Origin: Thraustochytrium sp. TN22
Lineage: Eukaryota > Sar > Bigyra > Thraustochytrida > Thraustochytriidae
Assembly (NCBI GenBank): GCA_013306675.1
Contig: JABLUY010000207.1
Location: 1 to 64,000 of the forward strand
Length of the DNA stretch: 64,000 bases
Reading direction: 5' to 3'
This document shows positions 1 through 64,000 of the stretch, in pieces. Made by a program: the position numbers and the translations under genes. The number at the start of each line of letters is the position of its first letter. The stretch's first letter is position 1. Below the pieces are notes generated by a model, which made no database searches, was not told where the DNA came from, and saw only the letters and a program-made list of their open reading frames with translations.

Positions 1-129
1 GCCGCCGCGCGCGCCGCCGGGAGGAGGGATGGGGGTTTGCTAAGTTTGCTTTCTTTCAAGCGCCGGGTGGCGTCGCCTCCTGTCGACGCGCGCAATGCAC
101 AGCAGAGCGGAGCGCGGCGCGGGCCGGGC

Positions 130-696
130 ATGCGCAGGAGCCCGGCGGCGCGCGGCGGCGGCGCGCGCTGCGCGCTGTGCGGCGGCGCGGCGGCCGCGGG
201 GCTGGCGCGCGTGGCGGCGGATGCGGCGCATGCGGCGGTTGCGGCGCATGCGGCGCATGATGCGGCGGCGCACGGGCGGCGCGGCGGCGCCGAGGTGGAC
301 GCCTGCCGCGACTGCCTCGGGGCGCTGCAGCGGCGCCAGGCGCGCTGGGCGCGCGAGCAGACGCTGCTGCGCGCAGGACGCAGCCCCGGCGTGGCCGCAG
401 AGAACGCCGCGTGGGCGGAGGCCGTCAGGGACCACTGCGAGGACGCGCAGCAGGCCGGCGGAGCGCGCCAGCGGCGGCGACACCGCGAGCGGCGAGAGAG
501 GAGGGCGGAGGCGCGACGGCACCAGCGTGCAGAGGTGCTCGCGGCGCTGCGTCGACTTGGGCTTGTCTTGCCGGCCTCTGTTGTGCACAGCGTCGCGGTG
601 ATGGTCATGGGTGTCGACGTGGCCAAGGACACCATGCGAGCGCTGGCCATGGATGCTCGTCCGGGCGTGCAGGCCGACGATCATGCTAGGAGCTAG
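130..696 (+). CDS. Hypothetical Cys-pair / coiled-coil-like protein, doubtful
   Basis: This is an open frame of 188 residues from the ATG at 130; the frame is also open to the left edge, so the true start may lie outside. A CALC motif is followed about 60 residues later by CRDC, which could form a zinc-binding pair. After that comes an Arg/Glu/Gln-rich stretch with helical, coiled-coil-like composition. The arrangement vaguely recalls the N-termini of ATG14/VPS38-type proteins (paired CxxC then coiled coil), but I cannot identify it. The opposite strand is also open here because the DNA is extremely GC-rich, so openness alone is weak evidence. The stop at 694-696 leaves 560 bases before the next gene. 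Confidence 0.3.
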   Translation: MRRSPAARGGGARCALCGGAAAAGLARVAADAAHAAVAAHAAHDAAAHGRRGGAEVDACRDCLGALQRRQARWAREQTLLRAGRSPGVAAENAAWAEAVRDHCEDAQQAGGARQRRRHRERRERRAEARRHQRAEVLAALRRLGLVLPASVVHSVAVMVMGVDVAKDTMRALAMDARPGVQADDHARS

Positions 697-1256
697 CTCT
701 CTGGCCCTTGCTATGCCTAGCTGGAGTATGCGTTGCTTGATGTGGGGACTTGGCAAGCATCGCCATCATCGCTGGCGGGATGGATTTCTTTTTCGCTCTT
801 CTGGTTCATGAGGCTGCCGCGAAGCGACCTGATCAAAGCCTCTTCTTGAGGCGCACGCATCCCGCGATCTCCCTCGAACAACAAAACTAAACTTGAAATG
901 TGCCATTGACAGCCCAAGTTTGTTTGCTTTGCCTCCGCCCGCCGGGCCGACGGCGCCGTCTGACACCGCCGTCTCACGGTCTCAGGCTCTAGGCTCCAAC
1001 TTGAAGTTGTTGAACTTGCATCAACTTGCATGGTCGTGGACGACCAGAGCAACGGCGCAGGGTCCGTTGGAGACATTCAAGTTCTCTCGGGTTTTGCTTG
1101 GCAGACAGGGCTGAGCAGACAGGATCAAAGGCGCGCTCCGGCGCGCAGCGGGCATGCGTGCAGGCGCCCGGGCGCAAGCGTGAGCGCGGTGGCCACAAGC
1201 ACGCGAGCAAGCAGAGCGAGCGGCGGCTACAGCCACAGCCAAGGGAGAGCGGCGCC
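697..1256. other. Intergenic region / 5' leader of C2-phosphatase gene
   Basis: No convincing gene is seen. The segment holds GCTAGGAGCTAGC-like motifs at its left edge. It is noticeably less GC-rich than its neighbours around 860-1030, which would suit a promoter for the gene starting at 1257. The frame of that gene is open upstream without an ATG, so open-frame length does not locate the start. Confidence 0.4.
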
Positions 1257-3080
1257 ATGGGCAGCGGGGCGTCTTCACAAGCCGCGGCCTCGCCGACGGT
1301 GGTGCCTGCGCCGCAGTCGGACTCCTCACGAGCGCTCTTCGCGGCGCGCGAGTACGCGGTGACCAAAAAGGGCCAGGCTGCCCAGGCGAGGAAGGGGTCG
1401 CCGCCCCTGGCGAGGCTCCGATCGCCGCCCCTGGGCAGACTCCGATCGCCGCCCGCGGCGTTGACCTCGATCTCGGCCACGCCATCGGCGTGCTCTTCCG
1501 CAGCCTCTTCTGCCGCGAACCTTGGGCAAAATGGAGCAACTCACCTCGGCGGCGGACCGGGGACCTCTTCGCCGCGGCATCCCACATTCCAGGCAAGGCC
1601 GAGCGGTGGCGAGCTCGTGGTGGAGGTGATCGACTTGCAGGGGCTAGCGCAGCCGCTCTCCGACGTGCACGTGCGCGTGTCGGTGGTGCGCAAGCACGGA
1701 GACGCCTTCGTGGTCATGGGCCAGGGGTTGACGAGCAAGCGGTTCAACACGCAAAGGCCGGCGTGGTTCGCCTTTCACCCGCTCGTGCCCGCGGCGGACG
1801 CCTCGGACATCGTGCAGCTGGAGGCGATCAGCGACCGGAACCTGCGCGGCGCGGAGCGTGTGATTGGTACTGCGCAGTGCACGGTGGCGGACCTCGGCTC
1901 GCAGGGCGAGACGCACACGCTGCAACTCAAGGAGCTTCCCGTCGTGAGTGTGCGGGTCCGGCGCGCCTTTGCGAGCGCCGGTCGCAAGCGCGTGTACCTG
2001 GTGCGGCACGGGGAGTCGCGCTGGAACCGTGCGCAGGCACGCCGAGATGTGGTCAGCATGCTCGCGTACCGCGACCACCCACTCAACCGCACGGGGGTGC
2101 AGCAGGCGCTGGACCTGAACAAGCGCTGGCGCTTCGCCGCGCAGGTGGAGGCGCACCGGCGCGACGACGAGGACGACGTGCTGAACCAGACCGTGCGGCA
2201 GGAACCCAACGGGGCGGGGCTTGGGGTGGAGGCAGGAGGAACAGCGGCCGCGGACGCGGGGCTGCAGTCCGGCTTCTTTGAGGCTGGCGTGATCTTCTCG
2301 TCGCCGCTGACGCGGTCGCTGCAGACGGCTCTGCTTGGCCTGCAGCACCACCCGAGCGCGACGCGGCACCCGGGCATTCGCCTGCTGACGTGCGTGCGCG
2401 AGGTGCAGAACCTGCTCGGCAAGGACTCCATGGGCGCCGTGAGCGGGTCGGCGAGCTTGGACCGCGCGAGGCAACTCTTGGAGCAGGAGTGCGGCGAGGC
2501 CGCCGGCGACTGGCAAGCCGGCGTGGTCGGCGTGGATCCCCACGACGCGGAGTCCGAGTGGTGGGGGGCAGCCACCAAGGAGTCGCGCGCCAGCGTGCTG
2601 TCGCGCATGGAGGACTTTATCAACGCCGTGCACTACCGGCCCGAGACCGACCTTATCGTCGTGGGCCATTCGCTATTTTTCCGCCAGTTCTTCCAGCAGT
2701 TGCCAACTCGGCTCGCAGGCAATGAGGCGGCGCGCTCGCTGGCGGACCAGCTTCGCGTCTTCAAGCTGGAGAACTGCGGCGTGGTGGGCGTGGAGCTCGA
2801 GTTCGCACAGGAATGGCCTCTCATGCGCAGTCGCGCCTCCTTGGCGCGTCTCTTGCCGGAAGATTCCAACCTCGAGGTCAACTCGCCGCCCTTGCCCATG
2901 GACAGCAACAGCAACAGCAACAGCAGCAGCAGCAGCAGTAGCAGCATCAGCAGCAGTGTGAACATTGGCACGAGCCCTATTCTGCGCGCCGCTGCGATCG
3001 TTAATGTGGAGCTGCTCTTCGGCTCCGGGCTGTCGAATGCCGGCGATGAGAGCGTCGATGCTCTGGCGCAGACCACCTGA
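1257..3080 (+). CDS. Myristoylated C2-domain histidine phosphatase
   Basis: A predicted 607-residue protein. I chose the ATG at 1257 because it sits in a strong context (GCGCCATGG) and creates MGSGASS, a textbook N-myristoylation signal; the upstream open frame has no ATG. Residues 2-115 are a Ser/Pro/Arg-rich linker. Residues about 118-225 read as a C2 domain (GGELVVEVIDLQGL onward). From about 245 there is a histidine-phosphatase (phosphoglycerate-mutase superfamily) domain: the RHGES catalytic motif near 250, SSPLTRSLQTA, and VVGHS near 470 with the second histidine. The tail is a Ser/Asn run followed by a hydrophobic end. Myristoylation plus C2 implies action at a membrane, perhaps on a phosphorylated lipid, inositol or protein; the substrate cannot be read from sequence. 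It converges on the GPD gene on the other strand. Confidence 0.85.
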   Translation: MGSGASSQAAASPTVVPAPQSDSSRALFAAREYAVTKKGQAAQARKGSPPLARLRSPPLGRLRSPPAALTSISATPSACSSAASSAANLGQNGATHLGGGPGTSSPRHPTFQARPSGGELVVEVIDLQGLAQPLSDVHVRVSVVRKHGDAFVVMGQGLTSKRFNTQRPAWFAFHPLVPAADASDIVQLEAISDRNLRGAERVIGTAQCTVADLGSQGETHTLQLKELPVVSVRVRRAFASAGRKRVYLVRHGESRWNRAQARRDVVSMLAYRDHPLNRTGVQQALDLNKRWRFAAQVEAHRRDDEDDVLNQTVRQEPNGAGLGVEAGGTAAADAGLQSGFFEAGVIFSSPLTRSLQTALLGLQHHPSATRHPGIRLLTCVREVQNLLGKDSMGAVSGSASLDRARQLLEQECGEAAGDWQAGVVGVDPHDAESEWWGAATKESRASVLSRMEDFINAVHYRPETDLIVVGHSLFFRQFFQQLPTRLAGNEAARSLADQLRVFKLENCGVVGVELEFAQEWPLMRSRASLARLLPEDSNLEVNSPPLPMDSNSNSNSSSSSSSSISSSVNIGTSPILRAAAIVNVELLFGSGLSNAGDESVDALAQTT

Positions 3081-3639
3081 TTTGACTTTTGATACCTAAC
3101 TAGTGATGAGGATTGACAAGTACCAGTGAAAAAGGAGATGGAAAAGGAGCAACGTCCCTGCGCTGGCGAAGTGCCTGATTGCGGCTTCGTTGGAGCATAC
3201 ATCACGCCTTGCGCGCCTTGTGCGCGTCGGTCGAACCAAATTTGAATTAGATAGTTGGGTTGATAACTTAAACTCTGCTGCTGGTCGTCTCGCGTCGTCT
3301 CGAGACGCGCACTACACGAACGCGAATGTGAAGAGAGAGAGTGGGAGAGGATCAGAGATCAGCGGGCGAGCTCGCGTTGCGCTGCGCTGCGTTCATACAC
3401 TCACATACGCACAGCCAGACAGCCACCTGGTCAGGAAGTCCTCCGTCGTCGCGCACTGTTATTCACACCGTGTCCTCCCTCTTCTACACCCGTCGCTGTC
3501 CTCCTCCCATCCGAGTCGGCGCAGAGCGCGCGTCACGCGTGACGTCGCTCATGACCGGGTCACGATGCTGTTCTTGTGTGTGTTCTCCTGCCAGTGTTTT
3601 GTTCTCGTCTCGGTGCCAGTGTTTTGTTCTCGTCTCGGT
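3081..3639. other. Convergent 3' intergenic region with short duplication
   Basis: Both flanking genes end here, so this is shared 3' UTR space. A 24-bp unit (GCCAGTGTTTTGTTCTCGTC followed by TCGG) occurs twice in tandem at about 3591-3638, just beyond the stop of the glycerol-3-phosphate dehydrogenase gene. No gene is seen. Confidence 0.5.
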
Positions 3640-5583
3640 CTACTCGACAGGGCACTTCATGGTGTCGAGAAAGTCCTTGGCGGCCTGGGTCTCCTCAGCC
3701 TGCTTGGCGCGGGACCAGCCGAGCATGTTGGCCATGATGGTGACAACAGTGGGAATGGCCTCGACGGCGGCCTGCTGGTCGATAAAGGCCAGGCGGGTGC
3801 GGCGCGCCAAGACGTCGACGGCCGTAAGGGCGTACTCGTGCTTGACGGCGAAGGCAACCTCGGCCTCGAGCTGGGGGTGCTTGGCGACGAGGCGCTTGGG
3901 GTGGAGGCCGGCCTTGCGGTCGGCGTAGCCGTGGCGGATAATCTCGGCGATCTGCAGGGCGCGCGTGCCGTAGGAGGACGTGAGGTGCTGGGCAATGTCG
4001 CGGTCAAAGCCGTAGTCCTCGCGCAGCGTGACGGTGACAATGTCGAACTTCTGGTCACAGATGATGCCGGCGCGGTCGGCGCCGATGAGCTTGAGGTTGC
4101 GCGTGACGCAGGGGCCAGCGCGCATCCCGACCTTGGGGAACTCCTTGAGCACGCGGTCGACGCAGTCCTGGGCCATGCGGCGCTGCGTGGTCCACTTGCC
4201 GCCGCCAATCGTAACGAGGCCGCTGGGGTGGACCTCGACGACGTGCTCGCGGGAGATGGCCTTGGTGTCCTTGCCGTGCACGTCGCGCACGAGCGGGCGG
4301 ATGCCGGACCAGGCGGCGCGCACGTCGTCATGGGAAATGGGGCGGCTGAGGAACTTGCTGCACTCGGCGAGCACAAAGTCGACCTCGAGGTTGCTGGGCT
4401 TGGGACGCATGGTGAGCGGGGTGGCCGAGTCGGTGGTGCCGATGATGGTGCCGCCGGACCAGGGCAGGAAGAAGAGCACGCGGCCGTCCGAGGTCTCGGG
4501 CAAGATGAGGCCCATCTGCGAGGGGCTAAAGTCGTCCGAGACCGTCACGTGGATGCCGCCGGCCGGCACGATAATGTCCTTCTCCGGGGAAGGCCCAGTG
4601 TCCTCGCCGTCGGGGCTCTCAGCCATGTGGCGAATGGCGTCCGAGAAGGGGCCAGTAGCGTTGACGACGGCGTTTGCGCGCACGTCGACGACCTTGCCGG
4701 TCTTCATGTCGCGCACGCGGGCGCCGATGACCTTGCCGTTCTCGTCCTTGAGCAGCTTGTCGGCGTTGGCGTAGTTGAGCGCCGTGGCGCCAGCCTGGAT
4801 GGCCGTGAGCAGGATGAGCAGGCCGTAGCGCGCGTCGTCCATCTGGCCGTCGTAGTAGACGATGGCGCCGGCGAGCTTGGACGGGTCGAGCATGGGGAAG
4901 TTGTACACGGCCTGCTGCTGGGTGAGGAACATGCTGCTGGGCACGCCCGAGTTATGGCCGGCCACCAGGTCATACACCTTGGTGCCGACGTAGTAGTAGG
5001 GAATCTTCCACCAGGCATCCACGGGCACCATGATGGGCAGCGGCTTGGCGATGAAGGGCGCGGCCTTGAGCATGTGACTCCGCTCCTCGAGCGCCTCCTT
5101 GACGAGCAGGTACTGGCTGTAGTCCAGCTTCAAGAAGGCGTTCTCCAGGTAGCGCACGCCGCCGTGGATGAGCTTGGTGGACCGGCTCGAGGTGCCGGCG
5201 CTGAAGTCCTCGCGCTCCACGACGGCCACGCGCAGGCCGCGGGTGGCGGCGTCCAGCGCCACGCCTGAGCCCACGCAGCCGCCGCCGATGACCAGGACGT
5301 CGTACTTCTCCGTCGACAGCTCCTCGATCATCTGCTCGCGCGCCGGCGCGGCCCACGGGAACACCATGGTGCCGTCCCTGCACGCGATGGGCAGCGTCTT
5401 CTTGCTCGGGTCGCCGGCGCGCTTCGCCTTGCGCGTCAGAGGGAAGGACTGGCACTTGACCAGGCGCTCCTCCTCATCGTCCTCGCGCAGCGCCACCACG
5501 GCCGCGGCCGCGGCCGCGCCCACGGCCGCTACGCCGGCCACCGCAGCGCCGCGCCCGCCCACCGCGCGCCGCAGCGCCTGCAT
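3640..5583 (-). CDS. GPD2: Mitochondrial FAD-dependent glycerol-3-phosphate dehydrogenase
   Basis: A 647-residue protein that oxidises glycerol-3-phosphate to dihydroxyacetone phosphate and passes electrons to ubiquinone at the inner mitochondrial membrane. It forms one arm of the glycerol-phosphate shuttle and of glycerol catabolism. The N-terminus is Arg/Ala-rich with an Ala/Val hydrophobic stretch (about 10-32), fitting a targeting sequence and membrane anchor. The Rossmann FAD motif (VLVIGGGCVGSG) lies at about 96-107, followed by GTSSRSTKLIHGGVRYLE, a hallmark of the family. The conserved WSGIRPL and GGKWTTQRRMA blocks are present. Length matches yeast Gut2 (649), and the C-terminal EF-hands of animal GPD2 are absent. 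The ATG at 5583 is the first ATG in the frame; the ~80 nt upstream are open but lack an ATG. A run of TAGCTAGC lies just upstream (about 5665-5687). Confidence 0.96.
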   Translation of the reverse strand: MQALRRAVGGRGAAVAGVAAVGAAAAAAVVALREDDEEERLVKCQSFPLTRKAKRAGDPSKKTLPIACRDGTMVFPWAAPAREQMIEELSTEKYDVLVIGGGCVGSGVALDAATRGLRVAVVEREDFSAGTSSRSTKLIHGGVRYLENAFLKLDYSQYLLVKEALEERSHMLKAAPFIAKPLPIMVPVDAWWKIPYYYVGTKVYDLVAGHNSGVPSSMFLTQQQAVYNFPMLDPSKLAGAIVYYDGQMDDARYGLLILLTAIQAGATALNYANADKLLKDENGKVIGARVRDMKTGKVVDVRANAVVNATGPFSDAIRHMAESPDGEDTGPSPEKDIIVPAGGIHVTVSDDFSPSQMGLILPETSDGRVLFFLPWSGGTIIGTTDSATPLTMRPKPSNLEVDFVLAECSKFLSRPISHDDVRAAWSGIRPLVRDVHGKDTKAISREHVVEVHPSGLVTIGGGKWTTQRRMAQDCVDRVLKEFPKVGMRAGPCVTRNLKLIGADRAGIICDQKFDIVTVTLREDYGFDRDIAQHLTSSYGTRALQIAEIIRHGYADRKAGLHPKRLVAKHPQLEAEVAFAVKHEYALTAVDVLARRTRLAFIDQQAAVEAIPTVVTIMANMLGWSRAKQAEETQAAKDFLDTMKCPVE

Positions 5584-9551
<3,968 letters not shown>

Positions 9552-10297
9552 GCCTGGAAACGCAGACAATGAGAGCGATAAGGCGCAAACGGATGGCACT
9601 GACTGTGAGGGAGCGATGAAAATGAGTGCAGCGTCGCGCCGCCTTGCGTCGCGTTGTTGTCGCGTCGCGACGCGTTGCGATGCATAGCATAGCATCACGT
9701 CGCATCGCATCGCATCGCATCGCATCGCATTGCATCGAGGCCAAGGCTCCCTTGGAGGTGCGCTTCAGATTGGCGGCAGCGCGCATATTGCGCACAAACC
9801 GCGCACAAACCGCGCAAGACGCGCGCAAGATGCGCGCAAGACGATGGGGTCATGCAAGCCACCGCGCGTATGCACGTGAAAGCGTGCATGCTCCCAAGAA
9901 CGTGCATGGTGCTCCTGAGAACATGCATGCTCCAGATCTTCACGTAGTCGTCATTCAAATCACACCCTTTTCCACGTAGCCTATCATATCCTGTATAAGT
10001 CTACCACATCTTTTTCTGATGAAAAAGTCCCTTTCAGTTGACCGTAGCAGGGCGATCACAGTCCGCAGCCGCCCACGCCATGCTCGCCTCAAGTCGTTGC
10101 CCTGCGTTGTTGCCGTGCAATGCAACGCAGGCACTTTGCTCTGGCGCCAGTGGCGGGCGGGTCCTTGATCTATCCATTCCATCCTTCCGAGCCGGTGGCC
10201 GGCCGGGATCCTTTGCAACCTTTCCTTGGAGCCGCATGCGAGCACGCCATCTCGCGTCGAGGGCTGAGCGCCAGGGCGCCAATGCGCGAGGCTCGTC
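9552..10297. other. Convergent intergenic region with short tandem repeats
   Basis: The 3' ends of KRR1 and the AP2 gene face each other here. A pentanucleotide CATCG/CGCAT tract runs at about 9690-9735. A GCGCACAAACC / GCGCAAGACG imperfect repeat lies at about 9780-9845, and GTGCATG-type repeats at 9880-9930. No gene is supported. Confidence 0.5.
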
Positions 10298-12645
10298 CTA
10301 GACCCCGCCAGCCTTTTTGGCATCGGCCTCATCTTCGTCGTCGTTGTCCTCGTCACTATCGACGCTTCCCTTGGCGGCACTACCGACGCTCTTGGCATTG
10401 TCGATGCCAACAAGGGGCAGGCCGGATGCCGAGACGATCTCGCGCACCTCCTCGGCGACAATGGCCTGGACCAGCCGCAGGAAGTCGTCGATGCTCACGT
10501 TGGGCACCCTTTTTTCTTTGTCCACCGTGCTGTTATCGCTGTCGTTGTTCTCGACGCTCGCCCCAGCTTCCTCGAGGGTTGCCTCGAGAAGCGCGCACAC
10601 TGCGAGCGTGTCGACCAGCTTTACGATGCCCTTGGGTGCTGCAGAGCTGGCCTCGGCCTCGCTCCCGCGGCGTGGACCGACTCGCGCCTCCCCACTCTTC
10701 TCAGCAGGGCGTTTCGCGTCGGAGTCGGCAGCTTCGCTGGCCCCTGGCGCATCGCCGTCCTCGGGCTTGGTGTCCTGTAGGGTAGCTCCAATGAAGTCCT
10801 TGAGGCGCGCCCTGTTGATCTGATACAGCTCCCGGCGCCTGGCCTGACGCTTAGCAACGACTGCATACTTGCGCTTTACATGCTCGTACATGCTATTGCC
10901 CTGGTCATCGCCGCCCTCCTCGACGTCGTCCGCCGCATCCGAAGAGAGCCGCCTGCGCATTGCGCGGTGGTCCTCCGAGGCCTTCCGCTCCGGCCCACGC
11001 GGATGTGCAGACGAGGAAGATGACGAGGACGAGGAGGACGAGGAGCTCCCTGCTTTGGCGACCGCTGCCTTGGCCAGTGTTCCCTCGCCGCCGCCACCAC
11101 CGCTAGCGGTCTCCTCGTTCTTCTCGTCGTTCGCCTTGAAGTTGAGTTTTGCCGCCGGCCCGCGCAGCTCCAGCGCAGCTTGGTCGTAGGCGCGCGCTGC
11201 GGCCTCCTCGTCCTGGAAGAGGCCGAGATACCTGGTATGGCCCTGGTGCTTGATCTTGGCACGCCAGGACTTGCTAGCCTTGTCCCAGAGCACGCCACGA
11301 AAGCGCGAAGTCCCCCGCGACTTGCCGTCGCGTTTAGTGAGGTACTTGAAAGTGCCGGGCGGCTTGTCCTTGTAGTCTTCAAGTGGAAAGTTCAGGCGCA
11401 GCGCGCTCGTCACCTCGCCATCTTGCTGCAGGGACAGCGTGGCCTCGTCGTAGGCGCGTGCGGCCTCCTCCTCACTGTCAAAGTAGCCGACATGGATCGA
11501 GTTCACCTTGCAGCGCCATGTGCTGACACTACGGTCCCAGCTGACGCCGCGATACTCGCTCTGCGGCACCCCGGAGCGCCACTTGCGCTTTTTGCTGTTT
11601 GCCGTGAGGGCCTGCGCCGCGACCTTCTCGGCGTCCGAGGCCGTGCGGCCTGAAGCCGCCGCCGGCGGCGGCAGCGGCGGCCCCAGCCCCTGCAAAGCAA
11701 GCTGCTGCGAGGCGAACTGCTGCTGGGCGGAGGGCGTCGTGCCGTGTGCCTGCATGGAGGGCTGCGCCTGGGCGCGCGCCTGCGCCTGGAGCTGCGCTTG
11801 CAGGAGCGCTTGCGCTTGCATCTGGGACTGCGAGACCGCATGCCGCTCGAATGCCTGCGCGTGAGACCCCTGCATGAGAGACCCCTGCGCCTGCGCCTGC
11901 GCCTGCGCCTGCGCCTGCGCCTGCGCCTGCGCCGCGGCCACCATTGTGCCCAGGTCCGTGGGCGCGCCGCTGTTGCCCGTGCCGAGTATCGAGTTAATAT
12001 ACTGTTGCGCAATGGTCGACGCCGCCAGCGCAGCCGGGTCAAAGCCGCCCATGCTGGTGGCGAGGGCACTCCCCTGGATCACGCCCCACGCGCCGTTCGG
12101 CAGCTGCACGTAGAGGCCGCCGTTGTTGCTGGCGGCCAGCGCCCCGCCCCCGTTATCACCGTGGCCGTGGCCGTCACCTCTGCGTCTGCCCGCCGCGCCA
12201 CCTGGCTCGAGCCCGTCGTTAGTCCTCGCGTTCGCGCTCGCGTTCGGGGTCCTCCCCACGCCTCCTCCCGCTTCGGCTCCTGCCTCGACGGCGCGAGCTG
12301 CCCGCGCTACCCGAGCTGCCCGAGCTGCCCGAGCTGCTGCTGCTGCTGCAGCGGGGGCACCAACACGAAGCCCAACTGCTGCGTCGCCAGCTGGTGCGCC
12401 GCAGCCGGCTGCACAAGGATCCCCTGAGGGACCACGAAGCTGGCGCTCCCGCCCACCCCGCCGCCCGCGCCCGGGGACGCCCCCGCCGGCAGCAGCGGCG
12501 GCAGCTCGTGGGCGCCGCGGGCCGGGGCCGCGCCGTGGCCGCGGCGCGCGGCCTCGCGGCCATGCTCGCGGCGGGCAGCGCCGTCCGGCCACGACGACGC
12601 CGCGCCTGCCGCGCCCTGATTTCGCGCCCCGTTCGCGCCCTCCAT
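10298..12645 (-). CDS. Two-AP2-domain transcription factor (two exons predicted)
   Basis: I model exon 1 as 12645-12311, an intron 12310-12186 and exon 2 as 12185-10298, giving 740 residues. The single long frame that stays open to 12802 has no ATG and reads as Arg/Ala repeats upstream of 12310. A different frame starting at the ATG 12645 (GGCATGGAG) gives natural Val/Leu/Gln-rich sequence ending in a Gln run. The donor GTAGCG and a CTAAC branch-like motif support the splice. A second acceptor 6 nt further on would also keep frame. Exon 2 has an Ala-Gln dipeptide repeat, then two AP2 DNA-binding domains at about 322-380 (SEYRGVSWDRSVSTWRCKV) and 403-460 (SRFRGVLWDKASKSWRAKI), both with the conserved YDEA/YDQA helix. 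Acidic and Ser-rich regions follow. Presumably a nuclear sequence-specific regulator. Domain calls are firm; the 5' structure is tentative. Confidence 0.8.
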
Positions 12646-14520
12646 GCCGCGCGCTGCGCGCTGCGCCGCGCCCTCGAAGCACCCGCAGCGGCTGCCGCGG
12701 CGTGGCGCCGCCGCGCAAGCCCGCCGCGCAAGCCCGCCGCGCAAGCCCGCCGCCGCGCGCGCTGCCGCCGCGGCGCGCCGCCGAGGCCGCCGCGGTCTGC
12801 ATGCGCCGCGCGCACTCGCCTCATCCGACTCACCTCCGCGCGCGCGCCGATGCGCGCCGCCGCCGCGTTGCCAGCCTGCCCGCCCGCCCGCCCGCCCGAG
12901 GCGGCCTGCCCGCCGCCGCCCGCCCGCGCCCGCGCCGCTATCCTCCCTCCTCTGCTCAGAGTCTGCTGGCTGCGCGCAGTGGAGAAATCACGCCTAGCCA
13001 GCTGGCGCGGAGTGATTTGCGATGCATGCTTGCGCGGTGCGGAGCCCAGGCCTCGAAGCGAGGGGGGGCCTGCGCCGCTGCGGGGGCGTCGCCGCTGGCC
13101 CGCCAGGAGGGGCTCGTCCGCAGCAGACAGAAACCTGCGCCCGCAGCACCCGCAGCCGGAGAGATTTACTTTCTGTTAGGTCGCCGGACGCTCCTTCTCT
13201 CAAGCCTTAGCGGGACCTTAGCGGCCTCAATGGCCGCGGAGCTGGCAGCGGCCAGCTGCGACTGGAGCCTTGGTCCAGGTCTTCCTCGAAGGAGCCACGA
13301 GGGGCGGCGCAGGAGCTTGGCAGTGAGGCGGGCAGCGGCCTGACAGTGAAGGCTGCATGGAGCAGGAGTCGGCCGGTGGCTCCGCATCACCCGCCGACCC
13401 GGACGGGGGTGATGTGCGCAGCCAGCGAGGCGCGAAAGGTCAGGACGGACGACCTCGTCTTTGGCTTCAAGATCGGCCTGCTGCAACGGAGCGCGGGTGA
13501 GCCGGCGAAAGGCGCAGAGACGAGACGCTTCGCCTCAGACGCGCGGATCCACCTTCTCTGAGGTGCTTTGTACCAGTCCACGACAGCCGCCGCTCTGCTG
13601 AAGCACAGTCGCGGGCAGCGTGCGAAAATGGCTGGCGCTGGCAACCGCCGCGTGGCCGGCGCGGGCCCGCCAAAGGGCGCACACGAAGGATCTCGCCTTT
13701 TCGCCACCTCGGCTGCGGACAGCACCACCCACGATCTATCCAAGGTTTTCGCCGCTCTCCTGCCAGCACGCGACCGAATTGCGATCCGGACGCGAGACGA
13801 GGTGGCAGTGCAAGAACGAGAGCAGCGAGCAAGGCAAGGGAATGCGACGACCGAGAGGCAGGCCAGCTTGAGACGCCAGAAAGGAATGGACGGTTGACGC
13901 ATGTGCAGTCCCTGCTTAAATTCCAATTTGGTCGAGCGACTTGCAGATCAGCAAGCTCGTCCGTCCCTTTTCCACCTGATGGCTGGCCCTACGAGGTTTT
14001 GTGCTCCGCTTGCCGGTCTCGTCCTCGCGCTGCGACCTTGTCCTTGGCCCAACTAGCAGGCCGGGCGCCAGGCGTCGCGTGCAGACGCCGCTAACGGCTT
14101 GGCAATTGAGAGAGAGATCTATTGTGGAGCCACGCTTGCAGCGTCAGCCAGGTGGAAAAGGAAAACATGCCCGGAGGGCTGCAGTAAAAAAACCTCCTCC
14201 CATGATGACGGAGCTTGGCTTCCAAGAGAGGTGCGCGCGGTCCTGTACATGTGCCTGCGTGTGCACTCATATATTGTCGATTCGTGTTGGCCCATGCGAA
14301 CGGCACGAGCAGAAGTCCCGTCTTGGCGTCTGCTTTAGTCACTCGTTCCCAAATTTACCTGAGAGTCGTAAGACGAATACGTAGGGATTGCACACTTGGT
14401 ATTCCCCCCCTCCCCCTTCAAACCAAAAGCAAATCACCACCGCCGCGGTCTTTAGCGCGAAGGCAATCTGGGAATTCTACTTGCCAGCTAACACATCAGT
14501 CAACGTTGCACTTGTGACCC
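12646..14520. other. Gene-poor region upstream of AP2 gene
   Basis: The first few hundred bases are extremely GC-rich (CGCGC and CCGCC runs) and probably form the AP2 promoter. Beyond that, open frames on both strands are short and unlike known proteins. No RNA gene or repeat is recognised between about 13.2 and 14.5 kb. Confidence 0.4.
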
Positions 14521-15200
14521 ATGAGTGGTGGCGCACCGAGGCATAGGAGCCTTGCAAGATGGCCTTCGCATGGCGATGCGCGTTGCCTCCTTTTTCTGTG
14601 GCCAAACTCCATGTTCCCCCAGTCCGCGCACTCTGACCCGCCTGTGCTACAGGGCCGGTTCTTCGCTGCAATCTGGGTGATGTCATCGCTCTGCGGTTTT
14701 CAGGCCGGGCTGCAACATGCACAACAATGTCGAGAGGAGTTCAACATGGCTTGAGTAAAACAAGGCGTGCCATGCACGAGGCCAGGACGTTCGTGAAGTA
14801 GCACATCAATTCCTGACAGGGAGCCAAACGAGATCATGCAGTCGTGCCCAGCGGCCACTCGCCAAAGTAGTCTTGGCAAGGACCTCCCTCAAGGCTTTGG
14901 CAAGGATGGTCCTCGAAAGCATTGCCAGGCATGTAAAAGCCCGTTGGCAAGGTCGGCCCTTCAAGACAGTTGTGCCCTAGTGGTGGCGCACCGAGGCATA
15001 AGAGCCTTGCAAGCTGGCCCTCGCGTGGCGATGCGCGTTGCCATCTTATTCTGTGGCCAGCTTGGCCCCCCCTCCGGAGGATCGATCCCTCGACCATTTT
15101 ATGGTCGCGCACCGAGGCATAGAAACTTGCAAGCTGGCCCTCGCGTGGCGATGCGCGTTGCCATCGCACGTAAACGCTCATTGGCAACGCGCATCGCAGC
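14521..15200 (+). repeat. Three dispersed copies of an ~85-bp repeat plus an inverted fragment
   Basis: Near-identical segments start at about 14523, 14979 and 15101. Each contains GCGCACCGAGGCATA, then CTTGCAAGCTGGCCCTCGCG and GGCGATGCGCGTTGCC; the first two also share a TTCTGTGGCCA tail. After the third copy, GGCAACGCGCATCGC at about 15182-15196 is the exact reverse complement of part of the unit, so the third copy could form a stem-loop. A related TTGGCAAGG motif recurs between copies 1 and 2 (14870-14960). No open frame is conserved between copies. This may be a decayed non-autonomous element or a local satellite. Confidence 0.7.
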
Positions 15201-15277
15201 CTTTTGGTGGCCTCGCTCACGCTGATGCAGTTGACTCACAGGGTTTTCGTTGATACCTCACAGGCTTGATACTCTAC

Positions 15278-16132
15278 TCATGGGTTGGCAGCGGCCTCGC
15301 GCTCGGCAGTGTACTTGTCGTGGTGGCCGTAGGTGTCGCCGGAGAAGACCTTGGTCCAGCCCTGCTCCTTGACGAGGTAGACGTTGTTGACACCACCACT
15401 GTAGGCGTCGCGGGCAGTGGCATGGTAGATGGCGCGCTTGCCGAGCTCGATGGCCTCCTCGTCGGAGAGGTCGAACTTGTAGCTGGAGTCCATGACACCG
15501 TAGGCAAAGGTACCACCAGAGCCGACGCAGAAGAAGGGCTTGTCGTTGTCGGCCTTGAGGCGGGTGCCGTCGTTGTCGACGTAGTAAAGCTGCGGGCCGC
15601 GCTTGTCCCAGCCGGTGATCATGGTGCCCATGGAGAGGCCCATGCCCTTGTAGTAGTTCATGGTGTTGGCGAGCAGCTTGGAGGCGGCCGCCACGGAAAT
15701 GCGCTCCTTGTTGCGCAGCTCGAACATGCGGCACTGCATGCCGAGGTTGCGCTCCCAGAAGAGGCAGTCGGCGGCGCCGCCGGCCATGGTGCCCAGCAGG
15801 TACGGGTTGATCTCGATCACCTTCTGCACGGTCTGCGACCCGATGTACTGGCCCTGCGACGCGCGCGAATCCACCGACACGATCACGCCGCCCTTGAAGA
15901 TGAAGGCCAGCGTCGTCGTACCCTTGGAAAACTTGACCTTCTGGTCGTTATCCTGGTACGTGCCGGGGCTGAAGTTCTGCGACACGAACTCCGCCGGGTG
16001 CTGCACGCCCGGCAGCTCGAAGTTCATCTCATGATGCCGCATGCTCGCCGCGCCCGCCGCATCCTGGTGCGCCGACCCGAGCCCGTGCGCGTCGCGGAAC
16101 AGCCCGCGCGGCGGCGCCTGCAGCAGGTCCAT
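15278..16132 (-). CDS. PSMB5: 20S proteasome subunit beta type-5 (chymotrypsin-like)
   Basis: A 284-residue proprotein. The propeptide is about 71 residues and should be removed between Gly71 and Thr72 (KG|TTTLAF), exposing the catalytic N-terminal threonine. Counting from Thr72 as Thr1, Asp17 and Lys33 are both in place ([10 protein letters not shown] and TVQKVIEI), as the active site requires. The conserved [15 protein letters not shown] and [13 protein letters not shown] blocks also fit beta-5. The product forms part of the beta ring of the 20S proteasome and carries its chymotrypsin-like activity. The ATG at 16132 is the first in frame. It is transcribed divergently from the secreted Cys-rich gene at 16906. 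Confidence 0.97.
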
Positions 16133-16905
16133 CTCGCCTCGCCTCGCCTCGCCTCGCCTGCCTCGCCTCTCCCGCCTCTCGCCTCGCCGCTCTCTCGCCG
16201 CGCGCCGCTCCGCCTCGCGCCCGCCCGCCCGCCGCCGCGCTCTCCGCCCGATCCGCGTCTGCCGCGCCGCGCCGCCGCGCCGCCGCGCGCCCGCCGCGCG
16301 CCCGCCTCGCCTCGCCTCGCCTCCCGAGCCGAGCGCAGCTTGCCTGGCAGAAAGAACTCCAGAGAGAGAAAGAAGCAGCGCAGCCCGGCCGCCACTCGGC
16401 CATCCGCCGGCGCACTAGCCTATAGCGCGCCCGCCAGTGCACTATCCGGCCGCCGGGGCGGGCGAAGCGAAGTTAGTGAAGCTTCGCCGCGCGGGGGGCA
16501 CGGCGCGCGCGCGCGCGCCGCGGGGCGCGGCGCGAGCGGGGCGCGGCGCCGCGCCCTCGCCGCGCCGCGCGCGCGCTGCCCCCCGCCCGCGCGACGCCCA
16601 ACGGGCGCCGCGCCGCGCCGCGCCCAGGCCGCTGGGACGCGGCGCGCGGCGCGCGGCAGAGCAGAGCAGAGCGCGCAGCGCGGCGGCGCCGGCGGAGCGC
16701 GGCGCGCGGGAGCGGAGCGCGAGAGGGAGGCGGAGGCGCGGCGCGCGGGAGCGGAGCGCGAGAGGGCGGCGGAGGCCGGCGGGAGGCCGGCGCGGCACGG
16801 GACCGCGCGCGTCCCAGCGGAGGACGGGGAGGGAGCGACAGGGACGCGCGCGGAGGCGCAGACTGCGTTGGCGGCGGCGCGGGCAGGCACAGACGGGAGG
16901 GGAAG
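16133..16905. promoter_or_regulatory. Divergent GC-rich promoter region
   Basis: This 773-bp block separates PSMB5 (left) from the secreted Cys-rich gene (right), which are transcribed away from each other. It is made almost wholly of CGC/GCC/GAGCG runs, including repeated GGAGCGCGAGAGGG at about 16710-16770. Such composition opens many reading frames, none of which looks like a protein. Confidence 0.5.
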
Positions 16906-17436
16906 ATGCGCGCCCGCGTGCTGGTGGCGGCGCTGGCGATGGCCGCGGTGGTGGCGCTGGCGGCGTGCGTGCAGCAGGCAGAGGCGCTGCGCATGGACGA
17001 GGAGCAGATGGACGCGCTGCAGAGCCTGGACGGCGATGCGATGGGCAAGCGCAAAAGGCGCAAGAACGTTAGGACGATTGGCGGCTACAAGTGCAAGCGC
17101 AGCAAGAACATGGAGATGGACTTCTACGCCACGTGCCCCGAGGTCTGCGTCAAGAAGAGCGACCTCGAGGCTGCGAAGAGCGCCACCCAGCACCTTGTGG
17201 AGATTGGAGCATTCCCCGGCTGCCTCGTGCGGATGGTCTACGAGCAGTGCGTGTGCACCAAGGGTCTCGTGCACCTGGTCAACACGAAGCGCTGCGTCAA
17301 GCCCAAGGCTTGCGAGAGCAGTGACGACACCGAGCTCGTCTCCGGCCAAATTGCCCCGTATGACTTTTATCCGCTCGACGACAACACGCTGGAGAAGGTC
17401 GCGCAGGACTACGGGGTGGACTCCTCGGAGGTCTAA
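16906..17436 (+). CDS. Small secreted cysteine-rich protein
   Basis: A 176-residue protein that I do not recognise. Residues 1-28 form a clear signal peptide (MRARVLVAALAMAAVVALAA). A short acidic segment follows, then a basic KRKRRK stretch at about 47-52 that could be a processing site. The core has eight cysteines in the order YKC, TC, VC, GC, QCVC, RC and AC, suggesting four disulphides in a compact extracellular domain. The C-terminal third is acidic with no further cysteines. Start choice is simple: the ATG at 16906 follows GGAAG and is the first that gives the signal sequence. Possibly a secreted wall, protease-inhibitor-like or signalling protein, but nothing in the sequence decides between these. 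Confidence 0.75.
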   Translation: MRARVLVAALAMAAVVALAACVQQAEALRMDEEQMDALQSLDGDAMGKRKRRKNVRTIGGYKCKRSKNMEMDFYATCPEVCVKKSDLEAAKSATQHLVEIGAFPGCLVRMVYEQCVCTKGLVHLVNTKRCVKPKACESSDDTELVSGQIAPYDFYPLDDNTLEKVAQDYGVDSSEV

Positions 17437-17830
17437 CGTGAGCTCCCTGCCATCCGAAGCGTCGGAGGCTGCCCCTGGCACCCCTCGCTTCGCGGTCTTT
17501 GCCTCGTTGTCTTCTCCCTAGCGAGAGCGCCATGGCAAAGCAAGCGAGCTCGAGACCTGGCTTCGCGTTGCCGACTAGGTTGAACGCAAACTTCTGTATC
17601 GTAAAACGAGAGCTTCTTACATTGCGTGCGTTGCGTGAAATGGTCCTGTTCTTCTACCATCGAGGAGCACCGCTACCGCCGCTCCGACCCGCTAATTTTC
17701 CTGTGGAACGACTTGAGCGTGAACGCCAACGCATCAGTAGCTCGCGCGAGCGGAAGCATGCACGGCAAAAGACCTGCCCGGACCGGACCCAGGCAGACCT
17801 GATCTGGTTGGCGATGACTCGACTGCGGCG
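17437..17830. other. Intergenic spacer
   Basis: This holds the 3' UTR of the secreted Cys-rich gene and upstream sequence of the decayed gene at 17831. No coding sequence is supported. Confidence 0.4.
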
Positions 17831-18950
17831 ATGAAGAGGCCCGAGCAGACGCAAGCGCAGTCGTTCAAGAGGACGGCCACCAAGTTCACCGAGAGCATGC
17901 GGTGCTGTAGAACTCAACCTAACACGTTGGACTCAACTTCACTTCTCTCCACGGTGGCACAGCGACCTTTTCGTTTGCCCGCACGGCTTTGTGCTGGATG
18001 CCAACCCACACTTGGGTCCGCCAGCTCGGCATCGAGCGCAAACTCGCAAATACCACATGTCTGGTGTTCGACATTCCAGAGCCCATGCAAAGCTGAGGCG
18101 TCTAACTCATTCGCAAGGAGGTCAACATCATGGCCGCCAATCTCTTCGAGTCCATGCTCTTCATCTCCCAGTCTTTCTTTCAGGACTGCTTTGCCGTGCT
18201 GTACGAGACCGCCTTCCGCACGCCATTGACACGCGCATGATGAACTTTCGGTCGCCAAGTTGTACGAGCAGTTTGAGGAGATGATCCGAGTGAGTCCTTG
18301 CGGAGCAGATCTCCAAATAGAAGGAGAATAGCGCGGGGGCTGCTGGTGGCGATGCCGCAGGCGCTGTGGACGTGGAGCAAGACGGCGTCGACGGGGCCGG
18401 GCAGCAGCAGCGAGGCCAAGGGCACAGACGCGGCCAAGGACGCAGCTGAGGTCCTGGGAAGCACAAGCACAAGCTCAATGACCCCGACAAGGAGGAAAGC
18501 CGCGCCTCTAGAAAGGGCAGCTGCGATTCGGGGACGAACGACAGCGGCAACGACGGTGACAAGAAGGAGAAGAAGGCAAGTGTCGCACCCTAACCGCGGG
18601 AGCAGAATACAAGGGCAAGGACGAGAGCTGCGAAAACAAGAGCAAGGTTGTGAGTCTGGACAAGGAAAAGGGAAGGAAACGTCAAGGCCAAGGACAGGCA
18701 CAAGGGCGAGGACAAAGGTGAGGACAAAAGGTCAACAAAGGGAAGGAAGAGAAGCTTGCGCCGAATCGATCACACCTGGCACCAAGTCGAAGCGGAAAGG
18801 AAAGCGACTGCGATAAGAACTCTTCCAGACGAAAAAAGAAGAAGGATGGGCAGCAGCACAAGACGACGGCAACAGAGACGATCATGAAGGGGAGGACAAA
18901 GAGCGTGAAAGAAGTCTTCAAAAGCCTGGTACTTTTAGAAAAAAAAAAAG
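17831..18950 (+). pseudogene. Decayed host gene (unknown family) with Lys-rich tail
   Basis: Protein-like sequence survives in pieces that change frame. It opens with MKRPEQTQAQSFKRTATKFT. A plausible intron follows (donor GTGCTG near 17902, CCTAAC branch motif, acceptor GGCACAG), joining in frame to DLFVCPHGFVLDANPH. Further pieces read QLGIERKLANTTCLVFDIP, MAANLFESMLFISQSFFQDC, VAKLYEQFEEMI and then long Lys/Asp/Ser-rich stretches such as KHKHKLNDPDKEES. At least three frame changes and two in-frame stops interrupt the pieces, so no intact product is possible from this copy unless the assembly is wrong. I do not recognise the family. The pieces look like an ordinary cellular protein with a disordered basic C-terminus. 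An intact paralogue elsewhere in the genome is likely. Confidence 0.5.
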
Positions 18951-19186
18951 GGCCGCGCGCGCATTTCGGGTTTGCGTGCGCCGCGAAGCGAAGCGAAGCG
19001 AGCATATCATGCATGCATGAGGAGACGACAGGCGACTACCCAAGCTCCGGCGCCGACGGAAGGAGCGCAGCCCTGCGCCGGCACCTCACAAGGCCCCGAT
19101 CGCCCGGTGTCGCTCGCCGTCGCTCGAGCTTGCGCCGTTCGGCCGTTCGCACGTCGCCGCTTGTCGCTCAGGCTCCGTTCGTCCAT

Positions 19187-20713
19187 TCAGAGACGGAGGT
19201 CACGCTTGGCGTCAAAGCGCTGCGCAATGTGCAGCAGGTGCGCGAGGCGTTGCAAATCCTGCTTGGCTTGCCGGCTGTGCTCCTTGGAACGGGCCAGGTC
19301 GTAGAGCGTGCACAGGTTAAAGACCAGAGTTCGATGCATGTTTCGCACAGGGTTTGCGCGAATGCAGTCCTCCAGCACCGTCATGGCGCCCTCCAGGTCG
19401 CACATGTTCAGGTGGCAGAGCGCCAGATTGTTGGCCAAAGTGGCGGCTAGGGGCTCCTGCACCTCGAAGAGCGCGCCGAGCATGTCCGCCGGCACGTATG
19501 GATTGGCCGCGTCCTCACCCGGGGCGCCCGGGCCCGTCACCTGCTGCAAGAGTTTCACAAAGCGCGCCTTGGCCGCTTGCATCTTCCCGCCCGCAAACTC
19601 GCATAGCCCCTGCAAGACCTGCACCGCGCAGGCGTCGTTCCAGTCCAGGCCGTCGTCCGCCTGGAGGCCGTCCACGATCTCGCGCGCGCCCTCCACGTCG
19701 CCGATTTGCAGCCGGAGCCGCGCCGTCTGCAGCAGCAGCGGCACGCGCCGCGTCGCTGGTGCTGGCGCTGGCGCTGGCACGGTCGCCATGCCCTCTCCGC
19801 CGCTCTCCTCCGCCTCCGCCTCGTGCTCCTGGTCCGCCAAGGCCGACTCGCAAAGGTCCAGAGCCAATAGGTAGTTGCCGGTCGTCGTGTAGCAGGACAC
19901 CAGCAGCCCCAGCACCCGATCCTGCCACGCGCGCACCGCCGAAGCGCTCAGCGGCTTGTGGAAGAGGTCCACAAGCACGGGCGCGCCGGGCGACTCCGCG
20001 CCCGGTCCGCCGCCGCCGCCGCTGCCGCCGCCGCTGCCGCCGCCACCACCAACACTGGCCGCGGGCCGCGCCTCCAAGTTCTCCGGGTCCTCACGTAGCT
20101 GCTTGAGCTGGCCCAGCAGCTTGTACAGCATGTCCACAGCCGTGGACCGCTCGTCCCATTCAAATGTCACGATGGCGCACAGCACCTTGGCCGCGATGCT
20201 GCGGCTCTGCTGCAGCAACTCCGCGATCTCCGTCGCCTCCTTCTGCCGGCCCAGCTTCATGAGCAAGGCCGCACGCAGCACGCGAAAGGGCTCGCCGCGA
20301 AAGGACTCCGGCTCGCGCTCCAAAATTACCAGCACCTGCTCCACGAAACCGCGCCAGGTCCACGCGCACAGCGCGAACAGGACGTCCTCGGTGGAGCCCT
20401 CCTCGTCGGCGCGCAGCTCGAGCCGCAGCTCCTCCGCGGACCGCGACTGCGGCAGCACGCCGTCCGAGCCCCACACACGCGCGAGCCTCGCGTCCTGCGG
20501 CATGCGGCTCAGGTACACGTCCGCCTCGTCGTGCTGCGGCTGCGACTGCCGGGCCTGCGGACGCGCGCCATGCGCTGGCCCGCCGCTACCGCCGCTGCTG
20601 CCGCCAATGCCAGTGCCGGCGAGGCCGGGGCCCGCGCCGGCTGGGGCCTGGCTGCCGCCGCCGCCGCTGCCGCTGCCGCCGCCGCCGGCCGCAGGCCGTC
20701 GCGCCGCCTCCAT
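19187..20713 (-). CDS. TRAPPC12: TRAPPC12 / TTC15-like TPR protein
   Basis: A 508-residue protein resembling TRAPPC12 (TTC15), a TRAPPIII-type subunit acting in ER-to-Golgi and autophagic traffic. The first 60 residues are Gly/Ser/Pro-rich and disordered. From about 75 the family core begins (LARVWGSDGVLPQSRS), with helix pairs of TPR character: PFRVLRAALLMKLGRQKEAT, CYTTTGNYLLALDLCESALA, RLQIGDVEGAREIVDGL and LANNLALCHLNMCDLEGAM. The C-terminal VRNMHRTLVFNLCTLYDL block is typical of this family. It is shorter than the human protein (735), mostly for lack of the long N-terminal region. The ATG at 20713 (TCCATGGAG) is the first in frame. A Gly/Ser-rich insert lies mid-protein (about 210-240). 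CT repeats and TAGCTAG motifs lie about 90-150 nt upstream of the start. Confidence 0.85.
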   Translation of the reverse strand: MEAARRPAAGGGGSGSGGGGSQAPAGAGPGLAGTGIGGSSGGSGGPAHGARPQARQSQPQHDEADVYLSRMPQDARLARVWGSDGVLPQSRSAEELRLELRADEEGSTEDVLFALCAWTWRGFVEQVLVILEREPESFRGEPFRVLRAALLMKLGRQKEATEIAELLQQSRSIAAKVLCAIVTFEWDERSTAVDMLYKLLGQLKQLREDPENLEARPAASVGGGGGSGGGSGGGGGPGAESPGAPVLVDLFHKPLSASAVRAWQDRVLGLLVSCYTTTGNYLLALDLCESALADQEHEAEAEESGGEGMATVPAPAPAPATRRVPLLLQTARLRLQIGDVEGAREIVDGLQADDGLDWNDACAVQVLQGLCEFAGGKMQAAKARFVKLLQQVTGPGAPGEDAANPYVPADMLGALFEVQEPLAATLANNLALCHLNMCDLEGAMTVLEDCIRANPVRNMHRTLVFNLCTLYDLARSKEHSRQAKQDLQRLAHLLHIAQRFDAKRDLRL

Positions 20714-20926
20714 GGACTTTTTCCGCAAGAAGGTTTGGCGAAGACGATGGTCTGCGCGCCCGCCGGCCGGGCTACAGAATCGGAGAGCTCAAGTGAGGCT
20801 AGCTCTTAGCTAGCAGGGCCTCTCTCTCTCTCTCTCTCTCTCTCTCGGCCTAGCTAGCTAGCTTGTCGTTTAGCTCACGAAGCTACCATGGTAGGCGAAC
20901 TACTTTACGTTATCTCTGTCTGGAAA

Positions 20927-22468
20927 TCAGAGCGCGGTGCCGCGCTCATAATTCTGCCTCGTCTTGACCGTGTACTTGTCGTACGCACGGCTCAAGTCGC
21001 GGTTCATGCGCTCGTTCCTGCTGCTTATGCCCGTGGCCGTCTCGCCGTCCAGGCTAGCGCGCGTGTTGCGGCGCCGCTTGCGCGAGGCGTCCGACTCAGC
21101 GAAAGTCTTGACCATGCGGTCCTGCGCCGCCGCCGAGACCTGGCCCGTACGGCCATACGAGAACATCTCCTCGCGGTCGTCCACACGGGCCGCGTCCTTC
21201 GCGCCCTCGCCGTCGGCATCCAACGCCTGCATCTTGGCGACACGCTTGGCGTAGTCGCGCGATATCGTGGCGTCGTCCGACGGGTGCGAGCTCCGGGACG
21301 CCGCAATATTGTCCATCTTGCGCTGCTTGGCGGCTTGCGACCGCCCGGCCTTCTCGGCCGTCTCGAGCAGATACGACTTGCCCTGGGTCGCGCCGAGGAG
21401 CGCGAGCTGGTTTTTGCGCTCGGCCTCTGCGCGCTCCCAGCGCTCGCGCTGCGCCTCGCGGGCCGACGAGGACGAGGCGGACGCGCCGTCGGGCCGCGCC
21501 GCACGCTCGTGCTCGAGCAGCACCTGCTTGCTGTTCTCGCTGCGAGCCTGCATCTTGCGCTGCTTGAGCAACTGGAATTGACGCTGCCTCTCCGTGAGCA
21601 CGGGCTTGGCCCCGCCTGCGCTGGCCTCGGCGGCCGCCGCTGCCTTGGCGGCCGTCGCCTTATCCATGCGCTCCAACGCGGCACGGCGCGCCTCGTCTCC
21701 CTCGTACACGGCGCCAGGGTTTGCGAGCGTCGGCACAGGAAAGCTCTGGCCCTGCACAGCGCGCGCCACCTTGTCGGCGTCGCGCCGCGCGCGCGCGCCC
21801 AGGCGCTCCATGCTCCCGCGCACGCGGTCCTGCGCGAGCGAAGCGCTGTCGGCCGGGTTCTCCATGGCCGCCTGCGCCGGTTCCTCCTCGTCCACCTGGC
21901 CGCACTGCAGAATCTCCACGCGCTGCACCGGCCGATCGTCCTCGTCCGTGCGCAGGCGCTCCAGTTCGTCCAGCACGTCGAGACCGCGCGCCACGGCGCC
22001 GAAGACCACGTGCTTGCCGTCAAGGTGCGGCGCGCGCCCGAACAGAATGAAGAACTGCGACCCATTGGTGTCGGGCCCGGCGTTCGCCATGGACAGCACG
22101 CCGCGCGCCGCGTGGCGCCCCTGCCGCACGTACGGCTCATCCTCGAAGGTGCGCCCAAAAATGGAGCAGCCGCCCGTCCCGTCCCCGTGGGTCAGGTCGC
22201 CGCCCTGGATCATAAAGCCCGGGATGAGCCTGTGGAAGACGCTGCCCTTGAGGTGCAGCGCCTTGCCCTCGGACGCCTCCGTCACGCCGCGCTCGCCCGT
22301 GCACAGCGCGCGGAAGTTCTCCGCGGTTCTGGGCGCGCGCTCCACGAAGAGCTCCACCTCCAGCCGCCCGAGGCTGCGCCCGTCCACGCCCACCTCCAGC
22401 CACACGCGCCGCGCCGCGCCGGCGGCGCCCGAGCCGCCGCCGCCGCCGCCGCCGCCGCCCTCGGCCAT
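20927..22468 (-). CDS. Cyclophilin-SYF2 fusion splicing factor
   Basis: A 513-residue protein. A Gly run (4-12) precedes a full cyclophilin domain at about 22-185: FHRLIPGFMIQGGDLTHGDG carries the catalytic Arg (about residue 80), and GVLSMANAGPDTNGSQFFIL and LDGKHVVFGAV follow. The tryptophan that contacts cyclosporin in cyclophilin A (W in EWLDGKH) is replaced by His (PHLDGKH). A charged linker follows. The C-terminal ~210 residues resemble SYF2, a spliceosomal NineTeen-complex-associated protein: RQRQFQLLKQRKMQA, ERWERAEAERKNQLALL and the diagnostic end AYDKYTVKTRQNYERGTAL, which lines up with the KYTAEIKQNLERGTA end of human SYF2. The role is presumably in late spliceosome assembly or remodelling. 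The ATG at 22468 (GAGCATGGCC) starts the cyclophilin; the open frame upstream overlaps the VPS13 start and is Arg-rich noise. Confidence 0.88.
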   Translation of the reverse strand: MAEGGGGGGGGGSGAAGAARRVWLEVGVDGRSLGRLEVELFVERAPRTAENFRALCTGERGVTEASEGKALHLKGSVFHRLIPGFMIQGGDLTHGDGTGGCSIFGRTFEDEPYVRQGRHAARGVLSMANAGPDTNGSQFFILFGRAPHLDGKHVVFGAVARGLDVLDELERLRTDEDDRPVQRVEILQCGQVDEEEPAQAAMENPADSASLAQDRVRGSMERLGARARRDADKVARAVQGQSFPVPTLANPGAVYEGDEARRAALERMDKATAAKAAAAAEASAGGAKPVLTERQRQFQLLKQRKMQARSENSKQVLLEHERAARPDGASASSSSAREAQRERWERAEAERKNQLALLGATQGKSYLLETAEKAGRSQAAKQRKMDNIAASRSSHPSDDATISRDYAKRVAKMQALDADGEGAKDAARVDDREEMFSYGRTGQVSAAAQDRMVKTFAESDASRKRRRNTRASLDGETATGISSRNERMNRDLSRAYDKYTVKTRQNYERGTAL

Positions 22469-22961
22469 GCTCGCGCCCGCCGCGCCGCGCCGCACCGCAC
22501 CGCGCCGCGCCGCGCGCGCTCCGCGTATGCGCCGCGCGCGCCGCCGCCCCCGTCCGTGTCCGCCTGCGAGCCTGACTCGGACTCGGACTCGGACTCGCCC
22601 ATCGGAGTGGGCCGCTTGATTCAAAAAGTGGGCCTCTATTCGTTCGAACGAACCGCCCGCCTGGGCCTCACTATCAAGCTCTCTCTCCGCCGCCAGACTG
22701 CCATCGGCCTCGCCGCTCGGGGCTGGCCGCGCGCTGCGCCGGGGGCGGCTTCGCGCCGCGCCGCGCCTCACCTCGCCGCGCCGCGCCGCGCCGCGCCGCG
22801 CCGCGCAGCGACCGCGGCGGTCACCGCCGCATTGGCCCGCATCGCCCTTTCGAAGATTAGCGTGGACGCCGCGTGGACCAAGGCAGGGAGATAGATAGCG
22901 GGCCTCGTGAGACTCAGCCGGGCGAAGCGCGCAGCGCGCGGGCGCGCGCGTGGACGGCGCC
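22469..22961. promoter_or_regulatory. Divergent promoter between cyclophilin-SYF2 and VPS13
   Basis: The two genes start 493 bp apart on opposite strands, so this segment must contain both promoters. It includes CGCGCCGCGC runs (22740-22810), a GACTCGGACTCGGACTCGGA trinucleotide-pair repeat (about 22575-22598) and an AT-richer patch around 22620-22680. Confidence 0.5.
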
Positions 22962-25900
22962 ATGTCAGCGCTGGTGGGGAGCCTGATCCAGCGGGTGCTG
23001 ACCAAGTACCTGGATGAGTACTTTACCTATGGCGAGCTCAAGGTGCACGGCATTGGCGAGTACACGGTGCTGGACCTGGAGCTGCGGCCCGAGGTGGTGC
23101 CCGCGAACCTGCCCATCAAGGTGAAAGAGTGCTCCCTCTCCTACATGAAGGTGTCTGTGGCAACGCGCCAACTCTTCAGCCTCAGCGACTCGTACGCCGT
23201 CAAGGCGGAGATCGACACCCTCAAGGTGCTCCTGGAGACGCGTGCCGAGGCGGAGTGGGACGAGGCGGCCGAGTTTGAGTCCCTCAAGGCCGTCAAGCTC
23301 GCCCTCATCCAGCAGATCCGGGATGAGGCGCTGCAGTCCATCGAGACCAAGCTCGACCAGCTTCAGGGCGAGCTCGGCACCGGTTCCGAAGACACCAGCG
23401 AGTCCTCCGTCATGGGCTTGGTCAAGAGCCTGGCGGTCCGCCTTGCCGGCAACTTCGAGGTCAAGGTCAAGCGCATCGACCTCGCCTACCACTTTGAGAG
23501 CTCCGACCGCGTCGGCCATGTCGGCATGCGCATCGATGAGTTCGCCCTGCGCAACACCGAGGACACCCCTCGCGTGGAGGTGGCGCGCAAGGTTGTCCGC
23601 GCCCAGGACGCCGACGCCGACAGCGACTACGCCGCCGGCCTCAGCCTCTCGCCAAAGGGTGCCAAGGCAGATGAAACGGTGCAGGAGCGCCGGCCTCGGG
23701 ACGGCGACGAGGTCTCCATTGCAGGCATTATCGTGGAGCCCGTGCAGGGCAGCACCGATCGCATCGTCAAAAAGGAGGTCTACGTGCGCAGCATCGAGGT
23801 CTATATGCAGCGCGGCAAGCGCGACGGCGGTCGGTCCGTGCGGGCCAGCCTCGTCGACCCCTTCTCGTGCGCCGTCATTCTGGCCGTCAACCTGACCAAG
23901 AACCCGCGCCCGACCCTCGGCATTGTCGAGGTGCACCTGAGCACCGTGGCCATGCGCGCGTCGCCAGACGATGTGGCTGCGCTCATCTTCATGAGCGAGA
24001 ACCTTTCGCAGCAGGTGCGCTGGAAGCTCTGGTGCGAGGACCGCTTCCGCAAGCTCGTCCAGACCGGCATCACCACCGAGGACCAGACCGAGTGCTTCCG
24101 CCTCTACGAGAAGATGTTCGAAAAGGGCAAGCAGGACGTCGACGAGCGCACGCGCGCGCCCAAGAAGCCCGCGCCTGCCGTCTCGGGCGTCGACGCCCTC
24201 CTCGCCGATCTCTCGTGGCTGCATCAGCGCGAGATGCGCGCGCACCCGGAGACGGTGCGCACCATCATGCGCAGCGTCGCCTCCATCGTGGCCAAGCGCA
24301 AGAAGGATCGCATCCTCGAGGAGCGCGAGCGCGGCAAGCAGCCTTCAATGCGCACGCGCATCAGCTCCACCGCCTACTCGTGGGCCAGCTGGGCGCTCGG
24401 CTCGTCCACGGACTCGACCGCCGCCGCCGACCCCACCGCGCCCCGCGTGCGCACCGAGGACGAGATCCGCGCCATGGCGGAGACGGCGAAGAGCCTCTCG
24501 TCGGCGCTCGGCATGACCAACACGGACGCCAAGGGCGACGAACGAAAGATGCGCGCGCACTGGCGCCGCGTCTTCGACTCCATCGACAAGGACAAGAGCG
24601 GGTCCATCGACGCGGTCGAGCTTCAGGTTGGTCTCGCCATGGCCGGCACCACGCTTAGCACCAAAAAGGTCGACGAGCTCCTCAGTGCCTTTGACACCAA
24701 CCAGGACGGCTCCATGGACTTTGAGGAGTTCTGCACCATGTGCAAGCTCGCGCCCAAGCGCGTCTTCGGCGCAGACGCCGACGCAGACGCCGAGGCTCGC
24801 CCGGATGTCTTTGCGCTCTCTATCACGGTCAAGCGCTTCGAGGCCATCCTGCTCGCCGAGGACGCTGCGCCCGACAAGGACCCGGCGCGCCTCGTGCTCG
24901 CCTGCGACGAGGTCTGCACGGTCCTGGCCGTTGAGAACATCATGAACCCGTACGTCGGCATGCGCGCGCTCAACTTCGGTAGCCGCAAGCTCGCCGTCGA
25001 CCTCTTCAAGGGCTCCGAGCGCCTCGCTGTCCTGGCGCCCCAAGCCTTCGTCACGCGAAAGCAGCCCGCCAAGCCTGGCTCCGGCTCGCAACGTCACGCG
25101 CGCCTCGACGAGGAAGATGACGACGGCGCCGGGGGCGCGGCACTCACGGATGAGGGCGACGAGCTCAGACTCACTCTCGCCGAGTCCCGCTTCCGCGTCC
25201 GCGTGCTCACGTTGCAGCTCTCCGAGGCCGACACCGCTCCCACCCTCAGTCCGTACTGCTCCATGTTCTACCAGGACGAGCATGATGACATCCTCGACAC
25301 GCAGACGAGCGGCCTCGTGGACGGGAGCAAGGGAAAACCCATGGATGGTTTCGTTGAGTACGACTTTACCGACCAAAAGGACCGCGTACCGCCGCTCGAG
25401 TTCATCGTCGGCCATGGCCGCTCTGAGCGCAAGGCGCGCATTCAAGTTCAGGTGCGCCAGCGCCAGGACGACTCCAGTTGGCTGCGCCGCATGGTCCGTC
25501 GCCGCTTCTCCGAGGTGGAGCCCAACGAGAACGACATGCCGCTTTGCAGCGTGGACGTCCTTCTCCCGGTGCGCGGCATCCCCGAACGCGAGTTTTCCAG
25601 GTTGCGCTCCCAGATGCGTCAGAGCTACCAGGAATGGTACACCATTCCCGGAGGCTTCGGCAAGCTCCGCCTGCTCATCGAGAGCGAGCCGTCAGGGCCG
25701 TCCGTGGTCCGCGCGCCGGCGCTGCCGCTGGCCAGCCGCAACCAGCACCCGCCCAGCACGCTGCTCGAGTTCGAGATGCTCTTCAACCAGAACATCTCCA
25801 CCACCATGGCAACCATGATTCTCGACGTAGCGGCCGGCCTCACCGCGCCGCGCTTCTACATCAACCTGCACCCGGACCTCCTCAGCTGGGCTGACCATGT

Positions 25901-28900
25901 GTCTTCGGCACACTCTGGGGACAAGATGAAGTCCCACGCCTGGCGGCCCGAGGCCGCGGAAGGGACCGAGAGCGCCGCCGCCGCCTCGGCCGTGCCCTGG
26001 CGCTGCGACAAGGTGCTTCTCGATCTCGCATTCCAGGAGATCCAAGACAAGCGCAGCGGCTCCCTGGTCAACGCCTCCGTCCATTGCGGGCTCGAGAAGC
26101 TCGGTCGCAAGGGCGCGCTTGATCCAGATGCCCCGCTCACCATCGGCGAGACGCAGAACCTGTACCAGATTGAGGCACTGCACCCTGAGGTGGCCATCGA
26201 GGTCACCCTCGAGCTCTCCAGTCGCCGCACCGTCAAGCTCAAGAGCATTACGCTCAAGCGCATTCTCGACGACGTCCGCAGCGGAAAGAAGAGTCTCCTC
26301 TTTTGGTGTGACACGGACGATGAAAACGTGCGCGTGCGCGTGTCCATCGACGCCTTCTCGCCCGACTTTGACGCCAATGAGGAGGACGAGGCGCAGGACG
26401 AGGCCCAGGCTGAGAACGACGAGGCCAAGGGCGCCGGAAACCACCACAGCCAGCAGCAGCAGCAGCAGCAGAACATTGGCGCGGCAGAGCAGGCGAGCAC
26501 CGCGACGACGCTCGCCACGCCGCCATCCTGGCAGCAGCAAGGGCAAATGGAGCAGGAACCGCCCGTCTCGGAGTGGGCCAAGTGGCTGCAGGCGGACCCT
26601 TTCGGCCTCGCCGCCTTCCCGCCCGTGATCGACCAGGACCTCGCGCACCTCAACGTTCAAGTCATCGGAGCGCGCGGCCTGCGCGCCGCGGACTTTGGCG
26701 GGACCAGCGACCCGTACTGCGTCCTTAGCTGCCACCACGAGGAGAAGCGCACACACGTCGTCAAGAAGACGCTCAATCCGACGTGGGAAGACAAGCCGGA
26801 CTCCTCGCTCTTCAAGTTCGGCCCGCTCCCCGGCACTGCCGTGGCGCCCATGTCGCCAGAGACCCTCGACCTGCGCGTCATGGATGAGGACTTTGGCGGT
26901 GAGTGGACGCACGATCTGCTCGGCGTCGCGCATGTGCCGCTGCACGACCTCTATGAGCGCATCGTGCAGGAGCCCGCTCAGGCTCGCCCGCCGGCCCCTG
27001 GCGCGCGCCAGCTCACGCCGCGGCGCCACTCCTCGCGGGGCCCTTCTTCCAAGCGCTACAGCCAGCGCCCTGCGTCGCGCGCCGACATCAATCCAGACCG
27101 CAGTATCACCATCTGGGTGCCGCTGCACATGCGGCAGGGCAAGGACAAGAGTGCGCCTCGCACGAGCGCGCTGAGCGAGGGCGACGCCGCCGACCCGAGC
27201 AAGGAGGCGGACGGCGCCGTGCAGCTGCGTGTGTGGCTCGAGCCCGTCGCGGAGGCGCGCCGCCCACAGTCCACCATTCCGGCAGCCGTCGACTTAACGC
27301 TGCTCTTGGACGTCGCCATGCCGCTTGTGCGCATTCCCAAGAACCACGAGCTGAACGACGCGCGCAAGACCATCGAGATCTCTTTCGGCCGCCCCGGTAT
27401 GTTCATGCACATCAACAGTGGCGCGTCCGACAATCTGCTTCGGGCGCTTCGCATCTACAAGGAGAAGGAAGACCTGCTCGAGCAACTGCAGCGCGGAAAG
27501 ACGGCCACCGCGCCACACGGCAGCACCACTGCTCCAGCCTCCTCACAGCTGGCGCTGGAGGACAGCGCATCGGCGGGTGAGGACGCAGACGCGGACAGCG
27601 GCTACTACAGCGCGGCAGAGCGGCCGAAGCTGGGCAAAGCCAGGCCCCAGCGTGCCAACAGCTCGTCCATCGCGACCACCGCATCCACCACGACCGAGGA
27701 CTTCCACTCGCTAGCCAGCGTCGATGACCTCGTCGACCGTCAGAGCAGCGGGGAGTTCTCGGAGGAGCTGCCAAAGCCCCCGCCTCAGGCGCCGGAGCGC
27801 GCCAAACCGTCACGCCGGCGCGTGCCGCGCTCCGTACTTTCCGACCTCAACACGCGGTTTGCCATGTACGTGGACACCTTTGAGATCCGCTTGGCCTTCG
27901 TTCGAAACCGTGGCAAGGACATGCAGGACTTTTTGCGTGTTGCCGTGGAAGGCGTCGCCCTTGACCTGCTTTATCAGCTGTATGACTGCGGGTTGCCGCG
28001 CATTGCCCTCATGCTCAAGGCAGACTGCTTCGCGATCGAGGACCGGTGGCAGGGTCACGCCATCGTCGGCAAGAACCTTATCGACGTCTACCCGGAGCGC
28101 GAGCACGAGCTATCCAAGGCCCAGGCGCGCCGCCTGGGGGAGCTGCGCAAGAAGGCGAGTCGCCCTCAGTTCCGCCTCTCTCTCGTGTACGAGCGCGACG
28201 CACAGATGGAAGACGAGCATCAGCGGCTTCGAACCAATCCTGTGCCGGCGCTCCGCTTCGGCATCGACCTGGAAGGCATGTTTGTGCTCTTGACGCCACT
28301 CGTGAACTTCACCGCCAAGCTCGCCAACGCCTTCCACCTGCTCGACGACGAGGGCATCGCGCAGCCCAGCGCAGTGCAGGAGGTCCAGGACGCTTCTGCG
28401 GACGCCTCGGCGTCGCCGACAGGTCCAGGTACAGCCAACCCACCGCCTCCCGCGAACGAGGCGCAAGCCCAGGATGCGGCCAAGGCCCCGCCGGGATCGA
28501 TCCTGCCCGTGTCCCGTGTCCAGGTGCTGGTGAATACGAGCCGCGTCGAGCTGCATCTGATGCGGCGCGCATCTCTGTGCATGGAGACGCGGCGCCGTCT
28601 GCATCGATTCCCGCCCAAGGCGCTCATTCTTCGCGTGAGCTCCAAGGTCAACTATACTGCAGAAGCGGCGCCCATGGACGGCAGGATGCTCTGTGTGCCA
28701 TCCACAGAATCGCTCAAGGTAAGCGCGACGTGTGACATTCGCATTGGCCGTACCAAGCTTGAGCGTGATCGCTTCCGGGAGCTGCCGCGCGAGATCTCCA
28801 ACGACAACGTCGTGCTGGAGCCCTTCACCTTCAACCTCACCATGAGAACCGAGCCCATCGAAAGCGCTCGCGAGCTACGCCTTGCGCAGCGCCTGGACAA

Positions 28901-31900
28901 CTTCGAGGCGAGCGGCAAGTCCACCAGCAGCGGCATGGGCTCATTCTTCCAGGCCGGGAGCGGCAGCCACCTGGAACTCGTGGAGCACCCCGAGGAGGAT
29001 GAAGAGGAAGCCAAGGAGGGCCGGGACCTGGACGACAGCGGGGCGAGGCAGAACGCAAAGGGCATTCGCGACCTACGCGCCGAAGACATCTGGGGGGTCA
29101 ACTCGTACACGGTTCTCGCGCAGCAGCGTATGCGCACAGAGCTCAACAAGGCCAAGGAGGCGAACTTCCGGACAGTCCGCGTCATGGAGATGCGCCTTGA
29201 CGGCCTGGAGATGCGCTTCGACACGGGCGATCTGGTCTTCTTCATGGAGGTGGGTAACAGGCAGATGGAGATGCTGGCGAAGCTTTACCCTGCCCAGGGT
29301 GCGGCCCAGGACGACGCACCCGTCGCAAACGGTGGTGATCCGCACGAGGCCGGCCCTGGCGCCCTGCAGCGCGGCGACCGCGCCGACTCCGTCTTGAGCC
29401 ACCAGCGCGGCCATGCCGAGTCCATGCTTTCGCAGCAGACCTCCGTCAGCAGCGTGACAGGCGCGTCGGAGCTGCCTGGTGCGAACTCCGCCCACAGCCC
29501 GGTCCGGGTGCTCACGGAGAACGACATCCGGGTGCTCGAGAAGACGCACTCAAACGTCGAGGAGTTGCCTACGGAAGACGGCCCGTCTTTCGGGCAGCAG
29601 CAGAAGGATCAGCAGCAGAAGCGGAGCTCCTGGCGCGATGCAATCGGCACCGGGACCGGGACCTCTCTGGTGCCGGCATGGCTCATCTCAAGCATGGTGC
29701 CGATGCTGGTCATGTGCGTGGACACGGAGGCATTCCGACGACGATTGCCTGGCGACTTCCCGGGCCATTGGAATACGGAGCGCGACGCGGAGGTGATGGG
29801 CATGCTGGCGGACAAGGCAGCCAAAGCATCCGACGTGGAAAACGTTTTCAACCAGGTAAACGTGTACGTGAACCAGCTCATGTTGGGCATCGGCAACAAC
29901 GTGGAGGGCTACCCAACGCCATTTGTTCGCCTCAGCCTCGCGCAGTTCAACCTGATTGGTTGCTCGCGAACGGCCTTTGGCGACGACCTGCAGGTCCGAG
30001 GCTACGTATCCACGACCAGTACAACGTACAACCCGATCGTGCGGACGTGGGAACCGCTCATTGAGCCTTACTCTCTGCTGCTGCAAGCGGAGCGGAGCGA
30101 GAAGACCACGGGTCTGCTGCTGCAGGCCATCGCGCCTCGGCGCTTCAACCTCAACATCACGGACGGGTTTCTGCGCTCGCTTGTGAGCTTCATGAGCTCG
30201 CTCGACCCGACCTACACGCCACTCGACGACGAGCGCCTCCACGGCATGTACACGCCGAACTGGGTCGTCAACGAGACCGGTCATCGCCTCTCGTTGTGGC
30301 CCGTCTCCGACCCGGAGGCGCAGTACCATTCTGTGGACCCGCAGCTCCTCTCCTACCGCGGCAAGGACCAGTTGTACGACGTCATGACAGGGCACTCGTG
30401 CCGCTTGCACCTGCACGACACGCGGCGCATCCAGAACAAGATGGCCGAGCTGCTGCACCACCTGCGGGAAAACAAGCGCCGGCTTCTCGTGAAGACGGTC
30501 AAGTACATGCAGCGCGCCGCGCGCCAGACGCGTGAGGAGCGCGAGAACTCCCAAACCTCCTTGGATGACCGCGGCGCGGAGGACAAGGACGGGGAGGACG
30601 CCGGCGATCTGGAGCGGGCCAAGGGTCTGATCCAATCCAACGAAAACGTGCTCCGGGGCGACTCCGAGACCGAGGAGGACCGCACCAAACGCCACAAGGA
30701 GGAGGCGGCGGAGCTGCGCAAGGACCTCACTGAGCTCTTCCACTTCATGGACGAGGACGACAGCGGCGAAATCTCATGCGTCGAGCTGCAGAACGCGCTC
30801 TCGCACTACGGCGAACCCATCAGCATCGAGGAAGTGCTCTACTCGATTGGTGAGATGGACGACGACGGCGTGGAAAACGTCGACGCATCCGAGACGGGCA
30901 TTGACCTGCGCGAATTTCTCGCCTTCTTCGAGCCGGCCCTCCATCCATCCAAGGAGCGCCGGCCGCCGGGTCTTGAGGTGCACGCGCTGGGCTTTCACAT
31001 TGGTGGCCTGGGCCGCGCCTTTGAGCGCCCGGACGAGGACGGCGAGGAGACCGCGCCGAAGAGCATGAGGCGCGGCAGTAGCTCGGCAGCGGGTGCTGGC
31101 AGCGACGCGCAAGCGAGCGCGCAGACCGTCGAGCTCTCGCTCCCGGAGCAATTCGGCCTCGCCCCTGCTGGAAACGCCGGCACCTTCATGCTCAAGACGA
31201 TGAACGTGATTCACCCACGGCCGGACGGCGAGCACCGCCACGAAACGAACGAGGGCCGGCGCGGCTCTAGCGCCACTGGTCAAGGCGGGAGGAGCACGGC
31301 GGCCGAGGACACAGATGTGGACGACGCGAATCCGGCGGACTCGCCTGAGGCGGACGAGGAGGCCCGCGAGAAGCGGCGCGAGAGCAAGCGACTGTCAGCG
31401 CAGCAGATCAAGAAGCAGGATGACCGCCGCTACGCGTTCCAGGACCACCATGTGAATGCGCTGAGCGTGGTTGCCAACGTGCAAAAGATTGGGCGGTCGT
31501 CGGCCGGTGACCTCCTCTTTCTGGAGACGCCAATCCGCATCGAGAATCGGACCGTTGTACCTCTCAAGATCGAGTTCGTCATTAGCGGCGCGGACGGCGG
31601 TGAGTTCACCCGCGAGGCAGTCTTCACGCTGTCAGCGGGCGATGAGCAGTCTGTGCCGCTCAAGTTCCTTTACGCGCAGCAGCTCGGGCTCGATCGCATC
31701 CTGGGCCCCGGGAATGTCCGTGTGGGCTTCGCCGTCACGCCCGTCATGGACCGCGCCACGGTGAAGCGGCTGTGGGCCAACAAACACGGCGAGGAGCAGG
31801 ACAGCCATGAACAGCAACAGCAGAGCCGGCGGCAGTCCATGGAAAGCCGCAGCGGCCGCGCGCAGTCCATCAACAGTGCGCACTCGGTGCGCAGCACGGA

Positions 31901-34900
31901 CTCGGCCGTGGACCTCTGGGTGCCCTCGAGCATTCTTGTGACGCTGGATGGCGGCCAGGGGCTCACGGTCGTGCAGCCCTTCCGGTCAACCGACGATTTG
32001 CTCGATAAGGATGGCCGTCTGCTCAACGACCTGCTCGTCAGCGAGCACCAGCACAGCGGGAGTGGCCACGCGGGCAACAAGGACAGCCCGGAGCTCGACA
32101 GTGACATTGTGGGCGCAAGTCGTGTCGAGTTTGAGCCCGTCAATCAGGACGACACTGAGGGCGCGGCCGAGGACGACGACGTCTTCGAGGAGGCGTCCAC
32201 GGCGCAGAGAAAAATCAGCCAACGCGGCGCGGCGATTGAGGATCTGGATGCGAGCACCGGCGCGGCGGACGGCGCGGTCGATCCAGAGCATCCGCCCCCG
32301 CCGCACGCCTTCGAGTGCGTCATGCTGACGCAGCGCAACGCGCTGCAGACCTTCGAGATGAAGGAGGTGCTCACGGTGCAGGTCCTGCAGGCATCGAACC
32401 TGCTCGCCGCCGACTTTAACAATTCCTCGGACCCTTTTGTGGTGGTCTGGTCGCTGGACGGCCAGGAGCGTCCCGTGGAAAAGTACAAGACGCCCAAGAT
32501 CAAGAAGACCCTCAATCCGGTGTGGCCGAACAAGTCGACCTTCCTCTTTGGTGACGGCAAGGAGCCCCTGTCGCGGCAGAAGACGCTGCGCTTCAAGGTC
32601 ATGGACTGGGACGCGGTCTCGAGCAACGACCCGCTTGGCTACGTGACGCTGGGCATGGAGAAGATCATCAGTTGGTTCTCCGGCGGCCCAGCGGTCGGTT
32701 CGCCCCGCGGCGTGATCAAGAAGACATTTGGGCTTGATGGCGGCCCGGGCCTGGCAAAGAAGGATGCCAAGGGCTCGCTCACGGTCGAGTTTAGCTACCG
32801 CCGGTACACGGCGGCCACGGGCGCTCCCACGTGCAACCTGCAGCACGTGCTTAGCTTCTACCCGCCGCTCGTGCTGGAGAACCTGTTGCCTGTGCCGCTT
32901 GAGATTGCCCTCGTGGTGCGCGAGACATCCGGCGAGGCTCGCGTGCGGCGACAGCACAAGATCAAGATTCAAAAGGGCGGCCGCGTGCCGTTCCACGAGC
33001 TCGATGGCGCTCTCTTTGACTACCTGGACCCGATTTGGTGCCAGCACCACTCTCAGCGCGCGTCGAAGCTGTCACGCGCCAAGCCCAAGCAGCTCGCGGC
33101 CCGCGAGGGTCTTGTCGGTGAGGTGCGCGTCCGCGTTCTACTCAACGACCGTCCCACCGCGTGGAGCGAGCCCGTGGAGCAGACGCCGCTGGGCGTGCAG
33201 ATCAAGGACGTCGGCTCGGACCGCGCGCTCTGCAGCGTGAGCGCCGAGGTGGAGCGCAATGCCGTCCAGGATGGCGGCGGCCGCCGCCTCATCGTGTCGG
33301 CGCCGCTCTGGGCTGTCAACAAGACCGACATGGTACTCGACTGGACCGTGGCGCTGACCGACAAGAAGCGGCATCTAGATACTGGGCCGAGCCGCGCGAA
33401 GCTCGTTGACCACGTGCCCACGGCTGTGGTGCCCATGTATGCGCGGCCCCTGCAGCGCCAGATCTTTGCCGAGGCGCGGATGCACACGGGAGAAAATGCG
33501 CCGCGCTTCACGGCATCGTCCTCAGACTACATCATGGACGACGAGAGCCAGGAGCTGCAGTCCGGTCTTCCCGTCTACAAGCCGCTCTTCTCGCGGCAGC
33601 TTCCGGGCCCGGAAAACTTTCCGAGTTTTCAGCTGGCCTTTGTCGCGTCCCGCATCGAGGGCATGCCCTCGACCACTGGCGCAGTGTGCCTGGCCGGCGC
33701 CATGACCGAGGAACACCAGCACCAGCACCCGCAGAGCGCCCGCTCGTACAATGCAGGCATCATGCTGAGCTCGCGCGACACCTGGCCTTTTGGCAGTGGG
33801 TATTTGTCCGTGACAGTGCCCTCGTCGAGCAGCGCTGAGCCGCACGGCACGGTGGTGCTTGAGCTGTGCGAGATCCATCAAAGTGACATGGCGCCGGCGG
33901 CATCCTTCGTGCAGAGCGGCGGGGGCGCGGCTGCGGAAGCTGGCGGCAACGAGTCCGGGCAAGCAGCCAAGGGCGTCAAGAACTCCGAGTCGAATGGGAA
34001 CCGGTCCAGCCAGCGCCTGACGCACGGCTTGGACAGCCTGTATGTGAGCCCGCGAAAGCAGCGCGTGCTGGGCCGTGCTGAGCTGAGCGTGCCGCAGCTG
34101 CTGGAGACGCTGCTCGTGCAGGGCCGCACAACCTGCACGCAGGAGTTTCCCCTCGATCAAGGCGGAGGCACCGCCAAGGTGCACATGGAGATCTGCTTGG
34201 CTGGCATGCCGATGGACGAGCGGCTCGTGTCGGTATACAGCGCGCTGTCCGGCGTGGTGAGCGACCTACCTTTTCGCCGCGACATCGGCGTGTGGCTGTC
34301 CCCGCTTTGGGGCCCGTTCTCGCTCACGTCGCTCCTCGTGGTGGGCCCCAAGTACCGCGTGGCGAACATCACCGAAGAACCGCTGCTGGTGAAGCAGGAG
34401 GGCTGCCCGGACTGCACGGCAATCTTGCTCAGCCCGAGGGACCCGGCAATCCGCTACGACCCGAACGATCTTTCAGACGTGACGGCCTTCTCCTTTCACC
34501 TTCAGCTGTCGCCGGGGACGCGGTACCAGCTGCGCGAGGACCCATCCAAGAAGTCGTACACGGCGACGGACGCGATCCAGGTGCGCCTGGCGCACCCGGA
34601 CGGCGTGTGGTCGGCGCCGATGCGGCTGGGGGAGCTGGATGACTTTGCGATGCAGCTGCGCGTGGGCAAGGACCAACGCCGCGCCGCGCGCGTGTGGGTG
34701 GACGCCAACGAGGTGCTGCCTTCGGAGATGATCATCTTCCGTTCCTTGGAGCTGGATCAGGTCAACTACGCGGTGCGCAACACGCTCAAGGATCGCGCGT
34801 TCGATGTGGTGCAGGTTCCAGCGCACGAGGCTGGTTGCCTGGCGCCGTTGAAGCGGATCTTCAAGCCGCCCAAGTCGGCGGCTCGGCGCATGCGCGAGGC

Positions 34901-36464
34901 GGCGTTCAAGGCGGACCGTGTGCCGCAGCACTCGGAGCTGACGCTGCCGCTGGACATGCCGCCCTCGGATACGCTGGCCCCGGTGCTGTGCGTGATCCCT
35001 TTGGACGCCAAGGGCAAACAGGACACCAAGCGCGCCAAGGTGGTGCGCCTCAAGCCCGGTATCGTGGTCAAGTTCGATCAGCGTGATGGCCGGAAGCTGG
35101 CTCTCGTCGTGCGCGGGCACGGTCTGCGCACGGTGGTGGACATCACGCCCATGACGGCCGAGGCAGCGCGCAAGGCGGAGCGGGAGGAGTCGCGCACGCT
35201 CGAGCAGTTCGTGAAGGGTCTGCAGCCGAAGCGGCCATCCGTGGAGTTCCTCGTGGAGCTGAGTAGCGCGGGCGTATCGCTCTTCAGCAGTGACCGCGGC
35301 CTGGAGGTCATGTACATGTGCGCGCAGCGCATCCATATGGAGGGCGCGCTGGAGTCGCTCAAGGAGCCGTCCGGCGCGGAACGGTCCATCGCGACGCTGG
35401 AGTTTGCCGTGGGCCACTTCCAGGCAGATTCCTCGCAGGTGCAGGTCAAGTACCCAGTGGCGCTCTTTTCGAGGCCGCCCAACGCCAAGTCCATCCGCCA
35501 GAGCGAGGAGGAGCCCGTTCTGTGCGCCGTCTCGGAGAAGGCAACCCGGCAGACCCTGCTCCTGAGCAACGGTCTTCGCGAGCGTCGCGCCATCCACGAT
35601 TACTTGCGCGTGCAGCTTGCGTACGAGTCGGGCGGCGCATCGGGATCTTTCGACGTGGTGCGTCTGCTGACACTGACCATGCACAAGACGGAGGTAAAGC
35701 TGGACTCCAAGCTCCTGGCCGGCATCTTCCTCGTCTTGGACCCGCTCTTTGGCGGCACGGAGCAGACAGGCTCCATCGAGGGCGAGGGCGCCGTGCTGGG
35801 GCTGGACGGCGACACGAGCTCGTATTCGGTCGTGGAGCCGTTTGTGGTGCAGCAGACCTCGGGCGTGACAATCCCGCCGCAGGACACGGTGTTTTGCGAG
35901 CGCATCGTGGTCTCGCCGACCGCGTACATCACCTCGGTGAGCCTGGGGTCCGACTCGGACCTGAACGACACGTTGCGGCGGTTTGGCGTGCCCATGGCCT
36001 TCTACGGCATCATCAAGCGGTTCGCGCGCCTCGACGACTTCAGCTTCGACCTGTCGCGCGTCGAGTACGAGGCCATCACCTCGCACAAGTTCCAGATGCG
36101 CTACTTTGCCAAGATCGTGCGTGCCGTGCTGTCTCAGATGCACGAGTACTTCCTCAACCAAGGCAAGCAGGTCGGCAAGCGTCTGCTCTTCTTTCTCCCG
36201 GAGGACAGCCCGCAGCCGAAGATCCGCCAGCCGCTGGTCCCGAGCGGCGGCGCTCTAGTATACTACGGCCCGGGCTCCAAGCCCGACCTGGTTGAGACGC
36301 AGCGCGAGCAGGAGGCCGCCCACGTTGTTGAGCGCATCTTCCTCAACTACCTCATGCGTAAGCGCGAGGGGTTTCCCGAGAACCTGCGGCCCAAGCGGCG
36401 CGAGGAGGAGCAGGCCAATACGAAGAAGAAGTCAAGCAACTGTCTCGCCGGCTGCGGGGCTTAA
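22962..36464 (+). CDS. VPS13: VPS13-family bridge-like lipid-transfer protein with EF-hands and C2 domains
   Basis: One uninterrupted 13.5-kb exon encodes 4,500 residues. VPS13 proteins form a hydrophobic groove that moves phospholipids between organelles at contact sites. The N-terminal chorein domain is plain (MSALVGSLIQRVLTKYLDEY, 1-115). Unusual insertions follow: a canonical EF-hand pair with loops DKDKSGSIDAVE (542-553) and DTNQDGSMDFEE (578-589); a C2 domain at about 1226-1330 with the Asp-bearing SDPYC loop; a further EF-hand loop DEDDSGEISCVE near 2597 with a degenerate partner; and a second C2 at about 3130-3245 (NNSSDPFVVVW). NETGHRLSLWPVS near 2430 marks the VPS13 adaptor-binding-type repeats. 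The C-terminus (about 4100-4450) holds the conserved VPS13 C-terminal helices (SHKFQMRYFAKIVRAVLSQ). Gln/Ser/Asp-rich linkers separate the domains. The ATG at 22962 (GGCGCCATGT) is the first in frame. Calcium control of lipid transfer is an attractive inference. Confidence 0.93.
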   Translation: MSALVGSLIQRVLTKYLDEYFTYGELKVHGIGEYTVLDLELRPEVVPANLPIKVKECSLSYMKVSVATRQLFSLSDSYAVKAEIDTLKVLLETRAEAEWDEAAEFESLKAVKLALIQQIRDEALQSIETKLDQLQGELGTGSEDTSESSVMGLVKSLAVRLAGNFEVKVKRIDLAYHFESSDRVGHVGMRIDEFALRNTEDTPRVEVARKVVRAQDADADSDYAAGLSLSPKGAKADETVQERRPRDGDEVSIAGIIVEPVQGSTDRIVKKEVYVRSIEVYMQRGKRDGGRSVRASLVDPFSCAVILAVNLTKNPRPTLGIVEVHLSTVAMRASPDDVAALIFMSENLSQQVRWKLWCEDRFRKLVQTGITTEDQTECFRLYEKMFEKGKQDVDERTRAPKKPAPAVSGVDALLADLSWLHQREMRAHPETVRTIMRSVASIVAKRKKDRILEERERGKQPSMRTRISSTAYSWASWALGSSTDSTAAADPTAPRVRTEDEIRAMAETAKSLSSALGMTNTDAKGDERKMRAHWRRVFDSIDKDKSGSIDAVELQVGLAMAGTTLSTKKVDELLSAFDTNQDGSMDFEEFCTMCKLAPKRVFGADADADAEARPDVFALSITVKRFEAILLAEDAAPDKDPARLVLACDEVCTVLAVENIMNPYVGMRALNFGSRKLAVDLFKGSERLAVLAPQAFVTRKQPAKPGSGSQRHARLDEEDDDGAGGAALTDEGDELRLTLAESRFRVRVLTLQLSEADTAPTLSPYCSMFYQDEHDDILDTQTSGLVDGSKGKPMDGFVEYDFTDQKDRVPPLEFIVGHGRSERKARIQVQVRQRQDDSSWLRRMVRRRFSEVEPNENDMPLCSVDVLLPVRGIPEREFSRLRSQMRQSYQEWYTIPGGFGKLRLLIESEPSGPSVVRAPALPLASRNQHPPSTLLEFEMLFNQNISTTMATMILDVAAGLTAPRFYINLHPDLLSWADHVSSAHSGDKMKSHAWRPEAAEGTESAAAASAVPWRCDKVLLDLAFQEIQDKRSGSLVNASVHCGLEKLGRKGALDPDAPLTIGETQNLYQIEALHPEVAIEVTLELSSRRTVKLKSITLKRILDDVRSGKKSLLFWCDTDDENVRVRVSIDAFSPDFDANEEDEAQDEAQAENDEAKGAGNHHSQQQQQQQNIGAAEQASTATTLATPPSWQQQGQMEQEPPVSEWAKWLQADPFGLAAFPPVIDQDLAHLNVQVIGARGLRAADFGGTSDPYCVLSCHHEEKRTHVVKKTLNPTWEDKPDSSLFKFGPLPGTAVAPMSPETLDLRVMDEDFGGEWTHDLLGVAHVPLHDLYERIVQEPAQARPPAPGARQLTPRRHSSRGPSSKRYSQRPASRADINPDRSITIWVPLHMRQGKDKSAPRTSALSEGDAADPSKEADGAVQLRVWLEPVAEARRPQSTIPAAVDLTLLLDVAMPLVRIPKNHELNDARKTIEISFGRPGMFMHINSGASDNLLRALRIYKEKEDLLEQLQRGKTATAPHGSTTAPASSQLALEDSASAGEDADADSGYYSAAERPKLGKARPQRANSSSIATTASTTTEDFHSLASVDDLVDRQSSGEFSEELPKPPPQAPERAKPSRRRVPRSVLSDLNTRFAMYVDTFEIRLAFVRNRGKDMQDFLRVAVEGVALDLLYQLYDCGLPRIALMLKADCFAIEDRWQGHAIVGKNLIDVYPEREHELSKAQARRLGELRKKASRPQFRLSLVYERDAQMEDEHQRLRTNPVPALRFGIDLEGMFVLLTPLVNFTAKLANAFHLLDDEGIAQPSAVQEVQDASADASASPTGPGTANPPPPANEAQAQDAAKAPPGSILPVSRVQVLVNTSRVELHLMRRASLCMETRRRLHRFPPKALILRVSSKVNYTAEAAPMDGRMLCVPSTESLKVSATCDIRIGRTKLERDRFRELPREISNDNVVLEPFTFNLTMRTEPIESARELRLAQRLDNFEASGKSTSSGMGSFFQAGSGSHLELVEHPEEDEEEAKEGRDLDDSGARQNAKGIRDLRAEDIWGVNSYTVLAQQRMRTELNKAKEANFRTVRVMEMRLDGLEMRFDTGDLVFFMEVGNRQMEMLAKLYPAQGAAQDDAPVANGGDPHEAGPGALQRGDRADSVLSHQRGHAESMLSQQTSVSSVTGASELPGANSAHSPVRVLTENDIRVLEKTHSNVEELPTEDGPSFGQQQKDQQQKRSSWRDAIGTGTGTSLVPAWLISSMVPMLVMCVDTEAFRRRLPGDFPGHWNTERDAEVMGMLADKAAKASDVENVFNQVNVYVNQLMLGIGNNVEGYPTPFVRLSLAQFNLIGCSRTAFGDDLQVRGYVSTTSTTYNPIVRTWEPLIEPYSLLLQAERSEKTTGLLLQAIAPRRFNLNITDGFLRSLVSFMSSLDPTYTPLDDERLHGMYTPNWVVNETGHRLSLWPVSDPEAQYHSVDPQLLSYRGKDQLYDVMTGHSCRLHLHDTRRIQNKMAELLHHLRENKRRLLVKTVKYMQRAARQTREERENSQTSLDDRGAEDKDGEDAGDLERAKGLIQSNENVLRGDSETEEDRTKRHKEEAAELRKDLTELFHFMDEDDSGEISCVELQNALSHYGEPISIEEVLYSIGEMDDDGVENVDASETGIDLREFLAFFEPALHPSKERRPPGLEVHALGFHIGGLGRAFERPDEDGEETAPKSMRRGSSSAAGAGSDAQASAQTVELSLPEQFGLAPAGNAGTFMLKTMNVIHPRPDGEHRHETNEGRRGSSATGQGGRSTAAEDTDVDDANPADSPEADEEAREKRRESKRLSAQQIKKQDDRRYAFQDHHVNALSVVANVQKIGRSSAGDLLFLETPIRIENRTVVPLKIEFVISGADGGEFTREAVFTLSAGDEQSVPLKFLYAQQLGLDRILGPGNVRVGFAVTPVMDRATVKRLWANKHGEEQDSHEQQQQSRRQSMESRSGRAQSINSAHSVRSTDSAVDLWVPSSILVTLDGGQGLTVVQPFRSTDDLLDKDGRLLNDLLVSEHQHSGSGHAGNKDSPELDSDIVGASRVEFEPVNQDDTEGAAEDDDVFEEASTAQRKISQRGAAIEDLDASTGAADGAVDPEHPPPPHAFECVMLTQRNALQTFEMKEVLTVQVLQASNLLAADFNNSSDPFVVVWSLDGQERPVEKYKTPKIKKTLNPVWPNKSTFLFGDGKEPLSRQKTLRFKVMDWDAVSSNDPLGYVTLGMEKIISWFSGGPAVGSPRGVIKKTFGLDGGPGLAKKDAKGSLTVEFSYRRYTAATGAPTCNLQHVLSFYPPLVLENLLPVPLEIALVVRETSGEARVRRQHKIKIQKGGRVPFHELDGALFDYLDPIWCQHHSQRASKLSRAKPKQLAAREGLVGEVRVRVLLNDRPTAWSEPVEQTPLGVQIKDVGSDRALCSVSAEVERNAVQDGGGRRLIVSAPLWAVNKTDMVLDWTVALTDKKRHLDTGPSRAKLVDHVPTAVVPMYARPLQRQIFAEARMHTGENAPRFTASSSDYIMDDESQELQSGLPVYKPLFSRQLPGPENFPSFQLAFVASRIEGMPSTTGAVCLAGAMTEEHQHQHPQSARSYNAGIMLSSRDTWPFGSGYLSVTVPSSSSAEPHGTVVLELCEIHQSDMAPAASFVQSGGGAAAEAGGNESGQAAKGVKNSESNGNRSSQRLTHGLDSLYVSPRKQRVLGRAELSVPQLLETLLVQGRTTCTQEFPLDQGGGTAKVHMEICLAGMPMDERLVSVYSALSGVVSDLPFRRDIGVWLSPLWGPFSLTSLLVVGPKYRVANITEEPLLVKQEGCPDCTAILLSPRDPAIRYDPNDLSDVTAFSFHLQLSPGTRYQLREDPSKKSYTATDAIQVRLAHPDGVWSAPMRLGELDDFAMQLRVGKDQRRAARVWVDANEVLPSEMIIFRSLELDQVNYAVRNTLKDRAFDVVQVPAHEAGCLAPLKRIFKPPKSAARRMREAAFKADRVPQHSELTLPLDMPPSDTLAPVLCVIPLDAKGKQDTKRAKVVRLKPGIVVKFDQRDGRKLALVVRGHGLRTVVDITPMTAEAARKAEREESRTLEQFVKGLQPKRPSVEFLVELSSAGVSLFSSDRGLEVMYMCAQRIHMEGALESLKEPSGAERSIATLEFAVGHFQADSSQVQVKYPVALFSRPPNAKSIRQSEEEPVLCAVSEKATRQTLLLSNGLRERRAIHDYLRVQLAYESGGASGSFDVVRLLTLTMHKTEVKLDSKLLAGIFLVLDPLFGGTEQTGSIEGEGAVLGLDGDTSSYSVVEPFVVQQTSGVTIPPQDTVFCERIVVSPTAYITSVSLGSDSDLNDTLRRFGVPMAFYGIIKRFARLDDFSFDLSRVEYEAITSHKFQMRYFAKIVRAVLSQMHEYFLNQGKQVGKRLLFFLPEDSPQPKIRQPLVPSGGALVYYGPGSKPDLVETQREQEAAHVVERIFLNYLMRKREGFPENLRPKRREEEQANTKKKSSNCLAGCGA

Positions 36465-36468
36465 GATC

Positions 36469-36501
<33 letters not shown>

Positions 36502-36685
36502 AACGATTCAAATGAAAGCTCGGAGCTTGCGTGAATCCCTGGTAACGACACCACGACCACTCCCGGAAAACACACAGGCAAAGAGACAAACAGGCAAAAG
36601 ACAAGAAAAATAGAGACACAGAGAGAGACAGAGACAGAGACGGAGGCAAGCAGGCGTACTGTCCTCCGAATGCGCGAACGCACGC
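36465..36685. repeat. (GAT)n microsatellite in convergent 3' spacer
   Basis: Directly after the VPS13 stop, GAT repeats run about ten times at 36469-36499. The VPS13 and UTP14 genes converge across this 221-bp spacer, which also holds a GAGACAGAGA-type purine tract (36605-36650). Confidence 0.7.
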
Positions 36686-39016
36686 TCACTGCTTGATCAT
36701 GTCCTTGGAGGAAATGGGGTCGATGATGGCGCCCGCGCGAGTGATCACGTCCGGCTTGATGGACTTGTTGAAGATGTAGGCGGTGTTGAAGTCGCTGCCG
36801 AGCGGGTTGCGCAGGCTGGCCTCGTACTCCTCGCGGCTCGTGAACGGGTACGGCACGTCCGTGACGAGGTACTTGGTGACCTTCTTGTTGCGCTTTTCGG
36901 AAAGCAGCACATGCTTGGGGCCGGCGCGCTGGCGCTTGGCAGCCTGCGAGAGGCGCGAGGGCTCGGCCGCGGGCCGCGTGCGCTTCTTCTTGGGCTTGAT
37001 ATTGGTGCCGGCCCAAGAGCCCCAGCCAGGCAGGTCGAACATGGACTTCTCCTTGTCCGCGTTCTTTTCCTCCTCCATCTGCAGCTCCGCCTCCTTCTCA
37101 GCGGCGAAGTCCGCCGTGTTGGCCTTGGTGCCCGCGAAGGCGCGCCGGATGAGCTCCACCTGCTGCTTTTTCTTGTTGCGTGCGGCCTTGTCCTCCTTGG
37201 ACTCCACCTTGGTCTCCACAAGGGATTTGCTCAAGTTCACCTGGACAGTCGCTGCAGCGCCGTCCTGCTCGGCGTTGCGCATGCGCCTGGGGATGCGGTG
37301 GTTCTTGGCGTCCTTCTCCTTCTCTGCGCCCGTCAGCCACGGGTTCTCAGCCTCCTCGGCCTCATCATCGTCGACGTTCTTGGCCTTGGCCATCCGCTCA
37401 GGCTGCTGCGCCTTGCCGTTGTTACCCTTGCCGCCCTTGTTGGGCGTGCTCGAGGGCGCCATGGCGGCGGCGGCCTTCGTCTTGGGCTTGGCGACATCGT
37501 CCTGGCCCTGGAGTTGCTGCTTGCCCTCCTCCTTCTCTTCGTCGCTCAGATTCGGGGTGTCAAACGCGGGCGCCTCAAAGAGCTTGCGCGTGGCCTTCTT
37601 GGCCGCCTTGCCGCCAACCTCCATGGCGCCGCTCATGCGAGCATTGACGCTGCCGGTCCGCAGCGGGGGGTTCTCCGCCACCGCGGAGGAAGGCTCGGCA
37701 GCGTCGGCGGCCGGACCCTGCGTCGAGGAGGGCGCCGCGAAGCGGCGGCGGCCGGCAACCGCCGAGGGCGCAGCGGGCTCGCCGTCCGCACCAAGGCCCG
37801 CCTCATCGAGCTCCTCGGGCACCTCTCCGTTCTTGATGGCCCGCAGCAGGCGGTCAGCCTGCAGCTTGGCCTCGCTCTGCTCGCGCTCAAGGCCACGCTG
37901 CATGAACTTGAGGCCGAAAAGGCCCTTCTCAGACTTGCCGTCCGCGAGGTCCTTGGCGTCGGCCTCGATGCCGCCAGCCAGGCGGCCCGCCTTGCGCAAA
38001 AGCATGTCATCGGCGCCGCGCAGCTCGTCGGCGTCGTCGGCGTCGTCGCTGTCGTCGTCGCTGTCCTCGTTCATGGTCCGCATGCGGCGGCGCAGGTTGC
38101 GCTCGGCATCGAGCTGCTCCTGCACGATGCTCTGCGTGTAGTCCTTACGCGAGCCGCCGTGCTTGAGCAGGCCGCGAATGAACTTGGACGTGTTCTTGTG
38201 GCGCAGCGTCATGCGCTCCTTGGCGCGCTCCAGCGCCGCGCGCTCCTCCATCGCGCGCACCGCCTCGGGGTCGACCTCGCGCAGGCGCTCCATCTCCTTC
38301 TCCTGCTCGCGCGCGTCGCGCCGCTTCTTGAGTCGACGGTACACCTTGGACTTGATCTTGTTGGAGTGCCGAGCCTTTTGCTCGCTGTAGAACATGAGCG
38401 CCTTGAGCTTGGCCAGCTCGCGCTGGCGCTTGCGAAGCTGCTGCGGGTCCACCTCCTTGACGTCGAGCATGTAGTTGGCTTCATCCTCGCGCACTCGCTT
38501 CTCGTCCGCGAGTCCGCTCGCCTCGAGCGCCTCCTGCACCTCACGCTCCAAGTCCGTCTTGGCCGTGAAGCCGTCCACGGCTTGCGCGGTCGACTCGCGC
38601 AGTCGCGGCGCCTCGTTCAGCGGGAACGACACGGACTTGGCGTTGCGCAGCTCTGCCACCGTCGGCACCCACCGAGAGACCTCCTCGGACGCGCGCTCGT
38701 AGCCGACCTTGCGCTCCGCGCGCTCCTCCACGACGCGGTTCTGCGTGCTCAGCTCCAGCCCGGCATCCTGGACCTGCTCGATGCGCTGCTTGAGCGCACC
38801 CAGGTCCTTGTGCTCCTGGCCCAGCGACTGCACCATGTCCGCCAGCGACAGCTTCTTGCGGCCACCCGCGCTGCGCTCGCCCTCCTTACCCGTGCGGTTC
38901 GCCGCGGCAATCACCTCGCGCATCTCGCGCTTCTTGTCCGAGTCTTCCACCATGCCATCGATCAAGTTCATTAATCGGCTCGTCTTGGCCTCGTCGATTT
39001 CCGAGTCTTCCTCAGA

Positions 39017-39085
<69 letters not shown>

Positions 39086-39511
39086 TTCCTCGATGTCTTC
39101 CTCGTCGTCGTCTTCCTCGTCGTCGTCTTCCTCGTCGTCGTCTTCCTCGTCGTCGTGGCGCGCATTGCGCTTCGCCACGCGCTTCTTCACGACGCGCGGC
39201 TTGGCATCGCCATCATCACTGCTCCCATCCAGCATGTCGAGCAGCGTCGGCTCGTCGTCGCGGCCGGCCAGGTCCTCGTCCTCCAGCTTGTTGTCACGGC
39301 GCGCGAAAATCTCCCCGAACTCGCGCTCGTCCTCTGAGTTGAAGGCCTCATCGGAGTCAATCTCCTCATCGTCCACGTTGTCCTGGTCGTCCCACGCGCG
39401 CCCTGCGGCCTTGATCTGACGCTCCACCTCGTCCTCGCCCTTGCGCTCCCGCGCGCTGGCCCCGGCGCCACCCGTCCCGCCGCCGCGCTTGGCCGCGCGA
39501 TTGCGCGCCAT
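36686..39511 (-). CDS. UTP14: UTP14, U3 snoRNP / SSU-processome protein
   Basis: A 941-residue nucleolar protein of the UTP14 family, which activates the helicase DHR1 during 18S rRNA maturation. The N-terminal signature EEIDSDEAFNSEDEREFGEIF is followed by an uninterrupted Asp run encoded by a GTC/GAC repeat at about 39019-39083. The middle has the conserved KIKSKVYRRLKKR basic motif, the RMTLRHKNTSKFIRGLLKHG block and WLTGAEKEKD. The C-terminus (LGSDFNTAYIFNKSIKPDV through GAIIDPI) matches the family end. It is longer than human UTP14A (771), chiefly through acidic and Ala-rich inserts. The start is taken at MARNRAAKRG; the frame stays open upstream but without an ATG. It is divergent from the SNIP1-like gene. 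Confidence 0.93.
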
Positions 39512-40368
39512 GTCTGCCGCCTCGGGGCCTGGGCCCGCGCGCGCCGCCTGGGCTCCGCCTCCGCGCCGCGCCGCCGCCGCTGCTGCCGCGCTCGCGTCCG
39601 GGCTTTGCTGCCGCGCTCGGGCTCGCGTCGCCCTCGCGCTCCGGCGCGGCGCGTCCTGCGCCACTCAGCCTGCGCGGGCGGAACACCGCCTCGGAACGCG
39701 AGAACGCAGCGGGACGCCATGATGGCGGCCACGGCCGGGCAGAACCTGGGCGCGGCCGAGCCCGCGGGGATCGACCTCGAGGGCACGAGGCCTTGGTCTC
39801 CCTCCTCCGGCACGCGGACCTGGCGCAGGAGGCCTGACACACGCTCCTCGTGGGTCGCTTGCGGGGAGCGCGCCTCGACCTCGACCTGCACGAGGTCCGT
39901 GTGGATGTGCGCGAGGCCCTTTCGAGCCTGGCCGGCGGCATCGTGCGATCGTGGTACGAGAACGTCTCCAGCGCGGCCGCGTGGTTCCTTCGCTATGTAT
40001 GGTCTCGAGGTTCCTTTCAAGAGGCGTCGTGGGTCGCGGAGGTCATGGGTCGCGCGGCTGGCGGCCGACGTGCGGCCAGCAAGCTGGGTCGGGTCGCTCG
40101 GGAGGGCCAGAACCCGAGCCCAGTCGTCCTCCTCGCAGCTCTCGGCGTCGCCAGCGCCAACTTGAAGGCGCTCGCGCACGCCAGCCCCCTCCGCCGCCGC
40201 CGTCGTGGCGAGCTCCGCGGCCCCCTGCGGCAGCTGAGCTACCCGGCCGAGCTGCTGTCCACCGGCAGAGGCGGGAAGGACGCGGCGGCGCGCGGCGCGC
40301 AGAACCCGAAGGACGCGAGGCGCGCGGCGCGGCGCGGCGTGGCGCGGCGCGGCGCCCGCGAGGAGGCC
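39512..40368. promoter_or_regulatory. Divergent promoter region between UTP14 and SNIP1-like gene
   Basis: This 857-bp interval lies between two genes transcribed away from each other. The frame of the right-hand gene is open through much of it and contains an earlier in-frame ATG at about 40045. That extension (Arg/Ala-rich) has no family counterpart and is treated as leader. No separate gene is seen. Confidence 0.45.
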
Positions 40369-41238
40369 ATGGAGCGCGACGCGCACGTGCGCGCGGCCGG
40401 CGCCTGGCGCAAGCGGCGGCCCGACGAGCGCTTCGGCGGCCGCGGCGGCGGCGGCGACGGCGAGCGCGACGAGCGAGAGGGACGAGGCGGACGAGAGGGA
40501 CGGGACGGCGGCGGCGGAAAGCGCGCGCGGGAGGAGCAGGGCGGGCGCGAGTCGAAGCGCGAGCGGCGGCGGCGGTACGCCGAGGACGACGCGAAGCAGG
40601 ACCGCGGCCACGAGGGCGTGTGGGGCAAGGCGGAGGCGCGGCCCGCGCCCAAGCTGGACGCCTTCGGCGAGCCCAAGCGCGAGCTGGCGCCCGGCGAGGA
40701 GAAAGAGAAGGCCAACTTTGGGCTGTCGGGCGCGCTGGGCAAGGACGAGCGCACCGGGCGCATGTTCAACGGCGTGCTGCTCAAGTTCGCGGAGCCTGCG
40801 GACGCGGTGACGCCGCCGGCGCCGGGCTGGCGGCTCTTCGTGTTCAAGAAGGACGCCGTGGTGGAGACCGTGCTGCTGCACCAGCAGTCTGCGCACCTGG
40901 TGGGCCGCGACGAGCGCGTGGCGGACATTTTGGCTGCGCACAAGACGTGCTCCAAGCAGCACGCCGTGCTGCAGTTCCGCATCCAGACCAAGCAGCCCCC
41001 GCCGGGCAGCCTGGACCCCCCGCGCCACTTTGTCAAGCTGTACGTGCTGGACCTGGAGAGCTCCTACGGCACGTTCCTCAACGGCGAGCGCATTGAGCCC
41101 GCGCGCTACTACGAGCTCCTGGAGAAGGACGTGCTGCGCTTCGGCAAGAGCTCCCGCGAGTACGTCGTCATGTACGACGAAAAGGCCGCCGACCTCGAGG
41201 ACCCGGACGCCGCGCTGCGGGCCGACGCCAAGCCGTGA
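40369..41238 (+). CDS. SNIP1 / DAWDLE-like FHA-domain protein
   Basis: A 289-residue protein of the SNIP1/DDL/Pml1 family, components linked to the RES complex and spliceosome activation and, in plants, to small-RNA processing. The N-terminal third is an Arg/Glu/Asp/Gly-rich RS-like region (RERRRRYAEDDAKQ). KANFGLSGALGKDERTGRMF and NGVLLKFAEPADA precede a C-terminal FHA domain at about 165-275: HLVGRDERVADI, SKQHAVLQFR and the SSYGTFLNGERI turn supply the residues that bind phosphothreonine peptides. RPDERF in the N-terminal region also occurs. Family length is usually 300-400. I chose the ATG at 40369 (GCCATGGAG); another in-frame ATG at about 40045 would add 108 low-complexity residues. Together with the cyclophilin-SYF2 gene this makes two splicing-related genes in the window. 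Confidence 0.9.
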   Translation: MERDAHVRAAGAWRKRRPDERFGGRGGGGDGERDEREGRGGREGRDGGGGKRAREEQGGRESKRERRRRYAEDDAKQDRGHEGVWGKAEARPAPKLDAFGEPKRELAPGEEKEKANFGLSGALGKDERTGRMFNGVLLKFAEPADAVTPPAPGWRLFVFKKDAVVETVLLHQQSAHLVGRDERVADILAAHKTCSKQHAVLQFRIQTKQPPPGSLDPPRHFVKLYVLDLESSYGTFLNGERIEPARYYELLEKDVLRFGKSSREYVVMYDEKAADLEDPDAALRADAKP

Positions 41239-41508
41239 GCGTGCGCGAGTGCGCGCAGCGCGTGTGCGAGCTGTGAGCGAGCTGCCGCGGTCGGGGGCTC
41301 GTCGGGCGGACCTGCGTTCGTGTCGACGTCGCCGGGCGGCTGCTGCCGCCGCCGCCAACTTGGTCTCGCTGCAGAGCGTCAACGCGGCGGGCGGCGGCGG
41401 CGGCACCGGCAGGGCCAGCGGCACGACAGCGCAAGGCAGCGCGCAGCGGCGGCGGCGGCGGCGGCGGCGGCGGCAGGAGCGGAGCAGAAGCGGCGGGCAT
41501 CGAGCGCC
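41239..41508. other. Short spacer with GGC repeats
   Basis: Tandem spacer between the SNIP1-like and inositol monophosphatase genes on the same strand. It holds (GGC)n at about 41387-41400 and 41447-41475, in what is probably the 5' UTR of the phosphatase. Confidence 0.5.
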
Positions 41509-42502
41509 ATGGCGGAGAGCATGGGCGAGGAGCTGCGCGAGGCGCTGGCGGCCGCGCGCGAGGCGGGGCTCAAGATCCGCGCGGCGTGGCAGGCGACGCG
41601 CGCGGCAGGCGGCGCGACGGCGGACACCCCGTCGCAAGCTGGGGCCGGCTGGGTGGTCAAGAGCAACTCGGCCGATCTGCAGACGGAGACGGACCGCAAG
41701 TGCGAGGAGCTCATCTTCGAGCGGCTGCGCGCCAAGTTTCCCTCGTACAAGTTCATCGGCGAGGAGGACACGGCCAGCAAGGAGGAGGAGGAGGGCGGCG
41801 GCGGCATTGAGGTCACGGACGAACCCACGCTCATCGTGGACCCCATCGACGGCACGAGCAACTTTGCGCGCACCGTGGGATCCTGCTCCTGCCTGATCGC
41901 CTTCATGAAGGAGCGCGAGATCCGCGCCGCCGTGGTGCTGGACCCGATCCAGTGCGAGGTCTTCTTCGCAGAGAAGGGTGCCGGCGCCTACGTGCAGGAG
42001 CTGAGCCCGGAGGACCTCGAGATGAAGGGCGAGGCGCGCCGCCTCAAGACCTCGGGCGAGACGGACCTGTCCAAGTCATTTGTTGCGTCTGAAATTGGCT
42101 ACCAGCGTGAAGCCAAGGAGGTTGAGCAGTTTGTGCGCATTCAGAGCACGCTGCTACAGAACGGCAAGGTGCGCGCCTACCGCGTGTTGGGCGGCTGCGG
42201 CCTCGGGCTCGCCAACATCGCGGCGGGTCGACTGTAAGTTTCTTTGTGCAAGGCCACGGGGGTGCCTGCGACTCACGCGTTGCTCCGTTTCTCTTGATCT
42301 CGTGCGCAGCGATTGCTACTTCGAGCTCTACTCGCCCTACATTTGGGACTTCGCCGCTGGCTCGCTGCTCGTAACTGAGGCCGGCGGCTACATTGGCGAC
42401 CCGCGCGGCGGCCCTCTCGACCTTAAGGGTCGCAGCATCTTCGCCTCGTCCACGCCGGAGCTCGCCAAGACCGTCATGGACCTCATCCGCCCTGCCATTT
42501 GA
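41509..42502 (+). CDS. IMPA1: Inositol monophosphatase (two exons)
   Basis: Exons 41509-42233 and 42310-42502 are separated by a 76-nt phase-2 intron (donor GTAAGTTT, acceptor GTGCGCAG), giving 305 residues. The enzyme hydrolyses inositol-1-phosphate to free inositol, feeding phosphoinositide synthesis; it is Mg-dependent and cytosolic. Exon 1 carries FIGEEDTA (the metal-binding Glu) and the family motif DPIDGTSNFA. Exon 2 carries the second motif WDFAAGSLLVTEAGGYIGD with the metal-binding Asp. A Glu/Gly-rich insert (about 89-98) sits between FIGEEDTA and the first motif. The ATG at 41509 (GCGCCATGGCG) lies just after a long GGC repeat in the leader. Without the splice, the frame ends at the donor site immediately after GRL. 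The last 26 codons are partly duplicated just downstream. Confidence 0.95.
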
Positions 42503-42548
42503 GAGAGACATTCGAGAGAAACCACACAAGTACAAGACATATGTGGAC

Positions 42549-42628
42549 TCGAGGGCCACACCTTGTTGTTCTCGTCCACGCCGGAACGAGCGCAGGTCGT
42601 CCTGACCCTCATTCGCCCTGCCATCTGA
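42549..42628 (+). pseudogene. Duplicated 3' end of the inositol monophosphatase gene
   Basis: This segment reads in frame as EGHTLLFSSTPERAQVVLTL then IRPAI and a stop. It closely parallels the end of the real gene (GRSIFASSTPELAKTVMDLIRPAI then stop) 50-120 nt upstream. The nucleotide match is strongest over TCGTCCACGCCGGA and CGCCCTGCCAT. It is either a decaying partial tandem duplication or, less likely, an alternative terminal exon; no strong splice acceptor is visible just before it. Confidence 0.7.
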
Positions 42629-42662
42629 TCCCTTGGATGCACAAAAGAAAAGGTACATGAAT

Positions 42663-42775
42663 CACGTTGAGACTGCAAGAAGTACGTTGACACTGCAAGA
42701 AGCACGTTGACACTGCAAAAAGCACGTCGACACTGCAAAAAGCACGTCGACACTGCAAAAAGCACGTTGACTCTC
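42663..42775 (+). repeat. 20-bp minisatellite, about 5.7 copies
   Basis: The unit CACGTTGACACTGCAAAAAG repeats head to tail with small variants (CACGTCGACACTGCAAAAAG, TACGTTGACACTGCAAGAAG). It starts 35 bp after the duplicated phosphatase end and stops before the microprotein gene. Confidence 0.9.
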
Positions 42776-42867
42776 CCTTGGTTGTCGTCCTGGGCGCGGA
42801 CGCATGCCCGCACCGGCTTACGCCGCCGGAGAGCGCGACTAGCAGCAGCAGCAGGTCCACGTCGCGC

Positions 42868-43008
42868 TCACTTGTCCCGGAATACGGCCAGCCAAAAGAG
42901 CAGGCACCACACACCACTCAGCCACGGCATGTACATGGTGAGCACCGCAGCCACGAGCACGGGCAGCAGCAGGTCGACGCCGAAGGGCTGGATGATGTTC
43001 TTCACCAT
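42868..43008 (-). CDS. Candidate 46-residue membrane microprotein
   Basis: A short frame from an ATG in strong context (GGCGCCATGGTG). The product is MVKNIIQPFGVDLLLPVLVA followed by a second hydrophobic stretch and a charged end FRDK. Almost the whole length is one or two membrane helices, with Trp and Tyr at the interface positions. The codon choice and amino-acid composition differ from the Arg/Ala noise of surrounding open frames, which is why I think it is real. I do not recognise the family. The frame extends upstream to 43341 but that part is Arg/Pro-rich without features. It might be a small subunit of a membrane complex. Confidence 0.45.
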   Translation of the reverse strand: MVKNIIQPFGVDLLLPVLVAAVLTMYMPWLSGVWCLLFWLAVFRDK

Positions 43009-44801
43009 GGCGCCGCGGCCTGCTGCGCGAAGACGGTCTGCGGCCGGCCCGAGCCACGGCGGCCGCTGGAGCCAAGGCGGGCTCCTGACCACTGGTCCGA
43101 GCCCGTGCGCGCCGGTCGTCGGGCGCGCGCGGAGACCTCGGGCGTCGCGGTCTGCTGCGCAACACCGTCGCCGCCGCCGCCGCCGCCGCGCGATAGGCCG
43201 CGGTCTATCCGCGTACCAGGTCAGCGAGGCCGCGGCGGCCGCCCGCGGGGACCAGCGCCAGGAGCGAGCGAAGGAGGGCCCGACCGAGACCAACCCACTC
43301 GGAGGAAATCGCGCCCGAGGTGGCGTCCGGCCGGACGCCATGATTGCTGGCTGGGGTCCACTTCGGACCCAACGGCCGGAGGTGTCACGTCCAAGTAGGT
43401 GTCGCGGCGCGACGCCGCCACGCGGCCATCGTCACCTCGTGCGGGATGACTAACGTGGCGACGGTGGCGGCGGGCAAGTAGAGCGCGAACGTCCGTGGCC
43501 GCGTGCATTAGCGGGCGCTGCGCTGCGTGGGAGCTCGCGGAGTCTAGCCAGAGACTTGGGCTAGTGGGCGAGGTCCCCGTGCTTGCGAGGAATTTGACAA
43601 AAGGGGGCCGGCTCTGGCTCATCTGGGCTGGCCAGGCTGACCCAGGTTCAGGTTCTTCCACTTGCCTGCCTTTTCCTTTCCTTTGTCGGCCCCAATCAGC
43701 CAGCCAGGAGCCGATTGGCCGTGTTAGTTAGTTGTTACTCCAGGCTACCCAGCCGGGCCACGGTGCAGGAGCAGCCCACATCTAACTTGTAGCAATCACC
43801 ACTGTGCCACCGCCAACTGCCTGAGAGCGTAGTCTCTAGCTAGCTAGAGCCTGGCTCGCTATAGCTAGCTGGCTAGAGTGTCGAGCCGCCGCCTCAACCG
43901 CCCTCCCCTTCTACCTTCACGAGGCAAGCATTGAACAACCAATCACGAGGAGAGACTCTCCCGAGCTCCCTTCGCGTCGAGGTGTTACCCGTCGCTTGAG
44001 TTGTGGCGTGAGCAGCGTCCATCACGCTCGCGCGCCTGCAGCTCCAGGCTTTCCACCCCGTAAGTTAACGACTGGCCACCGCTCCAAATCACTCTTCTCC
44101 GCGGCGCGCCAGCCCGCCCCTTGGCATGAGTTGCAGCGCCGTTGGTCCAGCACGGCGACCGGCGCCGCCGCGGTGCAAGCTCAACGGGCGTCTCTCCCCT
44201 CCCTCCCTGCCCGCCTTGGCCGCACGCGCCGCGGGCCACGCACTCCGCACCCGGGCAACCGTGCCCTTGGGCGTGCGCCGGCGGGCGCCACCTCGCTCGC
44301 GCGCCACCTCCGCGGCGCGCTCGCCATGCGCGGCGCGGGCTCGCCCGGCCTCGCGCAGGGCCGCGGCTGGGACTGGGACTGGGACGCGCGTCCCATCGCC
44401 TCCGCAGGCGAGGCCGAGCGAGCCCGCGGCGGCGATCAAACATCGGCGCTCGCCGGCGATCGGAGCATCCATCGGCCGGACCTGAGGTGGCGCGACACGG
44501 CGGGTAGTGGCCACCGGCCGCGCTGCGGGGCCCGTTGTCACGCGTGCGCGGCGCGGCGAGCGGCGGCGAGGCAGAGCGCGGTCGCGACTCGCGATTGCTC
44601 GCCCCGCGGCGGCGTCCATCACTCACGGCGTGACCGACCGAGGGCAGCACTCGCACGGGCAAGAGCACGGGCACGAGCACGCGAGCGCGCGCGCCGCGTG
44701 GGAGGGCGCGGGCGCTGCTTGAGCGAGCAGAACCTGAAAAACGGAGACTGACGCGAGCAGGCAGCAAAAGGCCCAAGGACACGCGAGCCCGAAAGAGAAG
44801 C
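43009..44801. other. Gene-poor region, 1.8 kb
   Basis: No gene is supported. A cluster of CTAGCTAG motifs, partly palindromic, lies at 43836-43876. The part from 44100 to 44700 is extremely GC-rich with open frames on all sides but no protein-like composition. The right end is the promoter of LRR gene A. Confidence 0.4.
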
Positions 44802-46597
44802 ATGACCCGACGCCTCGCATACGTGGCGGCGCTCGCCGTGGCCACGCTGGTCGCAATGGCCCGCGCAGAATGCGACATGTGGGTGGACGGGACCTTCATC
44901 GGAACCCGGCCGCTCAGTACCGCGCCAGAGGACGTGGAGCAGATCGTCTGCACCGGGGAGACCAAGCTCCCGAGCAAGTTCTACAAGCTCAGGCAGCTCA
45001 AGCATGTGTGAGTCCGCTAACGCGCGGGCTTTGAGCAGGGGCTGGCGAACTGACAGGCATGCATCGTGCGAAGCGACATCTCTGAGTCCTCGGTCAAGAC
45101 GCTCACCGGCAGCCTCAAGAAGCTCAAGCAGCTGACACATCTGTACGTGGCGGTGCACCCCCGCGGCATTGCATGCATGCAGCGACACTCACGACGCATT
45201 GCACGACACAACGAACACGCAGGCGCGTGGCGAACTGTGGTCTCAGCTACGTGTCCACTCGCATCGGCGCGCTCTCCAGGCTCACCACTCTGTACGTCTT
45301 GGCAAGCCTCGTGATTCACGGATGACGAGAGCCGGCCTGAGGACTGACTCGACCTCGCCGCTCCACAGGGACCTATCTGACAACGAGCTCCGCTCTCTCC
45401 CAGCGAACATTCGAAACCTTCAAGCGCTGACGCTTCTGGACGCATCGAGCAACAAGCTCGGCAGCTTCCCGACGGCCATTTCCCACCTCGCGGGCCTCAA
45501 GACTCTACTGCTTGGCGCGAACTCGCTCTCTCAGATGCCCGCGGTAGCCGGGATCAGCGGCCTCGAGGCGCTGGACCTGGGCTCCAATGCACTCTCCTCG
45601 CTCCCGGCCTCCGTGGGAGGTCTCACCAACCTCGCATCGCTTGACGTCGCGGACAACGGCCTCGAGACTCTCCCGGACGTCTTTGGCGCCTTTTCTGCGC
45701 TCCAGACGCTGTACGTGATGAGTTGAGCGCGCGCGTACCCCACCGCCTGTCTCGACTCGACCTGAGCCGCTGACTAACTCGCAAACCGTCGCCGCCGCCA
45801 GAGACATTTCGGGCAACCTCCTCTCGGAGCTGCCTTCTTCTCTCATCCAGGAAAGCATCGTCACGCTGTCCATGCGCAACAACGCCGTAGGTATCAAGTC
45901 GCCGCACCGCGGTAGCCTGGTGCGTATAGAAAGACTGACGGACAGCGGCGCGCCTCACTCCCAGTTCACCGAGGTCCCAAACCCGGTCGCTTCCATGCCG
46001 AAACTCGCGTACCTGACGCTGGGGTCCAACGAGATCGACACGGAGAGCCTCTCGTCGCTTGCGCAGCTCACCGCGCTGCGCACTCTAGCGCTCGACAACT
46101 GCAACCTGGGCTATCTGCCGGATGACTTTGGCCTCTGGTTCCCGAGCCTGCGCATGCTGGACGTCCGCAACAACTCGCTGCAGACGCTGCCGGACTCCAT
46201 CTCCGAGTTGCAGCTTGATTGGCTGAACGCTCTGCCTAACGACTTTTGCGGCAAGCTGCCGGAGCTGAACATCGCCATGGACTCGGACGTGGTCTCTGGC
46301 CAGAGCTTTGCCGAGTGCGATGAGCCGGCTGAGCCGACCGACCCCCGCACGCCGATTGAGGAGGGCTGCCTGGTTGCCGACACGCGCCATCGTGGCTCCT
46401 ATGTGCCGGGTGTGCGCGGCGGCATTCAGGCCGAGTCAGCAGAGGAGTGTTACGAGATGTGCAGCGAGTACTGGAAGTGCGCCTTCTTCTCCTACCGCGG
46501 CGACCGCAAGCGCTGCTTCATGTACGAGACCGTCGCACGATCCCACTCGACCAAGGCGTCCAAGGCCTGGGTTTCGGGCACATTCCCTTGCAACTAG
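44802..46597 (+). CDS. LRR gene A: secreted leucine-rich-repeat protein with PAN/Apple-like C-terminus
   Basis: Six exons by my reading: 44802-45007, 45074-45142, 45223-45291, 45369-45710, 45802-45886 and 45965-46597, giving 467 residues. The first four introns are phase 2 and split the codon for a conserved repeat Leu; the last is phase 0. Donors are GTGAGT, GTACGT (three times) and GTAGGT. Exon 1 has a signal peptide (RLAYVAALAVATLVAMARA) and a cap with two Cys. Exons 2 and 3 are one 23-residue LRR each; exon 4 holds five (for example LDLSDNELRSLPANIRNLQA). The last ~76 residues, from CLVADTRHRGSYV, have six cysteines including CYEMC, like a PAN/Apple adhesion domain. There is no membrane segment, so it is probably secreted. 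It is the first of three related LRR genes in the window. Confidence 0.82.
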
Positions 46598-46702
46598 CGA
46601 TCATCTGCCATTAATTAAAGAAGCGTGGGTGGGCTCGCGAGCTACATCAAGTCAAAATCGATTACAGTGTCTTCTTGCTTCTTGTGCAAGCCGCGCCTCC
46701 TC

Positions 46703-47523
46703 TCAAAAGAATAAACGAGACGCGTGTTGAGAGCCGCGCCAGACCCGATAGTTGCTCATGACACGCGCCGCGGCTGCCTCGTCCAGCTGTGGAACAGCGC
46801 GCCCCTTCTCCACATCATCCTCGTGAACGACCTCGGGCGCGCACGTAGCCGCAGAAGAAAGGTTCGCGGCTGTCTCGCTCGTCGTGTTCTCTTCACACAA
46901 ACGCACGGTCGTGAGTTTGGGCATGTGAGTAGCCGGCGTGGGGGGGGGGCTCGTGGCAGGTTTGTTCACCGGAGGATGCGTGTGCGACGAGGAGTCGCCG
47001 CGACTTTGTGGGGCCGCTGCGGGTGCAGGCTGTCTGCCCTGCTGGCGGCGGGGAAAACATGTGATAGTGCGGGCCATTTTGTGCAGGTGGAGCGTGTTGG
47101 AGTTCCCGAACTTGGTGCCGCAGTCATCACATTGAAGCCTCAGTCGTTCCAACGGTGAGATCTTCCTCTTAGCCTTGGCAAATCTGATCAGAGGAGCCAA
47201 ATGGAGAAACCTACGTTCCTGTCCAGAAATGCAAGCGAAGGAGTCTTGGTGAACCTGAACGAAACGCAAGGAGGAGTACGTTTTGTTGCAACGCAGACAC
47301 TGGAAGAACTTGGGATCGTAGTGCCGTACCATGATTATCGCGCGCATGATTGGCGATTCCTGCTGCAGCAAATGGTATTCGTCCACAGGAAACAGTGCCG
47401 ACGAACTCTCCTCCTCAGGAGAACGTTGCTTGAGGTGCTGGAGACACTCTTGTCGGAGCTTCTGCAACTCCTCCAGGTACTCTGACTGCTTCCGTTGCGC
47501 CTCCGCGAGCTCACGCTGTTGTA

Positions 47524-47554
<31 letters not shown>

Positions 47555-47639
47555 GTTTTGTTGGTTTTGTTGTTGGTTTTGTTGTTGTTGCTGCGGCTGC
47601 TGCTGCTGTGGCTGCTGCTGCTGCTTCTGATGATGAAAG

Positions 47640-47696
<57 letters not shown>

Positions 47697-48544
47697 CGAG
47701 ATCGTTGATGCTGATGCTGGTGCTGTTGCTGGTGCACCTGCAGCAGTTGTTGGTGGCGTCGTTGGTTCTGGTGCTGCAGCTGTTGCTGCTGGGGCCGTTG
47801 ATCTTGCTGCAGCGGACCTGGCGAGACATGATGCTGATTTGGGACTTTTGCTCGATGAGCCAGTTGACCTAGAGCTTTGCGGCTTTGTGAGGTTGCTGAG
47901 CCATTCCATACGCATATGAAGCTGTCCTGGTGGTGAAACAATTCCAGCGTGTCGCCGAAGACTCGATTGCAGCGGTTGCACCTTTTGGTGTGCGGATCGT
48001 AATCCCGCGCCATGATGATTTCCTGGGAGATCGGGAGATCTCGACGATCAAGTTGCCGTTGGTTGACAGGTCCTCCAGGTGCGCCTGGCCGCTCGATCGA
48101 AAGGCACGGACTTGGCTGCTGCACTTGCTCTTGCTGCTGCCGCAGAGCCAGACCCGGCCCTTCTTTGTGGTGTGCACTCTGCACTTGGTCGTGATGATGC
48201 ACCAGGCCCTGACGGGGGTCCTGGTGCTGGCGATGATGCTGCGCATGCTGCTGGTCCACGTGAACATGGTGCTCGTGTGAATGATGCGCGTCCTGCTGTC
48301 GCCGAGCCGCAGACGTCAACCGCAGTTTGTGTCCATCCTGGCCCTTGAGAAATGCGCCTAGCTCCATGTCGTGGCGCCGCTGCAGGTAAGACATCTCCGC
48401 TACATGCTGGTCGCGCAACGAAGGAGCCGACACTCCCCTCGAAAGTGCCAGCTGTCGCTCTCGCAGGGCGTACGTCTGCAGCGCCTGCCTGTACAGGAGC
48501 GAGGGATGCTCCTCGCCGCCCCAGGAGCCCGCGTCCTCGTCCAT
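46703..48544 (-). CDS. Poly-Q protein with three C2HC zinc-finger-like motifs
   Basis: A 613-residue protein of no family I recognise. It is dominated by Gln/His: a (CAA)n-coded run of about 19 Gln at 47641-47697 and further Q-rich segments. Three zinc-finger-like motifs stand out: CNRCNRVFGDTLELFHHQ with a Cys five residues after the second His, CLRCNKTYSSLRFVQVHQDS likewise, and CDDCGTKFGNSNTLHLHK ending in Cys. The first two follow C-x2-C-x12-H-x5-C exactly; the third has x7 before the last Cys. The first two are each preceded by a similar IIMARDYDP / IIMVRHYDP lead-in, so they form a repeated module. The product is likely nuclear and nucleic-acid or protein binding. The ATG at 48544 (GTCCATGG, read on the other strand as GACGAGGACG after the start) is the first in frame. 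Confidence 0.75.
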
Positions 48545-49625
48545 GGCGTCCGCTCCACGCTCGCTGACTGTGTGGTCCTGGGCCCCGCGGTGCGTCACGC
48601 CGCGCCGCGCCGCGCCGCGCCGCGCCGTGCCGCGCCGCGCCGCGCCGCGCCGTGCCGCGCCGCGCTGCGCCGCCGCTGCGCCGCGCGGCGGGCGAGTGTC
48701 CCTTGGGCAAAAAGTATTTGAAAGCCTCGCCGTGACCGCCGGCGGGCTTGGCGACGGGCCGCGGCGCGGCAGCCCGCTGCGCTGGCACGCGGCCGTCGCC
48801 TCCTGCGACGATTGGCCGCACGCGGCGACCTGCCGCGCGGCCGCGCTCTGGCGTCGCGAGGCGAGGAGAGTGACGCATCCGGCCGGCCCTCTTGCAGGTG
48901 ACGGCGCCGCCGCGGCGCGGTGGTTAGGTTTCGACCTAATTCAAACTAAAGAGGTGTAAATCCTTGAGCTTGACAGGCAGCCTGATGAGATGTCCGAGTC
49001 ATGTTTAACTTTGGAACCAAGCTGGCCGCGCACGCGATACGAGACGCGAGTTTGGTGCAAATAAGAGCTTGCATTGCCGAGTGCGGTTCTTGGACAAGAC
49101 GAGTCTTCAAGTGTTTTCCTTCGTGTCTGAGATCAGTCTCCAACTTGACGCACGTCGCACAGGGCTTTCACTGTCAGGACGTGACAGCTGCAGCAAACCT
49201 CGCCGAGTTCTGCTTGCCTGCCGATACCGTGCGCGAGGCAGCGCCGCGGAGTCGCGCCTTCGCCGACGTCCGAGTCGGGTCGGGTCGCTCGGGTCGGGTC
49301 GGACCTGGACCGACAGCCGCGCGTGCACTGCAGTGCAGTCCCTGCTTAGCACCGCAGCAGTACTTCTAATCATTCACATCTGCCTGCAGCCTCTCAGCGA
49401 TCGGCTGCGTCGTCAAAGCTCGCGGGAGAAGGCCGGGCTTGTGCCACGTGTTGTCGATCCGCGGCGGGCGCGCATCCCGATGCAGGCCGTGCGGCGCTGG
49501 CCTTGGCGCTGGCACTGCCGGTGGCGGACGGCCATAGGGCAGACTGACGGTGGTGTGCTGCGGCGGATACCGGCCCGGTCGCTACGCCCGGGCCTGGGCA
49601 ATCAAACTCGCTTCGAGGTCGGCGC

Positions 49626-49684
<59 letters not shown>

Positions 49685-49716
49685 GCGGCGGCGGCGACAG
49701 AGGCGGCGGCGGCGCA
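48545..49716. other. Divergent promoter region with CCGCG and AGC repeats
   Basis: The zinc-finger gene and the serine hydrolase start at opposite ends. (CGCCG)n repeats lie at 48598-48680. An (AGC)n run of about 19 units lies at 49626-49682. The AGC run is in frame with the hydrolase and would encode poly-Ser if translation began at the upstream ATG 49480. Confidence 0.55.
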
Positions 49717-51018
49717 ATGTTCGACTTCACGGGCAAGGACGTGGGCCTGCCGTGGGCGCATGCGCCCGAGTCGGTGGGGCTGTCGAAGACGGCACTGGAG
49801 CGCCTGGACGGCTTTCTGGAGCACACGGTGGACAAGTCGGTCGGGCATAGCTTTCCGATGGCCAGCGCGCTGGTGTGCCGCAAGGGCAAGGTGGTGTACT
49901 ACAAGGGCCACGGCACGGCGCTGACGGAGAAGGGCACGCCGCTGGAGCACGACACCATCTTCCGCATCTACTCCATGACCAAGCCCATCACTTCCCTGGC
50001 GCTGCTCATGCTGCTGGAGGAGGGCAAGCTTACGCTGGACCAGCCCGCGCACCTGTATCTGGGCGACAAGTGGAAGAAGGAGAACATGCGCGTGCTGCTG
50101 GCCAAGGACGCCGAGCCCGTGCCGTGCACCAACAGCATCACGATCCGCCATCTGCTCACGCACATGGCCGGTCTCTCGTACGGCTTTGAGAACCTGATTG
50201 CAGAGAATCCGGTCGACCCGCTGTACCTGGAATCGAGCCGCCGGGCCATCAAGGAGAACGAGACGCTCGAGCAGCTTGTGGACCGCATTGCTGGCCTGCC
50301 CCTCTGTTGCCAGCCTGGCGAGGAGTGGAACTACAGTTACGCCACGGACGTCGTGGGCCGTCTCGTGGAGGTCATCTCGGGCCAGTCGCTCGGCGACTTC
50401 CTCGAGGAGCGTATCTTCCGCCCTCTCGACATGTTCGACACCAGCTTCCACCTCGACGAATCCAAGTACGGCCGTCTCGCCAGCCTGCACATGGAGCTCC
50501 CGGATGGCTCCAGGCAGGACGTCACCTCGATGCAGGTCAAGAACGGCGAGTACACCTCTGCCAAGCGCATGCACTCGGGCGGCGGCGGCCTCGTGTCTAC
50601 GATGCGGGACTACGCGCGTTTCTGCCAGTTTTGCATGAACAAGGGCGAGCTGGACGGCCATCGCCTGCTCTCGCGCAAGACCTTCGATATGGCCACGCGC
50701 AACCACCTGCCCGGCGGCAAGGACATCGTCGACCTTGCCACGCCCAGCTGCGTTGACCACGGCATCCCGGGCCTCGGCTTTGGCCTCGGCTTCGCCGTCG
50801 TCACCGACCCGGCCGCCTACTCCTGGCAGTGCAGCGAGGGTCAGTACTTTTGGGCCGGCGCCGCCAGTACCGTCTTCTTCTGCGACCCGGAGGAGGACAT
50901 GTTTGCCATCTTCTTCACCCAGGTCTTCGGACGCGACAACATTCGCATGCCGCTTCGCGTCCTCTTCAGCAACGTCGTCTACGGCGCCCTCATCGATGAG
51001 CCCAAGAGCCGCATCTGA
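49717..51018 (+). CDS. Class C beta-lactamase-like serine hydrolase
   Basis: A 433-residue protein of the beta-lactamase / penicillin-binding-protein-like family that includes LACTB and family VIII esterases. The catalytic SxxK is SMTK at 86-89 (IFRIYSMTKPITSLALL). The tyrosine of the second motif is in NYSYATDVVGR near 206, the esterase-like form of YxN. RHLLTHMAGLSYGF and HSGGGGLVSTMRDYARF are further conserved blocks, and GLGFGLGFAVVTDP precedes the C-terminal strand. The function is probably esterase or amidase rather than antibiotic resistance; the substrate is unknown. No signal peptide is seen from this start. An earlier in-frame ATG at 49480 would add 79 residues including an Arg-rich start and a Ser run of about 19; I prefer 49717 because the domain begins right after it. 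Confidence 0.9.
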   Translation: MFDFTGKDVGLPWAHAPESVGLSKTALERLDGFLEHTVDKSVGHSFPMASALVCRKGKVVYYKGHGTALTEKGTPLEHDTIFRIYSMTKPITSLALLMLLEEGKLTLDQPAHLYLGDKWKKENMRVLLAKDAEPVPCTNSITIRHLLTHMAGLSYGFENLIAENPVDPLYLESSRRAIKENETLEQLVDRIAGLPLCCQPGEEWNYSYATDVVGRLVEVISGQSLGDFLEERIFRPLDMFDTSFHLDESKYGRLASLHMELPDGSRQDVTSMQVKNGEYTSAKRMHSGGGGLVSTMRDYARFCQFCMNKGELDGHRLLSRKTFDMATRNHLPGGKDIVDLATPSCVDHGIPGLGFGLGFAVVTDPAAYSWQCSEGQYFWAGAASTVFFCDPEEDMFAIFFTQVFGRDNIRMPLRVLFSNVVYGALIDEPKSRI

Positions 51019-53013
51019 TCCGACCCTCGTGCTCCCATGGGCCCTTGCCAGGCCGTATAACCCTTCAAAGTCTATTTGCTCTTGTCGTTATCGTCGTCGT
51101 TGTCGTGGCGAGCAGCAGCCTCCGTCGGTGGGGAAACGGTGCCACTGCCACATGATGGGACAGGTACCCGTACCGATAACTTACTTACCTCACCACTTGG
51201 CAGGTAACGTTATGGTATGCGCCGGAGATGCGCACAGATGCGAAGAGAAGCGTAAAGTAAAAGCGTTCGTCGCCGGGAAGTGTCACGGTCGCTCCCCTCT
51301 GTCAGGCCGCGTTCTGTTCTTGGCTAGCTAGCGAAGTCCGAGCCGAAGCCTCGACTCGGAGGGTCCCCGCCGTCAGGCCCCTGGTCGCACGTCATCGATC
51401 AAATCAACAAGCTGAGCCTGCATCATGATGGCGGGCGGCGGCGCGGCGGATGATGCGAGGCAGCGCGAGGATTGCTCGCTCGGCGATTGCGCGACATGCG
51501 CAGCAGCACTGCGCAGCACTGCCAGCCCTGCCTTTACCAGCTTTGGAGCTCAAGTTCGGATGAGATCTGCACACGTGCGGCCCGGGCCACAGCGAGGACC
51601 CAAACCTTTCAAGTTCGATCCATCGAACGAGTGGCGAAGCAGCGCGCCGCGCGCGCGCGCCGCAGACCTCCAAACCACACGCGAGCGAGGGATGAGCGAG
51701 CGAGCTGCTCGAGCAGAGCACGGCGGATGAGGACTTGCCCGCCAAGGAGGACGTGAGCGCGAGGGAGTCTGGCCTGGAGACCACGAGGCCCAAGGCAGTG
51801 CGAAGAGAGGGAAGCAGGGAGAAGCAGAGAGGTACCAGGTGGTGCCCTGCCCAGTAAGCGTGCCTGGGCTGCGCGAGCAGCGCGAGCCACACAAGCTGCA
51901 CGTGGTGGAGCTGCACGTGGTGGAGCTGCACGTGGTAGATGGAGCTGCACGTGGATGGAGCTGCACGCGGTGGAGTGGACCTGCGCGCGTGGCGGAGCTG
52001 CACGTGGCGGAGGTACGCGCGTGGCGTAGCTGCGCGAGACGGCGCCTGCAAGGGTCAGCGCTGGTTAGCGAGCACGACGCCTCCGCGTTGGCCGCGTAGG
52101 CCGCGACGGGCGCAATCTCCGACGAACCATCACGATGCTGCATCAACACAGCAAGCCCAAGACGACACAGCACGCCGTGGGCGAGTAATCCTTTCACCTG
52201 AGCGCGGGCCATTGAAGTCACGCAAATGTCCATCGTCACGGATACTCGAGATCTTGCCAGAAGCGGGCGAGCATGGCGTTGCACGCATCTCCTAGCATCA
52301 CATCGCGCTCACTGCACCCGTCTACATCGCGGGCGTGCCCTTTTTCGCCGATCCTCGTACTCGTCCTCATCATCCACCAGCCCACGCTTCTCTCTCTGGA
52401 TGTGAGCTACCATGCATGCATGCACGCGGCCAGTCACAAGGTGGTACATCGGCATGCACATCAGCGCCAGCCTGCCACGCTCATCATCATGCACGCAACA
52501 TCGCCACTTGCCGCGAGGCTATTCCGGGCAACGTGGTCAACCTCGGCAAATGGGACGACCGTTGGGCCCGCGCTTGTCGTGTGGTATACGTTGGCCACAT
52601 GCGCCGCGCCGCGCCGCGCTTTCGCTCGGCGCCGCGCGAAGGGCGACGGCGCCGCGCCGCGACCACTGGCCGGGCACACGGGCCGCTTGGGCCAGTTCGT
52701 TGGCGCCGATGAGCCCCTTTGCGCTGCGCGGGCGCGTGCTCGCGGAAGGCGCCCAAACCAAGTCGCGACGCACGGCCGCGCGGGGTGCGCGGCGACGAGC
52801 GGGCGCAGCGCAGCGCAGCGGCCGGCCAGTCGCGTGCTCGGCCGAGTGATCTCCAAGGCCAGCGAGCTGGCGGGCCACGGGAGCCTGGGCTGGACCTCCA
52901 ACTCATCGCGGAGCTGTGCGCGGACCCTCCTTTCCCCCCTCCGTCGCTGCCGCACGGTCAAGAAGCGCCGGTCACGGTCAAGAAGCGCTCGCGGGCAGGC
53001 CAGCTAGAGCACG
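51019..53013. other. Gene-poor region, 2 kb, with a GTGGAGCTGCAC repeat
   Basis: No gene is supported. Tandem copies of GTGGAGCTGCAC with 3-6-bp variants run at about 51895-51985 and continue less perfectly to 52030. A GGCTAGCTAGCG motif sits at about 51323. The right end, upstream of LRR gene B, should hold its promoter. Confidence 0.45.
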
Positions 53014-56000
53014 ATGTTGGCCTCGAGCACATGGCAAGCTATGGCGCTCGTGGCTGTCTCGGTCTGGGCCATGCTCACGGGCAACGCCATGGCGGAGTGC
53101 GTGTGCCAGGAGGTGGGCACTCCCACATCGAGGATCTCGTGCATCTCCTGCAACACGAGCTTCCCGGACCTGTCCTTGTACAACCCTGCGTTCATTGAGA
53201 GGCTGTAAGTACCGCCCGCATGCCTTCTCGAACGCAGCCTGCTGACGCAACGAGCGGCCGCGGACAGGATCGTTGACACTGGGCTGATCACCTCGATCCC
53301 AGATCAAATCGGCGACTTCACGGCGCTGACGTACCTGTAAGTCCTGCGCGTCATGGCAGACGTTTTCCGTTTTCGGTCTCTAACTCTGACGCTTGAACAG
53401 GAGCCTGCGGGATAATCAGCTCACTGCCCTGCCATCAACGATTGGCGGCCTGACCAATCTGCTCTCTCTGTATGTCAATGTAGCGCGCGCGTGCTCTGCT
53501 TGCGAGAATTCAGGCCTAGGACGCTAACCCACGCTCTCGCTGCAGACACGCTCCAAACAACCTTCTGAGCTCGCTGCCGGAGGAGATTGGCGACCTGTCG
53601 AGCTTGCTCTACCTGTAGGTTGCTTGTGAAGTCTTGGACGCCAAGCCTTCAAGTACAGACTGCCCTGACGACGCGCGCCCACAGGAACCTTGCGGCGAAT
53701 CAGATCACGGAGCTTCCAGCCGCGATCAGTCGCCTCACGACAGTCACGTCCATGTACGTTCTGCGTGGGTGGCCGGCCAGCCCAGCCCGTTCCATCCGGG
53801 GTGGGGCTCTGGAGGCTGACAGACAAGTCGCGCACCACAGGCACCTGGAAACCAATCTGTTGACATCCATCTCTGAGGTCCATGGCTGGACGGCGTTGAC
53901 GTACCTGTGGGTAGAGTATGCTTGGCTAGGCAAGGAGTTGGACGGTCTCGGCAAGCCCGACGAGATGACTGACGTGGTCTCCGGAGCTGCTCAGCGATGT
54001 GGAGACGAACCTTCTCACGGAGCTCCCCGCCTCTGTCGGCAACCTCTCGAAGCTTTTTGTCATGTGCGTGAAACCAGACCCTTTCCCCACTTTTGCTCCG
54101 TAGCTGTCACGTGGAGCGCCGGCGAACTGACGCAGCAGACGTACTCGATCGGCCCCAGCGATCTGGATGAGAATCAAATCACCGCGCTCCCAGAGTCCAT
54201 TGGCCTGCTGAGCGACTCGCTCGTCCAGATCGACTATCAGTTCAACCAAGCCACCGGCCTGCCGAATTCCATCAACAGCCTGAGCAAGCTGGAATTCTTG
54301 CGCGTCTCGAACAATAAGCTCACCGCACTCCCGCCCATTCCTAACCTCTCACAGCTCTACTATCTGTACGTTCGTTCGTCCCGCGCCCGCCCTCCCTCGC
54401 CCGTTTCGAAACGTGTTTGAGCTTCGCTGACTCGGGTCTTGCCGACATCAGCGACGTTGGCACCAACCAAATCTCCGAGCTGCCTGCGACCTTGTCCACG
54501 CTCACAGATCTGCAATATCTGTACGTTTTGCATGTTCGACATGCTTGCATCCTGTTCTCGTCCGCACCGACGCGCGCACTGACGCACATGTGCTCGAGGC
54601 TGTCACTAGTCTGGCGGATTCGAATCTGATGTCCACGTTAGGGGACTGGATCGGTGACCTGAGCATGCTGAAATACGTAGACGTAGAGACCAACCGGCTC
54701 ACACAAGTGCCCGACGTCTTCAGCAAGCTGACGCGCCTGACGCAACTACGGCTCGCAAAGAACTCCTTGAGCTCCTTACCGTCCCTGGCAGGGCTCTCGG
54801 CAATGCTTAGCCTACACCTCAGCTCGAACGTGCTGACCTCCCTCCCCGAGTCGCTCGGCGCCAACGTGCCCTCTCTGGGATATCTCAACGTACGAGCCAA
54901 CAACCTCACCTCCATCCCCGCGTCGATCGAAATGCTCTCGAGCCTCACCTGGCTCTACGCCATGGACAACAAGCTCAGCGCCCTGCCCGAGCCCATCGGC
55001 AACCTGCCGAATCTCATAAGGCTATACGCGGGAAGCAACAGCCTCACGAGCATTCCAAACTCCATTGGCATGCTTTCAACGCTCACCACCTTGAGCTTGT
55101 ACTGGAATGAGCTCACGGAGATTCCAGAATCCGTCGGCAACCTCACGCTTCTGGAGCGCCTCTCGATTTCCGACAACCCAAACCTACACAGACTGCCCAT
55201 GTCGCTCACGCGGCTTACCGCACTCTCTTACCTGTGGACGGAAAACCTCGAGCTGCTGGGTCGGCAGCCGGACTTGGACCTGCTTCCCTATGTCGTCGAA
55301 GTTCCAGACCGGAATTGGTCATCCTATGAGCCCCTGCCGACCGCAGGGCCGACAGCCGAGCCGACGCAGCTGCAAGAGCCGACGGGCGACTCGGAGACGC
55401 CATCGGACGGCCAGAAGGTCTGCCCGAACGGCGCGTATGTGAATCCGGACGGCGAGTGCTTCTTCGTGTGGGACCGCCGCGGCGAATTTCGCCCGCTCAT
55501 TCTAGTCGTGTGCGCGCTGGGTCTCGCGAGCGTCTTTGCGGCCTTGGCCAGCCTCGGCTGGCTCGGGCTGGACATCTCGCCGGACGTCGTGGCTGCTGTA
55601 GGCGACTTGGGGACCGATCTCTTCTACGTGACGCAGGAACCCTTCTTCAACAAGACGCTGTTTGCGCTGAGCTGCACCTCGCTCGTGCTCACGGTAGGCC
55701 CGTACACGCTCTGGCTTTTGAACAATCCGCTGCGGCTCCGCCTCATGGACGCCGTGCGCGATGCGCCGCTGCGCCGCCTCTTCTTCGTGTCGGTCGGGGC
55801 CACCCTTTGGTGGGCGGCGGGCTTCCTGCTCTACACCATCAAACTGCTCTCCTTCGACTCGGTGAAAAGCACCTTTCTGCTCGACCCGGAGAGTCTTGGC
55901 TTTGTGTGCTGCCTCGGCGCTAGGCGCTGGCTCTACCGATACCGCCCAGAGGACCCATCGGCGCCCGGCGCGAAGGCGGCCCTTCCGGGACCACCCTTCG

Positions 56001-56545
56001 ACCCGGCGGCCTTCAACCGGATGCGCCTGCTCGAGTTTGCGCTGGAGAGCGTGCCCCAGTTTTCCCTGCAGGTGGCCAACGGTGTCTATCTGGACGACTG
56101 GAGTACCGCATCCATCCTCTCTCTCTGCTTCTCTGGCTATCTCATCATCCGCGTGCTCTGGGCGCTGGGCCGTCACGCGTACAACGGCCGCGGCCTGGAT
56201 CAGATGCAGGTCGGTCTCGGTATCTTCCGGTCGAGGCACCGTGCCGCGAGCGCCGCGAGCGCCGACATCAAGCCATCCGCCAGCAGCGGCGTTCGCGATG
56301 GGCGCTCCGCCGACGGCGCTGATGGCGCTGGCCACGAGGAGCCCACGCCCGAGGTGACCAGTTCGACCTCGGGGGGCGCTCCGGGCACGGCAACCGGGCG
56401 TACCACACCGTCGGGCAGCGTCTCTCTCGCCGCAGACGCCGCTACGAGCCATCGCGGCTCGTATGACGAAGACGCCACTGGCGACGAGCCTGAGGCAAGC
56501 AACGAGACTCGCACCCCGAAGGACGGCACGCTCACGATCGTGTAG
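53014..56545 (+). CDS. LRR gene B: signal peptide, LRRs and XK/XKR-like membrane domain
   Basis: Ten exons by my reading: 53014-53204, 53268-53336, 53401-53469, 53546-53614, 53685-53753, 53841-53906, 53995-54063, 54159-54365, 54452-54520 and 54610-56545, for 937 residues. All nine introns are phase 2. Exons 2-7 and 9 carry exactly one LRR (66 or 69 nt); exon 8 carries three (207 nt). Exon 1 has a signal peptide and a Cys cap (ECVCQEVGTPTSRISCISCN). The last exon adds more LRRs, a Pro/Thr linker, a Cys pair (CPNGAYVNPDGECFFVWDR) and a multi-pass domain at about 588-830. In it, DLGTDLFYVTQEPFF and ALESVPQFSLQVANGVYL recall the GDxxTD and ESxPQLxLQ signatures of XK/XKR proteins. The tail is Ser/Thr/Asp-rich. 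Inferred topology: LRRs outside, XKR-like domain in the plasma membrane. Confidence 0.83.
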
Positions 56546-56821
56546 GCTTGCTTGCTCTAACTGTAAGTAGAGGGAGACCTGGCCCCCTCTCCAAGAGCTA
56601 GCTTAGGTTTAGAGCGAGTGGTGGTGCGTGTGCCCACCTCTCACGTCACCTTTGTAAGCGGAGTGATTCACATGTCCATCTTGTGCTCGCACACGTGCTA
56701 TGCACGTGCAGCGAGCGCCCCACCGCCGCCGCGGCGGCTCCCCTCTTGACGCCGCCCGGGCTCCCCCATCGTGGGACCGGGCGCGTGCGGGCGGCGCGGC
56801 CGCGCAAAGACCGATTGAAAG

Positions 56822-56877
<56 letters not shown>

Positions 56878-56974
56878 CGGACTGCGGGCAGACCGCGGGC
56901 ACCTGGCGGCAGCGGCAGCGGCGCCCAGGTCGCCCTGCGTGCCAACCAAGAGCTTGTGCAAGTAGCACCGGCGC
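56546..56974. repeat. Spacer between LRR genes B and C with (GCG)n tract
   Basis: A GGC/GCG microsatellite of about 18 units runs at 56821-56876 in the 429-bp spacer, close upstream of LRR gene C. GAGCTAGCTTAGG lies at about 56597. Nothing coding is supported. Confidence 0.7.
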
Positions 56975-59806
56975 ATGTGCAGCTCGGTGGGGTACGCGAT
57001 GCGCCTCGGGGCGGCGCCCGGGCGCGCGGGGAAGAGGACGCTGGCGCTGAGCGTGCTGCAGTGCATGCTCGTGCTAAGCAGTGCATGTTCGTGCGCCGAG
57101 CAAGGCTCGCCTGTCAGTAGCCTCGCATGCACCGGCTGCAACAGCAGCTTCCCGGACCTGACGCCCTACTCGCCAGAGAGCCTGAGGGACCTGTACGTGC
57201 TCCATACGAGGAAGCGCCCTGTGCAGGCAAGAGAAGACTGACGCGGGCCTGACGGGCGAACAGTATCGTTCAAGGGGGGTCCATCACCGCGGTCCCGGAA
57301 AGCGTCGGCTCCTTCACCCTGCTCAGGCAGATGTAGGTCTGGTCGCGCGGCATGCGGGTTCGCGGAAGCAGCGCGCCTAACACCCCGCCTTTACCCAACA
57401 CGCACAGCAACTTGATGTCCAGCACGAGGCTGTCCTCGCTACCAGACAGCATCACCAACCTGCAGAGGCTAACCTACCTGTGCGTTTTCCACGCCAACCT
57501 TGCTGGCGAGCTCGCCCGGCACGCGCTGACGTTGCTCACGCAGGGATCTCCGCGAGACTGTCTTTACTGAGCTCCCAGACTGGATCGATAGGCTCTCCGC
57601 CTTGTTGGCGTTGTGCGTTTGCGCCTGCTTTACATTGCCACAGAGCGTCTACGCACCAGGACTGACATGGCACAACCAACGCAGAGACGTGAGGGTCAGT
57701 AGACTCACTGCATTGCCCGAAACCCTGGGCGATGCCACTTCTCTCGTTTTTTTGTACGTCACGGGGCTGCGGCTCGCGAAGAGAAGCACGTTGGGTCTGA
57801 CGCCAGGCGACATCCCGCAGAGGCCTTGGTGACAATCAGCTCAGCATCCTGCAGGACAGATTGACCCAGCTCACTGGATTGAGATATCTGTACGTTGACC
57901 CCTTGCAGCCTTTTCAGAAGCCTGCTACTCCAGTACCTGGCTCGTAGCTAGCTAGCTCCAGCTACTACTACTTTGAGAGTCAGGAGTAGCCGGCAGGATG
58001 TGAACGTGGCCTGACGACCCGAGTTGGCTGGTGTTCAGAAGCGTCCAGGCGAACCAGCTCAGCGATCTTCCGGAAGGAATTGGTGCGCTGACGCAGCTCA
58101 CCCAGCTGTACGTTTGACGCGGTCCGCGCGCTGCGCTTAGAGAACGAACGTTGCTCACTTGCTCTGCGTGCGGGCACAGGAGGTTGAGCACGAACCTGTT
58201 CTCGTCTCTTCCAATGAGCATCGGCAATCTGCACCAGCTCAACTCTCTCTTGATGAACGACCTCACCAACCTCCACTCGCTGCCCTCCAGCATGACCCAG
58301 CTCACCAGTCTGTGGTCCTTCGCGACCCTCAACGTCGATCTCACAGGTCCTCAGCCGAACATGGACCTGCTCAACATTGCTTTCGAAGAGCCTGACCGAG
58401 ACTATTCCGTCTTCCCCCCTTATCCTACGGCGGCACCAACGACGGAACCCACGCTGGCGCCTACGCATCGGCCAACGCGAGCCCCAGTCCCGCCGCCGCC
58501 GCCGCCCGGCTCGCACTGCCCGCCCGGCTCGTACGTGAGCACGCACTACGAGTGCTTCTTTGTGTGGGACCGCAACGGGAGCGCGAGGTTTGCTGTCCTC
58601 GCGCTGTGCGTGGCGTCACTCGCGATCGTCGCCGCGTCGATGAGCAGCCTTGGCTGGCTCGGCTTGGGCCTCGCGCCAGACGTCCTGCTGTCCCTCGGCG
58701 ATCTCGCCACAGATCTTTTTTACGTGACGCAGGAGCCTTTCTTCAACCGAACGCTCTTTGTGCTGAGTATCAGCTCGCTGGCGCTGGCGGTCGGCCCGTA
58801 CACGATCTGGCTCATGAACAACCCGATGCGCGTTCGAGTCTTTGACATTGTGCGGGACGCTTCGCTGGAGCGCGTCCTCGCCGTAGCGTTCGGCTCCGCG
58901 CTATGGTGGATTGTAGGGCTGCTGCTGTACGCCATCAAGGTGCTCCCTGTGGAATCAGTACGGCTTGCCTTTCTGCTCGACCCCGAGAGCTGGGTGGTTC
59001 GCAGCCACGCACGCATCAAGGCCTGGGCGCGCAGATTGCGGCCCTCGTCACGGGCCGCCGCGGCGCCGCCTTCGGCGCCGCCGCCCCAGGCCAGCCTACG
59101 AAGCGGACGCCAGGCGCCGCCCTTTGACGCGGCGGCCTTCAATCGCATGCGCCTGGTCGAATCCTCACTGGAGAGCATGCCGCAGTTCGCCCTGCAGGTT
59201 GCAAATGGCTTATACCTGGGCACGTGGAGCCCGACCGCCATCGCCTCGCTCTGCTTCTCTGGTTACATCCTCCTCCGCGCTCTTGGGGCTCTGGTGATGC
59301 GGGCATTGAGCGGCCGGCCTTTGGAGAAGATGCAGATCGGCTTCGGCGACCTCTTCTCCTCGAGGATGCATCCGAGATCCAACAAGGACCGCGTTTTGCC
59401 GTCCACAGACTCCGGACGGTCAGGGCCTGATGGTTCTGTTCAAGTGCGCGACGACGTGAAGCACGGAGCGGGCGCGATTGACGATGCTGTCGCCGATGAG
59501 CGACCCGAGCTCGAGTCCGGCGGCTGGCTCGGTGATGTAAAGTGGCCGCCGGCCAAGAGCAGCGCCTCCTCGTACAGAAAGGAGGAGGAGGAGGAGGAGG
59601 AGGAGGAGGAGGAAGGGGAGGAGGAGGCGGATGAGGTGGAGTCCGACACGGAGTCTGCAATGAGCGAAGCAACGATTTGTACGGCATCTGAGCTCTCCGA
59701 GTCCGACCAAGAGCATGACGAACCTCAGCCAGGCAACGAAGACCATGGCGAACCTGGTCCAGGCGACGTGCGCCTTGTTGAAGCGCAACCCCTCTCGCTG
59801 GTGTAA
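56975..59806 (+). CDS. LRR gene C: paralogue of B, LRRs and XK/XKR-like membrane domain
   Basis: Eight exons by my reading: 56975-57192, 57264-57332, 57408-57479, 57544-57612, 57685-57753, 57821-57889, 58039-58107 and 58180-59806, for 753 residues. All seven introns are phase 2; exons 2-7 are single LRRs of 69, 72, 69, 69, 69 and 69 nt. The cap CSCAEQGSPVSSLACTGCNS matches that of gene B. A second ATG at 56999 would give a cleaner signal peptide (RTLALSVLQCMLVLSSACSC). After the LRRs come a Pro-rich linker, CPPGSYVSTHYECFFVWDR, and the multi-pass domain (about 349-603) with DLATDLFYVTQEPFF and SLESMPQFALQVANGLYL. It is very similar to B but has fewer repeats. The cytoplasmic tail contains a Glu run (about 679-690) from a GAG repeat at 59581-59613. 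Confidence 0.83.
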
Positions 59807-60125
59807 AATATAAGTGAAAGAGTTTCGTCGGCAGAGTTTCGTCGGCAGAGTTTCGTGGACAGAGTTTTGTTGGCAGACATTCGTTGGCAGAGAGGAACGT
59901 GGTCGCCGCCACGCCATCCGAAACGCACACAGCGCAACAAGCAGAGACACAGAAATTGAAGATGTTGACATGGCTAATCGCAAGCGTCATTATGGTGCTC
60001 AGCGCAGCGCCACGGCCGGTGTCACTCCCGCCGCAGCAGGCCGCTGACTTGCAACCCCCCCACCCCCCCCCCCCTAACCGCACGAGCTCTCAAGCCAGGG
60101 GCACACGCACGCGCGCGAGTCCGCA
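59807..60125. repeat. 14-bp tandem repeat in the 3' spacer after LRR gene C
   Basis: AGAGTTTCGTCGGC and close variants repeat about five times at 59820-59892. A poly-C run lies at about 60056-60074. The spacer separates the convergent LRR gene C and the acidic-protein gene; a short open frame from 59962 with a hydrophobic start is judged accidental. Confidence 0.75.
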
Positions 60126-61894
60126 TCAGGCAGGGCTGGTGGTGTCCTTGTTGGAGCGGTTCTTCGCGGAAAAGGACGGCGGCGGGTTGTCGCGGAGGTC
60201 CTGGATGCGGCGCTGCGCCTCGGCCTCCTGCTGCATTTCGAGCTCGACCTGGTCCATGTTGGACATGACCATCTCGACGAACTCGGCGCGAGAGTGCCAG
60301 ATGGCGTGCTTGACCTTGGCCGGGTAGTCGGAGCGCGCCGGAATAAAGTACACGTCCGCGGTCTCCCTGAAATTAACGGAGCGCGGGCGACCAGTGCTCC
60401 TGGAGCCGGCACTGCCGTTCGAGTCGACCGAAGAGGAGATCTGCACAAGACCGCCCGAGGCGCCAGCGCCAGCCATGGCCTCGCTCGAGGACGGACCCTC
60501 GTCCGAGGCGATCCAGGAGGCGAGCTTCTTGAAAAAGCCCTTGCTGCGAGTAGACTTGGGCGCCTCGCGCAGGTGCACGCGCTGGTTGGGCGGCTTGCGG
60601 CGCGTGCGCGCCGAGGCAATGGCGGCGCGGCGTGCGTTGATGCCCATGTCGATGCCCTTGGTGGCCGCGCTGGACGGCGCCGAGTCGCCGGCGATGCCCA
60701 GGCGGTCCAGGTAGCCGCGGCGGATCATGAGCTCGGAGCGCGGCGCGTGCGTCTTCCCGCCGCTCGCCTCCGCCTCGCGCCGGTTGACGGCCTCGGCCGC
60801 CATGGCAAGCTCCAAGCGTTGCTTCTCGAGCAGCTGCTGCTTGTGCGCGCGGGCCACGGTCGCCAAGAAGTCCGGCAGCTCTACATACTTGACGCCGCGC
60901 TTCTTGCGCGCCTTGCCGGAGCCACCCGAGGTCCCGGACGAGGAACCGGTCGAGGAGTGCCGCGCGGGCACCAACTTGTTGCCGCCATGATGTTTCCTAC
61001 CCTTGGCCCCATGCCTATGCGGCCGGGCACCGTCGGCTTCGCCGCTCGGTATTGATTCCGTTCCGGGCGCCCCCGGCGGCGCGGCGGACGCCTGCGCGCC
61101 GCCGGCCGCGTCCTGCTGCTCCTCTTGCTGCTGTGCCTCCTTCGGCTGCGCCCCTGGCGCAGCGGCATCCTTTTCGTCCTGCGCGGTCTCCTCCTCCTGC
61201 TGCTGCTGCTGCTGCTGCCCGGCATCAAGCACCTTGGCAATGTTGCTGCGCGCAGGCGGCTCCAGGTCCATGTCCGCCACGAGCGCGGCGGTGCCGGCGA
61301 CGCCGTCCGGGACGGGCTGAAGCTGGGCCTCGCCGGAGCCGGCCCCCGCCACGGAGGCGCTGTCCGGGGCCTCGCTCACGTCGTCGTCGCCCTCGTCCTC
61401 GTCGCCGGTGCTGTCCTCGTCCTCGTCCTCGTCCTCCTCGTCCGCCTCCTCGAGCTTGGTGTGCTCCGAAATCATGCCCTCGACGGCGCGAAGTTCCTCG
61501 TCGATGGTCATGTTGGCGAATCCTGGTTCCATGCCGTAGTTGAGGTCCTCGTCGTCCACCTCCTCATCCTCGCCGGAACCCTCCTCGCCCACCTCCACCT
61601 GCAGGCTCTCGCTGCGCACGAGCGCGTCATTGACTCGGTGCAGCTCCTCGCGGATCTGGTTGCGCGTCTGCTGGTCGCCCCAAACAAACGAGGGATGGCT
61701 CTCGCTCAGCCAGCTCGGCTTGCGCTGGTGCATCAGCTCGCGCCGCCGCATGTCCACCGTCACATGCTCGCCGCCGCCGCCGCCGCCGCCGCCCGCCGCC
61801 GCGCCGCCCGCCTCCTCGCCGCCCGCTCCCTCGCCGCGCTCCTCGCCGCGCGGGGCTTCCTCGCCGCGCGGGGCTCCCTCGCCCTCGCCCGCGC

Positions 61895-61925
<31 letters not shown>

Positions 61926-61961
61926 GCCCGCGTCCGCGCCGCCGCCGCCCGCCGCCTCCAT
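60126..61961 (-). CDS. Unknown acidic, largely disordered protein with conserved-looking C-terminal block
   Basis: A 611-residue protein I cannot place. It opens with Ala/Gly/Glu-rich sequence (MEAAGGGGADAG), then a folded-looking block RRRELMHQRKPSWLSESHPS and EELHRVNDALVRSESLQVEV. Long Asp/Glu and Gln runs follow. KARKKRGVKYVELPDFLATV and MIRRGYLDRLGIAGD are further islands. The last ~70 residues contain RPRSVNFRETADVYFIPARSD followed by YPAKVKHAIWHSRAEFVEMV. This fits a 'VxF..tadvyxIP.r.dYp...k..iWhsr.Ef' pattern that I associate with uncharacterised stramenopile proteins, though I cannot verify this. Acidic runs and basic patches suggest a nuclear or scaffold role. The ATG at 61961 is the first in frame, within a GCC-repeat leader. 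Confidence 0.7.
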
Positions 61962-63106
61962 CCCGCGCCGTGCCGCGCCGCGCCGCGCCGCGCTGCCGCT
62001 CTGCGGCCGCCGGCCGCGTCCGGGGCCGAGTCCGAGGCCGAGTCCGGGTCCGAGTCCGAGTCAGCCTTCAGCCTGCTGACTCGAGTCTGCCGCTGCGCTG
62101 CTGCAGTGACAGAGAGAGAGCTGACAGTAGCCTAAGCGGCCGCTTTTTAGGCCGCTTCTGCGGCCGCAGCTCTATGTACAGCTACTAGTAGCTGTGCGGC
62201 GTGGTGCACAGCGCTAGCTCGAGGCAGCGCAGCGCAGGCAGCTCGAGCTCTCTGCGGCGGCCAGGTGCGCAGCGCAGCACAGAGCGAGCAAGCAGCCCGG
62301 GCTGCGCGCGGTGGAAGGCGGCGTCAAGCTGCACTGCAGGTAGTTGGGCCTGGAGCAGAGCACGGGGAGCAAAGCAGAGCAGAGCAGAGCAGAGCAGCCG
62401 AGAGCGCAGCCGGAGCACCACCTGGCGGGCGGTCTCGGTGCCGCGGCCAGCGCTCGCGCGAAGGCGGGCCGCGCGAGAGCCCCGCACGGCCGCTGGCCGG
62501 TGCCTTGGTTTAGGCGAGCTGCGCCGCGAGGCGTGAACGAACTTGAAGGCCTGCTGCCGGTGGTCACGGATCGCGGCGGCGAGAAAACTTCTTCTCGCGT
62601 GAAGTGCGCCTCGGAAGCCCTTCCAAGCTGACAGAGGCCTGGCACTGCGCAGCCTTGGGCGCGGACTGGCGCGCGCGGTGCGGCGCAGGCAGGCGCCGGC
62701 CCGCGCGGAAGCGCACGAGCTGAGCAGAGCCGCGCACGGGCCGGCCGGTCTGCCTGCAGGACTGCAACCCAAGGACCGCGCCGAGGGCGCAAAAGGGCCC
62801 GCCGCGTCACTGCCGTCACGCTGCCGGGGGCCGGAAGAGGCCGAGTCGATAGTCGATAGCAGCTAGCCACTTCGGCTTTGAGGTCACGCCCCGGAGCCAG
62901 GTGACGGGAGCACACCGGGGTGCGCGGCGTGTGACTTCGAGGCGTTGAACGAGCCACTTGGAGTTCAAGTCGTTCAAGTTGAGAGATGACTTTGCCAGGA
63001 TGAGGGCCCGGGGCGGCGGTGATGCTAAGTTCTTACGCGCGCGCGTGCGTGTGAGCGTGCGCGCGCACGCGCGGGAGCAGATCGGACGGCTGCGGGCGTC
63101 TGCGCG
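61962..63106. other. Divergent intergenic region, 1.1 kb, with an 18-bp palindrome
   Basis: The acidic-protein gene and the right-edge gene are transcribed away from each other. A perfect palindrome ACAGCTACTAGTAGCTGT lies at 62178-62195, close to two GCGGCCGC sites (about 62138 and 62159). AGAGC repeats lie at 62375-62395. Open frames here are compositional noise. Confidence 0.45.
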
Positions 63107-64000
63107 ATGCGAGTCGTGGTGCTGGACGGCTTTGAGGAGCGCAAGGCCGAGGAGCGGCGGCAGTTCGCGGCGTTCGAGAGCGCGTGCCGCGCGGCCGTGC
63201 GGCGATGTAGCGCGGGCGACGCGAGCGTCGAGGTGGTGGCTCGGCGCGACCTGCGAAGGTACATTTACAACGAAGATGACCCGGCCTGCGGCACGGCAGG
63301 GCTCAAGGCCTTCGACCGCGTGGATGTCTTCCTTATTGGCTGCACAGCCGGCCTGCTTCCCTGGGAGGAGGCTGGCCGCGAGCTGTACATCTTGCTCAAG
63401 ATGTGCTTCTTCACCAAGAAGTGCGTCTTCGGCTGCGGCGCCGTCGCCAACTTCCTCGCCTTTCTCTGCACTGGGCGTGGCATTGACGTGACGCCGGTCA
63501 ACGGCCGCGAGGGAGGTGCGCTGGCCGACATGGACCCGCACGCGCTAGCCGCACTTGTCGAGTTTCCGCGCCGCCAGGTAGCGCTCGACTGCGAGGCCGG
63601 CGACCTCTACATGTTCGAGAGCCGCAAGCACAAGTGGGTGCCCTTTTGCACCACGGGGTCCAAGAAAAAGTCGCGCCAGCGCAAGCCCGTGCGGCAGTCG
63701 CGCCCGCGCGCTGTCGACCCGCGGCCGCCCGGCCTGCACCTGAGCAAGGCGGACGAGGTCTTGTGCAGGGTGGTCAACCAGCACTCGCAGCACGTCGCCT
63801 TCGCCGGCCTGCACGAGCAGCGCTTCGTCGTGAGAAACCGCCCGCCGTGGGCTCTGGACGGGCCAGCGCTGCGCCGCGCCAAGCACCGCCCCGAGGTCCT
63901 CGCCGAGAGCGAGCTCGCGCCGCTCGTGCTGCAGTACCACAACTTTCTGGCCGTCCACTTTGACGTCTCCGCCGAGTACCCGCCCTCGGCGCGCATGCTG
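63107..64000 (+). CDS. Unknown protein, 5' part only; possible glutamine-amidotransferase-like fold
   Basis: The frame from the ATG at 63107 is open to the window edge: 298 residues and incomplete. It starts MRVVVLDGFEERKAEERRQF. A stretch around 73-120 reads DRVDVFLIGCTAGLLPWEEA, then LYILLKMCFFTKKCVFGCGA and VANFLAFL. The strand-GCGA-helix pattern looks like a nucleophile elbow of a class I amidotransferase or DJ-1-like fold, but this is inference. A basic patch (KKKSRQRKPVRQSRPRAV) follows, then CRVVNQHSQHVAFAGLHEQR. I cannot name the family. The context TGCGCGATGC is moderate; no earlier in-frame ATG gives better sequence. Confidence 0.7.
   Translation, partial: MRVVVLDGFEERKAEERRQFAAFESACRAAVRRCSAGDASVEVVARRDLRRYIYNEDDPACGTAGLKAFDRVDVFLIGCTAGLLPWEEAGRELYILLKMCFFTKKCVFGCGAVANFLAFLCTGRGIDVTPVNGREGGALADMDPHALAALVEFPRRQVALDCEAGDLYMFESRKHKWVPFCTTGSKKKSRQRKPVRQSRPRAVDPRPPGLHLSKADEVLCRVVNQHSQHVAFAGLHEQRFVVRNRPPWALDGPALRRAKHRPEVLAESELAPLVLQYHNFLAVHFDVSAEYPPSARML

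Follow-up and report, generated by a model that had tools for sequence, protein, structure and literature searches.

One LRR per exon: a predicted phase-2 intron design in a putative surface-type LRR gene family of a probable thraustochytrid

The design in which each leucine-rich repeat (LRR) occupies its own exon between phase-2 introns is already known from brown algae, ciliates and vertebrates, and the genes analyzed here resemble these cases. In brown-algal ROCO genes, one LRR is encoded per 72-bp exon with phase-2 introns (excerpts of PMC11378527, citing Zambounis 2012), and the same excerpts report positive selection and splice variants. According to published excerpts on Tetrahymena, an LRR family is built from exons of exactly 90 bp, more than 96% of them with phase-2 introns, with more than 1,000 LRR genes in most species and recent clonal exon expansions. 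In vertebrate NLR genes, LRR exons preserve the reading frame and their borders sit at a constant position of the beta-sheet (excerpts of PMC6642158), and gonadotropin receptors feature LRR exons with phase-2 introns (excerpts of PMC11378527).

The window, i.e. the whole 64,000-nucleotide stretch of DNA under analysis, carries three LRR genes for which final models without internal stops are predicted: A (44802-46597, 467 aa, 6 exons), B (53041-56545, 928 aa, 10 exons) and C (56999-59806, 745 aa, 8 exons). These models reproduce the 21 introns of a first-pass annotation, 20 in phase 2 and one in phase 0, as well as its claim that most phase-2 introns cut a conserved Leu codon: Leu is split in 16 of the 20, Ile in two, Val and Met in one each. 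The conserved split Leu generally lies in the beta-strand of an LRR. The 15 one-LRR exons of 66, 69 or 72 nt are found again (two in A, seven in B, six in C), as are the exons of 207 nt with three LRRs (B, 54159-54365) and 342 nt with five (A, 45369-45710), and the frame is kept at every join. The phase-0 intron of gene A agrees in existence and phase, but its position was revised: it is better placed at 45887-45964 (78 nt, donor GTAGGT) because this restores an LRR, whereas a splice predictor chose 45920-45964 (45 nt). At the level of predicted introns, the one-LRR-per-exon design is real, and it looks old. The features, with the final model, the predictor and an LRR-exon scanner as sources, are as follows.

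Gene A
44802..45007 (+), exon 1: 206 nt, signal-peptide-like start (by eye), N-terminal region without FPD motif, LRR array begins; predictor, final model
45008..45073 (+), intron 1: phase 2, GTGAGT..AAG, splits GTC (Val); final model, predictor
45074..45142 (+), exon 2: 69 nt, one LRR; scanner, final model, predictor
45143..45222 (+), intron 2: phase 2, GTACGT..CAG, splits CTG; final model, predictor
45223..45291 (+), exon 3: 69 nt, one LRR; scanner, final model, predictor
45292..45368 (+), intron 3: phase 2, splits CTG; final model, predictor
45369..45710 (+), exon 4: 342 nt, five LRRs; scanner, final model
45711..45801 (+), intron 4: phase 2, splits CTA; final model, predictor
45802..45886 (+), exon 5, revised model; final model, LRR continuity
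45887..45964 (+), intron 5: phase 0, GTAGGT donor; final model, predictor prefers 45920-45964
45965..46597 (+), exon 6: last LRRs, PAN-like C-terminus, stop; Pfam PAN_1 at about 46424-46558, E 3.7e-7, above cut-off

Gene B
53041..53204 (+), exon 1: signal-peptide-like start (by eye), Cys/FPD cap, other in-frame ATGs at 53014, 53071 and 53089; final model
53205..53267 (+), intron 1: phase 2, splits CTG; final model, predictor
53268..53336 (+), exon 2: 69 nt, one LRR; scanner, final model
53337..53400 (+), intron 2: phase 2, splits CTG; final model, predictor
53401..53469 (+), exon 3: 69 nt, one LRR; scanner, final model
53470..53545 (+), intron 3: phase 2, splits CTA; final model, predictor
53546..53614 (+), exon 4: 69 nt, one LRR; scanner, final model
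53615..53684 (+), intron 4: phase 2, splits CTG; final model, predictor
53685..53753 (+), exon 5: 69 nt, one LRR; scanner, final model
53754..53840 (+), intron 5: phase 2, splits ATG (Met); final model, predictor
53841..53906 (+), exon 6: 66 nt, one LRR; scanner, final model
53907..53994 (+), intron 6: phase 2, splits CTC; final model, predictor
53995..54063 (+), exon 7: 69 nt, one LRR; scanner, final model
54064..54158 (+), intron 7: phase 2, splits ATC (Ile); final model, LRR continuity, predictor's end at 54116
54159..54365 (+), exon 8: 207 nt, three LRRs; scanner, final model
54366..54451 (+), intron 8: phase 2, splits CTC; final model, predictor
54452..54520 (+), exon 9: 69 nt, one LRR; scanner, final model
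54521..54609 (+), intron 9: phase 2, splits CTT; final model, predictor
54610..56545 (+), exon 10: remaining LRRs, Pro/Thr stalk, XK-related-like module (55457-56242), C-terminal tail; Pfam scans, final model

Gene C
56999..57192 (+), exon 1: signal-peptide-like start (by eye), Cys/FPD cap, other in-frame ATGs at 56975 and 57065; final model, false predictor intron 57061-57144 inside
57193..57263 (+), intron 1: phase 2, splits CTT; final model, predictor
57264..57332 (+), exon 2: 69 nt, one LRR; scanner, final model
57333..57407 (+), intron 2: phase 2, splits ATC (Ile); final model, predictor
57408..57479 (+), exon 3: 72 nt, one LRR; final model, predictor, missed by scanner
57480..57543 (+), intron 3: phase 2, splits CTG; final model, predictor
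57544..57612 (+), exon 4: 69 nt, one LRR; scanner, final model
57613..57684 (+), intron 4: phase 2, splits TTA; final model, predictor fuses introns 4 and 5, skipping exon 5
57685..57753 (+), exon 5: 69 nt, one LRR; scanner, final model, missed by predictor
57754..57820 (+), intron 5: phase 2, splits TTA; final model
57821..57889 (+), exon 6: 69 nt, one LRR; scanner, final model
57890..58038 (+), intron 6: 149 nt, phase 2, splits CTA; final model, predictor
58039..58107 (+), exon 7: 69 nt, one LRR; scanner, final model
58108..58179 (+), intron 7: phase 2, splits CTG; final model, predictor
58180..59806 (+), exon 8: last LRRs, GPQPNMD linker, Pro/Thr stalk, XK-related-like module (58553-59368), acidic tail; final model, XK-related search, false predictor intron 58958-59113 inside

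Between A and B lie an ORF without Pfam match (46703-48544, reverse strand) and an ORF of the beta-lactamase family (49480-51018, forward strand).

The splice predictor was trained on six non-LRR genes and is blind to LRRs and phase. At a penalty of -6 it recovered 17 of the 21 introns of A, B and C exactly, and 83 of 90 introns predicted in 12 further loci were in phase 2, compared with 3 of 11 introns wrongly inserted into seven held-out long ORFs taken as intronless. The phase-2 pattern is more than chance. The training set of a first codon table had included the final exon of both B and C as well as one stretch that was out of frame, and this table gave 90 of 94 phase-2 introns; the 83 of 90 were obtained after retraining without LRR genes. 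For genes D to H, phase-2 introns were seen solely with the first table and as matches to an LRR-end-plus-donor pattern, which occurs 54 times genome-wide as opposed to six times for the reversed pattern. The LRR-exon scanner yielded 88 hits over loci L032-L045 and 17 in L050 and L052, none on the opposite strands of those loci, and a single background hit when 108.6 kb of remaining window and antisense sequence was scanned. One of its 17 hits in the window (58180-58605) lies inside the last exon of C and is false by the final model, and scanner exons were absent in five of the seven loci of one further set (L048, L049, L051, L053, L054). When eight exons of the near-copies L044 and L045 were compared, mismatches numbered 32 at third, 21 at first and 10 at second codon positions (406 each), and all nine gap columns fell inside predicted introns, with the 392-nt last interval set aside; the predictor part and the control of this comparison used the first codon table including its out-of-frame stretch. 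Individual intron calls are unsafe, because the retrained predictor put 17 false introns into 13 long ORFs, found none in L039 and a single phase-0 intron in its near-copy L040, and at a softer penalty of -5 predicted four further introns, one of them in B and the others in C. Read-through of the introns as coding sequence was rejected: the lengths of 67 introns are evenly spread modulo 3 (19/24/24) and 61 cannot be retained in frame, leaving six that can.

The search for further copies proposed in the first-pass annotation returned 27 genes with at least one such predicted intron in the part of the genome covered, with several kinds of C-terminus: an XK-related-like multi-pass module (B, C), a PAN-like domain (A), a single hydrophobic stretch, a GPI-like end or a long ectodomain. 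Signal peptides were judged by eye and transmembrane stretches by hydropathy. A Cys/FPD cap and a Pro/Thr stalk are present in many loci, as read with the first codon table. The curated one-LRR exons (n = 96) measure 69 nt in 80 cases, 72 nt in 11 and 66 nt in five, with a median intron of 74 nt between them; these statistics cover the set apart from multi-LRR exons, the second gene of L033 (three one-LRR exons), L040, L045, L043 and M. A von Willebrand-type ectodomain in gene I was rejected, as no Pfam match appeared at E 0.1. The domains that mark LRR receptor kinases and NLRs (kinase, NACHT or NB-ARC) are absent from the Pfam matches to the C-terminal portions of the three window genes and to five other C-terminal stretches, some of them cut by the locus end. 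Like the brown-algal ROCO genes as excerpted, A, B and C come from a probable stramenopile and combine one LRR per exon with (predicted) phase-2 introns, but the family mostly uses 69 nt instead of 72 bp and encodes surface-type proteins with other C-termini in place of ROC-COR GTPases; in the C-terminal portions of these three genes, Pfam hits were limited to LRR and PAN profiles plus weak ones that are XK-related or due to chance, with no ROC-COR domain among them. With Tetrahymena, as described in the excerpts, it shares a large protist LRR family, uniform exons and phase-2 introns, whereas none of the curated one-LRR exons is exactly 90 bp long, and more than 1,000 genes in most species with recent clonal expansion stand against 27 genes in part of the genome and no recent copies among the exons compared. 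The vertebrate genes have frame-preserving LRR exons as well, in phase 2 for gonadotropin receptors, but their LRR classes and architectures differ in the excerpted accounts and NLRP exons hold two LRRs.

The surroundings may be poor in introns, as the first-pass annotation has it for nearly all other genes. Thirteen long ORFs of the window run uninterrupted from ATG to stop, and scoring 150 out of 316 candidates gave a list of 33 LRR_6 matches, 22 of which fall within open frames at least 500 aa long. For a published thraustochytrid, 4,623 introns in 14,145 genes are given in the excerpted source; a PUFA synthase encoded in the present genome suggests a thraustochytrid. It is conceivable, though very improbable, that introns were repeatedly and independently inserted at the same codon of intronless LRRs and did not spread by exon-unit duplication. 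Intron-poor members exist, and where L032 has one exon of 138 nt, L037 has two of 69 nt, with an intron at the corresponding LRR border. However, a protosplice site is flanked by AG, while the 5' exon flank is mostly CT here (56 of 83), and the intron position does not vary between genes that differ in their C-termini.

B and C have the multi-pass C-terminal module in common, with relatives in genes J and K. J (28.5 bits) and K (28.2 bits) exceed the XK-related (PF09815) cut-off of 24.8, while in a whole-genome search they stayed below the cut-off (23.5 and 22.1 bits). Matches of B (E 0.062 and 0.026), C (0.048), I and D fall below it, H has no PF09815 match, and a PDB sequence search with an XK-like profile gave just two matches (E 0.93 and 2). 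K combines its above-cut-off score with four scanner-detected one-LRR exons, and in K, B and C the module is fused to an LRR ectodomain, a difference from XK-related proteins. It is conceivable, if unlikely, that B, C and K are ligand-sensing, scramblase-like membrane proteins of the XK-related kind, the length of whose exon-per-LRR ectodomain would be tuned by whole-exon gain and loss. Surface recognition would then be linked to the movement of lipids or to bridging of the VPS13 type, and the window also contains a VPS13-like gene. Six intron-poor genes among the 11 XK-like members fall on one side of a branch (100/100), with a long-branch warning for H and C, and with the first codon table each gene of this subclade shows one or two LRR introns. 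Judging from this subclade, many LRR introns are dispensable, and the introns could persist for expression, i.e. intron-mediated enhancement, or by inertia, the modularity having no present role; excerpts of a Brassica LRR-RLK paper cite intron-enhanced ERECTA expression. We consider this possible yet doubtful, as many arrays are rich in introns despite the intron-poor lineage and one-exon changes between paralogs suggest that modularity has mattered.

The first-pass annotation had proposed that symmetric exons could diversify the ectodomain. Symmetry (phase 2 on both sides of the one-LRR exons), frame and recurrence stand, and so do one-exon differences between paralogs: L034 and L036 share eight introns and differ by one extra 23-aa LRR exon, L034 and L038 share nine and differ by one of 24 aa. 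Cells might skip or shuffle LRR exons by alternative splicing or unequal exchange to vary receptors of an immune type. Such a use has been suggested for the ROCO genes of brown algae, and Ectocarpus splice variants of these appear in the excerpted report. Gene M, an intron-poor member, carries an LRR-block duplication with the joint inside LRR coding sequence, probably a product of unequal exchange, and in two more diverged pairs, E/M and G/M, the concave face evolves faster, at a dN/dS of about 0.95 that does not exceed 1. Against this, two recent paralog pairs have dN below dS (dN/dS about 0.38 and 0.47) and no faster concave face, whereas the excerpts report positive selection for ROCO genes. 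Recent exon copies are lacking among the 80 exons of 69 nt, the best pair reaching 65% nucleotide identity (an earlier round used equal-length pairs among the first 83), and 67 introns gave no intron-intron match at E 1e-3, so that recent shuffling among the compared exons was rejected. Nearest neighbours of these exons are not enriched within genes, neither for DNA (4/80, shuffled mean 5.0) nor for protein (7/80, mean 4.9, p 0.25), and LRR order is kept in some paralogous arrays with 11, 8 and 9 shared introns, in a comparison of the loci other than L039, L040, L042-L045, the second gene of L033, D-H and M. The sample is one genome. LRR-exon diversification as an active process is not supported, and such a role is improbable.

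We favor, with a probability of about 0.8 and judging from sequence, that A, B and C are members of a family of LRR proteins, either secreted or anchored in the membrane, built on an old module with slow single-exon change and a surface role. In this module a single LRR of 23 residues fills an exon, with phase-2 cuts at the conserved Leu. In the predicted architecture, exon 1 supplies a signal-peptide-like start and in many members the Cys/FPD cap, short introns join the symmetric exons of the array, and the last exon adds the final LRRs, in many members the Pro/Thr stalk, and one of several C-termini. The sequence itself shows this architecture and its recurrence, collinearity of some paralogs with a difference of one LRR exon, and the XK-like subclade with few introns. 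Splicing is probably mostly constitutive, introns were presumably lost in the intron-poor subclade, and LRR number may shift slowly by gain or loss of single exons, which is frame-neutral because the introns are in phase 2. The proteins may serve in recognition or adhesion at the surface, and members with the XK-related-like module might pass a signal or move lipid at the membrane.

The family probably adds a thraustochytrid lineage to the scattered groups with phase-2 one-LRR exons, and it brings in a further protein type, namely LRR proteins of the cell surface, part of which carry an XK-related-like module. Introns have been retained here at the borders of LRRs in a lineage poor in introns; together with some collinear paralogs and an intron-poor sister clade, this offers a test bed for the question of whether such modular exons serve to create diversity or are leftovers from the past.

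The first-pass annotation had proposed 21 introns in the LRR genes A, B and C (20 of them phase 2), 15 exons of exactly one LRR and multi-LRR exons of 207 and 342 nt, all of which recur in our final models, built on predicted introns. A predictor of spliced ORFs, trained anew on six non-LRR genes and blind to LRRs and intron phase, placed 5, 9 and 8 introns in A, B and C at penalties of -6 and -7 (10 in B and 11 in C at the softer -5), and at -6 matched 17 of the 21 introns exactly. There it placed the phase-0 donor of A and one acceptor of B elsewhere, skipped exon 5 of C and predicted two further C introns (57061-57144 and 58958-59113), which are disfavoured by the resemblance of the C cap, the Cys/FPD stretch in exon 1, to that of B and by the C-terminal module alignment. 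Run as a control on 13 long ORFs, of which 6 had served for training and 7 had been held out, the predictor inserted 17 introns, only 4 of the 17 in phase 2.

The genome searched comprises 37.9 Mb in 453 contigs, the window being contig C119. A DNA pattern of LRR end and donor has 54 matches in it versus 6 for the reversed pattern, and on its strength 21 regions were fetched, which cover the pattern loci in part. A scanner for one-LRR exons found 88 in 14 of 14 loci (L032-L045) and 17 in L050 and L052, zero in L048, L049, L051, L053 and L054, and zero on the opposite strands of all 21 regions. In 12 fetched loci 83 of 90 introns placed by the retrained predictor are phase 2. Further copies, which the annotation had suggested seeking, are predicted: 27 genes (A-H, K, M, L032-L045 with two in L033, L050 and L052), a number drawn from fetched loci and no genome census, have at least one phase-2 LRR intron, and 18 of them two or more one-LRR exons. 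Final models, blind predictor, and pattern plus scanner together indicate a real, recurring family.

It had also been proposed that such symmetric exons could diversify the genes. One LRR exon indeed separates L034 from L036 and from L038, although LRR alignments are periodic, so that a gap placed at an exon boundary agrees with such a difference but does not fix it there; B/C and C/K, sharing 5 and 4 introns, differ more. The order of LRRs is kept in part: of 91 gene pairs, 16 align better than all 60 shuffles (about 1.5 expected). The best pair, L032/L037 (z 9.7), has 11 common introns, one differing boundary (138 versus 69+69 nt) and a different first exon, which may have been missed inside the 205-nt predicted intron of L037. 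Signs of recent copying, on the other hand, were not found: among 96 curated one-LRR exons from 17 genes, the best pair of the 80 of 69 nt is only 65% identical, nearest neighbours lie in the same gene no more often than in shuffles, and 67 introns compared with one another gave zero matches at E 1e-3. Gene M (C88:60001-76000, reverse strand; L027, L029) carries a 93% identical tandem LRR-block repeat of 669 nt at offset 752. The sequence around the repeat suggests that a phase-2 intron was copied along with the block, the join falling within an LRR.

Between the close tandem paralogs L044 and L045, third, first and second codon positions (406 each) carry 32, 21 and 10 mismatches and introns 33 in 485; the 9 gap columns are all intronic. 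Their dN/dS is 0.039/0.101, that of E/G 0.083/0.177. In more diverged pairs the concave face is faster (E/M 0.64/0.68, G/M 0.64/0.67; outside it 0.39/0.71 and 0.43/0.86), with values above 1 not reached there in E/M or G/M. Active diversification is not supported by these sequences.

The multi-pass, XK-related-like C-terminal module of B and C has 26 invariant columns in 11 aligned copies. Six of the 11 copies match the XK-related profile with E values up to 1, J and K exceeding its cut-off; when the whole genome was searched with this profile, J and K alone came up, both slightly short of the cut-off. In the 11-member tree one branch (support 100/100; long branches H and C flagged) separates the six intron-poor members from the rest, and intron loss is the simpler reading, since intron-rich arrays occur also with unlike C-termini. 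A ends in a PAN_1 match (Pfam); other loci, judged visually, finish with one hydrophobic stretch, a GPI-like end or a long ectodomain. To the eye, long Cys-containing stretches after the LRR arrays of L035, L038, L042 and L043 look alike (L043 least). A Pfam scan of five C-terminal stretches left four without a match; among the Cys-containing stretches only that of L038 has any, PT repeats and weak matches. About 12 members of the family, I among them, lie on contig C409 in three clusters (77-90, 181-208 and 281-300 kb). Gene I and two further ORFs of the window are:

C409:201832-204033, minus strand, gene I, XK-related-like module with a different, apparently non-LRR ectodomain by sequence (no match in a Pfam scan)
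window 22962-36464, plus strand, VPS13-like single ORF of 4500 aa with VPS13_VAB, C2 and EF-hand matches
window 46703-48544, minus strand, ORF lying between A and B, Gln-rich and containing long runs of CAA/CAG (no match in a Pfam scan at E 0.001)

The VPS13-like ORF shares its contig with XK-related-like genes; human VPS13A binds XK. Thraustochytrids are marked by a PfaA-type PUFA synthase and an oppositely oriented neighbour gene, and the genome has this synthase in a 3044-aa frame (2539.7 bits, above its cut-off), adjoined by a 2083-aa frame in opposite orientation, a pair that points to a probable thraustochytrid.

Precedents are the one-LRR-per-exon, phase-2 ROCO genes of brown algae (PMC11378527), human NLR exons (PMC6642158) and the uniform LRR exons of a Tetrahymena family; a paper on Brassica LRR-RLKs cites enhancement of ERECTA expression by introns. 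Intron counts are published for thraustochytrid SZU445, every stramenopile covered by one survey is reported to have LRR receptors, and a transcriptome paper describes LRR proteins as relatively few in the strain studied. The papers listed by our literature search for thraustochytrid or labyrinthulomycete LRR receptors included none on such genes. The exon design is known from other groups; the lineage is new.
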